Shown piece by piece: positions 1-64,000 of a DNA stretch of 64,000 nucleotides. A program made the translations under genes and the position numbers. Source of the stretch: Methyloversatilis thermotolerans. Lineage in GTDB: Bacteria > Pseudomonadota > Gammaproteobacteria > Burkholderiales > Rhodocyclaceae. Positions within the stretch are counted from its first letter, which is position 1; every line of letters starts with the position of its first letter. The notes under the pieces were generated by a model. It made no database searches, was not told the DNA's origin, and was given only the letters and a program-made list of their open reading frames with translations. Location: the NCBI RefSeq assembly GCF_000372885.1, contig NZ_KB889967.1:2042655-2106654 (forward strand), written 5' to 3'.

Positions 1-1
1 G

Positions 2-30
2 CCGCGTCCCGCCATCGGCGCGGGACGCGG
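2..30 (-). terminator. GC-rich hairpin after the EF-hand gene
   Basis: A perfect 10-bp inverted repeat (arms 2-11 and 21-30, 9-nt loop) lies 10 bases beyond the stop codon of the EF-hand gene on the minus strand. There is no T-run, so it may be a weak or factor-assisted terminator, or may serve a neighbour outside the window. Confidence 0.45.
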
Positions 31-39
31 TCACCCTGC

Positions 40-756
40 TCAGGCGCTCACCGACAGCGTGGCGGCGCTGCTGTCGTTGCTGCTTTCATTGCCGCTGTAC
101 TGTTTCAGCATTTCCAGCACGCGTGCCAGCATGCGTTCCTCACGCTGCGCGTCGTCCGGCGGTGCCGGACGGCTGGATGCGGCATCGCCGGATTCGCTGC
201 TCTGGCTTTCACGATAGGCCTGTGCCTCCTGGAAGGTGACCTTGCCGTCCTGATTGGCATCCGCCTCTTCGAAGGATTCCGCCAGTGACGACAGCTCGCT
301 GGCCATGGTCGTGTTGCCGGACGCCTCGGCCTCTTCGGCCATGGTGCTCAACTGGTCCACGGTCAGACCTTCGTCCTCGCCCTGCGCACCGCCCATGCCG
401 CCGGGCGGTGGCGGCGGCGGACGGTTGCCCATGGCCTCGCCGACGCGCGCCGCGCCGAAGCTGTCCTCGAGCTGCTCGGCCACCTTCTGCAGCAGGCTGC
501 TCAGTTCCTGTTCGGTCACCTTGCCGTCGCTGTCCGCGTCCATGGTGCTGAACAGGGATTCCGCCGAACCCGCGCTGTCCGAAGACTCGAGCGCGGACGA
601 CAGGTCACTGGCTTCGATATAGCCCTTGCCGCTGGTATCCAGCATCGCGAAAAGCTCGGAGGCCATATTCGCTGCATCGGGCTTCTGCGAACGCGAGGCA
701 GCCTGGCTGGAGTACATCGACGACGCGATGCTGCTGCCTATGCCTGAAATGCTCAT
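40..756 (-). CDS. EF-hand calcium-binding protein
   Basis: A 238-residue acidic, serine-rich protein with canonical EF-hand loops at residues 40-51 (starts DTSGKG), 73-84 (DADSDGKV) and about 169-180 (DANQDGKV). These are Dx[DNS]xDG-type calcium ligands. A proline run (110-115) followed by a GGMGG stretch separates the EF-hand pair from the rest. There is no obvious signal peptide or membrane segment. The ATG at 756 was chosen over upstream starts because a GGGGAG ribosome-binding site precedes it and the longer reading has no family resemblance. The N-terminus (MSISGIGSSIASSM) resembles the EF-hand proteins common in Xanthomonas and beta-proteobacteria. Calcium binding is a family inference; the cellular role is unknown. 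Confidence 0.85.
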   Translation of the reverse strand: MSISGIGSSIASSMYSSQAASRSQKPDAANMASELFAMLDTSGKGYIEASDLSSALESSDSAGSAESLFSTMDADSDGKVTEQELSSLLQKVAEQLEDSFGAARVGEAMGNRPPPPPPGGMGGAQGEDEGLTVDQLSTMAEEAEASGNTTMASELSSLAESFEEADANQDGKVTFQEAQAYRESQSSESGDAASSRPAPPDDAQREERMLARVLEMLKQYSGNESSNDSSAATLSVSA

Positions 757-1072
757 GAGATCACTCCCCAAGTAGGTTGGGCGTGCACGGCTGTGTACGC
801 CTTGGCTCACATGGCAAGTTATCGGCCGGCACGCCCGATCCACGCGGCCGGAAAACGTAAAAGCTCGGCAATCCACGTAAAGAATCCGGTCCGCTGCACG
901 GCCATTTCTTTACACATGCCGGCGCGGCCGGGACGCGGCCCGAACACCGCGATACGAAGCGGCAGCATTCGCCGGTGGGGGGCATGCGCGCATGCCCTGG
1001 TGCACCGGGAATTACGCTGAAGCACGAGGGTGTGCAGGCAAAAGCTGCCGCAGGCGTGCGTGTAAAGATGCG
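757..1072. other. intergenic region with GTAAA half-sites
   Basis: 316 bases between the EF-hand gene and the end of the sensor kinase gene. No coding frame is convincing. It holds three GTAAA/TTTAC half-sites (857-861, 877-881, 909-913) described separately, and presumably the EF-hand promoter. Confidence 0.5.
857..913. promoter_or_regulatory. three GTAAA half-sites, possible CpxR-like boxes
   Basis: GTAAA occurs at 857-861 and 877-881, 20 bp apart, and as TTTAC at 909-913. CpxR sites in enterobacteria are GTAAA-N5-GTAAA, a 10-bp step, so the 20-bp step puts the copies on one face but is not the classical box. The sites lie 100-160 bases upstream of the EF-hand start, next to a Cpx-like two-component system. 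The functional link is speculative. Confidence 0.2.
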
Positions 1073-2404
1073 TCACGCGTCGGTGCGCAGCAGTATGTCG
1101 ATCTGCAGTCCGCCCCCGGCAGGCAGGCAGGCGGTGATGCGCCCGCCGTGCGCCTCGACGGCACGGCGGGAAATGGACAGGCCCAGACCCGTGCCGTCAC
1201 GGGTCGAGGGCTGGATGCGCACGAAAGGATCGAATATGCGCTGCAGCGCGACAGTCGGCACACCGGGGCCATGGTCACGCACCGAAAGATGCAGCGTGTC
1301 ACCGGCACTCAGCAGCGCCACCGTCACGGTGCCCCGATCCGGAGAGAACTTGATCGCATTGCGCAGCACATTGTCGATGGCGCGAGCGATCAGCGCACGA
1401 TGTCCGGTCACGCTGCCCGTCGAGGCAGCGGGCGCAATCGAAAGCTCCAGGGCGATCAGGCGTGCGGCCGCTTCGAAACGCGCGTCGTCCACGCGCTCCC
1501 GCAGCACGTCGGCAACGCATACTGGCTGCGACACGGTGTGCTCGGCGTCGTGCTCGAGTCGGGACAGGCCAAGCAGTTCGCCCACCAGTGCATCGAGCTG
1601 CATCATGTCACGCTCGACCCGCTCGAACATTTCATCCCGCCGTGCCGGGTCCTGGCGCGCAAGACCGATGGCCGCAGCCATGCGCGCAAGAGGCGAGCGC
1701 AGTTCGTGCGACACGTCGTGCAGCAGGCTGCGCTGGGCGCCGAGCAGAGACTGTAAGCGCTCGGCCATGCGGTCGAAGCCACGACCGAGGTCGGCGATCT
1801 CGTCCCGCCGCCGCCCCATGAGCGGCGCGGTGCGCACCGACAGATCACCGCTGGCGATGGCATCGAATGCCCGGCTCAGATGCCGTGCCGGTCGCGCCAG
1901 ATAGGCGGCGAGCCCGGCGCTGGTCGCCAGTGCAGCGATCAACAGGCCGACAATTTCCATCACCGGCGGGGGGGGCATGGGCAGGCCGCGCGGCGGGGGC
2001 GGCAAGCCCTCCACCGGTGGTCCGCCATCGGCCCGAGGCGGTCGTGCATCGCGTGAGGGCGACACCACGGTCCACAGTCCATCGGCGAGCTGCACCGGAA
2101 TGCCGTCGGCGCGCTGTTCATCGGACACGGTTCGTCCCAGCAACTCATGTCCGTCCGGGGCCAGCACCAGGGGCACGGCCCCGCCCCGCGCCCGCCACCC
2201 GGCGAGCACGCGCGCCGCCGCTTCCGTCTCTCCGGACACCACGATCTGGTGGATCACCTCGGTAGCGAAGCGCGGGCTGGGCGGCGGTCGCCCCTGCCCT
2301 CCCGCCTGCCCGCGCAACAAGGAAAAGGCCAGCGCCATCAAGCCACCTGCCAGCAGGCCCGCCAGCAGGAAGGACAGGAACAGCTTCCAGAACAGCCTGC
2401 CCAC
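1073..2404 (-). CDS. sensor histidine kinase, CpxA-like
   Basis: 443-residue inner-membrane histidine kinase. The first membrane segment is at about residues 7-29. A periplasmic region with proline-rich stretches follows, then a second membrane segment (about 147-170, EIVGLLIAALATSAGLAAYL), a HAMP linker, the HisKA H-box (HDVSHELRSP, phosphoacceptor His), and the HATPase N-box (NAIKFSPD), G1 (DHGPGVP) and G2 (GTGLGLSI) motifs. All catalytic motifs are intact. It begins 4 bases after the response regulator stop at 2409, so the two form an operon. The short periplasmic domain and H-box context resemble CpxA/RstB kinases of envelope stress, but the ligand cannot be read from the sequence. An 8-G run (1968-1975) lies in the proline-rich segment. 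Confidence 0.9.
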   Translation of the reverse strand: MGRLFWKLFLSFLLAGLLAGGLMALAFSLLRGQAGGQGRPPPSPRFATEVIHQIVVSGETEAAARVLAGWRARGGAVPLVLAPDGHELLGRTVSDEQRADGIPVQLADGLWTVVSPSRDARPPRADGGPPVEGLPPPPRGLPMPPPPVMEIVGLLIAALATSAGLAAYLARPARHLSRAFDAIASGDLSVRTAPLMGRRRDEIADLGRGFDRMAERLQSLLGAQRSLLHDVSHELRSPLARMAAAIGLARQDPARRDEMFERVERDMMQLDALVGELLGLSRLEHDAEHTVSQPVCVADVLRERVDDARFEAAARLIALELSIAPAASTGSVTGHRALIARAIDNVLRNAIKFSPDRGTVTVALLSAGDTLHLSVRDHGPGVPTVALQRIFDPFVRIQPSTRDGTGLGLSISRRAVEAHGGRITACLPAGGGLQIDILLRTDA

Positions 2405-2408
2405 GCGC

Positions 2409-3107
2409 CTACTCGCGCACCAGCTGGTAACCCACGCCGCGCACGGTCTGAATCAGCGGCCGCCCCCCTGTGAGTGGCGAGAGCTTCTGCCGGATTGCGC
2501 TGATATGCACGTCGATATTGCGGTCGTAAGGTCCCATCGGCCGTCCGAGCGCCATCAAGGAAAGATCGTTCTTGGACACCACGTTTCCGGCATGACGGGC
2601 AAGCGCCTCGATCAGGCCGTACTCGGAGCTGGTCAGCGCCAGCACGGTGTGTCCGTATTCGGCCACCCTGCGTTGCGGCCACACCACGAGCGCACCCACC
2701 ATCAACGCGTCGTCGGTTGCGCCGGCCACCCTCTGTGCGGGCGACATGCGCCGCAGGATGGCCTTGAGCCGGGCCACCAGTTCGCGCGGCGTGCATGGCT
2801 TCTGCACGTAATCGTCCGCACCGAGTTCGAGCGCCAGCACGCAGTCGATGTCATCACCACGGGCCGTCAGCATCAGCACCGGCACGCCGGAAAAAGTCCG
2901 CAGGCGCCGCAGCACTTCGATACCGGACATGCCCGGCATCATCACGTCGAGCACGACGATATCCACCTGCCCGCCGGACAGTCTGGCGAGAGCGGACTCT
3001 CCGTCGCCGGCACGCTCTACGGCGAAGCCTTCGAGCTCGACATAGTCGCCCAGCATCGATGACAGCTCGTCATCGTCGTCAACCAGAAGCACGCGCGAAA
3101 TCTGCAC
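2409..3107 (-). CDS. OmpR-family response regulator, CpxR-like
   Basis: 232-residue two-component regulator. The receiver domain spans residues 1-115, with an acidic cluster LLVDDDDE, the phosphoacceptor Asp in DIVVLDVMMPG and the conserved Lys in DDYVQKPC. A winged-helix DNA-binding domain spans about 135-230 and ends in the RGVGYQLV motif. The GTG at 3107 is chosen because GGGGGA lies just upstream and the receiver domain begins immediately. An open extension to 3329 has no receiver homology. It is the partner of the kinase at 1073-2404 and is likely co-transcribed with it. Confidence 0.9.
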   Translation of the reverse strand: MQISRVLLVDDDDELSSMLGDYVELEGFAVERAGDGESALARLSGGQVDIVVLDVMMPGMSGIEVLRRLRTFSGVPVLMLTARGDDIDCVLALELGADDYVQKPCTPRELVARLKAILRRMSPAQRVAGATDDALMVGALVVWPQRRVAEYGHTVLALTSSEYGLIEALARHAGNVVSKNDLSLMALGRPMGPYDRNIDVHISAIRQKLSPLTGGRPLIQTVRGVGYQLVRE

Positions 3108-3320
3108 CTGTATCCCCCGCAGAGAAGTTCGTGTCGGGACGCGCGCGCTCGTGACCGAGAAAGCCTCGCGAGCGCATCGGAACAGCACGCGATCGGTGCG
3201 CCGGCACACGCATCTCCCGGCGGATGGTAGCGGAGTCCGTGGCGAAAGGAACAGTGACCGCCTGCGTAGCCCTCTCGCCCTCGCATTGCGACGGGCGATG
3301 GCGGAGCGCGGAGGTGCAGC

Positions 3321-3354
3321 GACGGACATCCGCCGGCCTGCGCGGATGTCCGTC
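3321..3354 (-). terminator. strong hairpin ending the nitrate/cytochrome locus
   Basis: A perfect 13-bp inverted repeat (3321-3333 and 3342-3354, 8-nt loop) begins 12 bases after the haemoglobin stop codon on the minus strand. No T-run follows. It separates the cytochrome/globin genes from the two-component system downstream. Confidence 0.6.
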
Positions 3355-3365
3355 TTGCCCCTGCA

Positions 3366-3776
3366 TCAGGCGCTTGCGGCCGCCTCCTTCATCACGCCGG
3401 CGATCACGCCATACGCGCCCGCCCATACGTCCTTCACCTCGGGCGTAAAGGCCTCCCCAAGCCCTTTCTCCAGCGTCCACAGCAGCGCCGCACCGACCGT
3501 GTCGTAGTGTGCATCCTTGACGCCATAGGCGACGTGGCGACGGCCCATGTCCTGCAGGATGGGCACCATGGTGTCGAGTTTATCCACACCGTTCACCACG
3601 GTATTGATGGCAGCCATGAGCTTGCGTCCCTGCTCCTTCATGTCGCCCTTGAACAGCGGCTTTACCGCCGGGTCCATCTCGAACAGCTTGCCGTAGAAAA
3701 GTTCGGCCGCGGTGTCCTTGATCGGGACCACCTTGGCCCACGACGATTTCAACAGTTCGATCTGCTGTGCATTCAT
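3366..3776 (-). CDS. single-domain bacterial haemoglobin
   Basis: 136-residue globin of the flavohaemoglobin/Vitreoscilla-haemoglobin type without the reductase domain. Visible landmarks are the N-terminal A-helix (LLKSSWAKV), a Phe in the CD region (VKPLFKGD), Gln at the probable E7 position (KEQGRKLM) and the proximal His in RRHVAYGV, followed by AALLWTLEKGLG. Such globins bind O2 and NO and commonly protect against nitrosative stress. It is the last gene of a minus-strand series with two cytochromes, a multihaem cytochrome and nitrate transport, which suggests handling of NO generated during nitrate or nitrite reduction. The start at 3776 lies 34 bases after the preceding cytochrome c stop. 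A reductase partner is not adjacent. Confidence 0.9.
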   Translation of the reverse strand: MNAQQIELLKSSWAKVVPIKDTAAELFYGKLFEMDPAVKPLFKGDMKEQGRKLMAAINTVVNGVDKLDTMVPILQDMGRRHVAYGVKDAHYDTVGAALLWTLEKGLGEAFTPEVKDVWAGAYGVIAGVMKEAAASA

Positions 3777-3810
3777 TTCCTTACCCCTTCCCTGTCCGGA
3801 TCGATCGCGC

Positions 3811-4179
3811 TCAGGGCGCGACCATTCTCAACATGTAATCGACCGCCGATTTCACCTCGGCATCGGTCAGCGACGTATTTCCTCCACGCGCGGGCATTTC
3901 GGTACCCGAAGGACCTTCGAATCCGTTCAGCGCGTGTTCGTGAAGCACCGCCGCGCCCTTCGCCACACGTGGCTTCCAGGCCTGCGGGTCCTTCACCTGG
4001 GGGGCATCGGACATCGAATTGGCGTGGCATTCCCTGCACGTGCCCAGCCACACCTCGCGTCCGGCCTTCAGGTGTTCGTCGTCGTACTCGGGCCAGTTGC
4101 CGGCGCCACCGGCTGCAAAGGCGCAGGTACCACCAGCGACGAACAGCAGACCGGCTGTGGATCGGATTGCCCCGTTCAT
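3811..4179 (-). CDS. small class I cytochrome c (c5-like)
   Basis: 122-residue monohaem cytochrome with a signal peptide (residues 1-23, cleavage near CAFAAGG), a CRECH haem-attachment motif at about 48-52 and a probable axial Met in GTEMPARGG, followed by a C-terminal helix (VDYMLRMVAP). The layout matches cytochrome c5/c551-type periplasmic electron carriers. It starts 7 bases after the stop of the Tll0287-like haem protein and precedes the haemoglobin, so all three are probably on one transcript. The likely role is electron shuttling to or from the multihaem cytochrome upstream; the partner is inferred. Confidence 0.85.
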   Translation of the reverse strand: MNGAIRSTAGLLFVAGGTCAFAAGGAGNWPEYDDEHLKAGREVWLGTCRECHANSMSDAPQVKDPQAWKPRVAKGAAVLHEHALNGFEGPSGTEMPARGGNTSLTDAEVKSAVDYMLRMVAP

Positions 4180-4186
4180 GACGGCG

Positions 4187-4753
4187 TTACTTCATCGGCA
4201 GGCGCAGCACCACACCGCCCATCACGTCGCCCATCTTGAAGTCGCGACGCGGCGTGTCCTTGTGATCGTTGTGGCAGCTCACACAGGCCTTGGCGATGGC
4301 CTTGTCCGGATAGACCGCGGTGAAGTACTTCTTGCCGCCCAGCGTCTCTTCCTTGTAGTAGGGTTTGCCGGTCTTGCCGACCTCGGCCAGCCCGGCCTTC
4401 TCCACGTCGGTCTTGGCCGCATTCTGTTTGTTGATCGGCCATTCGGACAGCAGCGAATAGGTGAAGGCCGCGCCCTTCTCCGCCACCATTTCCGAGCCAT
4501 AGCGGAACATCTGCGCCGGCAGCACCAGCGCCTTGTCGTCCTTCCAGTGCTCGCTGGCCTTGATCACCTTGTCCTCGTTCTGCAGGCGGTTGACGATCAG
4601 GCGGGTATAGACCGTGCGATCCGATTCCATGATGAGGTGAAGCGCATCGGCAATGTCCTTGTAGCTCCAGCTCGCGGTGGCATCCTGGGCCGACGCGGTG
4701 CTGGCGGAGAACGCGACGGCAGAGCCGAGGGCAAGTACGGGAATCACTTTCAT
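4187..4753 (-). CDS. Tll0287-like (DUF3365) haem protein
   Basis: 188-residue secreted protein. The signal peptide ends near ASAQD (residue 22) and one c-type haem motif, CVSCHNDHKD, lies near residue 155. The body (DALHLIMESDRTVYTRLIV, then YYKEETLGGKKYFTAVYPDKA) matches the PAS-like DUF3365 family typified by cyanobacterial Tll0287, some members of which are haem sensors. The ATG at 4753 has a strong AAGGAG site; an open extension upstream lacks a leader. It lies between the multihaem cytochrome and the small cytochrome c. Whether it is a redox sensor or an electron carrier cannot be decided from the sequence. Confidence 0.8.
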   Translation of the reverse strand: MKVIPVLALGSAVAFSASTASAQDATASWSYKDIADALHLIMESDRTVYTRLIVNRLQNEDKVIKASEHWKDDKALVLPAQMFRYGSEMVAEKGAAFTYSLLSEWPINKQNAAKTDVEKAGLAEVGKTGKPYYKEETLGGKKYFTAVYPDKAIAKACVSCHNDHKDTPRRDFKMGDVMGGVVLRLPMK

Positions 4754-4808
4754 GGCAGAGCTCCTTTGGCTGTTGACGGGGTGAAACGAAAGCTGTGGGC
4801 GAGCGTGC

Positions 4809-6251
4809 TCACTCGTCGCCCTCCCTGCGCGCCGCCCTGCGTTCGGCTTCGGCGCGCTCGGCATCCTTCAGCGCCCACTCGATGCTGCTTACATGCACCG
4901 AGGGCTTGCCCTTGAAATTGCTGTCCTTGAGCGCCGGATCGGCCAGCGCATCGAGCGAGAACTGCAGGCTGTGGCAGTTCATGCACACCGGCCGCAGCAT
5001 CTTTTCCGATGGCCTGAGCGTGTCGTTCTGGTTGTGCTGCACGCTCATGTGGCGCACATCGTCGGTGCGATGTTCCAGTCGCGGCATATGACAGGTGGCG
5101 CAGGTGACGCCACTGCCTGCTGGCAGTTCCCCGGCCGCTTCCCTCTTCGCCAGAGCTGCATGCGGTGAGGCCGCGAAGGCCTTGCTGTGCTTGTCCGCAT
5201 GGCAGGCCAGACAGCCTGCGGTGGCGGCCTTGACCGGATCGAAGCGGTGCGCGCCGTGGCAGGTGGCGCAGCCGATGCCCTCCTGCTGCGCATCGGACTT
5301 CATCGGTATGAGTGCCTGTGCCGGAGTCATGGCCGTCATCCCCGCGGCCAGGCGCATGCCATGCTTGCCTTCGAGGAAGGTCTTTACTTCCTGCTTGTGG
5401 CAGGTCGAACAGACGGTGTGATCCGGCTTGTCCGTCCATGCCGGCGGCTCGCCCTTGGCAGGCGGCACCATGTGGCAGCCGGAACAGTTCACGCCAGCCT
5501 GGGCATGCCCTGTTTCAAGCCAGTCGCGATGCACCTGTGCGCTGCCCTTGCCGGCCGGCGCGTCCGCCTGGGTCAGCACCTGCTTCGGGAAGCGGTCGAT
5601 CGGATAGCTTTCGTACAGCTCCTCGATCACGGTTTTCCAGTCGCGTTCAGGCACCGTGCGCGTTTCCAGCAGATCCGGCTTGCCCGCGTGCTTGGTCAGA
5701 AAGTCCTCGTACAGCGCCCGGTTGTCGTGGAAGTTGTGGCAGCCGCTGCTGGCGCAGGTATCGAATCCCAGCCCGGCATGGCTCGGACGCTCTTCTGCAA
5801 TGTCATCGTGGCAGATGGAGCAGAAGTCCTTGGGCAGGGTCACCCCCATGGCATGCGTGATATCCGGTTTGTGCTCGACGTGACAGGTGACGCAGTGCGC
5901 GGCATCCAGACGCGCGGCGCGCTCCGCATTGCGCGGATCCGTGAACTTGCTGCGGGGATGAGAATCGTCCGCCGCTTTCAGTTCCGCCGCATGGCACTGC
6001 GTACACGCGTCCTGCATCACGTCGGCGGCCGAGAACGCCTCGCTGCCATGACAGGTGGAACAGGCCATTTCGATCTGGTGATGGCCGTGCGAAGTCTGAC
6101 CGGGCAGGAAGGCGGTGCGCAGGAAGCCAGCCGGCGGCGGCGGAGCATCTTCTTTCAGCTGCATGCCCAGCCACAGGGCCCAGGTGGACAGGGCGCTCAG
6201 GCCGAACCACAGCAGCCAGAGCCATGCGTTGCGCGTGAACGTCCTTGCCAT
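4809..6251 (-). CDS. membrane-anchored multihaem cytochrome c (11 motifs)
   Basis: 480-residue protein with an N-terminal membrane anchor (about residues 8-30, WLWLLWFGLSALSTWALWL) and a periplasmic body with ten CxxCH motifs plus one CASSGCH (CX4CH), eleven potential c-haems. The first five motifs form a compact N-terminal cluster resembling NapC/cytochrome c7-like modules. The last six lie in a region resembling the C-terminal part of octahaem (HAO/ONR-like) cytochromes. No CxxCK motif, the NrfA catalytic signature, is present. The charged tail (AERRAARREGDE) is unusual. The start lies 2 bases after the flavoprotein/cytochrome b stop, implying translational linkage. It probably receives electrons from that protein. 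The substrate could be nitrite, hydroxylamine or another oxyanion; the sequence does not say. Confidence 0.85.
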   Translation of the reverse strand: MARTFTRNAWLWLLWFGLSALSTWALWLGMQLKEDAPPPPAGFLRTAFLPGQTSHGHHQIEMACSTCHGSEAFSAADVMQDACTQCHAAELKAADDSHPRSKFTDPRNAERAARLDAAHCVTCHVEHKPDITHAMGVTLPKDFCSICHDDIAEERPSHAGLGFDTCASSGCHNFHDNRALYEDFLTKHAGKPDLLETRTVPERDWKTVIEELYESYPIDRFPKQVLTQADAPAGKGSAQVHRDWLETGHAQAGVNCSGCHMVPPAKGEPPAWTDKPDHTVCSTCHKQEVKTFLEGKHGMRLAAGMTAMTPAQALIPMKSDAQQEGIGCATCHGAHRFDPVKAATAGCLACHADKHSKAFAASPHAALAKREAAGELPAGSGVTCATCHMPRLEHRTDDVRHMSVQHNQNDTLRPSEKMLRPVCMNCHSLQFSLDALADPALKDSNFKGKPSVHVSSIEWALKDAERAEAERRAARREGDE

Positions 6252-6253
6252 CG

Positions 6254-8254
6254 TCAGTACCAGTAGCTCGTGAGGATGTGGAAGCCGAGCAGCACCGGCA
6301 GCGGCCACAGCAGGAGGATGTGTGCCCAGGTCGCCAAGCGCCTCCAGGCGCGCAGCGGATGCGCGCGCTCGTGACTGCGCGCGATGCCCATGCTGGCCAG
6401 GGTGCCGGCGACCGCAGCGCCCGCCATGGACATCGACAGCCACAGGTTCAGGTTGCTGCCCATGCGCCCGCCGCTATGCACCACGAGCGCGACGAGCACG
6501 GCCACGCCGAATACGATGTGGATGGCGCGCCAGATGCTGTAGTCGCCGAGACGCCTGAGCACGGGAAGTCGCTTGCGCAGCCCGAGCACCGCGAGCACGA
6601 CGGCCATGCCCAGCAGCGTGAAGCCGCTCACCTGCTTGTAGAAGCTGTCGCGCCACAGGCGGTCCCAGTGCACGGTGAGCTGCGCCGTGTCCGGATACGG
6701 TACGTCGAGCGGCAGCCAGACGAGCAGGGCCAGAATCAGGGCGACGAAACCGCCGCCCCACAGCACGCGCGCATCGCGCTCCGGTTCGAGCGCGGCGCTG
6801 CCGCCCAGCAGTTCTGCCAGTTGCGGCTTGCAGGACCCGCACACCGTCGATGCACCGGTACAGGCGGCAAGTTCGCCGACCGACCTGCAGCCTCCGGCCA
6901 CCGCCCGATCGAGCTGACCGCGGGTGACGCCGGTGCAGTTGCACACCACGGCGACCGGCGGCCAGTTCAGAACGCTGTCCGCACCGTCGTCAGACCACAG
7001 ATGGCCATCGCGGCGGAAGCGCCACAGTTGCCAGGGCCAGATGCGGCGCTGCGCACCGACCGCCTCCTGCACGCGTCGCGCCTGCGGCCAGGGTCCGACA
7101 CCCAGCGCGCCGACGAGGCGACCGCGCCTCGTCACCAGCGTCCGCGCGCTGTTGCCATCGCCGGCGCGGTAACGCACCTGGCGACTGAAGTCGCGCGGGT
7201 CCGCCGCCACCGTTCCGACGCTCATCACCGGTATGCCGAGCACCTTGAGCCGTGTCGTAGACACACTGCCGGTGTAGCGGGCGTCACCGCCGGCGATCAC
7301 GTGCGCGGCTACCGCGGCCTGTTCGTAACCGGGCGCCACCAGTCCGTACACGATGCCGCGGTGCTCCGCGCATTCACCCACCGCGAACACGTTCGGATCG
7401 GACGTGCGCAGCGCATCGTCGACCCGGATGCCGCGCCCGACCGCGATACCGGCGCTGCGCGCAAGTTCGATATGCGGCACGATGCCGGTCGCCAGTACCA
7501 CGGTGTCGCAGTCGATGCGCTCGCCGCCGAGCAGACGTACCCCGCTCACCCGGCTGTCGCCGCAGATTTCCATTACCGGATCGTTCAGCTTCACGCGGAT
7601 GCCGGCGCGCTCGACGTGTTGGCGCAGCACCCCCGCAGCAGCCGCATCGAGCTGCCGCGACATGAGCACTTCAGCGTGATCGATCAAGGTGACGTCGGTA
7701 TTCAGCCGACGCATGGCGCGCGCGGTTTCGATGCCGAGCAGACCACCCCCCAGCACCACCGTGTGACGACTGCGCACCTGTCGCGCGAACAGGCTCTGCG
7801 CGTCACCGAAATCGCGGAAGGTAAATACGCCCGGCAACTTCATGCCCGGCGTGTCGGGCACCCGTGGACGGGAACCGGTCGCCAGGACGAGCCGGTCGTA
7901 GGACTGCTCGGCGCCGGTCGAGTCGGTCACCGTGCGCGCCGCCCTGTCGATCGCCACAATGCGCCGGCCCAGACGCAACTCGCACAGTTCCGGCGGTGGC
8001 AGCACGACCTCGGTCGACAGCGCGTCGTAGCCGATCTCTCCTGCCAGCCAGGACGACAGCTTCACGCGATTGTAGGGCGCATGCAGCTCGTCGCCGTACA
8101 CCACGACGCGACACGATGGATCGCGCGCGCACAGCTCATGCGCCATGCGCAGTCCGACCGGTCCGCAGCCGACCACCACCCGTAGCCGCGCACCGGATCG
8201 CGTACAGGAGACTACGTCCGTCGCCATGTCATCCGCAGGCATGGGGCCGTTCAT
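6254..8254 (-). CDS. NirB-like FAD/[2Fe-2S] oxidoreductase fused to diheme cytochrome b domain
   Basis: 666-residue fusion. Residues about 20-320 form an NAD(P)/FAD pyridine nucleotide-disulphide oxidoreductase domain (VVVGCGPVGLRMA, ATGSRPRVP, VVLGGGLLGIETA, NVFAVGECAEHRG) like the front half of assimilatory nitrite reductase NirB. A BFD-like [2Fe-2S] domain follows with Cys438, Cys440, Cys472 and Cys475. The siroheme nitrite-reductase domain of NirB is missing. Residues about 499-666 instead form five hydrophobic helices. Two of them carry His579/His593 and His645/His659, each pair 14 residues apart, the H-x13-H spacing of diheme b-type cytochromes. The likely role is transfer of electrons from cytoplasmic NAD(P)H across the membrane to the multihaem cytochrome encoded 2 bases downstream. 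The ATG at 8254 follows the nrtD gene by about 120 bases. Confidence 0.85.
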   Translation of the reverse strand: MNGPMPADDMATDVVSCTRSGARLRVVVGCGPVGLRMAHELCARDPSCRVVVYGDELHAPYNRVKLSSWLAGEIGYDALSTEVVLPPPELCELRLGRRIVAIDRAARTVTDSTGAEQSYDRLVLATGSRPRVPDTPGMKLPGVFTFRDFGDAQSLFARQVRSRHTVVLGGGLLGIETARAMRRLNTDVTLIDHAEVLMSRQLDAAAAGVLRQHVERAGIRVKLNDPVMEICGDSRVSGVRLLGGERIDCDTVVLATGIVPHIELARSAGIAVGRGIRVDDALRTSDPNVFAVGECAEHRGIVYGLVAPGYEQAAVAAHVIAGGDARYTGSVSTTRLKVLGIPVMSVGTVAADPRDFSRQVRYRAGDGNSARTLVTRRGRLVGALGVGPWPQARRVQEAVGAQRRIWPWQLWRFRRDGHLWSDDGADSVLNWPPVAVVCNCTGVTRGQLDRAVAGGCRSVGELAACTGASTVCGSCKPQLAELLGGSAALEPERDARVLWGGGFVALILALLVWLPLDVPYPDTAQLTVHWDRLWRDSFYKQVSGFTLLGMAVVLAVLGLRKRLPVLRRLGDYSIWRAIHIVFGVAVLVALVVHSGGRMGSNLNLWLSMSMAGAAVAGTLASMGIARSHERAHPLRAWRRLATWAHILLLWPLPVLLGFHILTSYWY

Positions 8255-8374
8255 CGCATGCCGCCCTCCGTGCTGAAGTCATCCATACGGGCCATCCAGA
8301 GCAGGCCCGCATTCCTTTGTCGGGACGAGCGCCGTCCCGCAGCGAACTGCGTAAGGCTCGCTACAGCGGACCGG

Positions 8375-9169
8375 TCAGGCCGCCTTGCGAACCTGCTTCT
8401 GGTAGAGGAACTCGAGCAGGGCTGCCCGGTATTCGACGAAATCCGTGTCGTGCGCGAGCGCCAGCCGGTCGCGCGGGCGCGCCAGCTTCACGTCGAGGAT
8501 TTCACCTATCGTGGCCGCCGGGCCATTGGTCATCATGACGATGCGGTCGGACAGCAGCACGGCTTCATCGACGTCGTGGGTCACCATCACCACGGTTGCG
8601 CCGGTCTTTTCCATGACGCCATTCAGTTCGTCCTGAAGGCTGGCGCGGGTCAGCGCATCGAGTGCGCCGAAGGGCTCGTCCATCAGCAGGATCTTCGGCT
8701 CCATCGCGAAGGCGCGGGCAATGCCCACCCGCTGCTTCATGCCGCCTGAAATCTCGTGCGGATACTTGTGCAGGGCGTGATCCATGTGGACCATTTCCAG
8801 CGCCGCCTCGGCGCGGGCACGCAGTTTCGGCTTGCCTTCCTTCTTGCCGAACACGCGTTCGACCGCGAGCAGTACGTTCTCAAGACAGGTGAGCCAGGGC
8901 AACAGCGAATGATTCTGGAATACGACTGCGCGCTCCGGCCCGGGCCCGGCGATTTCGCGACCGTCGCAGATCAGGTTGCCCGAGGTCGGCAGCGCGAGGC
9001 CGGCGATCAGGTTGAGCAGCGTCGACTTGCCGCAACCGGAATGGCCGATCAGCGTCACGAATTCGCCTTCCGATATCGACAGGTCGATGTCGCGCAGCGC
9101 AACGAACTTGCCCTTCTTGGTATCGAAGGTCATGCCGGCCTTGTCCACCTTGACCATGGTCTTGTTCAT
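8375..9169 (-). CDS. nrtD: nitrate ABC transporter ATP-binding protein
   Basis: 264-residue ABC ATPase with Walker A (GHSGCGKST), Q-loop (VVFQNHSLLPW), signature (EISGGMKQRVGIARA), Walker B (ILLMDEPFGALD) and H-loop (VMVTHDVDEA). It has no C-terminal NrtA-like domain, so it is of the single-domain NrtD type rather than NrtC. It powers uptake with NrtB and NrtA encoded just upstream. The ATG at 9169 was chosen although the frame stays open for a further 1 kb, because the ATPase fold begins here and the extension is the shadow of nrtB. The family also includes sulphonate and cyanate transporters; nitrate is inferred from the whole locus. Confidence 0.9.
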   Translation of the reverse strand: MNKTMVKVDKAGMTFDTKKGKFVALRDIDLSISEGEFVTLIGHSGCGKSTLLNLIAGLALPTSGNLICDGREIAGPGPERAVVFQNHSLLPWLTCLENVLLAVERVFGKKEGKPKLRARAEAALEMVHMDHALHKYPHEISGGMKQRVGIARAFAMEPKILLMDEPFGALDALTRASLQDELNGVMEKTGATVVMVTHDVDEAVLLSDRIVMMTNGPAATIGEILDVKLARPRDRLALAHDTDFVEYRAALLEFLYQKQVRKAA

Positions 9170-9225
9170 GAATCTCTCCCTCGCGCACCGGTGCATTGCA
9201 CCGGTCGCATCAATCCGACGTGGAA

Positions 9226-10134
9226 TCAGCTGTTGCCGTACGAGAAGCGGCGTGCCAGCAGAAGCAGTGCCTGTTCGAGCAGCAGGCCGACGATGCCGAT
9301 GACGAAGATGGCGATGATGATGTGTTCCACCTTCAGGTTGTTCCACTCGTCCCACACCCAGAAGCCGATGCCCACGCCGCCGGTCAGCATTTCCGCCGCG
9401 ACGATGACCAGCCAGGCGGTGCCGATGGACAGCCGGATGCCGGTGAGCATGTAGGGCAGCACCGAAGGAAACAGGATCCTGGTGACGATCTTCCACTCGT
9501 CGAGGTCGAGCACGCGGGCCACGTTCATGTAGTCCTGCGGCACGCGCTGCACGCCGACCGCGGTGTTGATGATCATCGGCCAGATCGAGCAGATGAAGAT
9601 GGTCCACGTCGCCGCCGGATCCGCCTGCTTGAACACCAGCAGACCGATGGGCAGCCAGGCCAGCGGGCTGACCGGGCGCAGCAACGAAATGATGGGTTCG
9701 AACATGCGGTTCATGAAGGCGAAGCGGCCGATCACGAAACCGAGCGGAATGCCCACCAGGGCGGCAAAGCCGAAACCGATGCCGACGCGCTGCAGCGACG
9801 ACAGCACGTTCCAGCCTATGCCCATGTCGTTCGGTCCGTTGTTGTAGAACGGATCTGCGAACAGCACCTTGGCCGCCTCCCACACCGCCAGCGGCCCGGG
9901 AATGCTGCCGCCTTCGGCCGCCAGCAAGGCCCACACGGCAAGCAGCAGACAGATGCCGACGAGCGGCGGGAATACGCTCTTGAACACGGTGAGCATCACC
10001 GACGACAGGACGATGCCGCCGGAACGGGATGGTTCCGCGGGAGCGGATATCTTCCTGGCCACTGCGGGCGTGGCGGGAACTGGCTTGGACGTCATGGTCA
10101 TGATCTTGTCCGAGGTAATGCTTGCTGCATTCAT
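9226..10134 (-). CDS. nrtB: nitrate ABC transporter permease
   Basis: 302-residue integral membrane permease of the NrtB/SsuC family. A cytoplasmic N-terminus is followed by about six membrane helices and the EAA-type loop for ATPase contact (NVARVLDLDEWKIVTRILFPS). The ATG at 10134 has a clear AAAGGAG ribosome-binding site. It lies between nrtA (53 bases upstream) and nrtD (56 bases downstream), as in standard nrt operons. Confidence 0.92.
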   Translation of the reverse strand: MNAASITSDKIMTMTSKPVPATPAVARKISAPAEPSRSGGIVLSSVMLTVFKSVFPPLVGICLLLAVWALLAAEGGSIPGPLAVWEAAKVLFADPFYNNGPNDMGIGWNVLSSLQRVGIGFGFAALVGIPLGFVIGRFAFMNRMFEPIISLLRPVSPLAWLPIGLLVFKQADPAATWTIFICSIWPMIINTAVGVQRVPQDYMNVARVLDLDEWKIVTRILFPSVLPYMLTGIRLSIGTAWLVIVAAEMLTGGVGIGFWVWDEWNNLKVEHIIIAIFVIGIVGLLLEQALLLLARRFSYGNS

Positions 10135-10187
10135 GTGGAGCTCCTTTCAGTGCGATCGGACGCAGCACGCGGCCGCGTCCCGGACCT

Positions 10188-11477
10188 TCACGCGACGGAA
10201 ATCCTGAAGCTTGCCGCGTACTTCTTCGGGTCCTTGCCGTCCCACACCGATCCGTCCATCAGCGTGGACGTGCGCAGTTCGCTCTTCGGCAATGCGACGC
10301 CGACCGCAGCGGCCGCCTGCTTGTACACGTCGATGCGGTTGATCGCCCGCGCGACCGCCAGGTAGTCCACGTCGCCCTTGAGCAGCCCCCAGCGGCGATG
10401 CTGGGTGAGGAACCACATGCCATCCGACAGGTAGGGGAAGTTCACCGCGCCGTCGTTGAAGAACTTCATGTAGTTCTTGTCGTCCCAGGTCTTGCCCAGA
10501 CCGTTCTCGTAGCGGCCCAGCATGCGGCCGAGAATCACGTCCATGTCGGTATTGATATAGGACTTGGCGGCCACCGTTTCGGCCGTCTTGCGGCGATTGG
10601 CCAGCGAGGCATCGATCCAGCGGCTCGCTTCCAGAACGGCGGCGGTCATGGCACGCGCGGTATTCGGATACTTCGCCACCCATTCGGCGGTGGTCCCCAG
10701 CACCTTCTCCGGATGATCGACCCAAACGTCCTGCGAGGACGCCACCGAAAAGCTCACCTTGTCGACGATGCCGCGCTGGTTCCACGGTTCACCGACGCAG
10801 AAGCCGTGCATGTTGCCGACCCGGCAGTTGGCGATCATCTGGGGCGGCGGCACCACGATGCTTTTCACATCGGTGAACGGATTGATGTCGTTTGCAGCCA
10901 GCCAGTAGTACAGCCACATGGCGTGGGTACCGGTGGGGAAGGTCTGCGCGAAGGTATAGGTACCGGCCGGGCTGGCCGCCACCACCTTCTTCAGCGACGC
11001 GCCGTCCACTGCGCCCTTCTCGCGCATCTGAGCGGAAAGAGATATGCCCTGGCCATTGTTGTTGATGGTCATCAGGTTGGCCATGTCCTTCTTCGGCCCG
11101 CCTATGCCGAGATGCACGCCGTAGATCAATCCGTACAGCACATGCGCGGCATCCAGCTCACCGTTGACCAGCTTGTCGCGCACCGCCGCCCACGAGGCTT
11201 CCTTCGACGGAATGATCTTGATGCCGTACTTCTCGTCGAACTTCTCGACTGCGGCCATCACCACGCTGGAACAATCGGTCAGAGGAATGAAGCCTATCCG
11301 CACTTCCTTCTTCTCGGGTGCGTCGGATCCCGCAGCCCAGGCGGCGCTGCGCACGCCAGGAGGTACCATGCTCATCAGCGATGCCCCCACACCCAGGGCC
11401 GCGCCCTGTCTGAGAAGGTTGCGACGCATCGCGTCAGGCTCGACGGCGTCGACAGTCGGCTTCGTATGCTCGGACAT
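10188..11477 (-). CDS. nrtA: nitrate-binding protein of ABC transporter (Tat-type leader)
   Basis: 429-residue periplasmic binding protein of the NrtA/CmpA family. The leader carries a twin-arginine pair (residues 18-19, MRRNLLRQGAALGVGASL) before a hydrophobic stretch and an AWAAG cleavage region, so Tat export is likely. The mature part begins with VRIGFIPLTDCSSVVMA, a family landmark, and includes DLKKV-like and WNQRGIVDK regions of NrtA proteins. The ATG at 11477 has GGAG upstream. The open extension to 11771 overlaps a terminator and promoter and is not coding. It is the first transport gene of the nitrate locus. Confidence 0.92.
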   Translation of the reverse strand: MSEHTKPTVDAVEPDAMRRNLLRQGAALGVGASLMSMVPPGVRSAAWAAGSDAPEKKEVRIGFIPLTDCSSVVMAAVEKFDEKYGIKIIPSKEASWAAVRDKLVNGELDAAHVLYGLIYGVHLGIGGPKKDMANLMTINNNGQGISLSAQMREKGAVDGASLKKVVAASPAGTYTFAQTFPTGTHAMWLYYWLAANDINPFTDVKSIVVPPPQMIANCRVGNMHGFCVGEPWNQRGIVDKVSFSVASSQDVWVDHPEKVLGTTAEWVAKYPNTARAMTAAVLEASRWIDASLANRRKTAETVAAKSYINTDMDVILGRMLGRYENGLGKTWDDKNYMKFFNDGAVNFPYLSDGMWFLTQHRRWGLLKGDVDYLAVARAINRIDVYKQAAAAVGVALPKSELRTSTLMDGSVWDGKDPKKYAASFRISVA

Positions 11478-11515
11478 TGTGTTCTCCGAAATTTCATGAT
11501 CGGGGTTCCAGAATG

Positions 11516-11563
11516 AAAAAAGGGTGTCATCCGCGGCCGGAAGCCGGTCGGATGGACACCCTT
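11516..11563 (-). terminator. intrinsic terminator in the nrtA leader (attenuator)
   Basis: On the minus strand, a 12-13 bp stem (11549-11561 with 11522-11533, one bulge) with an inner CCGG/CCGG stem is followed by six T residues (11521-11516). It lies about 40 bases before the nrtA ATG and downstream of the predicted sigma-54 start. A full terminator inside the leader next to a gene for an ANTAR antiterminator fits NasT-type control. Confidence 0.8.
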
Positions 11564-11627
11564 GTCCCTTGAGGGAGGCTTCCCGCCTCACTGGCATCAA
11601 CGTCGTTGTTGCGCCTTGACCAAGGCT

Positions 11628-11645
11628 TAGCACAGCCCGTGCCAA
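11628..11645 (-). promoter_or_regulatory. sigma-54 -24/-12 promoter for nrtA
   Basis: The minus strand reads TTGGCACGGGCTGTGCTA. The invariant GG and GC are separated by exactly 10 bases and TTGGCACG matches the -24 consensus fully; GTGC replaces TTGC at -12. The predicted start is near 11618, upstream of the leader terminator. Confidence 0.75.
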
Positions 11646-11674
11646 GCGCACCCACACGCACTCAAGTCCTTTTT

Positions 11675-11687
11675 CATCAATGACTTG
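11675..11687. promoter_or_regulatory. IHF-like site between activator site and promoter
   Basis: The plus strand reads CATCAATGACTTG, matching WATCAA-N4-TTR at all positions except the first. Its place between the NtrC-like site and the -24/-12 element is the usual one for DNA bending at sigma-54 promoters. Confidence 0.4.
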
Positions 11688-11732
11688 ACGAGATGGTTCA
11701 CTGAAAGAACGGACCGGTGACCGGCCACGTCC

Positions 11733-11747
11733 GCACTCGCGCGGTGC
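11733..11747. promoter_or_regulatory. NtrC-like binding site
   Basis: GCAC-N7-GTGC (GCACTCGCGCGGTGC), the core of the NtrC consensus, centred about 120 bases upstream of the predicted sigma-54 start. Only one such site was found; enhancers often have two. Confidence 0.5.
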
Positions 11748-11878
11748 GAGTCGGGCCGTGCAGCGCACCAAGTCGACACAACAATATCGGGGAGGGCCCG
11801 GCGCAGCATGCGCGCAAATGCGTCTTCATGAGGAGGCCGGCCCGGCCCGGCACCGCGGCCGGATGCGCGACGCGATGC

Positions 11879-12460
11879 TCAGCCGAGCAGGCGGGCGGTG
11901 GCGATGAAATCCTCGGACACCGCCGCAATCGTCTTGCCGCGCTCCATCGCCAGCTTGCGCAGTGTGTGATAGGCCGCGTCCTCGTCAATGCCGCGCAATT
12001 TCATCAGGATGCCCTTGGCACGGTCGATCACGATGCGGTCGTTGAGCTTCTGACGCGCTTCGTCACGCGCCTTGCGCAGCTCCTGGTGCTCCTCGAAGCG
12101 GGCAATCGCGACGTCGATCACCGGCTTGAGTCGCTTGGCTTCCAGCCCGTCCACGACATAGGCCGACACGCCCGCCTTCATCGCGCGTCGTATCGTCTTG
12201 GTGTCGGCGTCATTGGAAAAGACCACGACCGGTCGCGGCATGGTGCGATCCATGACCGCCATGTTCTCCAGCGTGTCGCGCGACGGCGAATCGGTCTGGA
12301 TCAGGATGACATCCGGCTTGAGCTGCTCGACCTTGGTCTGCAGATCGTAGGCGCTGGACAGCACAGCCGCTACCTGATAGCCGGCACAGGCCAGACCGGC
12401 GCACATTTCTGCGGCACGTTTGCGCGATTCATCGACAACAATGACGGTCAGTACGGACAT
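11879..12460 (-). CDS. nasT: NasT-like ANTAR response regulator
   Basis: 193-residue regulator. The N-terminal receiver-like domain (MSVLTVIVVDES, DVILIQTDSPS) lacks the usual DxMMPG context. The C-terminal ANTAR RNA-binding domain (residues about 130-190, DRAKGILMKLRGIDEDAAYHTLRKLAM) is intact. NasT proteins bind leader RNA and prevent termination before nitrate-assimilation genes. It sits directly upstream of the nrtA leader, which contains a terminator. The ATG at 12460 is chosen over a TTG at 12499 because the receiver begins at once. The usual NasS nitrate sensor is not encoded beside it. Confidence 0.85.
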   Translation of the reverse strand: MSVLTVIVVDESRKRAAEMCAGLACAGYQVAAVLSSAYDLQTKVEQLKPDVILIQTDSPSRDTLENMAVMDRTMPRPVVVFSNDADTKTIRRAMKAGVSAYVVDGLEAKRLKPVIDVAIARFEEHQELRKARDEARQKLNDRIVIDRAKGILMKLRGIDEDAAYHTLRKLAMERGKTIAAVSEDFIATARLLG

Positions 12461-12536
12461 GAAGAGTGGGCAGGACAATTCCGGAGGCTCGTCACGCAAT
12501 CACCGTGCCATGACGCGCCAAGCGGCGGCGGCGGCC

Positions 12537-13649
12537 CTATCCGTCCAGATCTATGGTCATGAGCGACACGTCGTCGTGTGCGCATGCACCTTGCAGATGC
12601 ATGGAAAGAGCTTCGCGCACCGCATCGTGGCGTTGCGCACGGGATGTGCTGCCGAGCACCTGCTCCAGGCATGACCGCCCGAAGCACAGTCCATTCCTGG
12701 AGCGGGCCTCGAGCAGACCATCCGAACAGAGCACGAGCTGGGCGCCCGGTGGCCAGACGACGCGCGTCACCGGCAGCGATTGATGTCCCTCGTCAAGAAT
12801 GCCCAGCGGCAGGTTGGTGGAGGTAAAGCGCATCAGGACGCCGCCATCCTCATCGAGAAGCAGCGCCTCGGGCGTGCCACCCACCCATATCTCGCCTTCC
12901 CCCCTGCTCACGCGCAACAGCGTGGCGGCAACAAAACGCCCGACCGGAAGCGTAGACAGCAGATGCCGGTTCATTTCCGCAGCCATCAGCCCCAGCGGCA
13001 AGCCCTTGCGCGCCACACCGAAGAACACCTGCAGCACCGGCAGTGCGCTGATGGCGGCCGCCAGCCCATGGCCCGTGGCGTCGGCAAGCAGCGCATACAG
13101 CGCCCCATCGGGCGAGCGGGCAACCGCCACCACGTCGCCGGACAGGTTTGCCGTCGGAATGACCGTGTGGCGCACCCGCGCGTCCTCGTCCGCCTTGCCC
13201 TGCACATGCCGGTCGATCACGCGTCTGGCCAGTTCGAGCTCGGCCTCGTGTTCGGCGCGGAACTGGGACAGCCTCGCGTGCATGGACAACTGCCGTTCAC
13301 AGTTGCGCAGCTTCGCCGCCAGGATGGAGAAATTGATCGGCTTGGTGAGGTAATCGTCCGCCCCCGCCTCCAGCCCGGCAATCATGTCCCGGTCATCGCC
13401 ACGGGCGGACAGCAGGAGTATGGGCAGCAAGGTGTCGGCGGTGAGCTGCCTCAAGGCGCGTGTCGCTTCCAGCCCGTCCATGCCGGGCATCACGACATCC
13501 ATCAGCACGACATCCGGTCGCTCGGTCAGGAACACCTTCAGCGCCTCTGCGCCATCGGAGGCTTCCAGACTGTGATGACCGAGCCGACGGACCAGGGCAC
13601 TCACGGTGGCCCGACCGACCAGCGTGTCGTCGACCACCAGCACCGTCAT
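12537..13649 (-). CDS. response regulator with PP2C/SpoIIE phosphatase domain
   Basis: About 370 residues. A receiver domain (MTVLVVDDTLVGRA, DVVLMDVVMPGMDG, DDYLTKPI) and a coiled linker (about 125-165) are followed by a SpoIIE-type serine phosphatase domain (NLSGDVVAVARS, LLADATGHGLAAA, LVLCSDGLLEAR, AHDDVSLMTID) with its metal-binding Asp residues. Such proteins dephosphorylate anti-sigma-factor antagonists in partner-switch pathways. The ATG at 13649 has GAGAGG upstream; an ATG at 13709 is possible but lacks a site. The gene upstream encodes the matching kinase-type domain, so the pair probably forms one switch. No STAS antagonist gene is adjacent. Confidence 0.85.
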   Translation of the reverse strand: MTVLVVDDTLVGRATVSALVRRLGHHSLEASDGAEALKVFLTERPDVVLMDVVMPGMDGLEATRALRQLTADTLLPILLLSARGDDRDMIAGLEAGADDYLTKPINFSILAAKLRNCERQLSMHARLSQFRAEHEAELELARRVIDRHVQGKADEDARVRHTVIPTANLSGDVVAVARSPDGALYALLADATGHGLAAAISALPVLQVFFGVARKGLPLGLMAAEMNRHLLSTLPVGRFVAATLLRVSRGEGEIWVGGTPEALLLDEDGGVLMRFTSTNLPLGILDEGHQSLPVTRVVWPPGAQLVLCSDGLLEARSRNGLCFGRSCLEQVLGSTSRAQRHDAVREALSMHLQGACAHDDVSLMTIDLDG

Positions 13650-13712
13650 GGCTGCGCCCTCTCGCGTCAGCGCCGGGTTCGTCGTCCCGCGTCCGTCGGA
13701 TGGCATCATGGC

Positions 13713-14624
13713 TCAGTCATCCAGCGCCACGGCCGCGACGACGACATTGCCGCAACCGCGATATTCCAGCCGTCCGAAGCACAGTCGCCGCGCCATGGCG
13801 ATGCCTCGACCATTCGGATCGAAGGCACGCGATGGATCGAAATCCAGGTAGCGCTCGAAATCGAAGCCCTCACCCTGATCGCACACCGTGTAGCGCAGTT
13901 CGCGCACATCGCGTTCGACCACCAGCCGCGCGCGCCGGCCCGCATACGGCGGAGTGCACAACCTGCGCTCGACCTCGCGCTCCCAGCCATCTTCCAGCTT
14001 GAGGCGCGACTTTTCCGCGTAGCTGATGCCGAGATTGCCATGCTCCACGGCGTTGATGAGCAACTCGCTCAAGCCCATCACCACATTCTCCGGTTCGGGT
14101 GCAACCAGTGAAGCCAGCGACGCAAGGTCGTTCGCCTGTTGCAGCGTGGAGAACTCGAATTCGGCCCGGATCACGCTGCACAGCGCCTGACGCAGACCAT
14201 ACACACGCAACTGCACGTCCCGCGTGCGACGCACGTCTTCGAGCGCCGACTTGATGATGGCGAGCAGGGCATCCGGCTCGTAAGGTTTGGTCAGGTAGTA
14301 GCGGACGCCCGCCTCAAGACCTTCCCTCACCTGATCCGGGGTGGCGGCCGCCGTCTGCATGATGACCGGCAATCCGCTCAGATGCGGCACACGATGCATG
14401 CGCCGGATCACTTCCATGCCATCGAGTCGCGGCATCATGCGGTCCAGCACCAGCAGATCGAACTTGCTGGCCGGATTCTCGAGCAGCCGCCATGCCTCCT
14501 CGCCGTCATGCGCAAGCGTCAGTTCGTAGCCCTGACCGTCCAGATATTCGACGATGATTTCCAGATTGAGCGGCTCATCATCGACAACGAGCAGTCGGAC
14601 TGGAGTTGACTGGCCTGAGGGCAT
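13713..14624 (-). CDS. response regulator with anti-sigma kinase-like ATPase domain
   Basis: 303 residues. A receiver domain (RLLVVDDEPLNLEI, DLLVLDRMMPRLDGM, YYLTKPYEPD) and a linker are followed by an HATPase_c_2/RsbW-like domain (ELLINAVEHGNLGISY N-box, VCDQGEGFDFERYL and NGRGIAMARRL G-boxes). It has no H-box, so it is not a histidine kinase. It likely phosphorylates or sequesters a partner that the PP2C-type regulator next door dephosphorylates. The stop at 13713 precedes that gene closely on the same strand, indicating an operon. The ATG at 14624 follows an AGGTGA site. Confidence 0.8.
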   Translation of the reverse strand: MPSGQSTPVRLLVVDDEPLNLEIIVEYLDGQGYELTLAHDGEEAWRLLENPASKFDLLVLDRMMPRLDGMEVIRRMHRVPHLSGLPVIMQTAAATPDQVREGLEAGVRYYLTKPYEPDALLAIIKSALEDVRRTRDVQLRVYGLRQALCSVIRAEFEFSTLQQANDLASLASLVAPEPENVVMGLSELLINAVEHGNLGISYAEKSRLKLEDGWEREVERRLCTPPYAGRRARLVVERDVRELRYTVCDQGEGFDFERYLDFDPSRAFDPNGRGIAMARRLCFGRLEYRGCGNVVVAAVALDD

Positions 14625-14746
14625 GAAGGGGGTCACCTCGCGCGGGGCTGCCTGAATGTGGAAAAACCGGTGGCCGGCAGAGCTTGTCCTGCTCTGGCTC
14701 AGCTAACGGCGCGGCAGCCACCCGGCTTGAGCGCGCCAGTTCCGGC

Positions 14747-15139
14747 TCAGGGCGCGGTGAGCGCAGCGAGCGCCACGTCGGCCATCGCTTCCTGCACGCG
14801 TACGTCCTCGCCGACCGCGGTCGCCAGTTCGACGAGCAGATGCGGATGCCGGCGCCTGACCGCTTCGATCTGTTCCGGCAGGTCGCGGCGCACATGCCCG
14901 CTCTGCGCGATGAACATCGGCACCACGACAATCCGTCGCACCCCCGCCTCCGCGAGCGCGGCGCAGGCCGGCTCGAGGCCGGGTTCGAGGAACTCGAGAA
15001 ATGCCAGTTCCACGCGAGGGCTGCCCGGACGCGCCGCAATACGTGCCGCGACCTCGCGCAGCGGGCGCGCCCATTCGGGATCGCGCGAACCATGTCCGAA
15101 CAGTATCAGTGCCTGATCCAAAGCAAGTGCTCCCGGCAT
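14747..15139 (-). CDS. cbiX: CbiX/SirB-type sirohydrochlorin chelatase
   Basis: 130-residue short CbiX-like protein with the N-terminal LILFGHGSRDPEW metal-binding His motif, then VELAFLEFLEPGL and VVVPMFIAQSGHVRRDLPE, the second conserved His. This is the length of single-domain CbiX-S/SirB, which insert cobalt or iron into sirohydrochlorin for cobalamin or siroheme synthesis. The ATG at 15139 is preferred over an upstream extension. It is transcribed divergently from the LuxR-type regulator 68 bases away. Which metal it inserts cannot be told. Siroheme use would be notable because the nitrate locus nearby lacks a siroheme nitrite reductase. Confidence 0.85.
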   Translation of the reverse strand: MPGALALDQALILFGHGSRDPEWARPLREVAARIAARPGSPRVELAFLEFLEPGLEPACAALAEAGVRRIVVVPMFIAQSGHVRRDLPEQIEAVRRRHPHLLVELATAVGEDVRVQEAMADVALAALTAP

Positions 15140-15207
15140 GCGCCTGCATCCGCGCGTGCCATCGAAGATAGAATCCCGGGCGTATCCCATCAGCAGGATC
15201 GCCCGCC

Positions 15208-15867
15208 ATGCAGGTAATGATCGTCGAAGACCAGCCGCTCGTGGTCGAGGGCTTGCGCAGCGTCTTGACCGAAATCGACAACAACCCCGACATCCGCTGC
15301 GCGATGCTGGCGGCGCGCGCGCTGGCCATGCTGCGCGCCGGACTGCGCCCCGACATCGTCATGCTCGACCTCAATCTTCCGGATGCCGAGGGCACCTCGC
15401 TGCTCGGTCAGTTGCGCGAGGAATTCCCCGACGTGCCCGTGGTGGTCATTTCCGCCCAGGATGACAGACAGACCATCACAACCGCCATCGACCAGGGTGC
15501 GATGGGCTTCATTTCGAAAAGTTCGACCACTGCCATCCTGATCAGTGCCCTGCAACTGGTGCTCAAGGGCGGCATCTACGTGCCGCACCAGGTGCTCGAG
15601 GATGGCGGCCCCGGACTGGCCGGACACCCGACGATACAGGATCCGGCCGACATCGGTCTGACGCCGCGCCAGATCGAGGTGCTCACGCTGATGATCGAGG
15701 GCATGCCGAACAAGCTCATTTGCCGTGAACTGGGCATTTCCGATGGCACCGCCAAGACGCACATTTCCACCATATTGCGTCTGCTCGGCGTGAAGAACCG
15801 CACCCAGGCCGTGTTCGCCCTGTCGCAGATGGGTGTGCGCCTGCCCGGCCGCACTGCGCGCCGCTGA
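15208..15867 (+). CDS. NarL/LuxR-family response regulator
   Basis: 219-residue regulator. The receiver domain (MQVMIVEDQPLVVEGL, DIVMLDLNLPDAEG, GFISKSS) is followed by a LuxR-type helix-turn-helix (LTPRQIEVLTLMIEGMPNKLICRELGISDGTAKTHIS, residues about 152-190). It ends 17 bases before the end of the convergent hybrid kinase gene, which is its probable partner given the lack of any other kinase close by. Confidence 0.9.
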   Translation: MQVMIVEDQPLVVEGLRSVLTEIDNNPDIRCAMLAARALAMLRAGLRPDIVMLDLNLPDAEGTSLLGQLREEFPDVPVVVISAQDDRQTITTAIDQGAMGFISKSSTTAILISALQLVLKGGIYVPHQVLEDGGPGLAGHPTIQDPADIGLTPRQIEVLTLMIEGMPNKLICRELGISDGTAKTHISTILRLLGVKNRTQAVFALSQMGVRLPGRTARR

Positions 15868-15883
15868 CTTTGGCCGCGCAGCG

Positions 15884-17827
15884 TCAGAACGGGGGGTCTG
15901 CGGCATCCAGCAGGCTGCCCACCACCGCATCCAGCACCACCGGCCGCACGGGCTTCGCGACCAGCGGAATGCCGTGCGTCTCGAGCTTGATTTCAAGCTC
16001 CCGGGTCGCCGCCAGTCCGGTCATGATGATTGCCGGCAGGTGCTCGCCGAACTCGCGTCTGAGCGAGTGCACCGCCGCCAGACCGTCATTGCCGTCGCCG
16101 AGCTGATAGTCGCTCAGGATGAACGCGGGCGCGCCGGCCTGGCGCAACTGGCGCAGCACGAAGTCCGGCGACTCGCCGGACACGACATCGATGCCCAGTT
16201 GCTGCAACAGGCCGCGCAACGAATGCAGCAGTGCGGCGTCATCGTCGATCAGCGCCACCCGCCGCCCACGCAGTCGTTGCAGCCCCGGCAACTCGTCCTG
16301 TACCGGGGCCACTTCCGGTGCCCGGGCGCGTGGAACGCCGACGCTGAACGTCGATCCCACACCGGGACGCGAGCGGACCGCAAGCGGATGACCGAGCAGC
16401 GCACACAGTCGCTTCACGATGGCCAGCCCCAGTCCCATGCCGCGGCCCGCCGCACCCGTATCCACACCCGGCAGGCGCACGAATTCCTCGAACACATCGT
16501 TGATCCGGTCCGACGGAATGCCCTGACCGCTGTCGCGCACCTCGATGAGCACGCGATCGACGGCGATGCGGCGGGCGCCCACCAGCACGGTGCCACGCAC
16601 CGTGTAGCGCAGCGCATTGGACACCAGGTTGGCCAGCACGCGCTCGAGCAACAGAGGATCCGACCGGCACCACGCCGATGTCGGATGGAAGGCGAGCCTC
16701 AGGCCCTTTTCCGCCGCTTGCCCTTCGAAAGTCAGACGCAGGCTGTCGAACAGGCGGCCGAGAGGAAAATCCGCGATACGCGGCTGGGTCGCACCGCTTT
16801 CCAGGCGGGCCACGTCCAGCAGCACATCGCGCATGTTCTCGAGCTTCAGGGAAGACCGTTCGAGCCGAGTCAGCAGACCGGCGCTTTCATCGTCTTGCAG
16901 CCTGAGCTTCAAGGTGCGGATATCCAGTCCCATGGCCATCAATGGCTGGCTCAGGTCATGCAGCAGCGCATCGACGAACTGCGTCTTGGCGCGACTGGCC
17001 TGCTCCGCTCTTTCTTTCTGCGCCTGCAGTTCGGCGGTCGCCACCTGCACACGCTGTTCGAGTTCGGCGCGCGCGCCACTGAGCGTGACCGCCATGCGGT
17101 TGATGCCATCCTCCAGCCCCTGCAGGATGCCGCGTGCGCCGGTGCGTGCCCTGGCCGAGAAATCGCCCTGCTCGATGCGGCGCACCGTGTCGGCGAGCTG
17201 TCTTATCGGCGACGTGACCCCATCGGACAGCAATCGCGCCAGTACGGCTGCCAGCACGAGGCCACCCAGCGTGATGAAGGCCGCGCTGAGCACCAGTTGC
17301 CGGCGCGCCCGCACCGTTTCCAGGCGCGACATCTGCAACAGCACGAGACCCAGCCGGGTTGGACCGGCACCGGCCGTATCGTCGTCGAGCAGCAGGTCCG
17401 GCGCCACCTGCGCGCTGAGGACCGGCGCAGCGAACAGGTAATGAGTCTCGGAGCTGCCGACCAGCGCCGGGCCGGTCAATGCATCCAGCCCTGCAGTCGC
17501 CGTCGTGTCGACGCGACCCGCCCGCGCAAGCACGACGCGATCGCCATCCATCACGAGCAGGCCATCGACATCGCGCTCGCGCAACGCAGCATCGGCCAGC
17601 GACTGGAGGATGTCTATGCTGCCGGCGAAAAGACCGTACTCGGAGGCCGGCGCCAGACTGGCCACCAGCAGCATCGCGCGCTCGACCAGCGAGCGCTCGA
17701 TGTCGGCCATGCGGGTCGTGGTGAAATGCAGCGCGAGGGCGAAGGCAATGGCAACCGAAGGAAGGAAGGCCGCCAGCAGGACGCGGCTGCGAAACCCGAG
17801 TCGATTGAGCCCGAACCGGCTCGGCAC
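15884..17827 (-). CDS. hybrid sensor histidine kinase
   Basis: 647-residue kinase. It has two membrane segments (about 16-36 and 185-208) flanking a periplasmic sensory domain, then a HAMP domain and a coiled coil (AELEQRVQVATAELQAQKERAEQA). The HisKA H-box is atypical (LLHDLSQPLMAM). The HATPase has N-box LVSNALRYT, G1 DSGQGIP and G2 GMGLGLAI. A C-terminal receiver has the Asp in ILSDYQLGDGNDG. The GTG at 17827 has an excellent GGGGAG site; a longer open frame to 17896 lacks one. It starts 75 bases after the TonB receptor stop on the same strand, so it could sense the ligand that receptor imports; this is inference. Confidence 0.88.
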   Translation of the reverse strand: MPSRFGLNRLGFRSRVLLAAFLPSVAIAFALALHFTTTRMADIERSLVERAMLLVASLAPASEYGLFAGSIDILQSLADAALRERDVDGLLVMDGDRVVLARAGRVDTTATAGLDALTGPALVGSSETHYLFAAPVLSAQVAPDLLLDDDTAGAGPTRLGLVLLQMSRLETVRARRQLVLSAAFITLGGLVLAAVLARLLSDGVTSPIRQLADTVRRIEQGDFSARARTGARGILQGLEDGINRMAVTLSGARAELEQRVQVATAELQAQKERAEQASRAKTQFVDALLHDLSQPLMAMGLDIRTLKLRLQDDESAGLLTRLERSSLKLENMRDVLLDVARLESGATQPRIADFPLGRLFDSLRLTFEGQAAEKGLRLAFHPTSAWCRSDPLLLERVLANLVSNALRYTVRGTVLVGARRIAVDRVLIEVRDSGQGIPSDRINDVFEEFVRLPGVDTGAAGRGMGLGLAIVKRLCALLGHPLAVRSRPGVGSTFSVGVPRARAPEVAPVQDELPGLQRLRGRRVALIDDDAALLHSLRGLLQQLGIDVVSGESPDFVLRQLRQAGAPAFILSDYQLGDGNDGLAAVHSLRREFGEHLPAIIMTGLAATRELEIKLETHGIPLVAKPVRPVVLDAVVGSLLDAADPPF

Positions 17828-17902
17828 TGAAGTCTCCCCTGTGTATCCGGGGTAGTCCCCGCCCCGATCAGGCGAACATGATACGGGAATCGGCAAACAG
17901 CT

Positions 17903-20041
17903 TCAGAACCACACGCCCTTGAGTCCGAGCATGGTCTGGCGGGTCACCTCGTTTAACGGGATACGGCCGCGATTGTCGTTGAAGGTTTCGTAACGAGGGC
18001 CGATTCCGGTGGCTGCAAGAAATACTTCCCAGCGCATGCCGCCACTGACGAACGCCTTGGTGATCCGTGCATCGAGGGTGCGGTAATCGTCGACTTTCTC
18101 GCTGCCATTCAGGAAGTTGGCGGCACTCACTCCAAACAGGGTTGCAGCGACCGACCAGTTCGCCGGAAAACGCTCCAGCCAGGTCAGCGACCAGGAGGAA
18201 CCCGGCACCGTCGACTGGTAGCAGGTCTGCCCCGCCTCGCACGGGTGCACCGCACCTATATGTACAAGTGCGTGCGTCCACCAGATGTCCCGATCCGGAC
18301 CGCGCCATTTGTACTGGTACTCGATCCCCGAAATGGTGGCGCCCGGCCCCTCCGTATAGGTCCGTCCGGCGAACGGCCAGGTCGGCCTCGCGTCGTACTC
18401 CGTTTCGATGATCAGGTGATCGTACTTTTCGTGAAACAAGCGGATATCCAGCGTCGAGTGGCTGAACTGTGCGACATAACCGAGTTCGGTTGAATCAAGG
18501 CGCTCGGGATCAAGACCCGGCGTCCCGACGTTGGTCCTCCTGATCCGACCGCCAGGCAAAGGAAGCCGCGTGTCGATGAATCTGGAATCCCCGCGTTCCT
18601 CGATCAGCGCGGGTTGCCGGTAAGCCCGACTGAAACCCAGCTTGAACGCGTGGGCAGGATTCAGGTGGAATGTCGCGAACGCGCGGGGCGACATCAGCGG
18701 ACTGCTGCTCTGGAACCTCTCGATCATGTTGCCCAGATTGAATGTCCAGGTCTCTGAAGGACGCCACTCCACGTTTGCGGAAATGCGGCCAAGCACCTGG
18801 GATTCCCTGCCGGTGACATAGAACATCCGGTCAGATACCAAGGTATCCTGGCGATATTCCATACCCCACGCAATCCGCCAGTCCTCCGCAGGAACGAATT
18901 GATGCTGGAAGTCCAGGCTGCGACGTGTGGCTCGTCTGTTGTAGTCGATCGGCAGAAGTGGATAGGTTCCCGGTGGCGTACCGAGTCGCGGATTCGGATC
19001 ACCGAACCACTCCTCCTGGCCACGATCTTCGTTCTGGTAGAGGTTGATCGACCACTCGTTATCGGTTGCCAGCAAGCGGCGAAAGCGCAGATGGGCGAAC
19101 CAGTTGTCGCTACGTACAGACCGGAATCCATTCGCGTTGTCGATGTTTCCGGAAACGCCAAAGGGATAGCCGACCCCTCGCGAGCCGGAACTTTGCCCAG
19201 CCATCAGACTGAGTTCGTCCGAGTTGTTGAGCGCGAGGTCCACGCGCAGCGTAGACGCATTCAGTCGCGACGAATCGTAGCGTTGGCGAAAGCCATCATC
19301 GCCCATGGTCTGCGCGCTGAGCGACATGCTCAGCGGACCAAAATTGCGACGAAAACGCGCTGAGGCATCAGATAATCCATCGTTGCCTCCGGTGACCGAG
19401 ACACTGGCTGCAGGGCCATCGCTGCCTGTCCGGGTCACGATGTTCACTACGCCGGCAACCGCGTTCGAACCATAGGTCGCGGCATTGGAGCCGCGGACGA
19501 CCTCGATCCGTTCGATCTCTGCCATGGTGACCGGCAGTGCATCCCAGTCTACGTAGCCGTACAGGTAAGGTGAGTACACCGAACGGCCATCGATCAGCAC
19601 CAGCATGCGATTCGGATTCAACGTACCGAGGCCATGGTAGAACAAGGCCGGCGAATGCCCAGTGTCACTCATCATATTCATACCCGGCACCAGCCGCAGC
19701 AACTGTGGCAGTCGGCGGTAGCCCAGGCGTTCGATGTCCTCGCGCGTGAACAGGGTTACGGCACCGGGCGCATCGTCGATGCGCTGAGGCATGCGGGTCA
19801 TCGACAGAACGACCGGCAGTTCGTCGAGGAAAGGGGATTCCGGCGAGGCGTCCTCGGCGACTGCGGCAGAGGCAACGAGAATTCCGAGCAAGGGGGCAAT
19901 GCGGCCGAGCCGGCTCCGGCTACGGAGCGACCACAGGCACGGACATGCATCCAGGTCACGGGCTGGGGGGCGAACATGGGTCAACACGGCTGCTGCTCCT
20001 ACTGCTTTGTTCTGATTATTCCGAAACAACCTGCCCATCAT
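17903..20041 (-). CDS. TonB-dependent outer-membrane receptor
   Basis: About 712 residues. A long N-terminal leader with a hydrophobic stretch (GRIAPLLGILVASAAVAEDA) is followed by the plug domain (APGAVTLFTREDIERLGYRRLPQLLRLVPGM, GLGTLNPNRMLVLIDGRSVYSP, IERIEVVRGSNAATYGSNAVAGVVNIVT) and a beta-barrel ending in an aromatic residue (GLKGVWF). It resembles the vitamin B12/siderophore or colicin-receptor subfamily, but the ligand is not evident. My hand count over 18901-19080 gives about 58% GC against about 70% in flanking lut DNA. The start is uncertain among ATGs at 20041 and 20038 and earlier ones; none has a strong ribosome-binding site. Confidence 0.88.
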   Translation of the reverse strand: MMGRLFRNNQNKAVGAAAVLTHVRPPARDLDACPCLWSLRSRSRLGRIAPLLGILVASAAVAEDASPESPFLDELPVVLSMTRMPQRIDDAPGAVTLFTREDIERLGYRRLPQLLRLVPGMNMMSDTGHSPALFYHGLGTLNPNRMLVLIDGRSVYSPYLYGYVDWDALPVTMAEIERIEVVRGSNAATYGSNAVAGVVNIVTRTGSDGPAASVSVTGGNDGLSDASARFRRNFGPLSMSLSAQTMGDDGFRQRYDSSRLNASTLRVDLALNNSDELSLMAGQSSGSRGVGYPFGVSGNIDNANGFRSVRSDNWFAHLRFRRLLATDNEWSINLYQNEDRGQEEWFGDPNPRLGTPPGTYPLLPIDYNRRATRRSLDFQHQFVPAEDWRIAWGMEYRQDTLVSDRMFYVTGRESQVLGRISANVEWRPSETWTFNLGNMIERFQSSSPLMSPRAFATFHLNPAHAFKLGFSRAYRQPALIEERGDSRFIDTRLPLPGGRIRRTNVGTPGLDPERLDSTELGYVAQFSHSTLDIRLFHEKYDHLIIETEYDARPTWPFAGRTYTEGPGATISGIEYQYKWRGPDRDIWWTHALVHIGAVHPCEAGQTCYQSTVPGSSWSLTWLERFPANWSVAATLFGVSAANFLNGSEKVDDYRTLDARITKAFVSGGMRWEVFLAATGIGPRYETFNDNRGRIPLNEVTRQTMLGLKGVWF

Positions 20042-20119
20042 GACAACGCCAGATGACGGGAGTGAGCGCGCAAGCGCCCCGTGCAAGCATGGCAGCGCGG
20101 CCTGCAGCCTTGCCGACGG

Positions 20120-20764
20120 TCAGCCGACGATGATCAGGTGCACGCGGTAAGGACCGTGCGCGCCCAACACGATGGTCTGCTCGATATCGGCCGTGCGCGA
20201 CGGACCTGAAACCAGATTGACCGCGCGCGGCCAATGCCGCCACTCTGCCCTGGCGTGCGTCCACGCTGTTTCCATGTCCGGAACGATACACGTGCGGGGC
20301 ACGACTGCGATATGGGTATCCGGCAGCAGGCTGTTGACCGGCGGCATGTCCGCGCCAGATCTGAGCATCAAGGTGCCGGTTTCGGCGATGGCGCGGAAAC
20401 AGCCGGTCAAACCCACCGCATCGTGCGGACCGGCGGCGCCCGCACGCACCTCGCAGCCAGCGCCGCTCCAGTCCAGCCCGGCGAACGCAGGAGCGATCAC
20501 CAGTCGCGTGGTCAATCCTTGAGCGCGCAGCCAGCCGGCCACCTTCGCCGGAACCTCGTCCATCGTCGCGCAGCCATCCACCGTCGACAACATTGCGCGA
20601 GCTCGCCCGATGAAACGCTCCGGGTCGTCGCCGGGCGATGGACGCGGGCCACTGCGAGGTGTGTCGATCTCGTCGCGTATGCGCCTGCGTGCCTCCGCCA
20701 GTCCGCTTCCGGTGCGGCCAAGCTGGCGCCGCAGGCGACCCAGGATGTCGTCGCGCGTGCTCAT
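20120..20764 (-). CDS. lutC: lactate utilization protein C (LutC/YkgG)
   Basis: 214-residue LUD-domain protein, the third gene of an L-lactate oxidation operon. It has the LutC-type N-terminus (MSTRDDILGRLRRQLG) and LUD features (AIAETGTLMLRSG, LLPDTHIAVVPRTCIVPDMETAW, GPSRTADIEQTIVLGAHGP). Its ATG overlaps the lutB stop as ATGA, so translation is coupled. It forms the LutABC complex that oxidises L-lactate to pyruvate. Confidence 0.93.
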   Translation of the reverse strand: MSTRDDILGRLRRQLGRTGSGLAEARRRIRDEIDTPRSGPRPSPGDDPERFIGRARAMLSTVDGCATMDEVPAKVAGWLRAQGLTTRLVIAPAFAGLDWSGAGCEVRAGAAGPHDAVGLTGCFRAIAETGTLMLRSGADMPPVNSLLPDTHIAVVPRTCIVPDMETAWTHARAEWRHWPRAVNLVSGPSRTADIEQTIVLGAHGPYRVHLIIVG

Positions 20765-22176
20765 GCTCGCCCTTGCCTGCGCCGCGCGTAAAGATCGCGG
20801 AAAGTCGCACCGGCCGGCGCCGGAAAATCGCGCTGCGCGGTCCAGCCGGGCGCCAGGCCCATCACCTGAATGCGGTCGCGCCCATCGGCCAGCCAGCGCA
20901 GGTAACGCACCGCAATGCGCGCGCCCCACGCATACAGCGCGGGCCGCGCGGCGGCCCAGGCCCAGAGGCGGGTTGCCAGGCGCTCGCGCCATGGACGCAA
21001 GCCCTGCTCCATCTGCTTTTCCCGCAGGCGGCGCATCAGCTCGGGCAGCGGGATGGAGACCGGACAGACCACGCTGCACTGATTGCACAAGGTGGCCGCC
21101 TGCGGCAGATCCAGCGCCTTGTCCAGCCCCTGGTACAGCGGCGTCAGCACCGAGCCCATCGGCCCCGGATACACCCAGCCATAGGCGTGGCCGCCTATGG
21201 TCTGATACACCGGGCAATGGTTCATGCACGCGCCGCAGCGTATGCAGCGCAACATGTCCTCGAAGTCCGAACCAACCAGATCGGCGCGGCCGCCATCGAC
21301 CAGCACGAAATACATGTGCTCCGGACCATCCGGATCGCCCGCGTGGCGGGGCCCGGTCAGCAGCGACACATAATTGGTGATGGCCTGCCCGGTGGCCGAG
21401 CGCGGCAGGACGCGCAGCAGCGTGGACAGATCCTCGAGTGTCGGAATCACCTTCTCGATGCCGGTCAGCGCCACATGTACCCGGGGCAGCGTGGTGCACA
21501 GCCGGCCATTGCCCTCGTTGGTGACGATGGCCACCGAACCGGTCTCCGCGATCAGGAAATTGCCGCCCGACAGCCCCATGTCGGCACCCAGGAACTGCGG
21601 CCGAAGCACTGCACGCGCCTCGTGCGTGAGCGCCTCGATATCGGTTTTCGGCGCAGTGCCATGCACGCGCGCGAACAGTGCCGACACCTGTTCCTTCGAC
21701 TTGTGGATCACCGGCATGATGATGTGCGACGGTGGCTCGTTATCGTTGATCTGCAGGATGTACTCCCCCAGATCGGTCTCCACCGGCCGTATGTCCGCCG
21801 CCTCGAGCGCGGCATTCAATCCGGCTTCTTCGGACACCATGGATTTCGACTTCACCACCGTGCGCACACCATGCCGCCGCGCGATGTCGATGATGAGTTC
21901 GCACGCGTGTTCGCCATCACGCGCCCACAAGACGGTGGCACCGCTTTCCGTCGCCTTGGCCTCGAAGGCCTCGAGCCAGAGGTCGAGGTCGCGCAGCACG
22001 CGGGCGCGGATTTCGGTTGCGCGCGCACGCACGGCGTCGAAATCCGGGAAGGCGGCAACGGCGGCCGCACGCGAAGCGGCATTGCGTCCGCGCGTGCGCT
22101 TCAGATTGTGCTGAAGTTCGGCGTCATCCAGCCTCTGGCGGACGCGATCGACGAAATGCATGGAGCGGATTTCCAT
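20761..22176 (-). CDS. lutB: lactate utilization iron-sulphur protein B (LutB/LldF)
   Basis: 471-residue protein with an N-terminal LUD domain (SKSMVSEEAGLNAALEA, DIRPVETDLGEYILQI, NEPPSHIIMP), two C-terminal 4Fe-4S motifs (CIRCGACMNHCPVY and CNQCSVVCPVSIPL), and a DUF3390-like tail. The length matches LutB. It lies 10 bases after lutA and overlaps lutC by 4 bases. It is the electron-transfer subunit of the LutABC lactate-oxidising complex. Confidence 0.93.
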   Translation of the reverse strand: MEIRSMHFVDRVRQRLDDAELQHNLKRTRGRNAASRAAAVAAFPDFDAVRARATEIRARVLRDLDLWLEAFEAKATESGATVLWARDGEHACELIIDIARRHGVRTVVKSKSMVSEEAGLNAALEAADIRPVETDLGEYILQINDNEPPSHIIMPVIHKSKEQVSALFARVHGTAPKTDIEALTHEARAVLRPQFLGADMGLSGGNFLIAETGSVAIVTNEGNGRLCTTLPRVHVALTGIEKVIPTLEDLSTLLRVLPRSATGQAITNYVSLLTGPRHAGDPDGPEHMYFVLVDGGRADLVGSDFEDMLRCIRCGACMNHCPVYQTIGGHAYGWVYPGPMGSVLTPLYQGLDKALDLPQAATLCNQCSVVCPVSIPLPELMRRLREKQMEQGLRPWRERLATRLWAWAAARPALYAWGARIAVRYLRWLADGRDRIQVMGLAPGWTAQRDFPAPAGATFRDLYARRRQGRA

Positions 22177-22186
22177 GGTCGCACCG

Positions 22187-22942
22187 TCACACGTCGCGCC
22201 CGGCGAGCAGCTCGGCGATATGGATCACTTCGGTGAATTCATCGCCACTGCGGCGCAGGCGGCCTTCGATGTTCATCATGCAACCGAGGTCGCCGAGCGC
22301 CACCGCGTAGGCGCCGGAAGAACGGATCGCCTCGCACTTGCGCTGCACGATGGCGCCGGACACATCCGGGTACTTGACCGCGAACAGTCCGCCGAAACCG
22401 CAGCACTCCTCGCAGTCGCGCATTTCGATCAGGCGCGCGCCGGGCAAGTGTCCGATCAGGCGGCGTGGCTGCTGCTTCACGCCCATTTCGCGCAGACCGG
22501 AACAGCAATCGTGATAGGTGACCGAACCGTCGAAACGCGCTGGCAACTCGGTCAGGCCGGCGACGTCGACCAGGAACTGCGTCAGTTCGAATGTCTTCGC
22601 GGCAAGCGCCTGCGCGCGCGGCGCCCATTCGGCATCGTCGGCCAGCAGTTCCGGATAGTGCATGCGCACGGTAGCGCTGCAGGAACCGGAGGGCGCAACG
22701 ATGAAGGCGTAGGACTCGAATTGCTCGATGAACCGGCGAGCCAGCGTCTGCGCGGCCCGCCGGTCACCCGAGTTGTAGGCGGGCTGGCCGCAGCAGGTCT
22801 GCGCCGCGGGCACCCGCACCGCATAGCCGGCCGATTCGATCAGGCGGATCGCCGCGAAACCGATGGAGGGGCGCATCAGATCGACCAGGCAGGTGACGAA
22901 CAGCGCCACCTCTGCGCGGACACCGGACGCGCCCGGATTCAT
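22187..22942 (-). CDS. lutA: lactate utilization protein A (LutA/LldE), CCG-domain
   Basis: 251-residue protein with two cysteine-rich CCG domains (QTCCGQPAYNSGD and DCEECCGFGGLFAVKYPDVSG), plus VALFVTCLVDLMRP at the N-terminus, typical of LutA/LldE and heterodisulphide reductase-like subunits. The ATG at 22942 was chosen because an upstream extension runs into the neighbouring pbpG gene end. It is the first gene of lutABC. Confidence 0.92.
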   Translation of the reverse strand: MNPGASGVRAEVALFVTCLVDLMRPSIGFAAIRLIESAGYAVRVPAAQTCCGQPAYNSGDRRAAQTLARRFIEQFESYAFIVAPSGSCSATVRMHYPELLADDAEWAPRAQALAAKTFELTQFLVDVAGLTELPARFDGSVTYHDCCSGLREMGVKQQPRRLIGHLPGARLIEMRDCEECCGFGGLFAVKYPDVSGAIVQRKCEAIRSSGAYAVALGDLGCMMNIEGRLRRSGDEFTEVIHIAELLAGRDV

Positions 22943-22946
22943 CGCA

Positions 22947-23963
22947 TCAACCCTGCGGCGCAGCCTGCTGTGCGAGCTGTTCAACCCAGCGACGGATGCG
23001 GATGGCGTCGCCGATACGGGTGAGCTTGCCCCAGGAATCCAGCAGTACGATCACCACCGGTTTCTGATTCAGCCAGGCCTGCATGACCAGGCACTTGCCG
23101 GCCTCGCTGGTATAGCCGGTCTTCTGCAGACCGATTTCCCACTCCGGATTGGACACCAGCGCGTTCGTGTTGTTGAAGCGCTGCACACGGCCGTTGATGG
23201 CGAACTGACCGTCACGGGTGGTCGAGAACTCGCGGATAAGCGGATAGCGGGCCGAGGCCGCCACCATCTTGGCCAGATCGCGTGCCGAGGACACATTGTT
23301 CGGATTCAGGCCGGTGCTGTCGAAAAAACGGGTATCGACCAGACCCAGTTCGTGCGCCTTGTGGTTCATCGCCGCGATGAACGCGGAATGCCCGCCTGGA
23401 TAGTAGCGGGACAGGGCCGACGCGGCGCGGTTTTCCGACGACATGAGCGCGAGCTGCAGCATGGCTTCGCGGCTGAGTCGCGTACCGACCGTGAGCCGCG
23501 AACGCGTGCCCTTGAGCAGATCGATATCCTCTTCCGACACCTCGAGCATTTCATCCAGCGCCGGATGCGCATCGAGCGCGACCATGGCGGTCATGAGCTT
23601 GGTGATGGACGCGATCGGCACCACTGCGTCGGAATTGCGTTCGAACAGCACTTCACCGGAGGTCTGATCCTGCACCAGCACGGCATTGGATTTGACATTG
23701 GGCAGACCGAGCGAGGTCAGATCCGGGAGACCGGCACCTGCGTCCTGCGCAATCGCCGCCTTGCGCGTGGACTTCTTCACGCTGGCCTGACGCACATTCT
23801 TCTTGCCGGATTTCGCAACCTTGTACTGCTTGGACACCTTGGCGGATTTCTTGCCCGACACGGCCTGGGAGGAGGTCTTGGTGGATGCGGCATCGGCATC
23901 CTGGGGAAGCGACACCGCCAGGGTTGCGGTGGCGAAGCTGACCATCAGCACCTTCAGTAGCAT
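22947..23963 (-). CDS. pbpG: D-alanyl-D-alanine endopeptidase (PbpG-like, peptidase S11)
   Basis: 338-residue penicillin-binding protein. A signal peptide (cleavage near DADAAS, about residue 26) is followed by a lysine-rich linker (about 30-70) and the S11 catalytic domain with SITK (SxxK nucleophile), SSEN (SxN) and KTG motifs. The short S11 domain without a PBP5 C-terminal stem matches PbpG/PBP7 endopeptidases that cut peptide cross-links in periplasmic peptidoglycan. The basic linker is longer than usual. The ATG at 23963 has AGGGG upstream. Its stop is followed within 4 bases by the lutA start on the same strand. Confidence 0.9.
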   Translation of the reverse strand: MLLKVLMVSFATATLAVSLPQDADAASTKTSSQAVSGKKSAKVSKQYKVAKSGKKNVRQASVKKSTRKAAIAQDAGAGLPDLTSLGLPNVKSNAVLVQDQTSGEVLFERNSDAVVPIASITKLMTAMVALDAHPALDEMLEVSEEDIDLLKGTRSRLTVGTRLSREAMLQLALMSSENRAASALSRYYPGGHSAFIAAMNHKAHELGLVDTRFFDSTGLNPNNVSSARDLAKMVAASARYPLIREFSTTRDGQFAINGRVQRFNNTNALVSNPEWEIGLQKTGYTSEAGKCLVMQAWLNQKPVVIVLLDSWGKLTRIGDAIRIRRWVEQLAQQAAPQG

Positions 23964-24131
23964 TGCGTGTGACCCCTGCCGACGTTGCGATTGAGGGCTG
24001 AGTTTACCTGCAGGGCAGAATTTCTCAAACGAAAATAAGAGCCTGGAAAGCATTCTTGTAGCCAATTCAAGATCGTGATCAATGTCTTGTCGGCCAAAAT
24101 CGGCCCGGCTTGAGCGGGGCAGGTACGGCCC

Positions 24132-25304
24132 TCAGCTACCCCTCACGCCGAGGAACGCCCGCACATCGTCTGCGCGGGCCATCACGTCGCGATAGCCGAG
24201 GTCTATCAGGGCGCGGGTAAATGGCTTTTCGAAAAGCAGATAGCTTGCCAGCCCGCCGCCAGCGCGCCGGGTGCCACCGATGCCACCAAGCAGGGTACGC
24301 ACGCCTATCGGCAGGGCGGCGACGTGGCGTGCCGCAATGTCGTCGAGCCGCTCACTGGGCGAAATGACCAGGGTTTCTATCGGGCGCAGGGGCGCACCGA
24401 TGCGCTCCTGCATGTCCGGCGACACACGTCCGAGGATGTCGTTCACCCGCTGCAACTGTTCGATGTCGATCATGAGCTGATCCAGGAATATGCTCGCCAG
24501 CGCATGTCCGGCCACCTGGGCCAGTGACGGATAGGATCCGCTCCGCCGGCGTTGATCGGCTTCGTTCATGCGGCCGACACCGATGATGAAAATGCGCTCC
24601 GCACCCAGATGCACAGCCGGGCTGACCGGCGCGAGCTGACGCATCGATCCGTCGCCGAAGTACTCGCGGTTCAGCTTTACCGCCGGAAAGATGAAAGGCA
24701 AGGCGCTGCTGGCCAGCAGGTGTTCGACCTTGAGCGCGGTACGGATGGACGCGCGCTGCATGCGCTTCCACGGTTCGATGCCCTCGCCGCCAGCGAAGAA
24801 GGCCACGCTGTCACCCGAGGTGTAGCCGGACGCGGTGACCGACAGCGCGTAAAGGGCGCCGCTGTGCAGCGCGCGGTCGATGCGCGAGAAATCGAGCACC
24901 TGCTCGAGCAGGGCGCGCAGCGGCGAATTGTCGAGCAGGGAACGCGGATAGCGGTCCACCGCCCAGCCGAACATGAGCGCAAGAAGCCAGCGCGCACCGG
25001 TCTTGCCTATGCCCCAGGTGTCGGCGCGATAGACCTGCCCCGCCTCGAAATTGCGCCAGATGTGCAGCAGCTTGTCGACCGCGTCGCCGAAATGCTCGCT
25101 GTAGACGGCGAGCGCGGTGGCATTGATGGCGCCAGCCGATGTTCCGCACAGGATGGGAAAGGGATTTGCGCGCGCGTCGGGCAGCAGTTCGCGCACTGCT
25201 GCCAGCACGCCGACCTGATAGGCGGCTCTGGCACCGCCCCCGGACAAGACCAGCGCTGTCCTGCCTCGCTGAGTCAAGGCGCCCTCCCCCTGAATGACCC
25301 TCAT
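24132..25304 (-). CDS. patatin-like phospholipase
   Basis: 390-residue patatin-domain hydrolase with an oxyanion loop (LVLSGGGARAAYQVG), a nucleophile elbow (LCGTSAGAINA, catalytic Ser in GTSAG) and the dyad aspartate in FGDGSMRQLAP. It has no signal peptide. The extended C-terminal half (ADQRRRSGSYPSLAQVAGHALASIFLDQLMIDIEQLQRVN) is typical of bacterial patatins of about 390 residues. It probably hydrolyses acyl esters of membrane lipids; the substrate is unknown. It is a single gene on the minus strand. Confidence 0.88.
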   Translation of the reverse strand: MRVIQGEGALTQRGRTALVLSGGGARAAYQVGVLAAVRELLPDARANPFPILCGTSAGAINATALAVYSEHFGDAVDKLLHIWRNFEAGQVYRADTWGIGKTGARWLLALMFGWAVDRYPRSLLDNSPLRALLEQVLDFSRIDRALHSGALYALSVTASGYTSGDSVAFFAGGEGIEPWKRMQRASIRTALKVEHLLASSALPFIFPAVKLNREYFGDGSMRQLAPVSPAVHLGAERIFIIGVGRMNEADQRRRSGSYPSLAQVAGHALASIFLDQLMIDIEQLQRVNDILGRVSPDMQERIGAPLRPIETLVISPSERLDDIAARHVAALPIGVRTLLGGIGGTRRAGGGLASYLLFEKPFTRALIDLGYRDVMARADDVRAFLGVRGS

Positions 25305-25351
25305 GGACCGGCTTGCGCCGGCCGGTCACGGCAGACCGCCGGTGAAAGCGC

Positions 25352-27625
25352 TCAGCGGCTGTGGCTGGCTTCGACCACGGTCAGTGCCGTCATGTTGACG
25401 ATGCGCCTCACTGTCGCCGTCGGCGTCAGGATGTGCACCGGCTGTTTTGCGCCAAGCAGGATGGGACCGATGGTCATGCCCTCGCCCGCGGCCGTTTTCA
25501 GCAGATTGTAGGATATGTTTGCCGCATCCAGCGTCGGGAAGATGAGCAGGTTCGCTTCGTCCTGCAGCCGGGAATTCGGGAAGATGCGGCGCCGGATGTC
25601 GGTGTCGAGCGCCGCATCCCCGTGCATTTCGCCCTCGACCTCGAGTTCCGGATGTTCCGTGTGCAGGATCTGCAATGCGCGACGCATCTTCTCGGCGGTC
25701 GCGGTGTTCTCCGACCCGAAGTTCGAATGCGACAGCAGCGCGATCTTCGGCACGATGCCGAAGCGGCGCGCCTCGTCCGCCGCCAGCAGCGTCATTTCCA
25801 CGATCTGTTCGGCCGTGGGATCGTAATTCACATAGGTGTCGCACAGCATGAGGGTGCGGCCCGGCAGGTTCAGCAGGTTCATCGCATAGAAATTGCGAAG
25901 CCCTTCCTTCAAGCCCAGCACATTGCGCACGAAATGCAGATGGCGCGCGAAATTGCCGAAGGTGCCGCAGATGAGGCCGTCGGCATAGCCCAGGCGCACC
26001 AGCAGCGCACTGATCAGCGTGGTGCGGCGGCGCGCTTCCATCTTCGCGTATTCGACCGAAATACCCTTGCGCTCGGTCAATGCATGGTAGGTGGTCCACA
26101 GTTCCTTGTAGCGCGGGTCACTGTCCGGCGTCACCAGTTCGAAATCGATGTCCTGGCGCAGTCGCAGCCCCAGTTTTTCGATGCGCGACAGCACCACGTC
26201 GCGGCGGCCGACCAGGATGGGGCGCGCCATGCCCTCGTCCACCACGTAGCGTACCGCGCTGAGCACGCGCTCATCCTCACCTTCGGCGTAGATGATGCGC
26301 TTCGGATTCCTCCTGGCCTCTGCGAATACCGGCTTCATGACCAGACCGGAAATCCACACCAGATTGTTCAGTTGCTGACGATAGGCCTCGAAGTCCTCGA
26401 TCGGCCGCGTCGCCACGCCGGAATCCATCGCGGCCTGCGCCACCGCAGGAGCGATCTTGACGATGAGCCGGGGATCGAAGGGCTTGGGAATGAGGTATTC
26501 CGGCCCGAATGACATCGGTTGTTCACCATAGGCGGCACGCACGATTTCGCTCTGTTCCACCTGCGCGAGATCGGCGATGGCCCTTACCGCGGCCAGCTTC
26601 ATCTCTTCGGTAATGGTGGTGGCACCGACATCCAGCGCGCCACGGAAGATGAACGGGAAACACAGGACGTTGTTCACCTGGTTCGGATAATCCGACCGAC
26701 CGGTGGCGATCACTGCATCGTCACGGATGGCCTTCACGTCCTCCGGCATGATTTCCGGATTGGGGTTGGCCAGCGCCAGGATGAGTGGACGCGCGGCCAT
26801 GCGCTTGACCATGTCCTGCTTCAGCACGCCGCCTGCCGACAGGCCGAGGAAAACATCGGCATCGCCGATCACCTCCGACAGCGTGCGGGCCGGCGTGTCC
26901 TTGGCATAGCGCGCCTTCAGAGGATCCATGTCCTCGATGCGCCCCTGGTAGACCACACCCTTGATGTCGGTCACCCAGATGTTCTCGATCGGCATGCCCA
27001 GCAGCACCAGCAGGTCGAGACAGGCAAGCGCCGCAGCGCCGGCCCCCGACGTGACCAGCTTGACCTGCCGTATGTCCTTGCCGACCGCCTTGAGACCGTT
27101 CAGCACGGCGGCTCCGACGACGATGGCGGTTCCATGCTGGTCGTCGTGGAACACCGGAATCTTCATCCGCTCGCGCAGCTTGCGTTCTATATAGAAGCAC
27201 TCCGGCGCCTTGATGTCCTCGAGGTTGATGCCCCCGAAGGTCGGTTCCATCGCCGCGATGATGTCCACCAGCTTGTCCGGGTCACGCTCGTCGAGTTCGA
27301 TGTCGAACACATCGATGTTGGCGAACTTCTTGAACAGCACGCCCTTGCCTTCCATCACCGGCTTGGCGGCCAGGGCACCGATCGGCCCGAGGCCCAGTAC
27401 CGCCGTGCCATTGGTGACCACACCGATGAGGTTCCCGCGGGCCGTGAGCTGGCTCACCTGCAGCGGATCGGCCACGATCTCTTCGCAGGCCGCGGCTACG
27501 CCAGGCGAATAGGCGAGCGACAGGTCCTGCTGGTTGGTCAGCGCCTTGGTCGGGACGACGGAAATCTTGCCCGGAACGGGCTTGCGGTGGTACTCGAGTG
27601 CAGCGTTGCGGAAATGCTCGTCCAT
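25352..27625 (-). CDS. maeB: NADP-dependent malic enzyme (MaeB type)
   Basis: 757-residue two-part enzyme. Residues about 1-420 are the malic enzyme: the N-terminal malic domain ([48 protein letters not shown]) and an NAD(P)-binding domain ([18 protein letters not shown]). Residues about 430-757 are the phosphate acetyltransferase-like domain ([38 protein letters not shown]) that makes MaeB inactive as a Pta but allosterically regulated. It decarboxylates malate to pyruvate with NADP reduction. The full length matches MaeB. Confidence 0.95.
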
Positions 27626-27804
27626 GTGAACAGCGACTCCTCCGGTCGAGTGGCTCGCGACACACCCGATGCCTCACCTGATGAGTGCGGCATGATGCAG
27701 CGCGAAAACCGGAGATTTTAGCTGTTCGCAACCCCTCGCGGCATTCGGTTTACCGATGTAGCGAGGCAACTTGCGGCGGTGCGGGCTGATACCACATGCT
27801 CGAT

Positions 27805-27830
27805 GCGTACACGCCGATGGGCGTGTACGC
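27805..27830 (-). terminator. hairpin downstream of the lytic transglycosylase gene
   Basis: A perfect 11-bp stem (27805-27815 with 27820-27830) closes a GATG loop about 40 bases after the transglycosylase stop and upstream of maeB. No T-run is present. Confidence 0.5.
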
Positions 27831-27868
27831 CGCTTTGCCGCGCCGGAGGATCGCGCGCGGCCGGGGCG

Positions 27869-28591
27869 TCAGAGCGTCGCCTGGGCGGTCTGGATCACCG
27901 GACGTGGCGCGAATATCGCGGAAAGACGGCGATATTCCGACAGCACCTTGTTGGAATAGACCTGGTCCGGGTCCTCGATGGAACCGACATAGCGCTGCAA
28001 GCCGCCCTCGACTGAACCCGCGGAGCGTATGTACTCGTGCAGGACCTGCGCACCGACGAAAATGCTCACGCGCGGCTCAAGCAATGTCGCCTGGGGCCCG
28101 AACTGCGCCAGCTTTTCCGGATGATATTTGGGAATGACCTGCGTCAGCCCCTGCGCGCCCCACACGCTTTCCGCGGTCGGATTGAAGGCGGATTCAACCG
28201 AAATGAGTGCAATCAGCATCAGCGGATCGAGCTTGTACTGGGCCGAAGCCTCGTAGATGTCGCCGATGTACTGCTCCAGCGCCGCCCGCGCCACGCGATG
28301 CTTGCGCGCAACATGTTCGGCAATCTGCTGTTGCTGACGGGTCAGCATGGACGCATTGCCCGACCCTGTTGCCGGCAGGTCGGACAGACCCGCTTCCAGC
28401 GATACCGCCTGTGCGCTGCCCAGCAGCGAAATGCCCGGCAGGGCCGGCACCATTTTCGGCGTCAGGCCCACTTCGGCGACGCGCATGGCGACGAATACGC
28501 TCACCATGACGCCCACCGCGAGCAGTCCTCCGTGTGCGAAGTGCAGCACAACGGCTGCGGTGCCCTTGAGGACAGAAAGACATTTTTTCAT
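27869..28591 (-). CDS. lytic transglycosylase (SLT domain)
   Basis: 240-residue protein with an N-terminal membrane anchor or uncleaved signal (about residues 10-42) and a C-terminal SLT/goose-lysozyme-like domain: LMLIALISVESAFNPTAES with the catalytic Glu, WGAQGLTQVIPKYHPEKL, and GAQVLHEYIRSAGSVEGGLQRYVGS. It cleaves peptidoglycan glycan strands in the periplasm. The ATG at 28591 has an AAAGGAG site. It is monocistronic, followed by a hairpin. Confidence 0.88.
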   Translation of the reverse strand: MKKCLSVLKGTAAVVLHFAHGGLLAVGVMVSVFVAMRVAEVGLTPKMVPALPGISLLGSAQAVSLEAGLSDLPATGSGNASMLTRQQQQIAEHVARKHRVARAALEQYIGDIYEASAQYKLDPLMLIALISVESAFNPTAESVWGAQGLTQVIPKYHPEKLAQFGPQATLLEPRVSIFVGAQVLHEYIRSAGSVEGGLQRYVGSIEDPDQVYSNKVLSEYRRLSAIFAPRPVIQTAQATL

Positions 28592-29106
28592 GCAGCACTC
28601 CTTTCGTGCGCACCACGACCGACGGAACGACGGGCCGTGAAACGCCTGAGGAGCCCGGATCACCGGGCTGTTACCGCGCCTCGCGATGACGCGAAGCAGA
28701 CGGCAGAGCTTGATACGCGAAGTTCGCGAGCCTGTTCGGTGGCCGGAACATTGGGCAGACCGGCGTGTGTGGTGGGGCCGGTCAATCTGGACTACTGATG
28801 GCAGCGCTTCGATTCGGGTTGAAGAAGCGTGCCGGGGAGGCGATCAAGCGATGAAAGATGGCCGCATCTTCCGGATTTGCGCCGACGAGGTCAACCCGCC
28901 TTCGTAACAACACGTCAAATGACGTGCGCGCCGGGTTTGAAGCCGGACACCCCGCTTGACCGCCGCGGAATGCAAGAAAAGTGCGAGTCGGATCCTTGCT
29001 GGGGCCTGCATCGACCGCGCGGCATGCGCCCGGATGACCCGTGCCGTGGACGAAAAAAAAGCGGCATGGGCCGAAGCCACATGCCGCTTTCGCAGACTCA
29101 GGCCGA
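28592..29106. other. intergenic region between H1-like gene and transglycosylase
   Basis: 515 bases. No frame looks coding. It contains the H1-like gene terminator (29053-29090) and presumably the transglycosylase promoter near 28600-28750. Confidence 0.5.
29053..29090 (-). terminator. rho-independent terminator of the H1-like gene
   Basis: On the minus strand an AAAGCGGCATG arm pairs with CATGCCGCTTT around a GCTTCGGC loop, followed by eight T residues. It lies 17 bases after the stop of the H1-like gene. The stem-loop plus T-run is a textbook intrinsic terminator. Confidence 0.92.
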
Positions 29107-29922
29107 TCAGGACGGACGCGAACCCGTCGGGAAAGGCCACGCGGCGGCCGGGTTCAGCGAAGACTTGATGCCCGGCGTTGCCGCGGTGGACGGCGTCGCC
29201 GGAGCCGGGGCAGCGGCCGGCGCGTCTGCCGGCTTGGCAGCGGCCGGCGCGGCTTCGGTCTTGCTCACAACCTTGGTCACTGCCGGTGCAGCCACCTTCT
29301 TGGCTGCGGGCTTGGCAGCCGCCTTCTTCGCGGCCGGCTTGGCAGCAGCCTTGGCCGGAGCGGCAGCCTTCTTCGCGACCGGCTTGGCAGCGGCCTTCTT
29401 GGCCGGAGCGGCGGCCTTCTTCGCGACCGGCTTGGCAGCAGCCTTCTTGGCCGGAGCGGCAGCCTTCTTCGCGACCGGCTTGGCAGCAGCCTTCTTGGCC
29501 GGAGCGGCAGCCTTCTTCGCGACCGGCTTGGCGGCAGCCTTCTTGGCCGGAGCGGCAGCCTTCTTCGCGACCGGCTTGGCGGCAGCCTTCTTGGCCGGAG
29601 CGGCGGCCTTCTTCGCGACCGGCTTGGCAGCGGCCTTCTTGGCCGGAGCGGCGGCCTTCTTCGCGACCGGCTTGGCAGCAGCCTTGGCCGGCGCCGCCTT
29701 CTTCGCGGCCGGCTTGGCAGCGGCCTTGACCGGCGCCGCCTTCTTCGCGGCCGGCTTGGCAGCGGCCTTGACCGGCGCCGCCTTCTTCGCGGCCGGCTTG
29801 GCAGCGGCCTTGGCCGGCGCCGCCTTCTTCGCGGCCGGCTTGGCAACTGCGGCCTTCTTGGCAGCGGGTTTCACCGGGGCACTCGCCTTCTTCGCCCCCT
29901 TCTTAGCTTCAGCTTCAGCCAT
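29107..29922 (-). CDS. histone H1-like AKP-rich repeat protein
   Basis: 271-residue basic protein consisting largely of Ala, Lys and Pro repeats resembling eukaryotic H1 tails and the bacterial H1-like proteins (AlgP/HphA, BpH1). The start is MAEAEAKKGAKK. Four 14-residue units (KPAAKKAAPxKAAA type) precede six 16-residue units (KPVAKKAAAPAKKAAA). The C-terminal tail (about 215-271) is Ala/Pro-rich and much less basic. The ATG at 29922 has AAAGGAG upstream. These proteins bind DNA and influence transcription. A long antisense open frame is a by-product of the repeats. Confidence 0.9.
   Translation of the reverse strand: MAEAEAKKGAKKASAPVKPAAKKAAVAKPAAKKAAPAKAAAKPAAKKAAPVKAAAKPAAKKAAPVKAAAKPAAKKAAPAKAAAKPVAKKAAAPAKKAAAKPVAKKAAAPAKKAAAKPVAKKAAAPAKKAAAKPVAKKAAAPAKKAAAKPVAKKAAAPAKKAAAKPVAKKAAAPAKKAAAKPVAKKAAAPAKAAAKPAAKKAAAKPAAKKVAAPAVTKVVSKTEAAPAAAKPADAPAAAPAPATPSTAATPGIKSSLNPAAAWPFPTGSRPS
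29384..29671. repeat. six 48-bp tandem repeats in the H1-like gene
   Basis: Six adjacent 48-bp units, each beginning ttggc(a/g)gc and encoding the same 16-residue block on the minus strand. They differ only by a few synonymous substitutions, mainly at gca/gcg alanine codons, which indicates expansion by slippage or unequal recombination. Confidence 0.95.
29672..29839. repeat. four 42-bp tandem repeats in the H1-like gene
   Basis: Four adjacent 42-bp units encode a related 14-residue block on the minus strand. The two central units (29714-29755, 29756-29797) are identical. Confidence 0.95.
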
Positions 29923-30841
29923 GACATCACTCCTTTCGGATAACAGGATTGGACAGCACCTCAGCCCCTCCGGTGGCGGAAGGTCTGTTCGAGACGACGC
30001 ACGGTGTGCGCCCGGTCTGAACACCACACGCTCTGCGCGAGGCGACCCGCCCCCGCACAGAGCTCCGGGTCAACGACCCGAACGGCACCCACGCGACCAG
30101 AGCGGCGCGGATGCCGGATTCATTCACGCAAGACACCGACGAACGATGCTTACGGCAAACGCTATGACTAATGAAGACCCACCCACCTTGCAATGTGACT
30201 TCCGTCCATGGAAATGCGATGTGAGCCGTATGGATCGGCGAAGGCGTCGCGATCAGGAAACGGCGCGACGTGAAGGCGGGAACACTCGATGCGGGAACCG
30301 CTGAGTGCGAGGCGCACGCGAACGGCACGACGGGCCAGGGACGCTTCATGCCGCATGACGGCGCGACGGAAGATATCGCGGAGCAACTGAGTGCGGGACC
30401 CTTCGCTCATGGAAGAGTCGATCACTTTTGTGGGGGAAAGAACTGCCGACGCACCGGGTCGACCGGATGCAGAAACGAGGCTTGAAGATGTCGTCGCAAC
30501 GGACTGATTCATGGAGCGAAAGTATTGCACAACCATGAGCCGTTAAAGCAACAAACCACACAAAAGTCCAGAATTTTTTTGCTGCCGTCGTTTTCCAGTG
30601 CGTCGAATCAGTCGATGAACCGGTAAATCCGATGTTGTCAACCGCCTCCCAAAAGGCCGTCACACGCCATTTTTTCCAGCGCATGCCGATACCACCCTCA
30701 CATGGCAGATGCACCGGACACAGCCGCGGCGTGTTGCATGGATGCAAAAACCGGGCAAGCGTCAACCTCACCTGTAGTGTGCGGCAGATGCCTACCTACT
30801 AGATGCAGTGTGCGAAGCGGACAGCATGCAGGAGCCACGAT
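29923..30841. other. long intergenic region with AT-rich island
   Basis: 919 bases between the helicase gene and the H1-like gene, both on the minus strand. Short open frames on both strands show no family resemblance and I do not call them. Bases 30541-30600 are about 42% GC by hand count, far below the surroundings, and probably mark a promoter. The long leader to the H1-like gene could hold a regulatory RNA, but I see no clear hairpin-plus-T-run. Confidence 0.5.
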
Positions 30842-32929
30842 TCAACGCCACATCGACCTCATCCGCTCGGCCAGATCGAGGCGCGCCTGTTCGACGGTCA
30901 GACCGCTGCGCTGCGCAGGCTCGACGACCGGCCAGCTTGTCTGTCCGAACCTGTCCAGCAAGCGATTCGGGATGAAGCGGGTGCGGCCGGCATAGACGTG
31001 ACGATCGCCATGCGGGGATTGCGCGGTGAGATAGAAGCGCTGTGGCATGACCAACTCGAGCTGGTCGCGCGCACGCGTCATCGCGACATAGAGCAGCCGA
31101 CGCTCTTCCTCGATCTCGGTCTGACTGCCGGTCGACATTTCGGACGGAATGCATCCGTCGACCACGTTCAGCACCGATACGGCAGACCACTCGCGCCCCT
31201 TCGCGGAATGGATGGTGGACAGGATCAGGTAGTCCTCGTCGAGCAGCGGCGCCCCCGGCTCGTCGCTGGTCACTTCGGGAGGGTCCAGCGTGAGCTCGGT
31301 CAGGAAGCGCTCGCGCCCGGGATAGCTCACGGCCAGGCGGGCAAGCTGCTGGATGTCGGCGGCGCGCGCCGCCGCATCCTCGTACAACCGGTCCATCTGC
31401 GCGAGGTACCAGGACGCCGCCTGCTCGGCGCATTGTGGCCACGCGCACGCCTCGTCGCCGATCGATTCGACCACTGTCGCAAAGTCCGTCCACGCGCACC
31501 GCACCGCTTCCGGCACGGGCTGTTCCCGCAACAGCTCGGCGCCAGGCGGCGCGGTACTCACGTTGTCCAGGATGCGGGCTGCGGTCTTCGGGCCCAGGCC
31601 CTGCAGCAACTGCAAGGCGCGAAAACCGGATACCCGGTCCCGCAGGTTCTGCGCCCAGCGGAGGATGGACAACAGATCCTTCACGTGGGCCGCCTCGAGA
31701 AACTTCAGCCCGCCGTACTTCACGAAAGGAATGTTGCGTCGCGCCAGTTCGATCTCCAGACGCATGCTGTGCGAAGCGGTGCGGAACAGCACTGCCTGCG
31801 ACCGCAGCCGGGTGCCCGTCTCGCGACGGGCCAGTATGCGTTCGATCACGAAGGCGGCCTGGTCGGCATCGTCGCGCACGCTCACCAGCTCCGGCTTCTG
31901 GCTGCCGTCGCGCGCGCTCCACAGCGTCTTGCCGAAACCTTCCTCCGCCAGGCCGATGACCGCGTTGGCCGCATCGAGCAGAGCTGGCGTCGAACGGTAG
32001 TTCTGTTCCAGCACGACGCGCTGCGCGGGCGGATCGAAGCGCGCGGGAAAATCGAGGATGTTGCGGACGGTGGCTCCGCGGAAGGCATAGATGGACTGTG
32101 CATCGTCGCCCACCACGGTCAGCCCGCGCCCGTCCGGTTTCATCGCATACAGCAGCGACGCCTGCAGGCGATTGGTGTCCTGGTACTCGTCCACCAGTAC
32201 GTGCCGGAAACGCTCGCCCAGCTCCCGGCCTATCGAAGGTTCGGCCGCCATGTGCGACCAGTAGAGCAGCAGGTCATCGTAGTCGAGTACCTGCTGTGCC
32301 TGCTTGGCATCGACGTAGGCGGCAAACAGGGCCTTCAGTTCGTCCTCCCATTCGGCGCACCACGGAAAGCCGGTGCGCAGCACGTCGGCGAGCACGGCCT
32401 GCGTGTTGACGACGGCTGAATAGATCGCGAGACAGGTGCCCTTCAACGGAAAGCGCCTGGCCTTGGCCGACAGACCTCGCTCATGCCTGACCAGGTTCAT
32501 CAGGTCGGCGGAGTCCTCACGATCATGGATGGTGAAGGACGGATCCAGTCCGATCACGCCGGCGTACTCGCGCAACAGGCGCGCGCCCACGCTGTGGAAG
32601 GTGCCCGCCCACGGAAAGCCGGCGGCAGCAAGCGTGGCCGCCGACCTGCCCGACTGCGCGACGATGCGCTGCACGCGCCTTGCCATTTCATCGGCCGCGC
32701 GACGCGAAAAGGTCAGCAGCAGGATCTGCTCGGGCGAAGCGCCATGGCGCAGCAACTGCGCGACACGGTGGGCGAGCGTATGCGTCTTGCCGGTGCCCGC
32801 ACCCGCGATCACCAGCAGCGGTCCGGGCGGCGCACCGTCGGCAATGCCGGCGGTCGCCGCCGCGCGCTGCTTCGGATTCAGGGCCTCGAGCGGATCGGAC
32901 GGAAGCGGGGCGGTGAAGAGATCGGACAC
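30842..32929 (-). CDS. UvrD/Rep-family ATP-dependent DNA helicase
   Basis: 695-residue superfamily 1 helicase. It has the Q motif (LNPKQRAAA), Walker A (GAGTGKTHT, residues 43-50), motif Ia (LLTFSRRAADEM), motif II (LVDEYQDTN), motif III (GDDAQSIYAFRGA), motif IV (LEQNYRST), motif V (STIHSAKGREWSAV) and motif VI (EEERRLLYVAMTRARDQLEL). It unwinds DNA 3'-5' in repair or replication restart. Shorter than UvrD1/PcrA by a few dozen residues at the C-terminus. The start is a GTG at 32929 with no strong ribosome-binding site, so it could move slightly. Confidence 0.9.
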   Translation of the reverse strand: MSDLFTAPLPSDPLEALNPKQRAAATAGIADGAPPGPLLVIAGAGTGKTHTLAHRVAQLLRHGASPEQILLLTFSRRAADEMARRVQRIVAQSGRSAATLAAAGFPWAGTFHSVGARLLREYAGVIGLDPSFTIHDREDSADLMNLVRHERGLSAKARRFPLKGTCLAIYSAVVNTQAVLADVLRTGFPWCAEWEDELKALFAAYVDAKQAQQVLDYDDLLLYWSHMAAEPSIGRELGERFRHVLVDEYQDTNRLQASLLYAMKPDGRGLTVVGDDAQSIYAFRGATVRNILDFPARFDPPAQRVVLEQNYRSTPALLDAANAVIGLAEEGFGKTLWSARDGSQKPELVSVRDDADQAAFVIERILARRETGTRLRSQAVLFRTASHSMRLEIELARRNIPFVKYGGLKFLEAAHVKDLLSILRWAQNLRDRVSGFRALQLLQGLGPKTAARILDNVSTAPPGAELLREQPVPEAVRCAWTDFATVVESIGDEACAWPQCAEQAASWYLAQMDRLYEDAAARAADIQQLARLAVSYPGRERFLTELTLDPPEVTSDEPGAPLLDEDYLILSTIHSAKGREWSAVSVLNVVDGCIPSEMSTGSQTEIEEERRLLYVAMTRARDQLELVMPQRFYLTAQSPHGDRHVYAGRTRFIPNRLLDRFGQTSWPVVEPAQRSGLTVEQARLDLAERMRSMWR

Positions 32930-32971
32930 GGCTGCAGCATATCGACGGGACTGGACGAATATACAGCCCCC

Positions 32972-34608
32972 TCAGCGCGGATTGGCATCCGTTTTTCGTG
33001 CGGCAGGCGGCGACCACCATTGATCGCGCGGCACGACCTGGGGTGACGCGGGATCGGCCAGATAGTGCGGCGACATGATCTGCACGCCGTATTCGTTGAA
33101 CACATCCAGGATGTTCCCGTGCAAGCGGTTCAATGCCTCGGCGCGCGGCTCGGGCATGCTCTTGTCCATCCGTGCGCACAAGCGATACTCGACGTAGAAA
33201 TCGGACAGCGCGGTCTGCAGCACATAAGGGGACGGCGCTGCGGCGACGCCGGCTGTGCGCGCCGCCGCCTCGAGCAGCAGCGCATGCACCTGGCGCCACG
33301 GCGTGCCATAGCCGATGGTGACGGTGGCGTGGACCCTGAACTGGCCATCGGTCACCAGACGCGAAAAATTGTGTACGGGCTGGGCGAATACCACACTGTT
33401 GGGAATGCTCACTTCCTCTCCCATGCCGGTGTGGATTCGGGTAGAGAACAGGCCGATCGCGATCACCGTGCCTTCGGTATCGCCGATCTTCACGTACTCC
33501 CCCGGGCGCAGCGCACGCGCGTACATGAGACCGAAGCCCGACAGCGCCTGGCCGACGATGCTGGACGCGCAGAGCGAAAGCATCAGGCCGGCGGGCACCG
33601 TCACACCCTTGAAGGCCTCGCTGTGCGCACCGGGAAGACAGGGATAGGCCATGGCCAGCGCGAACAGCCAGATCGTCATTGCCCAGACGTCGGGTGGCCC
33701 CTGCCGTATCGGTATCGAGCCACGCGAGTCGCAGTCCATCCCGCTCGACACGTTCGAGCAGAACCGACAGAGCTCTCGAGGCGGCACGCGCCAGCACGAA
33801 GATGAGCAGTGCGACGATCAGGCCGGGCACGGCCGAGGCAATCGCCAGCGCGAACTGCTCGATCAGACCGAGAAACCACGCGGGCGCACGCTCCCCCCAG
33901 GGCCGCATATAGGCGAATTGCCGCAGAACGAAGGTCAGCCAGCAGCAGGACGACTCCCCAGCAGATACCCTTGCCGACCAGCGCGACGAGCGCGTGCGCG
34001 GAGTCCGCATAGCCGGCGAACAGATCGCCGCTCGGGCGCGCCGCCCTCCGGCGGTGAAGCGCGCGCGTCAGCGCTGCGCCGGTCCTGCATCGCACCCAGA
34101 AAAGCCGGTTCAGCGCGACGGCGGCCAGCACGCTGGCGGCGGCCGTCCAGGCCAGCCCCGCGCCGACGCGTCCCGCATCGCGCCGCTCGCGCAGTTCGCC
34201 CCCCCCCCGCTGCAATCGCGCCTGCACCTGTCCGGCCAGGTCGACCGGCGTACTGTCCGTCGACGCTGCATCACCGGGCAGCACGTAGAACACCGTGTCC
34301 CCGTCGACCTTCAGCCCGGCATTGTCACCCTGCCCCCATGCCTCGACCCGTCCCGGCCCTTCGCGCAACAGCACGCGCTGCAACGCGCTCGCCGCGCGGC
34401 GAGCGCGTTCGGCATCGAGCAAGGCGACCGAGAATTTCATGACTTCGCGATGGTTCACCCACAGTGCGGCGTCGCGCGCCTCGACGCCATCGACCGCCTG
34501 TCCCGCCACCGCATCGCGCGCATAGAGGATGCCGGCAAGGGCAAACAGCAGCGACCACAACAGAAGGACGCGAACGGGTCCGCCCCTCCTGGCGATGACG
34601 GCGTCCAT
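32972..34608 (-). pseudogene. frameshifted MscS-family mechanosensitive channel gene
   Basis: Three reading frames carry consecutive parts of one MscS-like protein. From 34608 to about 33950, the first frame encodes a signal/anchor, a periplasmic domain and the first membrane helices (ending GKGICWGVVLLL). From about 33950 to 33710, a second frame encodes helices (LTFVLRQF, FALAIASAVPGLIVALLIFVLARAASRAL). From about 33700 to the stop at 32972, a third frame encodes the pore and MscS beta-domain (SSIVGQALSGFGLMYARALRPGEYVKIGDTEGTV, VSIPNSVVF). Two indels are needed. Unless they are sequence errors the gene is inactive. A 10-C run (34199-34208) lies in the first part. Confidence 0.75.
34199..34208. 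repeat. 10-C homopolymer tract inside the MscS-like gene
   Basis: Ten consecutive C residues on the plus strand (G on the coding strand) encode Gly-Gly-Gly in the first frame. Tracts of this length are prone to slippage. Confidence 0.9.
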
Positions 34609-34834
34609 CGTGGGATCAGGTGATGACGATGTCGACAGCATGCGTCATGTGACCCCGCACGTCGAGTGCCCCCGGTCGTCCTGTCAGCGCGTGCGGACAG
34701 CCCCTGGCTGCAATGTCCGACAGCCGGGCGCCGGCAGCGGGCCGATACTTCGCATCCCTGCCATCCGGCTGACCCCATGTCGCTGACGCAGCGTGCACAT
34801 CCCGCTTGCACGGCGCCAGCAAGGAGACCCGCAC

Positions 34835-35491
34835 ATGAAAAGAACACTGACCGTACTGACCGCCGGCCTGCTTGCGCTGACCGGTTGCGCGAACATGTCC
34901 GACACCCAGAAGCGCACGGCCGTCGGCACCGGCGTCGGTGCGGCGGCAGGTGCCGCGCTCGGCAGCGCGGTGGGCAAGAGCGGTGGTGCGACGCGCAGTG
35001 GCGCCCTGCTGGGCGCGGCGGTCGGCGGCATCGGCACCTATATATGGTCGCAGCGCATGGAAGAACAGAAGCGGGCGATGGAACAGGCCAGCGCCGGCAC
35101 CGGGGTCGGCGTCGTCCAGACTGCCGACAATCAGCTCAAGCTGGACATTCCGAGCGACGTGTCCTTCGACGTGGGCCGCGCCGACATCAAGCCCGACATG
35201 CGACCGGTCCTGGACCGGCTGGCCCAGACCTTGAATGCGAATCCGGCAACCGAGGTACGCATCGTCGGTCATACCGACAGCACGGGCAGCGATGCCGTCA
35301 ACGATCCGCTGTCGGTGAATCGGGCATCGAGCACCCGCCAGTATCTGGTGAACAGGGGAGTGGCCGCACAGCGTATCGCCATCGACGGCCGCGGCGCTCA
35401 CGAGCCGGTCGCCAGCAACAGCAGCGAAGCGGGCCGGGCACAGAATCGCCGGGTCGAAATCTTCGTCGCGGAACCCGCGGGCAGGAGCTGA
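34835..35491 (+). CDS. OmpA-family lipoprotein (YiaD/Pal-like)
   Basis: 218-residue envelope lipoprotein. The signal peptide has lipobox LTGC (lipidated Cys near residue 18). A glycine-rich, glycine-zipper-like segment follows (GTGVGAAAGAALGSAVGK, about 33-70), then a C-terminal OmpA domain (about 105-218: IPSDVSFDVGRADIKPDM, RIVGHTDSTGSDAVNDPLSVNRA, GRGAHEPVASN, NRRVEIFV) that binds peptidoglycan. The ATG at 34835 has AAGGAG upstream. It is monocistronic. It likely links the outer membrane to the cell wall. Confidence 0.92.
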   Translation: MKRTLTVLTAGLLALTGCANMSDTQKRTAVGTGVGAAAGAALGSAVGKSGGATRSGALLGAAVGGIGTYIWSQRMEEQKRAMEQASAGTGVGVVQTADNQLKLDIPSDVSFDVGRADIKPDMRPVLDRLAQTLNANPATEVRIVGHTDSTGSDAVNDPLSVNRASSTRQYLVNRGVAAQRIAIDGRGAHEPVASNSSEAGRAQNRRVEIFVAEPAGRS

Positions 35492-35642
35492 GCCGGAGGT
35501 GATCCCGCGGACGGCGTCATCTGGCGGCGCTGCCTGCGGGGCGCGGCCGGTCACCCCGCCCGCCGGGCGCGATGCGCTGCGTCTTCCGGAACGCGGTGGC
35601 CGGCACTTTCCCGCCTGACGGCTCGCCGGCTATTTCCGCCGG

Positions 35643-35927
35643 CTATTTCTTCTGGCCGAGGTAGAAACCGATCACCAGCGTGAGCAGCGGCGGAATGATC
35701 TGCTGGCAGGCCTCGAATACACGGGCCGCGCGCTCGGCGCTGTCCGGGCCTGCCCAGTAGAACATGGCCATGCCCAGCATGAACACCAGAGCGAGACAGA
35801 CCAGAACGACCGAACCGAAGGTGAGATAGCGGGTTTCCGGATCCTTGCTGCCGGACCGCGCGATGAGCGCCGCCATGATGATCACGATGAACAGTTCGCC
35901 TGCCGCAAAAAGCAGCACGTTATCCAT
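35643..35927 (-). CDS. small membrane protein of unknown function
   Basis: 94-residue protein with three hydrophobic segments (about 3-22, 36-58, 76-90) and a short charged C-terminus (GQKK). The ATG at 35927 has a strong GGAGG site. I do not recognise a family. It lies between convergent and divergent neighbours on its own transcript. Two copies of gccggctattt(c) lie around and just beyond its stop. Confidence 0.65.
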   Translation of the reverse strand: MDNVLLFAAGELFIVIIMAALIARSGSKDPETRYLTFGSVVLVCLALVFMLGMAMFYWAGPDSAERAARVFEACQQIIPPLLTLVIGFYLGQKK

Positions 35928-36279
35928 GGAACCTCCGTCCAGAGTGGCCAGATTCTCTGAAATGACCATGTCCACACCCACGTGACTTCACGGCGGGCAT
36001 CATCACAGGCACGCCGCGAAATATCAACTGTCATCATCAAATAAGTGCTTGCACCCGGCACCCCGCGGAGCGAGCATTGACGCTGCGCCTGCGCGGGTGA
36101 CCGCCTCGTGTTGTGCATCGAGGTGTGCTGCCGTGCGCATGCAACGGTGGACGCGCGCGCAAGCGCCTGCCCGCCGGTTCCGGCCAAGAACCCGCCGGCA
36201 GGCTCGATCGACAGCGCACGCGCTGCGGCCCCGCCATCCGGCCCGACGACGACAGACCAGTGAACCTTGCTGCGGCACC
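35928..36279. other. intergenic region before the GGDEF-EAL gene
   Basis: 352 bases between divergent genes. An open frame continues upstream of the chosen start of the GGDEF-EAL gene to 36049, but its translation is Arg/Ala-rich and unlike a domain. Promoters for both neighbours must lie here; no clear motif seen. Confidence 0.4.
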
Positions 36280-38721
36280 ATGGCAGACGCTGACCTGATG
36301 CAAGGGCAAGCCCGCAACCGCACACGAGCGGCCGCGCGCCTGAGGCACGCGCTGAGCAGCGCAAGGCGTTGCTTCCGGCTGTACGACGTCGACGACGCCA
36401 CCGCCGCGCGATTCCGCGCCCGGCAACTGGAGGCCCTGCTGCGCTACACACCGGTCGGCATGAGCATCAATGTCGTGAATGCGCTGGTGGTCGTACTCAC
36501 CGCATGGTTCACCGGCATGCACGGGCCGTTGCTGATCTGGGCGGGCATCGTCTGCACGATGGCAGCCCTCGGTTTTCGCGGCTGGTGGCGGGCGCGCGGA
36601 CACAGCCGTCCCACCGCGTCACGGCGCGCCTTCCGCCGCGTCAACCTGCACGCGGGGCTGCTCGCTTTCGCATGGGCGCTGATGCCCTTGCTTCTGTTTC
36701 CGGTGCCGGATCCGGCGTTGCAGATATTCGTCGGCACCGTCACCACCGGCATGATCTGCGCCGGCGGCTTCGCCCTGTCCACAGTGCCCAGCGCAGCCAC
36801 CCTCTATGTGCTCATCCTGGGCAGCGGCGCCGCCGCCGCGCTGGCTCGGGCGGGCGAGGCGCACTCTTACGGCATCGCGACGCTGCTCGCCATCTATTGT
36901 CTCATCGTGATCTACAGCGCCTGGACGTTCGCGCGCACCTTCGGTGCCCGCATGGTGGCCGAGGCACGCGCGGACGAACAGAGCGCGGTGATTTCGCTGC
37001 TGCTGCGCGATTTCGAGAATCACACCAGCGACATACTGTGGGAGCTCGACCGCGAGGGACGCTTCGTGCACGCCTCGGAACGGCTGGAATCCGCACTGGG
37101 ACTGAAACGGTCGGCGCTGCGCAGCGGCAACGCGCTGCGCCGGCTGCGCCGCTGCATCGGTCACAGCGCCACCGAACGCCGTGCGATATGGCGGCGACTG
37201 CGCGGGGTGTTCAGCCAGACGCAGCCATTCAAGGACGAAGTGCTCGACCTGCGGCACGGTGACCGGCATCAGAGCTGGCTGCTCAGTGCGCGACCGCTGT
37301 TCGATGGTGAGGGCCGTCTGAGCGGATGGCGTGGCGTAGCAGCCGATGTGACCGAAAGACAGCTCGCAGCGCAGCGTCTGGCCTGGCTCGCGCACAACGA
37401 TACCTTGACCGGCCTGGTCAATCGGGCGCGCTTCCGCTCCAGCCTGTCCGCCCTGCTCGACACGGATCCGGCACAACTGCCCGGCTTCGCCATCGTCTGC
37501 TTCGATCTGGATGGTTTCAAGAAGGTGAATGACACGCTGGGGCATGCAGCCGGAGACGGCTATCTGCAGGAGTTCGGCGCGCGACTGCGCGCATGCGCGC
37601 GCCGCACCGACGTGGTCGGGCGACTGGGCGGCGACGAATTCGCCATGCTCATTCCGGGCGCTCGCGGCGAAGAGGAGGTGGCGGCCCAGCTTGACCGGCT
37701 CGTGCGCGTGCTGTCCGCCCCCTTCAACCTGGCGGGCAAGGCGCTGGTCATGCGCACCAGCATGGGGGTGGCGCTGTCGCCGCGCGACGGGCGCGACGTC
37801 GACGGCCTGCTCGGCTGCGCCGACCTCGCACTGTATGCGGCCAAGCACCAGGGCGGCGGTCGCTACTGCTTCTATCGGCCTGAGATGGCGGAGCAGGCGC
37901 GGCGACGCATCCTGCTCGAAGCATCGCTGCGCGATGCACTGGCCGGCCAGCAGTTCAGGCTGGCATTCCAGCCGCAACTGGAACTGCCCTCTCTGCGTAT
38001 CGCCGGGTTCGAAGCGCTGTTGCGCTGGCAGCATCCCGAGCACGGCTATATCCCGCCCGCGGAGTTCATTGCGATCGCCGAGGCGAGCGGCCAGATGGGG
38101 GACATCGGCAACTGGGTACTGCAGCAGGCCTGCCGCATCGCCGCTGGCTGGAGCGGCGTGCAGTCGGTATCGATCAATGTATCGGCGGTGCAACTGGGCA
38201 CCGACAGCTTCATGCAGCAGATCCGGCAATGTGCCCGGATACTCGACCCGCGCCGGGTGGAACTGGAAATCACCGAATCGGTCCTGCTGGAAAGTACCGA
38301 CAGCGCGGTCGATCAACTGCGCGCACTGCGCGACATGGGCTATCGCATTGCGCTCGACGACTTCGGCACGGGCTATTCGGCGCTCACCTATCTGCGCCGC
38401 TTTCCCTTCGACATCCTGAAGATAGACCGCAGCTTCGTCGCGGACATGGCGAGCAATCCGGAGGCGCGCATCATCATCGACACCATACTTGCCATGGCGC
38501 GTTCGCTCGGCATGAGCACCGTGGCGGAAGGGGTGGAAACAGTGGAACAGGCTGGCGCGCTGTTCGCACGCAACTGTTCCATGCTGCAGGGCTATCTGAT
38601 CAGTCCGCCCCTGCCGGCGGACGCCGTGCAGACCTTCATCGACACCTGGCCGCTGTCGGCGCGCTGCGATGATCTGGAGCGCCAGCTTTCACCCGGGATG
38701 CGCATCATGCGCGCACTGTGA
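36280..38721 (+). CDS. membrane GGDEF-EAL protein with PAS domain
   Basis: About 813 residues. The N-terminal membrane region has several hydrophobic helices (about 50-225). A PAS sensor follows (about 240-350; ILWELDREGRFVHASERLESALG), then a GGDEF domain with an intact RLGGDEFAML motif, so diguanylate cyclase activity is possible. An EAL domain follows (FEALLRWQHPEHG, ITESVLLE, DDFGTGYSALTYL, KIDRSFV) with the catalytic residues for c-di-GMP hydrolysis present. It may synthesise or degrade c-di-GMP depending on the signal. The ATG at 36280 is chosen because the preceding in-frame residues from 36049 are low-complexity; a start upstream cannot be excluded. Confidence 0.88.
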   Translation: MADADLMQGQARNRTRAAARLRHALSSARRCFRLYDVDDATAARFRARQLEALLRYTPVGMSINVVNALVVVLTAWFTGMHGPLLIWAGIVCTMAALGFRGWWRARGHSRPTASRRAFRRVNLHAGLLAFAWALMPLLLFPVPDPALQIFVGTVTTGMICAGGFALSTVPSAATLYVLILGSGAAAALARAGEAHSYGIATLLAIYCLIVIYSAWTFARTFGARMVAEARADEQSAVISLLLRDFENHTSDILWELDREGRFVHASERLESALGLKRSALRSGNALRRLRRCIGHSATERRAIWRRLRGVFSQTQPFKDEVLDLRHGDRHQSWLLSARPLFDGEGRLSGWRGVAADVTERQLAAQRLAWLAHNDTLTGLVNRARFRSSLSALLDTDPAQLPGFAIVCFDLDGFKKVNDTLGHAAGDGYLQEFGARLRACARRTDVVGRLGGDEFAMLIPGARGEEEVAAQLDRLVRVLSAPFNLAGKALVMRTSMGVALSPRDGRDVDGLLGCADLALYAAKHQGGGRYCFYRPEMAEQARRRILLEASLRDALAGQQFRLAFQPQLELPSLRIAGFEALLRWQHPEHGYIPPAEFIAIAEASGQMGDIGNWVLQQACRIAAGWSGVQSVSINVSAVQLGTDSFMQQIRQCARILDPRRVELEITESVLLESTDSAVDQLRALRDMGYRIALDDFGTGYSALTYLRRFPFDILKIDRSFVADMASNPEARIIIDTILAMARSLGMSTVAEGVETVEQAGALFARNCSMLQGYLISPPLPADAVQTFIDTWPLSARCDDLERQLSPGMRIMRAL

Positions 38722-38754
38722 GACGGCGCGCGTTCCGAACCCGAGCCGCCCGCG

Positions 38755-40515
38755 TCAACGTTCCAGCACATAGGTACCCGGCGCCGCCGCAAGCGCAGGA
38801 AATTCTTCGCTCGCCGCCGGTCGTGCCGCAACGCGCTTGCCGGCGCGCGGCTTGAGCCAGGCCATCCAGTCCTCCCACCAGCTTCCCGGTCGCGCCGCGC
38901 TGGCGTCCTGCCAGGACTCCGCCCGGTCGCCGGCCTGCACCGCCGCCGCGCGATAGCTGCGCTTGGGCGGATCGACCACCGGGTTGACGATGCCCAGGAT
39001 GTGCCCGGAACTGCTCAGCACGAAGCGCTTCTCGCCGCCGATGTGGCGATGGATGCGGAAGGTTTCCCGCCACGGAGCGATGTGATCGTCCTCGGCCGCG
39101 ACCGCATACAGCGGCTGCCTGATGCGCCGCAGATCCAGCGGCTCGCCGGCCACCGTCAGGGCGTCCGGCTTGATCAGCCGGTTGTGCAGGTAGAGCTCGC
39201 GCAGATACCAGCCGTGCATGGCCTGAGGCATGCGCGTCGTATCCATGTTCCAGTACAGCACGTCGAAGGCGGGCGGCGCCTCGCCATACAACCAGCCGTG
39301 CACGATGTAGTGCCAGATCAGACTGTTGGCGCGCAGCAGCCGGAACGACGCGGCCATCTCCCGCCCGTCCAGGCAGCCCTTCTGCGCCATCGCTTCGCAC
39401 AGCGAACGCACGCTCGATTCGTCGATGAATACCTCGATCTCCCCCGGCGACCGGAAATCGACCAGGGTGGTGAGCAAGGTCCAGTCGGCGACCGGCACCG
39501 CGTCCTCCGGGAAATGGCGGTTCGCCCAGGCCATGTACATGGCGAGCGCGGTGCCGCCGATGCAATAGCCCACCGCGTGCACGCGCGGCGCGCCGGTGAA
39601 GGCCCGTGCCGCTTCGATGGTGCCGTGCAGACCTTCCATCAGGTAGTCGTCGAAGGTCACGTCCGCCATGTCGGGACCCGGGTTCTTCCAGCTCGTGATG
39701 AACACGTCCAGCCCCTGATCGAGCAGGTAGCGCACCATGCTCTTCTTCGGAACCAGATCGAGCACATAGAACTTGTTGATCCACGGCGTGATGATGACCA
39801 CCGGTTCGGCGTGCACCCGCGGGCAGGTCGGCGCGTAGTGGATGACCTCGACCAGCCGATTGCGCATGATGACGGCACCCGGCGTCAGCGCCAGGTTCTC
39901 GCCCACCTTGAAATCATCCGGGTCGGTCATGCGCACGTCGCCAGCGCGCAGGTCGTCGAGGAAATTGCCAAAGCCGCGCACCAGGCTCTCGCCGCCGGTT
40001 TCGAACGCCTTGCGCAAGGCGACCGGGTTGGTGAGCAGGAAATTGGTCGGCGCCACCGCATTCAGCCAGTTGCGCCACCAGAACGCCGCGCGCTCGCGAT
40101 CCTTTTCCGACAGCCCCGGCGTGTCGTACAGCATGTCCTGGGTGTGGCGGGTGAAGGCGAGATACCACTCCTTCAGCAGATCCCAGCTCGGCAGTTCGCT
40201 CCAGGCCGGATCGCTGAAGCGCGTGTCGCCCTCGATCGCCGGCATGGGGTCATCGCTGGGCAGACCCAGCGTGCGTCTGACCGTGTGCTGGTGCAGACGC
40301 CACAGATCGGCAGACAGCCGCGTCAGCCTGTCATGCAGTTCCGCCGGATGCGCCGCCCAGGCAAGCTGGGCATGCAGTATCGGCGCGCTCATGCCGAACG
40401 GATCGACCGATCGGGCAAGGCCATCGACGAAACTGCGCGCAATCTCGTGGACGAATTGCGCCGGCGCCTGCACCTGGGCCGCCGCGCCCGCCTCGTTCAT
40501 GCCAGGAGTGTTCAC
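38755..40515 (-). CDS. phaC: poly(3-hydroxyalkanoate) synthase
   Basis: 586-residue PHA synthase. The lipase-like box GYCIGG carries the catalytic Cys, with the Asp in AAEDDHIAPW and the His in SSGHILGIVNP. Conserved landmarks are PWINKFYVLDL, SWKNPGP and WWEDWMAWL. The length and motifs fit class I synthases that polymerise 3-hydroxyacyl-CoA into storage granules. The GTG at 40515 follows AAGGAG with 7-base spacing; an ATG 15 bases later is also possible. phaA/phaB are not adjacent. It is convergent with the GGDEF-EAL gene. Confidence 0.93.
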   Translation of the reverse strand: MNTPGMNEAGAAAQVQAPAQFVHEIARSFVDGLARSVDPFGMSAPILHAQLAWAAHPAELHDRLTRLSADLWRLHQHTVRRTLGLPSDDPMPAIEGDTRFSDPAWSELPSWDLLKEWYLAFTRHTQDMLYDTPGLSEKDRERAAFWWRNWLNAVAPTNFLLTNPVALRKAFETGGESLVRGFGNFLDDLRAGDVRMTDPDDFKVGENLALTPGAVIMRNRLVEVIHYAPTCPRVHAEPVVIITPWINKFYVLDLVPKKSMVRYLLDQGLDVFITSWKNPGPDMADVTFDDYLMEGLHGTIEAARAFTGAPRVHAVGYCIGGTALAMYMAWANRHFPEDAVPVADWTLLTTLVDFRSPGEIEVFIDESSVRSLCEAMAQKGCLDGREMAASFRLLRANSLIWHYIVHGWLYGEAPPAFDVLYWNMDTTRMPQAMHGWYLRELYLHNRLIKPDALTVAGEPLDLRRIRQPLYAVAAEDDHIAPWRETFRIHRHIGGEKRFVLSSSGHILGIVNPVVDPPKRSYRAAAVQAGDRAESWQDASAARPGSWWEDWMAWLKPRAGKRVAARPAASEEFPALAAAPGTYVLER

Positions 40516-40590
40516 TGTCGTCTCCTTCACCGATGTCCGCCTGCGCGGGTGTGATCGCCCGGGCGCGGACACGTTCCATACCGCATTGTG

Positions 40591-40615
40591 TCAGGCGTGC
40601 ACGCACGATGCCTGA
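40591..40615 (-). terminator. hairpin after kdpE
   Basis: TCAGGC and GCCTGA (40591-40596, 40610-40615) flank an inner GTGC/GCAC repeat, forming a hairpin about 7 bases beyond the kdpE stop on the minus strand and before phaC. No T-run. Confidence 0.4.
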
Positions 40616-40621
40616 CCTGGA

Positions 40622-41335
40622 TCAGTTCAAGGGCTCGGCGACGAAGCGATAACCCACGCCGGTTTCGGTCAGCAGATGGCGCGGCCGGGACGCGTCCTGT
40701 TCGAGCTTGCGCCGCAGGTGCCCCATATATATACGCAGATAATGCGCGTGCTCGACACTGTTCGGGCCCCACACCTGCAACAGCAATTGTCTTTGTGTCA
40801 GCACCTGGCCTTCGTGTGCCGCCAGCAGCGCGAGCAACCGGTATTCAACCGGAGTCAGATGTACCGGCTCGCCGTCGCGCGTGAGCAGGCGTCTGGCACG
40901 GTCGAAACAGCATGCCCCGAAGCGGATGACCGGCGTGCCGTCATGCCCGCCGGTCGCGCGTCTCAGCGCCGCGCGCACGCGCGCCAGCAGTTCGCCGACG
41001 GAAAACGGCTTCGCGAGGTAATCATCGGCGCCGGCATCGAGTGCCGCAATCTTGTCCGCCTCGCCGCTGCGCGCCGACAGCACGATGACCGGCTGGGTGT
41101 TCCAGCCACGCAGCTCGCGTATCAGGTCCAGCCCGTCGCCGTCCGGCAGGCCGAGATCGACGATGAGCAGATCCGGCTTGCGCGTGGCGGCATCGATCAG
41201 CCCGCGCTGCAGGCGGTCGGCATCGCTCACGCTGTGGCCGGCATCCTCCAGCGCCTGACGGACGAAGCGGCGGATGCCCGGATCGTCCTCGACGATCAGG
41301 ATGTGGGCGGAGGCAGCGGATGCACTGTCGTTCAT
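40622..41335 (-). CDS. kdpE: KdpE response regulator
   Basis: 237-residue OmpR-family regulator. The receiver (HILIVEDDPGIRRFV, LLIVDLGLPDGDG, DDYLAKPF) is followed by a winged helix (VHLTPVEYRLLALLAAHEGQVLTQRQLLLQVWG, ETGVGYRFV). KdpE activates kdpFABC under potassium limitation. Its ATG follows the kdpD TGA by one base, giving coupled translation. The order kdpF-A-B-C-x-D-E on one strand leaves little doubt. Confidence 0.95.
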   Translation of the reverse strand: MNDSASAASAHILIVEDDPGIRRFVRQALEDAGHSVSDADRLQRGLIDAATRKPDLLIVDLGLPDGDGLDLIRELRGWNTQPVIVLSARSGEADKIAALDAGADDYLAKPFSVGELLARVRAALRRATGGHDGTPVIRFGACCFDRARRLLTRDGEPVHLTPVEYRLLALLAAHEGQVLTQRQLLLQVWGPNSVEHAHYLRIYMGHLRRKLEQDASRPRHLLTETGVGYRFVAEPLN

Positions 41336-41336
41336 G

Positions 41337-44060
41337 TCACAAGTGTGCCTCGACATCCGGCATCGCGCGCAGCGGCAACCACCAGCGGAACACCGCGCCG
41401 CGCGCCGGTGGCGGGCGGTTCGCCGCTTCGATGTCGCCGCCGTGCGCGCGCAGGATGGCGCGGCAGATGGACAGGCCGAGGCCGACTCCCGGCGTGCTCG
41501 ATTCCGGATCGCCGCGCTTGAAGGTGAGGAAGAGCGCATCGGGATCGCCGGCCGGCAGTCCGGGGCCGTCATCGCTCACCTCGACCGTCAGCGATTCGCC
41601 CTCCGGTCGTCCGCTCACCGTGATGAGCGATCCGGGCGGGGTGTACTTGGCGGCATTTTCCAGCAGGTTCGCCATCACCCGCTCCAGCAGCACGGCGTCA
41701 CCGTACAGCAGGGGCAGATCGGCCGGCAGATCGGTGTGCACGACATGGCGGTCCAGCACCGGCTTGAGCGCGGCCAGCGCGCTGCCGGTCAGCTCTTCCA
41801 GCGACAGCCAGTCATGATGCAGGCTCACCGCGCCCGCCTGCAGCCGCGCCATGTCCAGCAGATTGGCCACGAGCTGGGCGGTGCGCCGCGCCTGCGCGAG
41901 GATGGCGGATGCATCGTCCGCTTCGCCCGCGCCGCGCCGTGCAAGCGCAGCGTGCAGGTTCTCCGACATGCCGATCAGCGCCGTAAGCGGCGTGCGCAGA
42001 TCGTGCGACAGTGCCGCAAGCAGCGAATTGCGCAAGCGTTCGGATTCGATGGACAAGAGCGTGTCCTGCGCCACCTGCACGAAATGCACGCGCTCGATCG
42101 CGATCGCCACCAGCGCGGCATGGGTATCGAGCAACTGACGCTGCTCGGGAATCATCAGCAGCCGGGCGCCGGATGGCTTCAGGGCGAGCACACCACGCGG
42201 ACGCGTGGGTGCGTGCAGCGGCAGGTAGAGCGCCGGCGCACCGGGCAATGTGCCGGTACCGCTGCCCGCCGCTTCGCCGTGGTCGTAGGCCCATTGCGCG
42301 AGCCCGACATCGGGCTCGAAGCCATGGCCGGCGTCCGGCGGCAACAGGCGCTGCGCATCATCCGCCAGCAGGATGGCCGCATGGCCACGGAAGGCGCGGC
42401 CAACCGCCTTTTCGCCGATCTCGCACACCTGTTCCACGGTGAGTGCGCGGCCGAGATCGCGTGCCATTTCGAACAGGCCGCGCGCACGCTGTTCGCGATA
42501 ACGCGCGACATTCACCTGGTACTGCAGCGAAGCCGTGAGCTGGCCGACCACAAGGCCCACCACGGTCATGACGGCAAAGGTCACCAGATATTGCGCATCG
42601 CTGACCGAGAACGTGAAGCGCGGCGGCACGAAGAAGAAATCGAAAGCCAGCACATTCATCAGCGCCGAAGCCAGCGCCGCACGCCGCCCGAAGCGCACCG
42701 CAGTCAGCACCACGGCAAGCAGGAACAGCATGACGATATTGGCCAGATCGAATACTTCAAGCAACGGCGTGGCGAGCACGGTGACCGCTGCGCACAGTCC
42801 GGCCGCCCAGGCATAGCCGCGTGCGCGCCGGGCGGTGCGCTCGGACGCCTCATCGTCGCCGGACAGCGGCATCGCCGCCGCATCGCTCGCCAGGTCGCGT
42901 GCGATCAACATCAGCTCGATCTCGGGCGCCGCCTTCATGACGCGGCGCGCGAACGGCCGCCTGCCCGGCAGGTAGTGCCAAGGCGCGCGCAGCGGGCGGT
43001 CCGCAGTCTGACCGGCGACCAGCGTGCCCAGATTGTGCTCGCGCGCATAGGCGACCACCGCCGCCGCGATATCCTCCGCTGCCAGGGTGGCCACGGTCGC
43101 GCCCAGCGACTCGGCCAGCTTCAGCGTCTGCAGGATGCGACGGCGACGCGCCTCGGGCAGGCGCTGCAAGGCAGGCGTCTCGACATAGATGGCGTGCCAC
43201 GGCGCATCGGCGAGCGCGGCGCGGCGCGCGGCGGCACGCACCAGCCGGTCGCCTTCGGCTCCTGGTCCGACGCATACCAGCAGCGCATCGCTCACCTGCC
43301 ACACCGCGCGGCTGTCGCGTGCGACATGGGCACGCCGGTAGCTGCGCACATCATCCTCGACACGCTCGGCGGTACGACGCAGCGCCAGTTCGCGCAACGC
43401 CATCAGATTGCCCTTGCGGAAGAAATTGCGCACCGCGCGCTCGGCCTGTTCCGGCAGGTAGATCTTGCCCTCGCGCAGGCGACGCAGCAGGTCGTCGGTC
43501 GGCAGATCGACCAGCACCACTTCGGACGCCTCGTCAAACACGCGGTCCGGCACGGTTTCCCGCACCCGTATGCCGGTGATGCCACCCACCACGTCGTTCA
43601 GGCTTTCGATGTGCTGCACGTTCACCGTGGTCCACACATCGATGCCGGCATCCCGCAGCTCCTCGACATCCTGCCAGCGCTTGGGATGCCGTGAGCCGGG
43701 GGCATTGCTGTGCGCCAGCTCGTCCACCAGCACGACCGCCGGCCGGCGCGCGAGTGCGGCATCGAGGTCGAATTCCTTCAAGGTGCGACCCTGCAATACG
43801 ACGTCGCGCGGCAGCAACAGCTCCAGACCTTCCAGCTTGCGCGCCGTGTCGCTGCGCCCGTGCGTTTCCGCCACGCCGACCACCACGTCGCTGCCGGTGG
43901 CGCGCATGCGCTGCGCCGCATCCAGCATGGCCCAGGTCTTGCCGACACCGGCCGACGAGCCGAAGAATATCTTCAGACGTCCGCGCGCAGCACGGTCCGC
44001 CTCCGCGCGCGCGAGCGCGAGCAGCGCATCCGGATCCGGGCGTATCTCGTCATCGGCCAT
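41337..44060 (-). CDS. kdpD: KdpD osmosensitive potassium sensor kinase
   Basis: 907-residue kinase with the cytoplasmic KdpD domain (Walker A GSSAGVGKT, about residues 34-42; LVDELAHSNAPGSRHPKRWQDVEELRDAGIDVWTT split across the family signature), then the universal-stress-like domain (LLVCVGPGAEGDRLVRAAAR), four membrane helices (about 420-520), GAF, HisKA (LLAALSHDLRTPL) and HATPase (NLLENAAKYTPPG, DDGPGLP, GVGLGLSI). The length is usual for KdpD. It senses potassium/turgor and phosphorylates KdpE. It starts about 120 bases after the kdp microprotein stop. Confidence 0.95.
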   Translation of the reverse strand: MADDEIRPDPDALLALARAEADRAARGRLKIFFGSSAGVGKTWAMLDAAQRMRATGSDVVVGVAETHGRSDTARKLEGLELLLPRDVVLQGRTLKEFDLDAALARRPAVVLVDELAHSNAPGSRHPKRWQDVEELRDAGIDVWTTVNVQHIESLNDVVGGITGIRVRETVPDRVFDEASEVVLVDLPTDDLLRRLREGKIYLPEQAERAVRNFFRKGNLMALRELALRRTAERVEDDVRSYRRAHVARDSRAVWQVSDALLVCVGPGAEGDRLVRAAARRAALADAPWHAIYVETPALQRLPEARRRRILQTLKLAESLGATVATLAAEDIAAAVVAYAREHNLGTLVAGQTADRPLRAPWHYLPGRRPFARRVMKAAPEIELMLIARDLASDAAAMPLSGDDEASERTARRARGYAWAAGLCAAVTVLATPLLEVFDLANIVMLFLLAVVLTAVRFGRRAALASALMNVLAFDFFFVPPRFTFSVSDAQYLVTFAVMTVVGLVVGQLTASLQYQVNVARYREQRARGLFEMARDLGRALTVEQVCEIGEKAVGRAFRGHAAILLADDAQRLLPPDAGHGFEPDVGLAQWAYDHGEAAGSGTGTLPGAPALYLPLHAPTRPRGVLALKPSGARLLMIPEQRQLLDTHAALVAIAIERVHFVQVAQDTLLSIESERLRNSLLAALSHDLRTPLTALIGMSENLHAALARRGAGEADDASAILAQARRTAQLVANLLDMARLQAGAVSLHHDWLSLEELTGSALAALKPVLDRHVVHTDLPADLPLLYGDAVLLERVMANLLENAAKYTPPGSLITVSGRPEGESLTVEVSDDGPGLPAGDPDALFLTFKRGDPESSTPGVGLGLSICRAILRAHGGDIEAANRPPPARGAVFRWWLPLRAMPDVEAHL

Positions 44061-44182
44061 GGCGCCCCCCCGGCGGCCGGCGGCGAACGGCGGCGCCGGC
44101 GGCGGCGTGCTGATGTCGTGCGGACCTTGCGACGGAATGGGTTGTCATGACGCTGCCGGGGAGTGGGTCGGGCGGATCCGCT

Positions 44183-44266
44183 TCATCGCTTCCGGCGAAG
44201 GATCATATATGCGGCGAGCGCGAGCGGCCCGAAAATCGCCCCCAGCACGAGCAGGGCTTCGCTCAT
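44183..44266 (-). CDS. 27-residue membrane microprotein between kdpC and kdpD
   Basis: A single-helix protein, MSEALLVLGAIFGPLALAAYM then basic ILRRKR. Its ATG overlaps the kdpC TGA in the sequence ATGA, so it is translationally coupled to kdpC. It is not KdpF, which lies in its usual place before kdpA (48703-48792). The basic C-terminus would lie in the cytoplasm. A role as an extra KdpF-like stabiliser or regulator of KdpD is inference. Overlap, hydrophobic helix and positive-inside tail argue that it is a real gene. Confidence 0.6.
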   Translation of the reverse strand: MSEALLVLGAIFGPLALAAYMILRRKR

Positions 44267-44850
44267 TGCGCAAGCATCCGGTCGAGCGCCCGGTTCAGCG
44301 CCAGCACGTTGACCGTCGGCTCGCCGATGAAACCGAGCCAGCGCGAACCGGCCTCGCGTTCGATCAGAAGGTCGACCTCGCCGCGAGGAAGTCCGCGCGC
44401 GTTGGCCACGCGCGGCGCCTGCCACAGCGCGGCCGCGACGCTGATGTCGGGATCCAGCCCGCTCGCCGACGCGGTCACCAGGTCCACCGGCAGCGCCTCG
44501 CGCTGCGCCGGATCGGCCGCGCGCAGCGCCGCCTCCCGTTCTGCCACCGCCTGCAGCAGTTGCGGGTTGTTGGCGCCCAGATTGCTGCCGCCGGACGCGG
44601 TGGCGTCGTAGGGCCGGTTCGCGGTGGCCGAAGGCCGCGGCCAGAAATGCCCCGGATCACTGAACGGCTGCCCTATCAGCGCCGAGCCGACCACCCGGTC
44701 GCCGTCGCGCAACAGCGAGCCCGCCGCCTGCTCCGGCCACACGGCATGCGCGATCGCGGTGACCAGCAGCGGATACACGCCGCCGGTGAGTGCCGTGAGC
44801 AGGACGAGAACGGACAGCGCCGGGCGCAGCAGATCGATGAAGGCATTCAT
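44263..44850 (-). CDS. kdpC: potassium-transporting ATPase subunit C
   Basis: 195-residue KdpC: one N-terminal membrane helix (about 8-32), then the periplasmic domain with SALIGQPFSDPGHFWPRPSA, DATASGGSNLGANNPQL, LVTASASGLDPDIS and EPTVNVLALNRALD, all family landmarks. It stabilises the KdpFABC complex. The ATG at 44850 lies 12 bases after the kdpB stop; its stop overlaps the microprotein start. Confidence 0.95.
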   Translation of the reverse strand: MNAFIDLLRPALSVLVLLTALTGGVYPLLVTAIAHAVWPEQAAGSLLRDGDRVVGSALIGQPFSDPGHFWPRPSATANRPYDATASGGSNLGANNPQLLQAVAEREAALRAADPAQREALPVDLVTASASGLDPDISVAAALWQAPRVANARGLPRGEVDLLIEREAGSRWLGFIGEPTVNVLALNRALDRMLAQ

Positions 44851-44861
44851 GGTCCGGGTCC

Positions 44862-46946
44862 TCATACCAGGTTGAGCGCGCCGAGCGCGATATCGATGAG
44901 CTTGATGCCGGCAAAGGGCAGCAGAAGTCCACCCAGTCCGTAGATCAGTCCATTGCGGCGCAGCAGTGCCGAGGTGCCGAGCGGACGGTAGCGCACGCCG
45001 CGCAAAGCCAGCGGAATCAGCGCGACGATGATGAGTGCGTTGAACATGACGGCGGACAGGATGGCCGACTGCGCGGAATTCAGATGCATCAGGTCGAGCG
45101 CGGACAACTGCGGACAGGTGGTCGCGAACGCCGCCGGCAGGATGGCGAAGTACTTCGCCACATCGTTGGACAGGCTGAAGGTGGTGAGCGCGCCGCGCGT
45201 CATGAGCATCTGCTTGCCGATCTCCACCACCTCGATCAGCTTGGTCGGATTGCTGTCGAGGTCCACCATGTTGCCCGCCTCCTTGGCGGCCTGCGTGCCG
45301 CTGTTCATCGCCACCGCGACATCGGCCTGCGCCAGCGCCGGCGCGTCATTGGTGCCATCGCCGGTCATGGCCACCATGCGGCCCTCGGCCTGGTAGCGCC
45401 GTATCAGTGCGAGCTTGGCTTCCGGGGTGGCCTCTGCCAGCACATCATCCACCCCCGCTTCGGCGGCAATCGCGGCAGCGGTCATCGGGTTGTCGCCGGT
45501 GATCATGACCGTGCGTATGCCCATGCGCCGCAGCTCGGCGAAGCGTTCGCGCATACCGCCCTTGACGATGTCCTTCAGCTCGACCACGCCCAGCACCTGC
45601 GCGCCGTCGGCCACCACCAGCGGCGTGCTGCCGCGGCGGGCGACGTCCTCCACCTGCTGCGCGACGTCTTCGGCATAGCGTCCGCCGAGCGACTCGACAT
45701 GGCGGCGCACCGCCTCGGCCGCGCCCTTGCGTATCTGTCGTCCCGCCCAGTTCACGCCGCTCATGCGGGTCTGCGCCGTGAAGGGCACGAAGCTCGCGTC
45801 ATGCGACAGCAACTGACGCTCGCGCAGCGCGAACTTCTGCTTGGCCAGCACGACGATGCTGCGCCCTTCCGGTGTTTCGTCCGCCAGCGATGCGAGTTGC
45901 GCGGCATCGGCCAGCGCCTGTTCGCTCACGCCCGGCGCGGGCAGGAAGGCCGCGGCCTGGCGATTGCCGAGCGTGATGGTGCCGGTCTTGTCCAGCAGCA
46001 ATACGTCGACATCTCCGGCCGCCTCGACCGCACGACCCGAGGTGGCGATCACATTGGCCCCGAGCATGCGGCTCATGCCGGCCACACCGATGGCGGACAG
46101 CAAGCCGCCTATCGTGGTCGGGATGAGACACACCAGCAGCGCCACCAGCGCGGTCACGGTAACCGGACTGCCCTGCCCGCCCGCCTGCACGGCAAAGATC
46201 GAAAACGGCAGAAGGGTGGCGGTTGCCATCAGGAACACGAGAGTGAGCGACACCAGCAGCAGGGCGAGCGCCACCTCGTTCGGCGTGCGCCGGCGGCGGG
46301 CGCCCTCGACCATGGCGATCATGCGGTCGAGGAAGCTGTCGCCCGGATTGACGGTGCAGCGCACGACCAGCCAGTCGGACAGCACGCGCGTGCCCCCGGT
46401 GACCGAGGAGAAATCGCCGCCAGCCTCGCGGATGACCGGTGCTGACTCACCGGTGATGGCGCTTTCATCGACCGATGCCGCGCCCTGGATGACCTCGCCG
46501 TCGCAAGGCACCAGATCGCCGGCTTCGATCAGCACGACATCGCCGACGCGCAGCGCCATCATGTCCACACTGTCCCGCGGCGCGTCATGCCGCGGCGCCC
46601 GCAGCTTCTTCGCGCTGCCGCGCTGCTGCAGGCTGCGCAGACTGGCGGCCTGTGCCTTGCTGCGCCCTTCCGCCAGCGCCTCTGCGAAATTGGCGAACAG
46701 CACGGTGAACCACAGCCACAGCGCATTGGCGCCGATGAACCAGGCAGGCGCCTCGCCGTTGCCGGTCAGCGCCTGCACCCAGAGCACGCTGATCAACGCG
46801 GCGCACAGCCAGACCGTGAACATGACCGGGTTGCGCCACTGCGCGGCCGGGTTGAGCTTGACAAGGGCGTCGCGTACCGCGCCGCGAACCAGCAGCGGGT
46901 CGAACAAGGGCGTGCGGACGGCGCGGGACGATGCGGGGGTCGTCAT
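44862..46946 (-). CDS. kdpB: potassium-transporting P-type ATPase subunit B
   Basis: 694-residue P-type ATPase: actuator TGES ([15 protein letters not shown]), phosphorylation motif [10 protein letters not shown], nucleotide-binding domain, hinge [15 protein letters not shown], and membrane helices including the [12 protein letters not shown] region. It hydrolyses ATP to drive K+ uptake through KdpA. The ATG overlaps the kdpA TGA as ATGA. Full length for KdpB. Confidence 0.96.
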
Positions 46947-48703
46947 TGCGGGCTCCTCAGCGCGGCGGACAGATTCAGATGCTCGACCAGCGGTCCGAGC
47001 GCGAGCGAAGGCAGATAGGTGAGCGCGCCGACCAGCACGACGGTCAGCACCAGCAGCAGCACGAACACCGGTCCATGGGTTGGCAGCGCCGCCGACTGCA
47101 GGCCGGCTTCGTCGCGCCGTGCGCGGACCCGTGCCGCGAGCGCACCGGCCAGCGACAGCACCGGCACGATGACGGCAAAGCGCCCGAGCAGCATGGCCAG
47201 CGCCAGCGTCAGGTTGTAGAAGGGCGTATTCGCGGACAGACCGGCAAACGCGCTGCCGTTGTTGTTGGCCGCCGACGAATAGGCGTACAGCATTTCGCTG
47301 AAACCGGCAGCACCCGGGTTGAGCAGGCCGGCCCGCCCGGCTTCGCTGCCGGCGGCCACCGCGGTACCGAGCAGTACCAGCAAGGGCGTCACCAGAAGGG
47401 CAATGGACACCCTCTTCATTTCCGGCGGCGTGATCTTCTTGCCCAGGTATTCGGGCGTGCGGCCGGTCATCAGGCCGGCGACGAACACCGCCAGCACGGC
47501 GAACATGAGCATGCCGTACAGCCCCGAACCGACACCGCCGAACACCACCTCGCCCAATTGCATCAGCAGCAGCGCGACACCGCCGGACAGCGGCATCAGC
47601 GATGCGTGCATGGTGTTGACCGCACCGCAGGATGCAGCGGTCGTGATGGCGGCGAACAGCGCGCTGGCGGCGATGCCGAAACGCGCCTCCTTGCCTTCCA
47701 TATTGCCGCCGGACTGCAGCGCGCCTGCCGCCTGATCGACGCCGAGCGCCGCGAAATGCGGGTTGCCGCCCTGCTCCTGGCTGGCGATCACGCCAACCGC
47801 GGCGACGAACAGCAGCGTCATGGCCGCCAGCAGAGCCCAGCCCTGCCGGCGGTCGCCGACCAGATGACCGAAGGCCATGCACAGGCCCGCCGGCAACGCG
47901 AAGATGGCCAGCATCTGCGCCACATTGGTCCATGCGCTGGGATTCTCGAACGGATGGGCTGAATTGGCGTTCATGAATCCGCCGCCGTTGGTACCGAGCA
48001 TCTTGATCGCCTCCTGCGAGGCCACCGGACCCATGGCCAGGGTCTGGCTGCCGCGCACGCCGCCATCGGCCAACAGCTGCGGTTCGAGCAGCTTCACTGT
48101 CAGGTCGGGCGAAAAGTTCTGGATCACGCCCTGCGACACGAAGAACAGCGCGATGATCAGCGAGAGCGGCAGCAGCAGGTAGAGGGTGGTGCGTAACAGA
48201 TCGACCCAGAAATTGCCGATGCCCGCCGCGCCGCTGCGCGCGAAGCTGCGCATCAGTGCGAATGCCACCGCGATGCCGGTCGCCGCCGACAGGAAGTTCT
48301 GCACCGCCAGCCCGAGCATCTGCGACAGATGGCTCATCGTGCTCTCACCGCCATAGGCCTGCCAGTTGGTGTTCGTGACGAAGCTCACCGCCGTGTTCAG
48401 CGCCAGATCGGGTGCCAGCGCGGAGAAGCCCTGCGGATTCAGAGGCAGCAGATGCTGCAGCCGCAGCAGCGCGAACAGAACGATGATGCCGAGCGCGTTG
48501 AACAGCAGCAGCGCCCCGGCATAGGCGCGCCAGCCCTGCTCCTCGCCGCGTACGCCGCACAGCGACAGCAGCGTGCGCTCGGCACCGGCGAACAGCGGCG
48601 GGCAGCCGCTGGCGATTACCGCCAGCCAGCGGCCGAGCGGCAGCGCGATCAGCCAGATCGCGGCGACGAAACAGGCCAGCAGCAGGCTCATCTGGGCGGT
48701 CAT
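46943..48703 (-). CDS. kdpA: potassium-transporting ATPase subunit A
   Basis: 586-residue K+-translocating subunit with ten predicted helices and four selectivity-filter loops ([50 protein letters not shown]). Complete length. It starts at the TGATG overlap with kdpF and is co-translated with kdpB. Confidence 0.96.
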
Positions 48704-48792
48704 CAGAAGTCCTCCGCATGCCATAGCGCATGGATCAGATAGAGGCCCAGCGCCACCGCCAGTGCGCCGCAGATGAGATAGAGCGTGTTCAT
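48703..48792 (-). CDS. kdpF: KdpF small subunit
   Basis: 29-residue single-helix protein ([20 protein letters not shown] then HALWHAEDF) immediately before kdpA. Its TGA overlaps the kdpA ATG. Size, position and hydrophobicity match KdpF, the lipid-like stabiliser of the Kdp complex. It is too short to be found by usual length cut-offs. Confidence 0.88.
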
Positions 48793-49108
48793 GTGCTTCT
48801 CCGGTAAGCGGACGTCTTCCCGGCGGGAAGGCGTGCGATGAACGAAAGCGTAGGCCGGGCGGGGGAAAGAAGGACGCAAAACTGCGCTTGCCGGCGTAAA
48901 CGCGCCGTAAAGATCCGCGCAGCTTCGGGACGAGGTCGTGCGCACCCAACCGGCTCGAATCGCAGCCGGAATGCGCACGAAGCGCCGGCCTGCCTCATAC
49001 TTCGCCGGCTGCATCACGCAGCGCGCTCCGGCTCACACCCGATGCCGCCGGGGCGATGGCTTCGTTCCGTCGGGCCTACACGGCCGCTCGCCGGCCGACA
49101 CGCTGACC
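48793..49108. other. divergent promoter region of kdp operon and hydrolase
   Basis: 316 bases between kdpF (minus) and the alpha/beta hydrolase (plus). Apart from the phased CGTAAA pair at 48895-48911, no gene-like frame or clear promoter was recognised. Confidence 0.5.
48895..48911. promoter_or_regulatory. 11-bp-phased CGTAAA direct repeat, candidate KdpE site
   Basis: CGTAAA occurs at 48895-48900 and 48906-48911, exactly 11 bp apart, about 103 bases upstream of the kdpF start. OmpR/PhoB-family regulators such as KdpE bind tandem half-sites with this spacing. It does not resemble the T-rich E. coli KdpE site, so the assignment rests on spacing and position. Confidence 0.35.
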
Positions 49109-49843
49109 ATGTCATCGACGATACCGCTCGTACTGCTGCCCGGCCTGGATGGCAGCGATGTGTTCTTCCGGCCGCTGATGGCGGCGCTGCCCGCGTGGAT
49201 CACGCCGCGCGTCGTCACCTATCCGCGCGACGGCGACCAGGGCTACGGGCGGCTGTTGCGCCATGTGCGCACGCGACTGGCCGATCTGCCCGCCTACTGG
49301 GTGCTCGGCAGTTCCTTCGGCGGCCCGCTGGCGCTCAAGCTGGCCGCGGCCGAACCGTCACGGGTGCAGGGCGTGGTGCTGTCCACCAGCTTCGTGCGCG
49401 TGCCGCTGCCGGGACTGAAGTACCTGCGCGCGCTGGCGCAGCCGCCGCTGGTCTATGCGGTGCGCGCCGCGCGCCGCATGCCGGTGTGGTTCGGTCGCCA
49501 GCCGGACGACCCCTTCCGCATCGCGAAGGCGGAAACCTGGCGCCAGGTGTCCGCCCGCGAACTGTCGGCACGCGTGCGCGCCGTGGCGCGCGCCGACGCG
49601 CGGGCAGAGCTGGCGGCGAGCCGGCATCCGCTGCTGTGCATCGCGGCGGCGGACGACACTGTGGTGCCGGCCCGCAATCTGCACGACATGCTGGCATTGC
49701 GGCCGGACGCCGTCACCGCGACGCTGCCCGGGTCGCACATGGCGCTGTTTCACCATGGCGCCGACGCCGCCCGGGTGATCGGCGACTTCATCGTGCAGGC
49801 GCAGGACCGCGCCTTCAGCCGCCGCTCAGCGCCTGCACGATGA
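49109..49843 (+). CDS. alpha/beta hydrolase
   Basis: 244-residue hydrolase. Near the N-terminus is LVLLPGLDGSDVFF, which resembles an oxyanion region. The nucleophile elbow is LGSSFGGPLA (Ser in GSSFGG), the Asp is probably in AAADDTVVP, and the His is in LPGSHMALFHH. It has no signal peptide. The substrate is unknown. Its last 29 bases overlap the 3' end of the convergent MoaD-like gene. Confidence 0.85.
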   Translation: MSSTIPLVLLPGLDGSDVFFRPLMAALPAWITPRVVTYPRDGDQGYGRLLRHVRTRLADLPAYWVLGSSFGGPLALKLAAAEPSRVQGVVLSTSFVRVPLPGLKYLRALAQPPLVYAVRAARRMPVWFGRQPDDPFRIAKAETWRQVSARELSARVRAVARADARAELAASRHPLLCIAAADDTVVPARNLHDMLALRPDAVTATLPGSHMALFHHGADAARVIGDFIVQAQDRAFSRRSAPAR

Positions 49844-50072
49844 TGAGTTCGCCGTCGTCCGGCATGCGCTGATCGAGATCGCGCACCTGGCGCCCATCGA
49901 CGAAGAAGCGGATGTGGCGGCGGATGCGTCGCTGTTCGTCGATCATGCGGAAGGCGATGCCGGGATGCAGCCGGTCCAGGTCGGCCACCACCTCGGCCAG
50001 CGTGTCACCGCATGCCTCGGCATACGCGCTGTCGGTGTAGGAACGCAGCGCGCTCGGAATGAGCACCTTCAT
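49815..50072 (-). CDS. MoaD/ThiS-like ubiquitin-fold protein
   Basis: 85-residue beta-grasp protein (MKVLIPSALRSYTDS, TLAEVVADLDRLHPGI, HIRFFVDGRQVRDLDQRMPDDGELIIVQALSGG). The C-terminal Gly-Gly is what sulphur-carrier proteins of the MoaD/ThiS family need for adenylation. Its ATG overlaps the stop of the BNR-repeat gene as ATGA. No molybdopterin synthase large subunit or E1-like enzyme is adjacent, so it is more likely a dedicated sulphur carrier or modifier than MoaD itself. Confidence 0.8.
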   Translation of the reverse strand: MKVLIPSALRSYTDSAYAEACGDTLAEVVADLDRLHPGIAFRMIDEQRRIRRHIRFFVDGRQVRDLDQRMPDDGELIIVQALSGG

Positions 50073-51220
50073 GCTTGCGCGCGCGCGGCAACCTCGACCG
50101 CATAGATGTCCGGCAGGTGGCGTGCAATGCATTGCCAGTGCTCGCCTTCATCCCGGCTCGCCCACAGTTCGCCCGAGGTGGTCCCGAAGTACAGCCCGAC
50201 GACAGGCTGGCTGTCCGCGCTCATGGCCTGACGGCGCACCGTCCACCACGCCTGTTCCGCCGGCAGGCCACCGGCCAGGCGCTGCCAGGTCGCGCCACCA
50301 TCCCGTGTCGCAAATACGGCCGGACGCCCGCCCGGGCTGGTGCGCGGCCACACCGACGTGCCATCCATCGGAAACACCCAGGCGGTGTCGGCGTCGCGTG
50401 GATGGACCACCATGGGAAAACCGACATCGCCCACGCCGGCCGGCAGGCCTCCGCCGATGCGGCGCCAGCGCGTGTCCGGCCGGTCGATGCGGTAGATGCC
50501 GCAGTGGTTCTGCTGGTACAGACGATCCGGATTCGACGGACACAACCGTATGCAGTGCGGATCGTGAAAGGTGGGCTGGCTGGCGTCGAAGCCCTCCACC
50601 ACCTGCAGACCGTCGATCAGGGTGCGGAAGCTGCGGCCGCCGTCGACCGATTCATGCACACCGCCGCCGGACATGCCGAAGTACAGATGCGCGGGATCGC
50701 GCGGATCGACAATGATCGAATGCAGCTTGGGGCCGTCCGGCGTACCGTCCTGGACCGTGCCCATCCAGCTTCGATAGTCCGGGTCATCGTTCACCGGCGA
50801 GAACGGCGCCCAGGTCTCGCCGCCATCGTGCGAGCGGAACAGCCCCTGCGGACTGGTGCCGGCGTACCACACGCCCGGCTCGCTGGCATGGCCCGGCGTG
50901 AGCCAGAAGGTATGGTCCACGCTGCGCCCGCCGCCGCCCTCGACGCGGGCGAATGCCGGTGGCCGCGCCGCCTCGCGCCAGCTCAGCCCGGCATCGGTGG
51001 AGCGGAACAGGGTTGGCCCGAGATGGCCGGTCTTCGCCGCCGCGAGCAGCGTGCGGCCGTCGCGCGGGTCGAGCACCATGTGGTGGATGATGTGGCCGAG
51101 AAAGTGCGGACCGTCCACGCGCCAGCGGCTGCGCGCGGCGTCGGCGTGATAGAGCCAGGCGCCCTTGCGGGTGGCGACCAGCAGCGTGACGGCCACATCC
51201 GGATCATTCGCTGACGACAT
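50069..51220 (-). CDS. BNR/sialidase-like beta-propeller protein
   Basis: 383-residue protein of repeated BNR/Asp-box-like motifs (FRSTDAGLSWREA, FRSHDGGETWAPF, HESVDGGRSFRTL, FATRDGGATWQRL, WASRDEGEHWQCI), the architecture of sialidase/exo-glycosidase and photosystem-assembly-like propellers. It has no signal peptide. Sialidase catalytic residues were not identified, so enzymatic activity is uncertain. It is translationally coupled (ATGA) to the MoaD-like gene, and such pairs recur in other proteobacteria. The ATG at 51220 was chosen because it begins the first propeller strand. Confidence 0.8.
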   Translation of the reverse strand: MSSANDPDVAVTLLVATRKGAWLYHADAARSRWRVDGPHFLGHIIHHMVLDPRDGRTLLAAAKTGHLGPTLFRSTDAGLSWREAARPPAFARVEGGGGRSVDHTFWLTPGHASEPGVWYAGTSPQGLFRSHDGGETWAPFSPVNDDPDYRSWMGTVQDGTPDGPKLHSIIVDPRDPAHLYFGMSGGGVHESVDGGRSFRTLIDGLQVVEGFDASQPTFHDPHCIRLCPSNPDRLYQQNHCGIYRIDRPDTRWRRIGGGLPAGVGDVGFPMVVHPRDADTAWVFPMDGTSVWPRTSPGGRPAVFATRDGGATWQRLAGGLPAEQAWWTVRRQAMSADSQPVVGLYFGTTSGELWASRDEGEHWQCIARHLPDIYAVEVAARAQA

Positions 51221-51327
51221 CGGTGTTTTCCTCCCTCTGCATGACGGGCGACGGCCCCTCCGCCGCCTGATCGTGAGGTCGACGAAGCAGGTCGGGCGAT
51301 TTCGACAGCGCGGGCGCCACGCCGATT

Positions 51328-53118
51328 TCAAGGCCGGTCCGGCAGCGCGAACACCGCCAGTTCGCCACCCTGCCCGGCCCCGCCAACCGCCGCCATGCGT
51401 GCGATGCCGTCCGGATCCGCCGCGAGACCGCCCACACCGGCATAGACGCCGATGTACTGGCGGCCGTCATGCATCCAGGTCGTCACATTGCCGACGATGC
51501 CCGATGCCAGCCGTGGCGAGGTCCAGAGCAGGCGGCCATCGCGCGCATCCACCGCCTTGAGCTCACCCTCCAGCGTGCCGTAGAACACCAGCCCGCCGGC
51601 GGTGGCCAGCGCGCCGCCCCACAGCGGCAGGCGCTCGTCGCGCGACCACACCGTGCGTCCGCGCAGCGCGTCCCAGGCGATCAGCCGGCCCATCGCCTGC
51701 TCGTCGCCCGGCACCGCGCGCATGTGGATGTCGGCGCCGGTATAGGGCTGGCCGGCGGTGTAGCTCACCTGGAATACCTCGTTGTCCATGCACAGATGGA
51801 CGGTAGGCACGAAGAACAGGCCGCTGTCCGGCGCATACGCCGCCGGCGCCTGGTTCTTGGCACCTATGGTGGCGGGACAGATGCCGCGCGTCGTATCGTC
51901 GGTGCCGGTGTGCTGCGGCGAACGGGCCGGTTCGACCTGCGGCCGGCCGGTGAATGGATCGACATGGCTGGCCCAATTCACGGCGGCATCGAACTTGTCG
52001 GCGCGCAGCAGCGCCCCGCTGGCCCGGTCCAGCAGATAGGCGAAACCATTGCGGTCGAAATGCGCCAGCAGGCGGCGCGTCCGCCCCTGTCCATCGTCGG
52101 CGTCGAACAGGATGAGCTCGTTCACGCCGTCGTAATCCCACTCGTCGTGCGGCGTCATCTGATACACCCAGCGCACCACGCCGGTGGCGAGGTCGCGCGC
52201 CCACAGACTCATGCTCCAGCGGTTGTCGCCCGGGCGCTGCACCGGGTTCCACGTGGACGGGTTGCCGCTGCCGTAATACAGCAGGCCGAGCGCGCGGTCG
52301 CGGGCATACCAGCCCCAGGTGGTGCCGCCGCCCTGGCGCCACTGGTCGCCCTGCCATGAAGACAGCGAGGAATCGCGCCCCACCGGCCGCATGCGCCCGT
52401 CGCGCCAGGTCATGCTGCGCTCGGGATCCATCAGCATGTCGGCATCCGGCCCGGTGCTGTAGCCTCGCCAGAGGCGTCTGCCATCCTCCAGCGCATAGGC
52501 GGTGATGTGGCCGCGCACGCCATATTCGCCGCCGGCGATGCCGGTCACCACATGGTGGTCGAACACATGCGGCGCCTGCGTAGCCGTTTCGCCCAGCGCG
52601 GGATCGCCATTGTTCGCCCGCCAGCGCACGGCGCCGGTGCGTGCATCCAGCGCCACCAGCGTGGTGTCGGTCTGCTGCAGCAGGATGCGTCCCTCGCCCT
52701 CCGCGGTGCGCCCCCAGGCCAGCCCGCGGCTCACCTTGTCGCAGCACAGCGTGGCAAGCGCACGTGCGTCCTGTTCCGGCAGGTACTGCCAGACCAGGGC
52801 GCCGGTCGCCGGATCGAGCGCCTGTACGCGATTGGGATAGGGGGTGTGCAGATAGAGCAGGCCATCGACCATCAGCGGTCCGCCTTCATGCCCGCCCGGC
52901 ACGCCGGTCGGCCGGCGCCACGCGAGCTGCAATCCGGCGACATTGCCGCGGTCGATCCGGCGCAGCGCGCTGTAGCGCCAGTTCTCGTCATTGCCGGCCT
53001 GCGCGGACCAGTCGCCCGATGGCGCGATGCGCGCACCGTCGGTCGCGCAGCCGGCGAGCGCCACGGCCGCCAGCGCCAGCGCACTGACCGCCGTCCACGA
53101 TGGCGATGATTCAGTCAT
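51328..53118 (-). CDS. PQQ-dependent alcohol dehydrogenase, lanthanide-type, lipoprotein
   Basis: 596-residue eight-bladed quinoprotein. It has an adjacent-Cys disulphide motif (TLCCDKVSRGLAWG), a metal-ligand Glu (GGEYGVRGHITAY) and Asn (GSGNPSTWNP), the catalytic Asp in HDEWDYDGVNE, and the conserved HFDRNGF Arg. The residue two after the catalytic Asp is Asp, the additional ligand of lanthanide-dependent XoxF/ExaF/PedH enzymes; calcium MxaF-type enzymes have Ala there. The leader has lipobox ALAGC, predicting a membrane-attached lipoprotein, which is unusual for this family. There is no cytochrome c domain. It likely oxidises an alcohol or aldehyde in the periplasm; the substrate is unknown. 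Confidence 0.88.
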   Translation of the reverse strand: MTESSPSWTAVSALALAAVALAGCATDGARIAPSGDWSAQAGNDENWRYSALRRIDRGNVAGLQLAWRRPTGVPGGHEGGPLMVDGLLYLHTPYPNRVQALDPATGALVWQYLPEQDARALATLCCDKVSRGLAWGRTAEGEGRILLQQTDTTLVALDARTGAVRWRANNGDPALGETATQAPHVFDHHVVTGIAGGEYGVRGHITAYALEDGRRLWRGYSTGPDADMLMDPERSMTWRDGRMRPVGRDSSLSSWQGDQWRQGGGTTWGWYARDRALGLLYYGSGNPSTWNPVQRPGDNRWSMSLWARDLATGVVRWVYQMTPHDEWDYDGVNELILFDADDGQGRTRRLLAHFDRNGFAYLLDRASGALLRADKFDAAVNWASHVDPFTGRPQVEPARSPQHTGTDDTTRGICPATIGAKNQAPAAYAPDSGLFFVPTVHLCMDNEVFQVSYTAGQPYTGADIHMRAVPGDEQAMGRLIAWDALRGRTVWSRDERLPLWGGALATAGGLVFYGTLEGELKAVDARDGRLLWTSPRLASGIVGNVTTWMHDGRQYIGVYAGVGGLAADPDGIARMAAVGGAGQGGELAVFALPDRP

Positions 53119-54070
53119 GCATGCCCGCCAGTATCCATTCCTGTCCCCCCAGTCCCGCCTTGTAGCGCATCAGCCCCGGTGTGTGGATGGCACTGTGCCC
53201 GCCCAGATCCAGATGCGCGATGCCGCGCTCGCGCAAAAGCTCGAGCGCCGACCACAGCAACGCATTGTTCGCGCCCAGCCGACGGCCGGCTTCGCTGTTC
53301 CATGCAATCTGGTAGGTCGCGCCCCGGCCATGGCACAGCAGCGCGATCAGCGCGCACGGCTGCTCGCTGTCGCCGGCTCGCGCCTCGCCGATCAGCAGGC
53401 TGCCGGCCTTGGCGTAATCGAGCAGCAGACGATTCAGTTCCGCCTGCGCCGGACCCCGATAGCCCACCGCTTCGCGATGCGCCAGATGGCGTCGCAACAG
53501 GTCGGGCAGACGCGCCAGCGGCTGCGGCCAGTCCAGATGCAGGCGGCCGTCCGCCATCGCCGCATGCGCGCGATCGAGCACCTGTCGCCAGCGCGGCAGC
53601 AGGCGGCGCCGGCATTCCGCTGCATCGTCGACGGACACGATATAGGTGGCGTAGGGAAGGTCGCCGGCCGCGCGGCAACCCGCGGCGTGCAGCAGTGCGG
53701 ACGTTTCGTCGCCATGCGGCAGCTCGGGCAGTATGCGGCGGCGGCGGCCCGGGCGGCGCGGCCAGCGCCGGTCGAAGGCACGGAAGAAGGCCGGCGCATG
53801 CGCCCTGTCGGCCACGCCCGGCAGCCACAGCGGGCCGCGATCGAGCACCACAGCGCCAAGCAGGCCGGCCAGCGCATGGCGCTCGAGCACCTGCACCACG
53901 GCCAGCTCGTCGTTGCCGTCGCGCAGCAGCCCCCAGCGCGGCTGCAAGCCCTGGGCGCGCGCCATCGCCCGACCGTACGCAGCATCCTGCAGCAGATTGG
54001 GCCGGGCCAGACGGGCATAGCGCCGACGGTAGTCGTCGAAATCCAGATCGAAATCCAGAAGCAGGGACAT
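53111..54070 (-). CDS. FemAB/GNAT-like acyltransferase
   Basis: 319-residue protein of the FemAB/GNAT-like 'peptidoglycan bridge' or exosortase-associated acyltransferase type. It has NLLQDAAYGRAMARAQG at the N-terminus, then GPLWLPGV and a C-terminal GNAT half (GEARAGDSEQPCALIALLCHGRGATYQIAWNSEAGRRLGANNALLWSALELLRERGIAHLDLGG, with AGxxx acyl-CoA-type features). Its last 8 bases overlap the start of the PQQ dehydrogenase gene, so the two are probably co-translated. The acceptor is unknown. Confidence 0.75.
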   Translation of the reverse strand: MSLLLDFDLDFDDYRRRYARLARPNLLQDAAYGRAMARAQGLQPRWGLLRDGNDELAVVQVLERHALAGLLGAVVLDRGPLWLPGVADRAHAPAFFRAFDRRWPRRPGRRRRILPELPHGDETSALLHAAGCRAAGDLPYATYIVSVDDAAECRRRLLPRWRQVLDRAHAAMADGRLHLDWPQPLARLPDLLRRHLAHREAVGYRGPAQAELNRLLLDYAKAGSLLIGEARAGDSEQPCALIALLCHGRGATYQIAWNSEAGRRLGANNALLWSALELLRERGIAHLDLGGHSAIHTPGLMRYKAGLGGQEWILAGMHD

Positions 54071-54200
54071 CGGACACAACGGTCGTGGCGGACAGGACAC
54101 GCACTTTACGTGGCTCGCCCACCGCTCGCCAGCGGCACGGTCCGCGCGACCGGAGCGATCACGGTCAGGGCGGGCGATCGGCGCGCCCCGACCGATGGCA

Positions 54201-54956
54201 TCACTCGGCGATCGTTTCGTGGAAGTCGGCCACGCCACGGCGCCAGTAGGCGGCCACCCGCATCGCGTGGCGCGGGATGCCGCACTCGCCCGCAAGCATG
54301 TCGCGCACGCGCTTCATCAGCCCGGTCTCGCCCGCGGCCCAGGCGAATCCGTCGCCGGCCAGCGGCGGCAGCGCGCGCAGCGAGGCGAACAGGTCCTCGT
54401 CCGATGTGAGCCACTGCACGTCGGCATCGGTCTGGCTTGCAAGATCGATGCGCGCCGCCTCGTCGGGTACCCGCAGCCGCACGATGGCGCGGCTGTGCGC
54501 CGGGAGTTCTTCCAGCCGTCGCGCGATCGCGGGCAAGGCCGACAGATCGCCGATCAGCAGATGCCAGTCCAGATCCAGCGGCAGGATGCGCGAACCACGC
54601 GGCCCGGCCACCGTCACCACCTGACCGACCTGCGCCTGGCGCGCCCAGTCGGACGCCGGTCCATGCTCGTGCAGCGCGAATTCGAGCGCCAGCGTCGCCG
54701 CGACCGGATCGCAGGCACGCGGCGTGTAATCCCGCTTCACCGTGTCGCCCTGCGCGGTCCGGAAAATGAACTTCACGTGATCGTCGAAGGACAGGGACAC
54801 GAAGCCTGCGAGCGACGGGCCGGTGAAGGTGACGCGCAGCAGATGCGGACCGAGCTGCCGTACATCCGCCACCGTCACCTCGCGCGCCACCACTTCATGG
54901 CGCACACGCTGCACGCGCGGCTCTTTGCGGAGGATCGATTCAAGCCATTGTTTCAT
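54201..54956 (-). CDS. siderophore-interacting NAD(P)H-dependent reductase
   Basis: 251-residue SIP/ViuB-family flavoprotein: FAD-binding barrel (VTVADVRQLGPHLLRVTFTG, DYTPRACDP, the RxYTPR-type FAD motif) and a C-terminal NAD(P)-binding part (HLLIGDLSALPAIARRLEEL, FAWAAGETGLMKRVRDML). These enzymes reduce ferric siderophores in the cytoplasm. The ATG at 54956 has AAAGGAG. It is divergent from a MarR-family gene 61 bases away, with a palindrome in between. Confidence 0.9.
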   Translation of the reverse strand: MKQWLESILRKEPRVQRVRHEVVAREVTVADVRQLGPHLLRVTFTGPSLAGFVSLSFDDHVKFIFRTAQGDTVKRDYTPRACDPVAATLALEFALHEHGPASDWARQAQVGQVVTVAGPRGSRILPLDLDWHLLIGDLSALPAIARRLEELPAHSRAIVRLRVPDEAARIDLASQTDADVQWLTSDEDLFASLRALPPLAGDGFAWAAGETGLMKRVRDMLAGECGIPRHAMRVAAYWRRGVADFHETIAE

Positions 54957-54999
54957 GATTGCTCCTTTTAGTAGACAATATCCACAATCAACCAATTAA

Positions 55000-55012
55000 T
55001 TGACTTTGTCAA
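55000..55012. promoter_or_regulatory. TTGAC-TTT-GTCAA operator palindrome
   Basis: TTGACTTTGTCAA is a perfect 5-bp inverted repeat with a 3-bp centre between the divergent SIP and MarR genes, 5 bases before the MarR ATG. MarR proteins bind palindromes near their own start. The surrounding 40 bases are AT-rich, unlike the flanks, which suits a promoter. Confidence 0.6.
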
Positions 55013-55017
55013 CTAAA

Positions 55018-55524
55018 ATGAAGGTCTCCGCCGATTCCGTACTGGAAACCCTGCATGCCGTGATGCATCTGTATCGCTCGCTGCGCCACGGTGCTTTGCG
55101 CGACGACCCGAGCGGGCTGACGCAGATGGAACTGCGGGCGCTGTCCTTCTTCGTGCGCCAGCCGGGCGCCACGCTGAGCGATCTGGTCGCTCATTCCGGG
55201 CGCGACAAGGCGCAGCTCGCCCGGCTCATCGCCGGTCTGAAGGAAGGCGGCTATCTGGTCGCACAGGCGGACGGCGGCGACCGGCGCAGCGTGCGGCTGG
55301 CGCCGTCCGCGCAGGCCTTGCAGGTATTCGCGCGGGTGCAGAAGGAAAACGACAGGCTGGCCGGCATCGCGCTGCGCGGCCTGGACGCGGACCGTAAGGC
55401 GCAGCTCAGCGCGCTGCTGCAGGCGGTGCGAAGCAACCTGCAGGCGGAACTGGATGCGGTCGCCCCGGCGGGCGAGGCGGACGACTCACCGCGCAGGCGT
55501 GCTCATGCGCCGTCGAAGCGATAG
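55018..55524 (+). CDS. MarR-family transcriptional regulator
   Basis: 168-residue winged-helix regulator: TQMELRALSFFVRQPGATLSDLVAHSGRDKAQLARLIAGLKEGGYLVAQADGGDRRSVRLAPSAQA, the MarR recognition helix and wing. The ATG at 55018 is preferred over a TTG at 55000. It probably represses itself and the divergent SIP gene through the palindrome at 55000-55012. Its last bases overlap the 3' end of the convergent response-regulator gene. Confidence 0.9.
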   Translation: MKVSADSVLETLHAVMHLYRSLRHGALRDDPSGLTQMELRALSFFVRQPGATLSDLVAHSGRDKAQLARLIAGLKEGGYLVAQADGGDRRSVRLAPSAQALQVFARVQKENDRLAGIALRGLDADRKAQLSALLQAVRSNLQAELDAVAPAGEADDSPRRRAHAPSKR

Positions 55525-56192
55525 CCCACGCCATAGATCGAACGTATCGGCTCTTCGCCCGGCAGCACCCGTTCCAGCTTGCGGCGCAGGTTCTTGACAT
55601 GGCTGTCGACCGCGCGGTCGCTGATCGCGCGCTGGTCGTCATGCAGATGGTCCAGCAACTGGTCGCGCGAGAACACGCGCCCCGGTGAAGCGGCCAGCAC
55701 CGCGAGCAGGCGCCACTCGAGCGGGGTCAGATCGAGCAGGACGCCATTCACCGAAGCGGTCATGGCGGTACGGTCCATGTGCAGGCCGGACGCGGCCGCA
55801 GCCACCGCGACGCGCGGCCGGCGCAGGATCACCTTCACCCGCGCCACCACCTCGCGCGGACTGAATGGCTTGCACACATAATCGTCGGCACCCGCTTCCA
55901 GCCCGATCAGCCGGTCCACTTCCTCGACCCGGGCGGTGAGCATCAGGATGGGCACGTCGCTGAAGCGGCGCAGCGCGCGACACACCGACAGGCCATCCAG
56001 TCCGGGCAGCATCAGATCCAGCACGATGAGGTCGGGCGGCTGCGCACGCACCCTGGCCTCGACCTCATCGCCACGGTCGACAATATCGGCCTGCATGCCG
56101 CCGGCGACCAGGTAATCGCGCACCAGCGCGGCGAGCCGCGGTTCGTCCTCCACCACCAGGATGCGCGGCATGCGCTCGCTCCCGCTCGTCAT
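55503..56192 (-). CDS. OmpR-family response regulator, BaeR-like
   Basis: 229-residue regulator: receiver (RILVVEDEPRLAALV, DLIVLDLMLPGLDG, DDYVCKPF) and winged helix (LTPLEWRLLAVLAASPGRVFSRDQLLDHL, SIYGVGYRF). The ATG at 56192 overlaps the kinase TGA as ATGA; an internal ATG at 56171 (MPRILVVEDEP) is an alternative. It forms an operon with the kinase and lies beside an RND efflux operon it may control. Confidence 0.9.
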   Translation of the reverse strand: MTSGSERMPRILVVEDEPRLAALVRDYLVAGGMQADIVDRGDEVEARVRAQPPDLIVLDLMLPGLDGLSVCRALRRFSDVPILMLTARVEEVDRLIGLEAGADDYVCKPFSPREVVARVKVILRRPRVAVAAAASGLHMDRTAMTASVNGVLLDLTPLEWRLLAVLAASPGRVFSRDQLLDHLHDDQRAISDRAVDSHVKNLRRKLERVLPGEEPIRSIYGVGYRFDGA

Positions 56193-57658
56193 GCGACGGT
56201 CGCCTGGCCACCCGCCGGCAGCCGGATATCTATCCAGACGCCGCCCAGCGGCGACCGATGCGCGCGGATACGTCCGCCATGCGCCTCGACAATGCTGCGG
56301 CAGATGGCCAGCCCCAGGCCGGTGCCCCCGGTGGACCGGCCGCGCGATCCCTCGACACGGTAAAAGCGTTCGAACAGCCGCTCCAGCGCCTCGTCCGGCA
56401 CACCGGGCGGCGTATCCATCAGGTCCAGGCACACCTCTTTGCCGCTGCGATGCAGCCGCACCCGCACCTCGCCACCGGCATCGGTGTAGCGCAGTGCATT
56501 CACCAGCAGGTTGTGCAGCAGTTGGCGCATGCGGTCGGCGTCGGCGAACACGACAAGCGGACGCTGCGCCGCTTCGAAGGTGAGCGCAAGACCGCGCTCG
56601 CTCGCGGCATTGCGCATGACGCTGACCTCGTCCACGATCAGTTCGACCAGATCCATGTCGGATTTGCGATAGCTCAGCGCGCCGATATCGGCCAACGCCA
56701 GCACATGCAGATCGTCGACCAGCTTGCCGAGTGCCGCCACCTCGCGCTGCAGTGCGCGTATCAGGTCCGGCGTGGCGGCGCGCACGCCATCCTCGATCGC
56801 CTCCAGTTCGCCGCGCAGTACCGCCAGCGGCGTGCGCAGTTCGTGCGACACATCGGCCATGAAATCGCGGCGCGCCGCTTCGGTGCGCTCCAGCTTCAAC
56901 GCGAGCTGGTTGAAATCGTCGGCCAGGCGTCCGATCTCGTCGTGCCGCGCGAGCCGGAGCCGAGTGTCGTAGGCGCCGGCCGCCAGCCGGTGCGTAGCCG
57001 CCGCCATGTCGCGCAGCGGCGCGAGCAGGCGACGCGCGGCCCAGGCCGCGATGAGCGCTGCCATGGCCAGACCGAGCAGACCGGCGGCCAGGCTCACGCG
57101 GTGCTGTTCGCCGAGAAAGTTCAGCGCAGCGCTGTCGGTCGCGCTCTGTATGGTGGCAATGGTGACCCAGCCCACGGTCTGCCCCTCGACCACGATTTCC
57201 CGCTGTTCGCTGTCGGCCAGGGTGAGCGGAAAGCCCATCACGTGCTGGCGCTGCGAGTCGAGCAGCGCCATGCGACGCCCGGCGCCGAGCAGGTCGGACG
57301 CCATCATTTCGCGCCCGCCGGCGCTGCGCGTGCCATCGGCCGGCAGCAGGCGTTCCACGCCCACCAGGCCGAACCACACGTCCGGACGGTCGCGCACGAA
57401 ATCCCAGCTTCCGTTTCTCGCATAGGCGTCGCGCAGCCGCGGCACCGCCGCCTCCATGCGGGCAACCGCCTGTTCGTTCAGATAGCCGATGAAGCCGCGG
57501 TGAAAGCTCCACTGGGTCGCCACGCTCACCGCGGTGGTGACCACCGTGGTGGTGGCCAGCACGGCAATGAAAATCTGCGCGGTGATCCCGGGGCGACGGA
57601 GCCTGGACAGCAGGGAGGTCAGTGCGTGCGGCATGCGCGGTCGGGAGGCGGTCGTCAT
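56189..57658 (-). CDS. sensor histidine kinase, BaeS-like
   Basis: About 489 residues: membrane helix (about 25-47), periplasmic domain, second helix (LAAGLLGLAMAALIAAW), HAMP, HisKA H-box (ADVSHELRTPL), N-box (LLVNALRYTD), G1-like (DTPPGVP) and G2 (GTGLGLAI). The G1 box reads DTPPGVP instead of the usual D(x)GPG, a small deviation. Start choice among 57706, 57658 and 57634 is uncertain. It is divergent from the RND operon at 57832; pump-linked kinases of this type commonly sense envelope-active compounds. Confidence 0.88.
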   Translation of the reverse strand: MTTASRPRMPHALTSLLSRLRRPGITAQIFIAVLATTTVVTTAVSVATQWSFHRGFIGYLNEQAVARMEAAVPRLRDAYARNGSWDFVRDRPDVWFGLVGVERLLPADGTRSAGGREMMASDLLGAGRRMALLDSQRQHVMGFPLTLADSEQREIVVEGQTVGWVTIATIQSATDSAALNFLGEQHRVSLAAGLLGLAMAALIAAWAARRLLAPLRDMAAATHRLAAGAYDTRLRLARHDEIGRLADDFNQLALKLERTEAARRDFMADVSHELRTPLAVLRGELEAIEDGVRAATPDLIRALQREVAALGKLVDDLHVLALADIGALSYRKSDMDLVELIVDEVSVMRNAASERGLALTFEAAQRPLVVFADADRMRQLLHNLLVNALRYTDAGGEVRVRLHRSGKEVCLDLMDTPPGVPDEALERLFERFYRVEGSRGRSTGGTGLGLAICRSIVEAHGGRIRAHRSPLGGVWIDIRLPAGGQATVA

Positions 57659-57771
57659 GGTCGCGGCGGACGCCATCCGGCGCGTCGCTGGGCAAGGGAC
57701 AGGCATTTCAACACCGGTGGCGGTCCGCGTTCAAGCATCCGCCGGGCGATGCACGCATACACATTCTCCAA

Positions 57772-57788
57772 ATTTGCTCCACATTTGC
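57772..57788. promoter_or_regulatory. 11-bp-phased ATTTGC direct repeat before the RND operon
   Basis: ATTTGC at 57772-57777 and 57783-57788, exactly 11 bp apart, about 44 bases upstream of the adaptor ATG and in an AT-richer stretch. The spacing matches tandem half-sites of OmpR-family regulators such as the BaeR-like protein encoded next door. Confidence 0.4.
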
Positions 57789-57831
57789 CGCCGAACATGG
57801 CGCTCATCGTCATTGGATCACGAGACCCGCC

Positions 57832-59094
57832 ATGTCCTCCTTCGCATCCACGCTCAATCTTGCCGCCGCGGCCGAGGTCGCCGACCGGGCGGACATCGCC
57901 GCCATCGCCGACCGCCCGGGCCTGCTCGCCTGCGCCGCACTGGTGCTGCTGCTCAGCCTGTCCGCCTGCAGCAGCGGCACACAGGAAAAGACCTCTGCGC
58001 CGGCGCAGATGGCGCGTCCGGCCGCGGTCGGCACGGTCACGGTCGAACAGGAATCGCTGCGGCTCACAACCGAGCTGCCCGGCCGCACCACGTCGCCTCT
58101 GGTGGCGGAAATCCGGCCGCAGGTCGGCGGCATCATCCAGGCGCGCCATTTCACCGAAGGCGCGCGCGTCAAGGCCGGTCAGCCGTTGTACCAGATCGAT
58201 GCCGCGAGCTATCGCGCCAGTTACGCCAGCGCGCAGGCGGCGGTGGCCAAGGCGGAAGCGCTGGTCGAGGCGGATCGCCTGACCGCGCAGCGCCAGGCTG
58301 CGCTGGCCGAGATTGACGCCACCAGCCAGCAGGACAAGCAGGACGCGGACGCCGCGCTGCGTCAGGCGGAAGCCGATCTGGCCAGCGCGCGCGCCGCACT
58401 GGATACCGCGCGCATCAATCTGGAACGCACTTCCATCGCCAGCCCGATCAGCGGGCTGGTCGACATTGCCAGCGTGACCCCGGGTGCCCTGGTATCCGCC
58501 GACCAGAGCACCGCGCTCACCACGGTGCGGCAGATCGATCCGATACAGGTGGACGTAACCCAGACCAGCGCGGAACTGCTGGCCCTGCGCCGCGAGCTCG
58601 ATGCCGGCCGCCTGCGTCGCGTCGGACAGGACGAAGTCGCGGTGCAGTTGATACTCGAGGATGGCAGTACCTATGCGCGCACCGGCAAGCTGCGCTTCAG
58701 CGGCGTGGCGGTGAATACCGCCACCGGTGCCATCACGCTGCGCGCCGTGTTCGACAACCCTGACGGCGCGCTGCTGCCAGGCATGTATGTGCGCGCGGTG
58801 CTGCAGACGGCACAGGACGACCACGCACTGCTGGTACCGCAGCAGGCGGTGAGCCGCGACAGCAATGGCGCGGCCAGCGTGCTGGTGGTGGATGCGCACA
58901 ACACGGTGAGCCGGCGCGAGGTGGTGACCGGCCGCCAGATCGGCAACCGCTGGCTGGTGAGCAGCGGCCTGCAGCCGGGCGAACGCGTGGTGGTGGAAGG
59001 CGGCCAGAAGGTGAAGCCGGGCGACACGGTGCAGGCGCAGGCCGTCACCCTGCCCGCCCAGGTCGCCAGTGCAGGCACGGTGACGGGAGACTGA
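57832..59094 (+). CDS. RND efflux periplasmic adaptor (MexE/AcrA-like)
   Basis: 420-residue membrane-fusion protein. The signal and lipobox ([11 protein letters not shown]) are at about 40-48 after an unusually long N-terminal segment. The body has the lipoyl halves ([60 protein letters not shown]), a coiled-coil hairpin (about 105-200) and beta-barrel domains. It links the pump to the outer-membrane channel. First gene of adaptor-pump-channel; its stop is 1 base before the pump start. Confidence 0.93.
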
Positions 59095-59095
59095 C

Positions 59096-62000
59096 ATGGC
59101 ACGCTTCTTCATAGACCGCCCCATCTTCGCCTGGGTCATCGCCATCGTCGTCATGCTCGCGGGTGCGCTGGCCATCAGTACGCTGGCACTCGAGCAGTAT
59201 CCGGACATCGCGCCGCCCAAGGTGACCATCAGCGCCACCTATCCCGGCGCCTCGGCCAAGACCATCGAAGATTCGGTCACCCAGGTGATCGAACAGAAAA
59301 TGAAGGGCCTGGACGGACTGCTGTCCATGTCCTCCACCAGTTCGTCTTCCGGCAGCGCGAGCATCACGCTCACCTTCGTGTCGGGCACCAATGCGGACGT
59401 CGCGCAGATGCAGGTGCAGAACAAGCTGCAGCAGGCCATGGCCATCCTGCCGCAGACCGTGCAGAGCCAGGGCGTCACGGTGACCAAGACCGGCACCGAC
59501 TTCCTGATGGTGGTGGCTTTCGTGTCCGGTGACGGCAGCGCAAGCTCGATCGACATCGGCGACTACATCACGTCCAGCCTGGTCGATATCGTGAGCCGCA
59601 TCGATGGCGTGGGCGATGTGCAGACCCTGGGAACCGGTCACGCGATGCGCGTCTGGCTGGACCCTGCGCGACTGGCCAGTTACGCGCTGATGCCCTCCGA
59701 TGTGAGCAGCGCCATCACCGCGCAGAACGTGCAGGTGTCCGCCGGTCAGGTGGCCGGTCTGCCGGCGGTGACCGGCCAGCAGCTCAACGTCACCATCACC
59801 GCGCGCAGCAAGCTGCAGACCGAGGATCAGTTCCGCAACATCGTACTCAAGACCGCCGCCGATGGCAGTGTGGTGAAGCTGGCCGACGTGGCCCGTGTGG
59901 AAATGGGCGGCGAAAGCTACACCGTATCGTCGCGCTACGAGGGCAAGCCGTCCGCCGCCATGGGCATCAAGCTCGCCACCGGCGCCAATGCGGTCGGCGT
60001 GGCCGATGCGGTGAAGGCGCGGCTTGCCGAACTGCAGCCCGATTTTCCGTACAAGCTCGAACCGGTGATGGCCTATGACACCACACCCTTCGTCCGGATA
60101 TCCATCGAGGAGGTGGTGAGCACGCTGTTCGAGGCGGTGGCGCTGGTCGTGCTCATCATGTATCTGTTCCTGCAGAACTGGCGAGCCACGCTCATCCCGG
60201 CCATCGCGGTGCCGGTGGTGCTGCTCGGCACCTTCGGCGTGCTCGCGGTGTTCGGCTACTCGATCAACAGTCTCACCATGTTCGGCATGGTGCTGGCGAT
60301 CGGCCTGCTGGTCGATGACGCCATCGTGGTGGTGGAAAACGTCGAGCGCGTCATGAGCAGCGAAGGTCTGTCCCCGAAGGAGGCCACCCGCAAGTCCATG
60401 GGTGAAATCACCGGCGCACTGGTGGGCATCGCGCTGGTGCTGTCGGCGGTATTCATTCCGATGGCTTTCTTCGGCGGTTCGACCGGCGTGATCTACCGCC
60501 AGTTCTCGATCACCGTGGTATCGGCCATGCTGCTGTCGGTGCTGGTGGCGATGACGCTGACACCGGCGCTGTGCGCCTCCATGCTGAAGCCGGTGGCGCA
60601 TGGCGCGCACACGGCGCGCGGACCGCTCGGCCGCTTCTTCGCACGCTTCAATGACGGCTTCGATCGCGGCAGCGAAGGCGTGCGCTCGCTCACCGGCTTC
60701 GTGCTGCGACGCAGCGGGCGCATGATGGCGCTGTACGCGCTCATCGTCGCCGCGATGGCCGCCCTGTACGCCACCCTGCCCACGTCCTTCCTGCCGGATG
60801 AGGACCAGGGCACGCTGATGGCCGAAGTGCGGCTGCCGGCCGGCGCCACCGACGAGCGCCTGCTCGCCTCGCTGAAGGCATTCGAGAACTGGCTCGGCCA
60901 GCAGGCCGATGTCGATGGCTACATCATGATCACCGGCATCAGCGGCGACCAGGCCACCGGCCGCGCCTTCATCCGCCTCACCGACTGGGCGCAGCGCAAG
61001 GGACCTGGCCAGGCAGCCGCCGACATCGCGCGGCGCGCCAATGGCGAACTGGCGGCACTGCGCGATGCGCGGGTATTCGTCATGTCGCCGCCGACCATAC
61101 GCGGCCTGGGCTCGAGCAGCGGCTTCACGCTGGAACTGCAGGATCGCAACGGCCTCGGTCACGAAGGACTGGTGAAGGCGCGTGACCGCTTCCTGGAGCT
61201 GGCACGCCAGCGGCCGGAACTGGCCCAGGTGCGCATCAGCGGTCTGGATGACGCGCCACAGTTCAGCATACGGATCGACGATGCCAAGGCCGGCGCATTG
61301 GGCGTGTCCATCGCCGATATCAACAGCACGCTGGCCACCGCGCTTGGCGGCAGCTATGTCAATGACTTCCTCGACCGTGGCCGCGTGAAGAAGGTGTACG
61401 TGCAGGGCGACGCGCCCTACCGCATGGCCACCGACGCCATCATGCGCTGGTTCGTGCGCAACAGTTCAGGCGACATGGTGCCCTTCTCCGCGTTTGCGAC
61501 GACCTCCTGGAGCTATGGTGCGCCCAAGCTGGAGCGCTACAACGGCATGGGTGCCTACGAAATCGTCGGCGAGGCGGCCAAGGGCGTCAGTTCCGGCACC
61601 GCGATGGCGGCGGTCGAGGACATCGTGCGCCAGTTGCCGTCCGGGGTCGGCTTCGAATGGGCCGGGCAGTCCTATCAGGAGCGCCTGTCCGGCGACCAGG
61701 CCCCGATGCTGTATGCGGTGTCGGTGCTGTTCGTGTTCCTGTGCCTGGCCGCGCTGTACGAGAGCTGGTCGGTGCCGGTGGCGGTCATGCTGGTGGTGCC
61801 GCTGGGCGTGATCGGCGCACTCGCGCTCACGCTGCTGACCGGGCTCGAGAACGACGTCTACTTCCAGGTCGGCCTGCTCACGACAGTGGGGCTGGCCGCC
61901 AAGAACGCCATCCTCATCGTCGAATTCGCGAAGCAGTTGCAGGAGGAAGGCATGGATCTGGTCGGGGCGGCGTTGCAGGCGGTGCGTCTGCGGCTGCGTC

Positions 62001-62239
62001 CCATCCTGATGACATCGCTGGCTTTCATGCTGGGCGTGCTGCCGCTGGCGCTGGCCAGCGGCGCCGGTGCCGGCAGCCGGCGCGCCATCGGCACCGGCGT
62101 GCTCGGCGGCATGGCCAGCGCCACCGTGCTGGGCATCGTGTTCGTGCCGCTGTTCTTCGTACTGGTGCGTCGCCTGGCGACGCGCATGAATGCCGCGACC
62201 ACCGCCGACGGCGTCGCCACCCCGCAGGAGACCGTGTGA
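59096..62239 (+). CDS. RND multidrug efflux transporter (AcrB/MexF, HAE1 family)
   Basis: 1047-residue pump with twelve membrane helices and large periplasmic loops. Landmarks: [17 protein letters not shown] start, the proton-relay Asp pair in [17 protein letters not shown] (about 406-407), the relay Lys in [14 protein letters not shown], and the [17 protein letters not shown] region. It exports drugs or toxic compounds from periplasm or inner membrane; specificity cannot be read. It overlaps the outer-membrane factor gene by one base (TGATG). Confidence 0.95.
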
Positions 62240-63672
62240 TGAATCTGCAGATGAAGATCGGAGCGCTCATGCTCGCCGCCGCGCTGACCGGCTGCGCCAG
62301 CCTGGCGCCGGAATACACCCGCCCGGTGGCACCGGTGCCGCAGGACTGGACGGCATCCGCGGTGCCCACCGGCAACGCGGCACAGGCGGCCGCTACGGTC
62401 GAGGCGGCGCACTGGCAGGATGTGATGCGCGACACCCGCCTGCGCGACACGATCGCGATGGCGCTGGACAACAGTCGCGACCTCCGGGTCGCGCTGCTGA
62501 ACATCGAAAAGGCGCGCGCCACCTATCGCATCCAGGCGGCGGCCAGCTATCCGACCGTGAAAGCCAGCGGCAGCGGCACCGCAAGCCGCACGCCCGGCGA
62601 AGCGGCGACCAGTGGCGTGACCACGACCTCGCACAGCTACAGCGCGGCGGTCGGCGTATCGGCCTACGAACTCGATCTGTTCGGGCGCATACGCAATCTC
62701 AAGGACGCCGCGCTGGAAAGCTATCTGAACACCGAAGAAGCGCGCCGCAGCACACAGCTCACGCTGATCGCCGAGGTGGCCGGCGCATGGCTGACGCTGG
62801 CCGCCGATCAGGCGCAGCTCGCACTGGCGCGCGACACGCTGAACAGCCAGCAGTCCACCTACGATCTGACGCGACAGCGCCAGGCGCTCGGCGCCGACTC
62901 GGCGCTGACCGTGGCGCAGACGCAGACCAGCGTGGAATCGGCGCGACGCGACGTGGCGGCCTACGAAAGCCAGGTGCAGCAGGACATGAATGCGCTCGAC
63001 CTGCTGGTGGGCGCCCGCGTGCCGCAGGCACTGCTGCCGGCGGGCACGCTGGATGACGCGGCCGCGGCGCTGGTGAACCTGCCCTCCGGGCTGCCGTCCG
63101 AGGTGCTGCAGCGGCGACCGGACGTGCTGGCCGCCGAACATCTGCTGAAGGCAGCCCACGCCGACATCGGCGCGGCGCGCGCCGCGCTGTTTCCGACCAT
63201 CAGCCTGACCGGATCGGCCGGCACCGCCAGCCGCAGCCTGGGCGATCTGTTCAAGGGTGGCGCGTGGAGCTTCATGCCCGCGATCAGCCTGCCCATCTTC
63301 GATGGCGGTGCGCTGCAGGCGAATGTGCGCTCGGCCGAGGTGGACCGCGACATCCAGCTCGCCACCTATGAAAAGACGGTGCAGACCGCCTTCAGCGAGG
63401 TGGCCGACGCACTGGCGGAACGCGCATCGCTGGCCGATCGGCTGGCCGCGCAGCAGGCGCTGGTCGCTGCCTGGCAGCGCAGTTTCGATCTCGCGCAGGC
63501 GCGCTACAAGCTCGGCTCGGACAGCTACCTCACCGTGCTCGACGCGCAGCGCTCGCTGTATGCCGCACGCCAGACGCTGATCACCTTGCAGCAGACCGAT
63601 CTGTCCAACCGCGTCACGCTGTTCAAGGTGCTGGGCGGCGGCTGGGCCGACGAAGGCGGCAGCGAGGGCTGA
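62239..63672 (+). CDS. outer-membrane efflux channel (OprM/NodT-type lipoprotein)
   Basis: 477-residue TolC-like channel with a lipoprotein signal (lipobox LTGC, Cys about 20) and two OEP repeats (about 55-245 and 265-465; [64 protein letters not shown]). Full length for the family. It completes the pump. The start overlaps the pump stop, so all three are translationally coupled. Confidence 0.93.
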
Positions 63673-63683
63673 GGTCCGCGTAC

Positions 63684-64000
63684 TCAGCGCTGCGCATCGA
63701 TGCGCCAGCAGGCGGCGGTGAAGCACGCGCGCTGTCCGCGCACGAAGGGCGCGAACGCATTGCGCAGTGCCTCGATCAGCGCATCGCGGGCAGACGTGTC
63801 GAGCGAGGGCATGGCCAGCCCGACCGGCCCGAGCGATGTGAACCACTCTTCGATCCGCTGCGCCGGCATCGAGCACTCGATGTCCAGCGGCCGGATGTCG
63901 GCCGCACGCCAGCCGGCGGCGTCGAATATCGATCTCACATGGCCGGCATCGGCGAAGGCGAACTGACCCGGTGCGCCGGGCCGGCGCTCCGGCAGATCCG
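63684..64000 (-). CDS. class I SAM-dependent methyltransferase, C-terminal part (truncated by window)
   Basis: Only the last about 105 residues lie in the window; the frame stays open to the right edge. The piece reads PGQFAFADAGHVRSIFDAAGW, then IRPLDIECSM and a helical tail ending FTAACWRIDAQR, typical of the C-terminal half of UbiE/trans-aconitate-type methyltransferases. The SAM-binding motif would lie outside the window. The gene ends 12 bases after the convergent efflux channel gene. Confidence 0.65.
   Translation of the reverse strand, partial: DLPERRPGAPGQFAFADAGHVRSIFDAAGWRAADIRPLDIECSMPAQRIEEWFTSLGPVGLAMPSLDTSARDALIEALRNAFAPFVRGQRACFTAACWRIDAQR

Follow-up and report, generated by a model that had tools for sequence, protein, structure and literature searches.

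A membrane-fused NirB-type flavoprotein and its undecahaem cytochrome partner: a possible electron-export module accompanying nitrate assimilation

In textbook nitrate assimilation, nitrate is taken up and reduced in the cytosol by NasA and NirBD. Membrane cytochromes of the ferric-reductase and b561 families follow a pattern of two helices that each carry a His pair, and some b561-type cytochromes are quinone-linked. In Bradyrhizobium, a globin and a flavoprotein (Bjgb-Flp) act against NO within a nitrate-assimilation operon (PMC4724949). Stand-alone heme-Cache proteins have described redox properties and are reported to bind NO weakly (PMC12889525), and a DUF3365 protein is listed in PMC9230427. 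Undecahaem proteins are described in electrode and iron oxidation (PMC5371394, PMC10734462). Our full-text literature search returned no title or abstract opening that describes the fusion-cytochrome pair reported here, and the excerpt of PMC4013037 does not mention the fusion.

We analyzed a window of 64,000 nt from Methyloversatilis thermotolerans (GCF_000372885.1, NZ_KB889967.1, 2,042,655-2,106,654) and use window coordinates throughout (Table 1). As a preliminary description of this DNA had stated, the FAD/[2Fe-2S] part of a NirB-type protein is joined to a membrane domain in one 666-aa ORF (FlavCytb), and the gene for an anchored cytochrome with 11 haem motifs (MHC) begins 2 bases farther on (FlavCytb stop codon, 6256-6254; MHC ATG, 6251-6249). 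The nitrate-uptake link made there was also borne out: an ANTAR regulator gene and genes resembling nrtA, nrtB and nrtD sit upstream of the fusion on the same strand; the NrtA-type gene product may instead be a NasS-like sensor. An Rfam search of window positions 1-16000 gave zero matches at E values up to 1, and a promoter and terminator scan found no more than in shuffles.

Table 1. Features of the locus in window coordinates
Feature	Position	Strand	Evidence or remark
FlavCytb, flavo-iron-sulphur cytochrome b fusion, 666 aa	6254..8254	(-)	NirB-type NAD(P)H diaphorase plus predicted dihaem membrane domain
Pyr_redox_2 FAD/NAD(P)H domain of FlavCytb	7307..8179	(-)	residues 26-316, E 4.1e-58
BFD-like [2Fe-2S] domain of FlavCytb	6806..6949	(-)	residues 436-483, E 3e-11
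Membrane domain of FlavCytb	6257..6787	(-)	residues 490-666; AlphaFold helices, His tetrad
MHC, membrane-anchored undecahaem cytochrome c, 480 aa	4809..6251	(-)	10 CxxCH + 1 CX4CH
Cytochrome c3-like N-terminal part of MHC	5805..6083	(-)	residues 57-149; PF14537 E 2e-14
HAO-type C-terminal part of MHC	4947..5549	(-)	residues 235-435; hhalign prob 99.4, E 7.7e-22
Tll0287-like (heme-Cache) protein, one CxxCH	4187..4753	(-)	PF11845 E 3.7e-19
Monohaem cytochrome c (cytC)	3811..4179	(-)	PF13442
Single-domain globin	3366..3776	(-)	PF00042 E 4.2e-17
NrtD-type nitrate ABC transporter ATPase	8375..9169	(-)	TIGR01184, 328.5 bits vs cut-off 291.8
NrtB-type permease	9226..10134	(-)	TIGR01183, 248.1 bits vs cut-off 209
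NrtA-type substrate-binding protein	10188..11477	(-)	PF13379 E 3.7e-96
NasT-like ANTAR response regulator	11879..12460	(-)	PF03861 E 2.6e-18, PF00072

The Pfam domain order of FlavCytb was Pyr_redox_2 (26-316), Rubredoxin_C (334-399) and Fer2_BFD (436-483). The best NCBIfam match was NirB TIGR02374, over profile positions 2-467 of 794, with 379.4 bits under a full-length cut-off of 578.35. PF01077, the sirohaem half, is absent from FlavCytb, and the PF01077 matches of the genome sit elsewhere. Among the Foldseek matches listed for the FAD domain were ferredoxin, CoA-disulphide and persulphide reductases and NADH oxidases. The candidate [2Fe-2S] ligands Cys438, 440, 472 and 475 were kept without exception in the alignment (71 of 71 rows), and so were the two H-x13-H pairs of the preliminary description, His579/593 and His645/659 (window protein included). 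The AlphaFold model (mean pLDDT, 90.5) predicted a five-helix membrane domain with helices at 495-513, 537-559, 572-594, 602-625 and 633-665, and both pairs fall within two of these five. From the alignment and the model, we predict that this His tetrad holds two b-haems. Against Pfam, the membrane domain matched Ferric_reduct, DUF4405 and Ni_hydr_CYTB, all below cut-off, and none of eight tails scanned exceeded the cut-off of PF01292 or PF01794 (best, 27.8 versus 30.1 bits).

The haem motifs of MHC, counted by eye, follow an N-terminal helix (residues 7-31) that we read as a membrane anchor. The exact set of 10 CxxCH and one CX4CH recurred in all 71 complete homologues from the best 80 of 401 loci (9 of the 80 want a complete ORF under the start rule used), which excludes chance. 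Eleven His residues outside the motifs, 99-100% identical across homologues, stand against 11 haems, a number that would allow bis-His ligation of every haem. PF14537 (cytochrome c3-like) matched 69 of 69 MHC members at E 0.01. By hhalign, the C-terminal half aligned to motifs 2, 3, 5, 6, 7 and 8 of hydroxylamine oxidoreductase (HAO), and the fourth HAO motif, whose haem we take to be the catalytic one, faced a gap; no Cys occurred between the haems flanking this place in 72 of 72 MHC rows. The distal His residues of the HAO-type half were retained at the four places read in the alignment. Since off-register hhalign alignments reached E 6e-13 and the CxxCH letters might suffice for a match, we masked the haem letters, which left the register unchanged, and shuffled the columns 20 times, which gave at most 72.5 against the true score of 171. 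For the HAO-type side of the comparison (alignment A6), 11 loci out of 12 were used, with the truncated locus L204 omitted; alignments A3 and A4 hold 69 of 72 and 64 of 71 rows, the remainder being omitted as redundant.

The top Foldseek structure match of MHC was likewise an HAO (6t5e, E 7.7e-3), and PF13447 (HAO-type) matched 0 of 69 members at E 0.01. The NrfA/ONR family PF02335 gave 17.7 bits for the window protein, under the gathering score of 24.1; at E 0.01 it matched 36 of the 69 members, the strongest at 3.4e-7. The DmsE decahaem profile TIGR03508 matched 69 of 69 members at E 0.01, below cut-off, with 48.8 bits against 192.2 for the window protein. CxxCK was sought in the homologues and found in 0 of 71; with the scores below cut-off, this led us to reject MHC as an NrfA/ONR member. 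MHC is related to the HAO group but lacks a motif where the catalytic haem would be, and the periplasmic multihaem reductase of the preliminary description found no support in either the CxxCK or the catalytic-haem count. Given the missing motif, together with enough conserved His for both sides of each haem, the protein most likely conducts and stores electrons and is not an enzyme.

In a class sample of 321 genomes, MHC occurred in 26 and the membrane domain in 25, all inside those 26. The fusion never occurred without MHC, in line with the constant pairing that the preliminary description had put up for testing; the fusion and MHC are a unit. A tblastn search with MHC against a plasmid collection gave no match. 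Module hosts include many Proteobacteria, among them an Alcanivorax strain, and a few Nitrospirota, Planctomycetes, Verrucomicrobia and Poribacteria MAGs. At a loose cut-off, the best 80 of 401 loci, a set biased to close relatives, carried MHC (80), CytB (79), the Tll0287-like gene (78), the flavin half (77), the single-domain globin (56), NrtA (35), cytC (35), NrtD (30), NrtB (29) and NasT (27); recurrent neighbor clusters were annotated in part.

With stricter cut-offs, nitrate-assimilation genes were present in 39 of these best 80 (of 401) module loci versus 0 of 35 control loci, taken in the same genome set around a weakly matching sirohaem gene regarded as sulphite-reductase-like. Both sets were held to an identity floor of 35%; without it, 16 of 35 controls were counted, since the NirB query picked up the bait gene at <28% identity. 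Among loci of at least 17 kb, a nitrate gene was found in 25 of 49 module loci (from the best 80 of 401) and 0 of 32 controls, and the fetched stretch of the other 24 module loci held none. A NasA-type gene was present in 9 of 9 module genomes versus 236 of 386 others in the family sample (E 1e-180; p 0.013) and in 22 of 26 versus 117 of 295 in the class sample (E 1e-145; p 8e-6), where 4 of the 26 had no strong match. The obligatory linkage to nrtABD that had been put up for testing is out: the 19 kb fetched around the module of a relative from the same genus yielded nasT and nrtA as the only nitrate genes, and the fetched stretch of many loci carries no nitrate gene. Judged by gene content, the module appears to accompany nitrate assimilation in many bacteria and would work beside a normal nitrite reductase.

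About 730 kb away in the genome itself lies a NirB scoring 943.7 bits (cut-off, 578), grouped with a NasA-type gene and with genes for an MFS transporter and a NirD-type Rieske protein. Across 50 relatives, chosen from 80 genomes as mainly long contigs and isolates with 30 left out, 41 had a NirB-type sirohaem half, and 3 more had NirA over its cut-off in a scan that covered part of the sirohaem ORFs in the nine NirB-less genomes. The other six, all MAG records, lacked a NirB match at E 1e-60, and none was shown to have NirA over cut-off; two of them have an unclassified sirohaem ORF near NasA. NirB also lay within the fetched flanks of the module in 10 of the best 80 of 401 loci. On gene content, the proposal that the module replaces NirBD therefore fails, as does the check suggested with it, absence of nirBD from genomes carrying the module. 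A normal nirBD elsewhere, sufficient for nitrite assimilation, had been named as what would overturn the replacement idea; the genes are there and may suffice.

Downstream of MHC, the Tll0287-like gene was found in 78 of the best 80 (of 401) loci, and the window protein scored 70.0 bits against PF11845 (cut-off, 24.1). All 78 homologues have one CxxCH and just two Cys residues beyond residue 28, so the Cys/His ligation reported for Tll0287 does not apply. By eye, the Tll0287-like protein and the monohaem cytochrome c have signal-peptide-like N termini, and no export signal was seen on the single-domain globin of the window. A truncated globin (PF01152) lies downstream in 10 of the best 80 of 401 loci, all 10 without the single-domain globin, and is followed in 7 of the 10 by a [2Fe-2S]/FAD/NAD reductase. 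The two types of globin, proteins that bind oxygen or NO, look unrelated, and one or the other was present in 66 of the 80 module loci versus 0 of 35 controls; neither was found in 14, of which 7 extend >9 kb past the Tll gene. A gene for an Alginate_exp outer-membrane beta-barrel occurred in 10 of the best 80 of 401 loci, the window being uncounted, and in 0 of 35 controls, an observation also compatible with electron export farther outward.

Taken as a whole, the best reading of the locus is a conserved electron-export module accompanying nitrate assimilation, the chances of which we judge to be evenly balanced. NAD(P)H would reduce FAD and then the [2Fe-2S] cluster in the cytosolic NirB-type half, as its domains suggest; electrons would cross the membrane over two b-haems, in view of the model and the four invariant His residues, and enter the anchored undecahaem cytochrome, to which the strict gene pairing points. 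The architecture thus supports the NAD(P)H-to-periplasm path proposed in the preliminary description, and we regard these three steps, with the module supplementing rather than replacing NasA and NirBD, as probable. In the fourth and weakest step, MHC may pass its electrons on to cytochrome c and the heme-Cache protein in the periplasm. The purpose would be disposal of NO and leaked nitrite from nitrate assimilation, with the globin guarding the cytosol. This N-oxide role, suggested by precedent, by the presence of globins and by the nitrate genes nearby, is possible but falls somewhat short of an even chance; the truncated globin standing in for the single-domain globin in 10 loci made it slightly likelier in our estimate, and the reportedly weak NO binding of stand-alone heme-Cache proteins counts against it (PMC12889525).

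Other readings of the same genes can be set against electron export. MHC could itself be an enzyme that reduces nitrite, NO or hydroxylamine in the periplasm alongside NirBD, its catalytic haem lying off the HAO fourth place, for example in the c3-like half or at a labile bis-His haem. Its kinship with HAO, NrfA and ONR (the solved members matched are nitrite reductases and an HAO) and the nitrate gene context fit such an enzyme, and one of the 11 extra His residues could belong to an active site rather than to a haem. We consider this unlikely in view of the CxxCK count (0 of 71), the gap free of Cys in 72 of 72 rows, the distal His kept at the four places read, and the PF02335 score of the window protein (17.7 versus 24.1 bits). 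That the module is the nitrite reductase of nitrate assimilation in place of NirBD is highly improbable: the NirB-type front half, the nitrate transport genes upstream and the 6 of 50 module genomes (MAGs) with neither a NirB match nor NirA over cut-off could be explained in this way, but not the NirB, NirD-type and NasA-type genes of the same genome, NirB in 41 relatives and NirA in 3 more, NirB within the same locus in 10 of the best 80 of 401, the absent catalytic haem, or the sirohaem ORF near NasA in two of the six MAGs.

The b-haem domain might instead pass electrons to quinone. An alternative NADH dehydrogenase, or a path for redox balance, feeding cytochrome c or the quinone pool with nitrate as N source, or a relay that senses redox state through the heme-Cache protein, would suit the b561-like membrane domain (below threshold), the small cytochrome c in 35 of the best 80 of 401 loci and the description of stand-alone heme-Cache proteins as redox proteins (PMC12889525). 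It leaves unexplained the nitrate genes and the presence of one or other globin in 66 of the best 80 of 401 loci; the truncated globin lowered our estimate for it slightly, and we find it quite unlikely. Reduction of a ferric, quinone or extracellular acceptor, merely coregulated with nitrate assimilation, seems very unlikely, since the beta-barrel gene is not in the fetched stretch of 70 of the best 80 of 401 loci, even though its presence in the other 10 (0 of 35 controls), the weak resemblance of the membrane domain to ferric reductases and the match of all 69 MHC members to the DmsE profile (TIGR03508) at E 0.01, below cut-off, lean that way.

Returning to electron export, we tentatively propose, as an idea that stops short of being evenly balanced, an undescribed membrane branch of nitrate assimilation: an NAD(P)H:multihaem-cytochrome oxidoreductase whose hub came from the HAO group through loss of the catalytic haem and which, with either of two interchangeable globins, would defuse N-oxides by exporting electrons from the cytosol. 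If true, a conserved branch of this kind would account for a block of genes that recurs and whose parts are assigned to different named families (NirB-type flavoprotein, cytochrome c3, DUF3365/Tll0287 and globin) and offer a clear genetic test of N-oxide handling during assimilation. An HAO-type scaffold minus its catalytic haem would show an enzyme fold recycled as a wire.

Among known systems, FlavCytb shares with NirBD (TIGR02374) the FAD, rubredoxin-reductase C-terminal and BFD [2Fe-2S] domains but has no sirohaem/[4Fe-4S] half, ends in a predicted dihaem membrane domain and coexists with a true NirB. With the ferric-reductase/NADPH-oxidase and b561 families it has in common the His pairs on two helices and a pyridine-nucleotide flavin donor; it differs in scoring below the Pfam cut-offs, in its N-terminal NirB-type diaphorase and in its multihaem partner. 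Set beside HAO-type octahaem proteins (PF13447) and NrfA/ONR, the C-terminal half of MHC is in register with motifs 2, 3, 5, 6, 7 and 8 of the HAO type, with the distal His at four places, whereas the fourth motif is missing, a five-haem c3-like half and an anchor are added and the haems number 11; the catalytic CxxCK of NrfA/ONR is absent. The Tll0287-like protein shares PF11845, one CxxCH and the stand-alone form with the Tll0287/DUF3365 heme-Cache proteins (PMC12889525) but, with homologues that have just two Cys beyond residue 28, departs from Tll0287 and its axial Cys. Like Bjgb-Flp of Bradyrhizobium (PMC4724949), the module combines a single-domain globin with an NAD(P)H flavoprotein in a NasT nitrate-assimilation context, although NasT control, part of the Bjgb-Flp context, is suggested for the module by gene neighborhood. 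Flp, beside which we set FlavCytb by description, is the proposed donor to NasC and Bjgb, whereas FlavCytb is membrane-fused and paired with a multihaem protein.

A profile search matched the diaphorase part of the fusion protein to positions 2 to 467 of the 794-position NirB profile, and a membrane domain follows. The predicted structure is confident (pLDDT 90.5) and has five membrane helices, with His579 and His593 in one helix and His645 and His659 in another. Neither these four histidines nor the four BFD cysteines vary across an alignment of 71 rows, the window's own included, which bears out the preliminary description of a NirB front half joined to a membrane domain with two histidine pairs. 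No Pfam model passed its cut-off on the membrane domain in the eight tails scanned; the nearest, all below cut-off, were DUF4405, ferric reductase, and cytochrome b561, the last of which reached 27.8 of the required 30.1 bits on a single homologue. Of the 71 rows, 51 have an acidic residue (Glu or Asp) at NAD-site position 192, 16 have Gln, and 4 have His; judged from this residue, the fusion leans toward NADH.

We scanned one genome per species for the adjoining undecahaem cytochrome (MHC), found 401 relatives, and took the best 80 further. The titles of these 80 were mainly beta-, gamma-, and alphaproteobacterial, with a few metagenome-assembled genomes (MAGs) from Nitrospirota (2), Poribacteria (3), Planctomycetes (1), and Limisphaerales (1). 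Of the 80 loci, some on contigs that end early, 79 had the membrane domain, 78 a Tll0287-like gene, 77 the flavin half, and 56 a single-domain globin. Among 321 evenly drawn genomes of the class, MHC occurred in 26 and the membrane domain in 25, all within those 26, which confirmed the expected co-occurrence of the two genes. The sole exception, G728, has a divergent cytochrome (G728:C3:336254-337528, 40%) with no fusion partner detected, possibly a variant with another electron donor. A 1.7-Mb genome of this sample (G624, contigs C23 and C31) carried the cytochrome and membrane domain at two places. Close relatives carry the module only patchily, since 2 of 13 genomes of the window's own genus had a full-length fusion and 9 of 395 genomes in the family sample had MHC.

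Positions of the module, its neighbors, and the nitrite/nitrate reductase cluster of the same genome
Feature	Position	Strand	Remark
Two response-regulator-type proteins	12537-14636		upstream of nasT
NasT-like ANTAR regulator	12460-11879	minus	first in listed gene order
NrtA-type binding protein	11477-10188	minus	after nasT
NrtB	10134-9226	minus	after nrtA
NrtD	9169-8375	minus	after nrtB
Fusion (NirB-type diaphorase + membrane domain)	8254-6254	minus	after nrtD
Undecahaem cytochrome (MHC)	6251-4809	minus	after fusion
Tll0287-like haem protein	4753-4187	minus	after MHC
Monohaem cytochrome c	4179-3811	minus	after Tll0287-like gene
Globin	3776-3366	minus	after monohaem cytochrome c
Histidine kinase and response regulator	1073-3125		downstream of globin
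ORF with EF-hand domains (PF13499)	40-876	minus	
NirB/NasA cluster, own genome	L004:5958-14791 (G000:C1, about 1.316-1.325 Mb)		also PP2C-phosphatase/protein-kinase fusion

The module had been proposed to replace NirBD, and we rejected this role. The same genome encodes a NirB (943.7 bits against a cut-off of 578) about 730 kb away, together with a NirD-type Rieske protein, an MFS transporter, and a NasA-type gene. Nor is nirB generally missing from module genomes: a NirB-type sirohaem half was found at an E value of 1e-60 or better in 41 of the 50 searched, and NirB lay within the fetched flanks of the module itself at 10 of the 80 loci. The nine genomes without a NirB match comprised three with NirA over its curated cut-off, two with an unclassified sirohaem ORF close to NasA, and four MAG records, each with a single scanned sirohaem ORF, below the NirA cut-offs.

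The cytochrome had also been taken for a reductase. We counted its 11 haem motifs as 10 CxxCH and one CX4CH, a set identical in all 71 complete homologues, and CxxCK was absent from every one of them. The N-terminal half is cytochrome c3-like in 69 of 69 members. By profile comparison, the C-terminal half (residues 235 to 435) is related to hydroxylamine-oxidoreductase (HAO)-type octahaem proteins (11 proteins; probability 99.4, E 7.7e-22). Because haem motifs alone can score high, we ran two controls. Shuffling the nonmotif columns 20 times gave a maximum score of 72.5 versus 171.0 for the real profile, and hiding the haem-motif letters left the register unchanged (E 3.3e-5, probability 72). 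A Foldseek search with the predicted structure (pLDDT 83.6) gave no match at E 0.001 or better; HAO (6t5e) came first, weakly (E 7.7e-3), followed by NrfA structures (E ≥ 1). The Pfam HAO model PF13447 matched none of 69 members at E 0.01. Six C-terminal haems of MHC align with HAO motifs 2, 3, 5, 6, 7, and 8, and in the alignment His249, His335, His355, and His364 fall on matching HAO histidines. HAO motif 4, that of the catalytic P460 haem, lies opposite a gap, with no Cys there in any of 72 rows. Residues 297 to 317, at this place, include conserved H297-G-M-R300, M308-x-P310, and M317 and form a possible binding site. Eleven nonmotif histidines (57, 98, 127, 158, 175, 249, 297, 335, 355, 364, and 406) are conserved at 99 to 100%, and no other reaches 90%. 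This number, a count rather than measured ligation, would exactly suffice to cap 11 haems and argues for an electron hub; together with the missing CxxCK and motif-4 Cys, it speaks against the reductase.

At least one of nasT, nrtA, nrtB, nrtD, nirB, nasA, or a NarK-type gene was present at 39 of the 80 module loci versus 0 of 35 control loci, scored with uniform cut-offs. The control loci came from the same set of genomes and surrounded a sirohaem gene with weak similarity to NirB, taken as a group to be sulphite-reductase-like. Among loci of at least 17 kb, the counts were 25/49 versus 0/32 (p 1e-7, phylogeny ignored). A NasA-type gene occurred in 22 of 26 class-sample genomes with the module versus 117 of 295 without (E 1e-145, p 8e-6) and in 9 of 9 versus 236 of 386 in the family sample (E 1e-180, p 0.013); the cut-offs are unequal, phylogeny is ignored, and the query, whose best NCBIfam match is formate dehydrogenase (below cut-off), may catch such enzymes at the weak end. 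The predicted link of the module with nitrate assimilation was supported; nrtABD did not accompany it throughout: in the same-genus relative L047, nasT and nrtA lie directly ahead of the fusion (L047:6850-10188), and nrtB and nrtD were not found in the fetched 19 kb. For this reason, the NrtA-like protein may be a NasS-type sensor. L047 also has the two response-regulator-type proteins beside nasT (66 to 72% identity) and the kinase/regulator pair adjoining the module (52% and 77%); elsewhere in the 80 loci, this pair had just distant matches in a few. An outer-membrane beta-barrel gene (Alginate_exp family) was near the module at 10 of 80 loci, most also with nrt genes (L073, L078, L086, L094, L097, L102, L109, L120, L127, and L128).

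At ten of the 80 loci, the gene for a truncated globin (PF01152) starts between a few hundred bases and about 1 kb past the Tll0287-like gene, and none of these loci has the single-domain globin. In seven (L110, L115, L116, L125, L130, L133, and L134), the next gene encodes a reductase with [2Fe-2S], FAD, and NAD domains; the other three are L071, L087, and L103. Either globin type was present at 66 of 80 module loci, both at none, and neither type at any of the 35 control loci. Fourteen module loci had neither; some of these contigs are short, but seven extend >9 kb beyond the Tll0287-like gene. Since two kinds of globin occupy one place, their function, most simply cytosolic O2 or NO chemistry, seems to matter more than their ancestry.

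From its domains, the module would pass electrons from NAD(P)H to FAD and [2Fe-2S] in the cytosol, then over the b-haem pair across the membrane to the anchored haem hub. The Tll0287-like protein is a near-constant partner. One study reports a stand-alone heme-Cache member to be a redox protein that binds NO weakly (PMC12889525); the module's Tll0287-like proteins differ in lacking the Cys ligand (78/78). In Bradyrhizobium, a globin and a flavoprotein are reported to protect against NO arising in nitrate assimilation (PMC4724949). Because the globins and nitrate context recall that system, we tentatively favor N-oxide protection as a candidate role, giving it somewhat less than an even chance. 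We found no description of the fusion/MHC pair in full-text literature, a coverage that leaves out most subscription journals. The module's parts are of known kinds; their combination, and an HAO-type hub without the catalytic haem, appear to be new.
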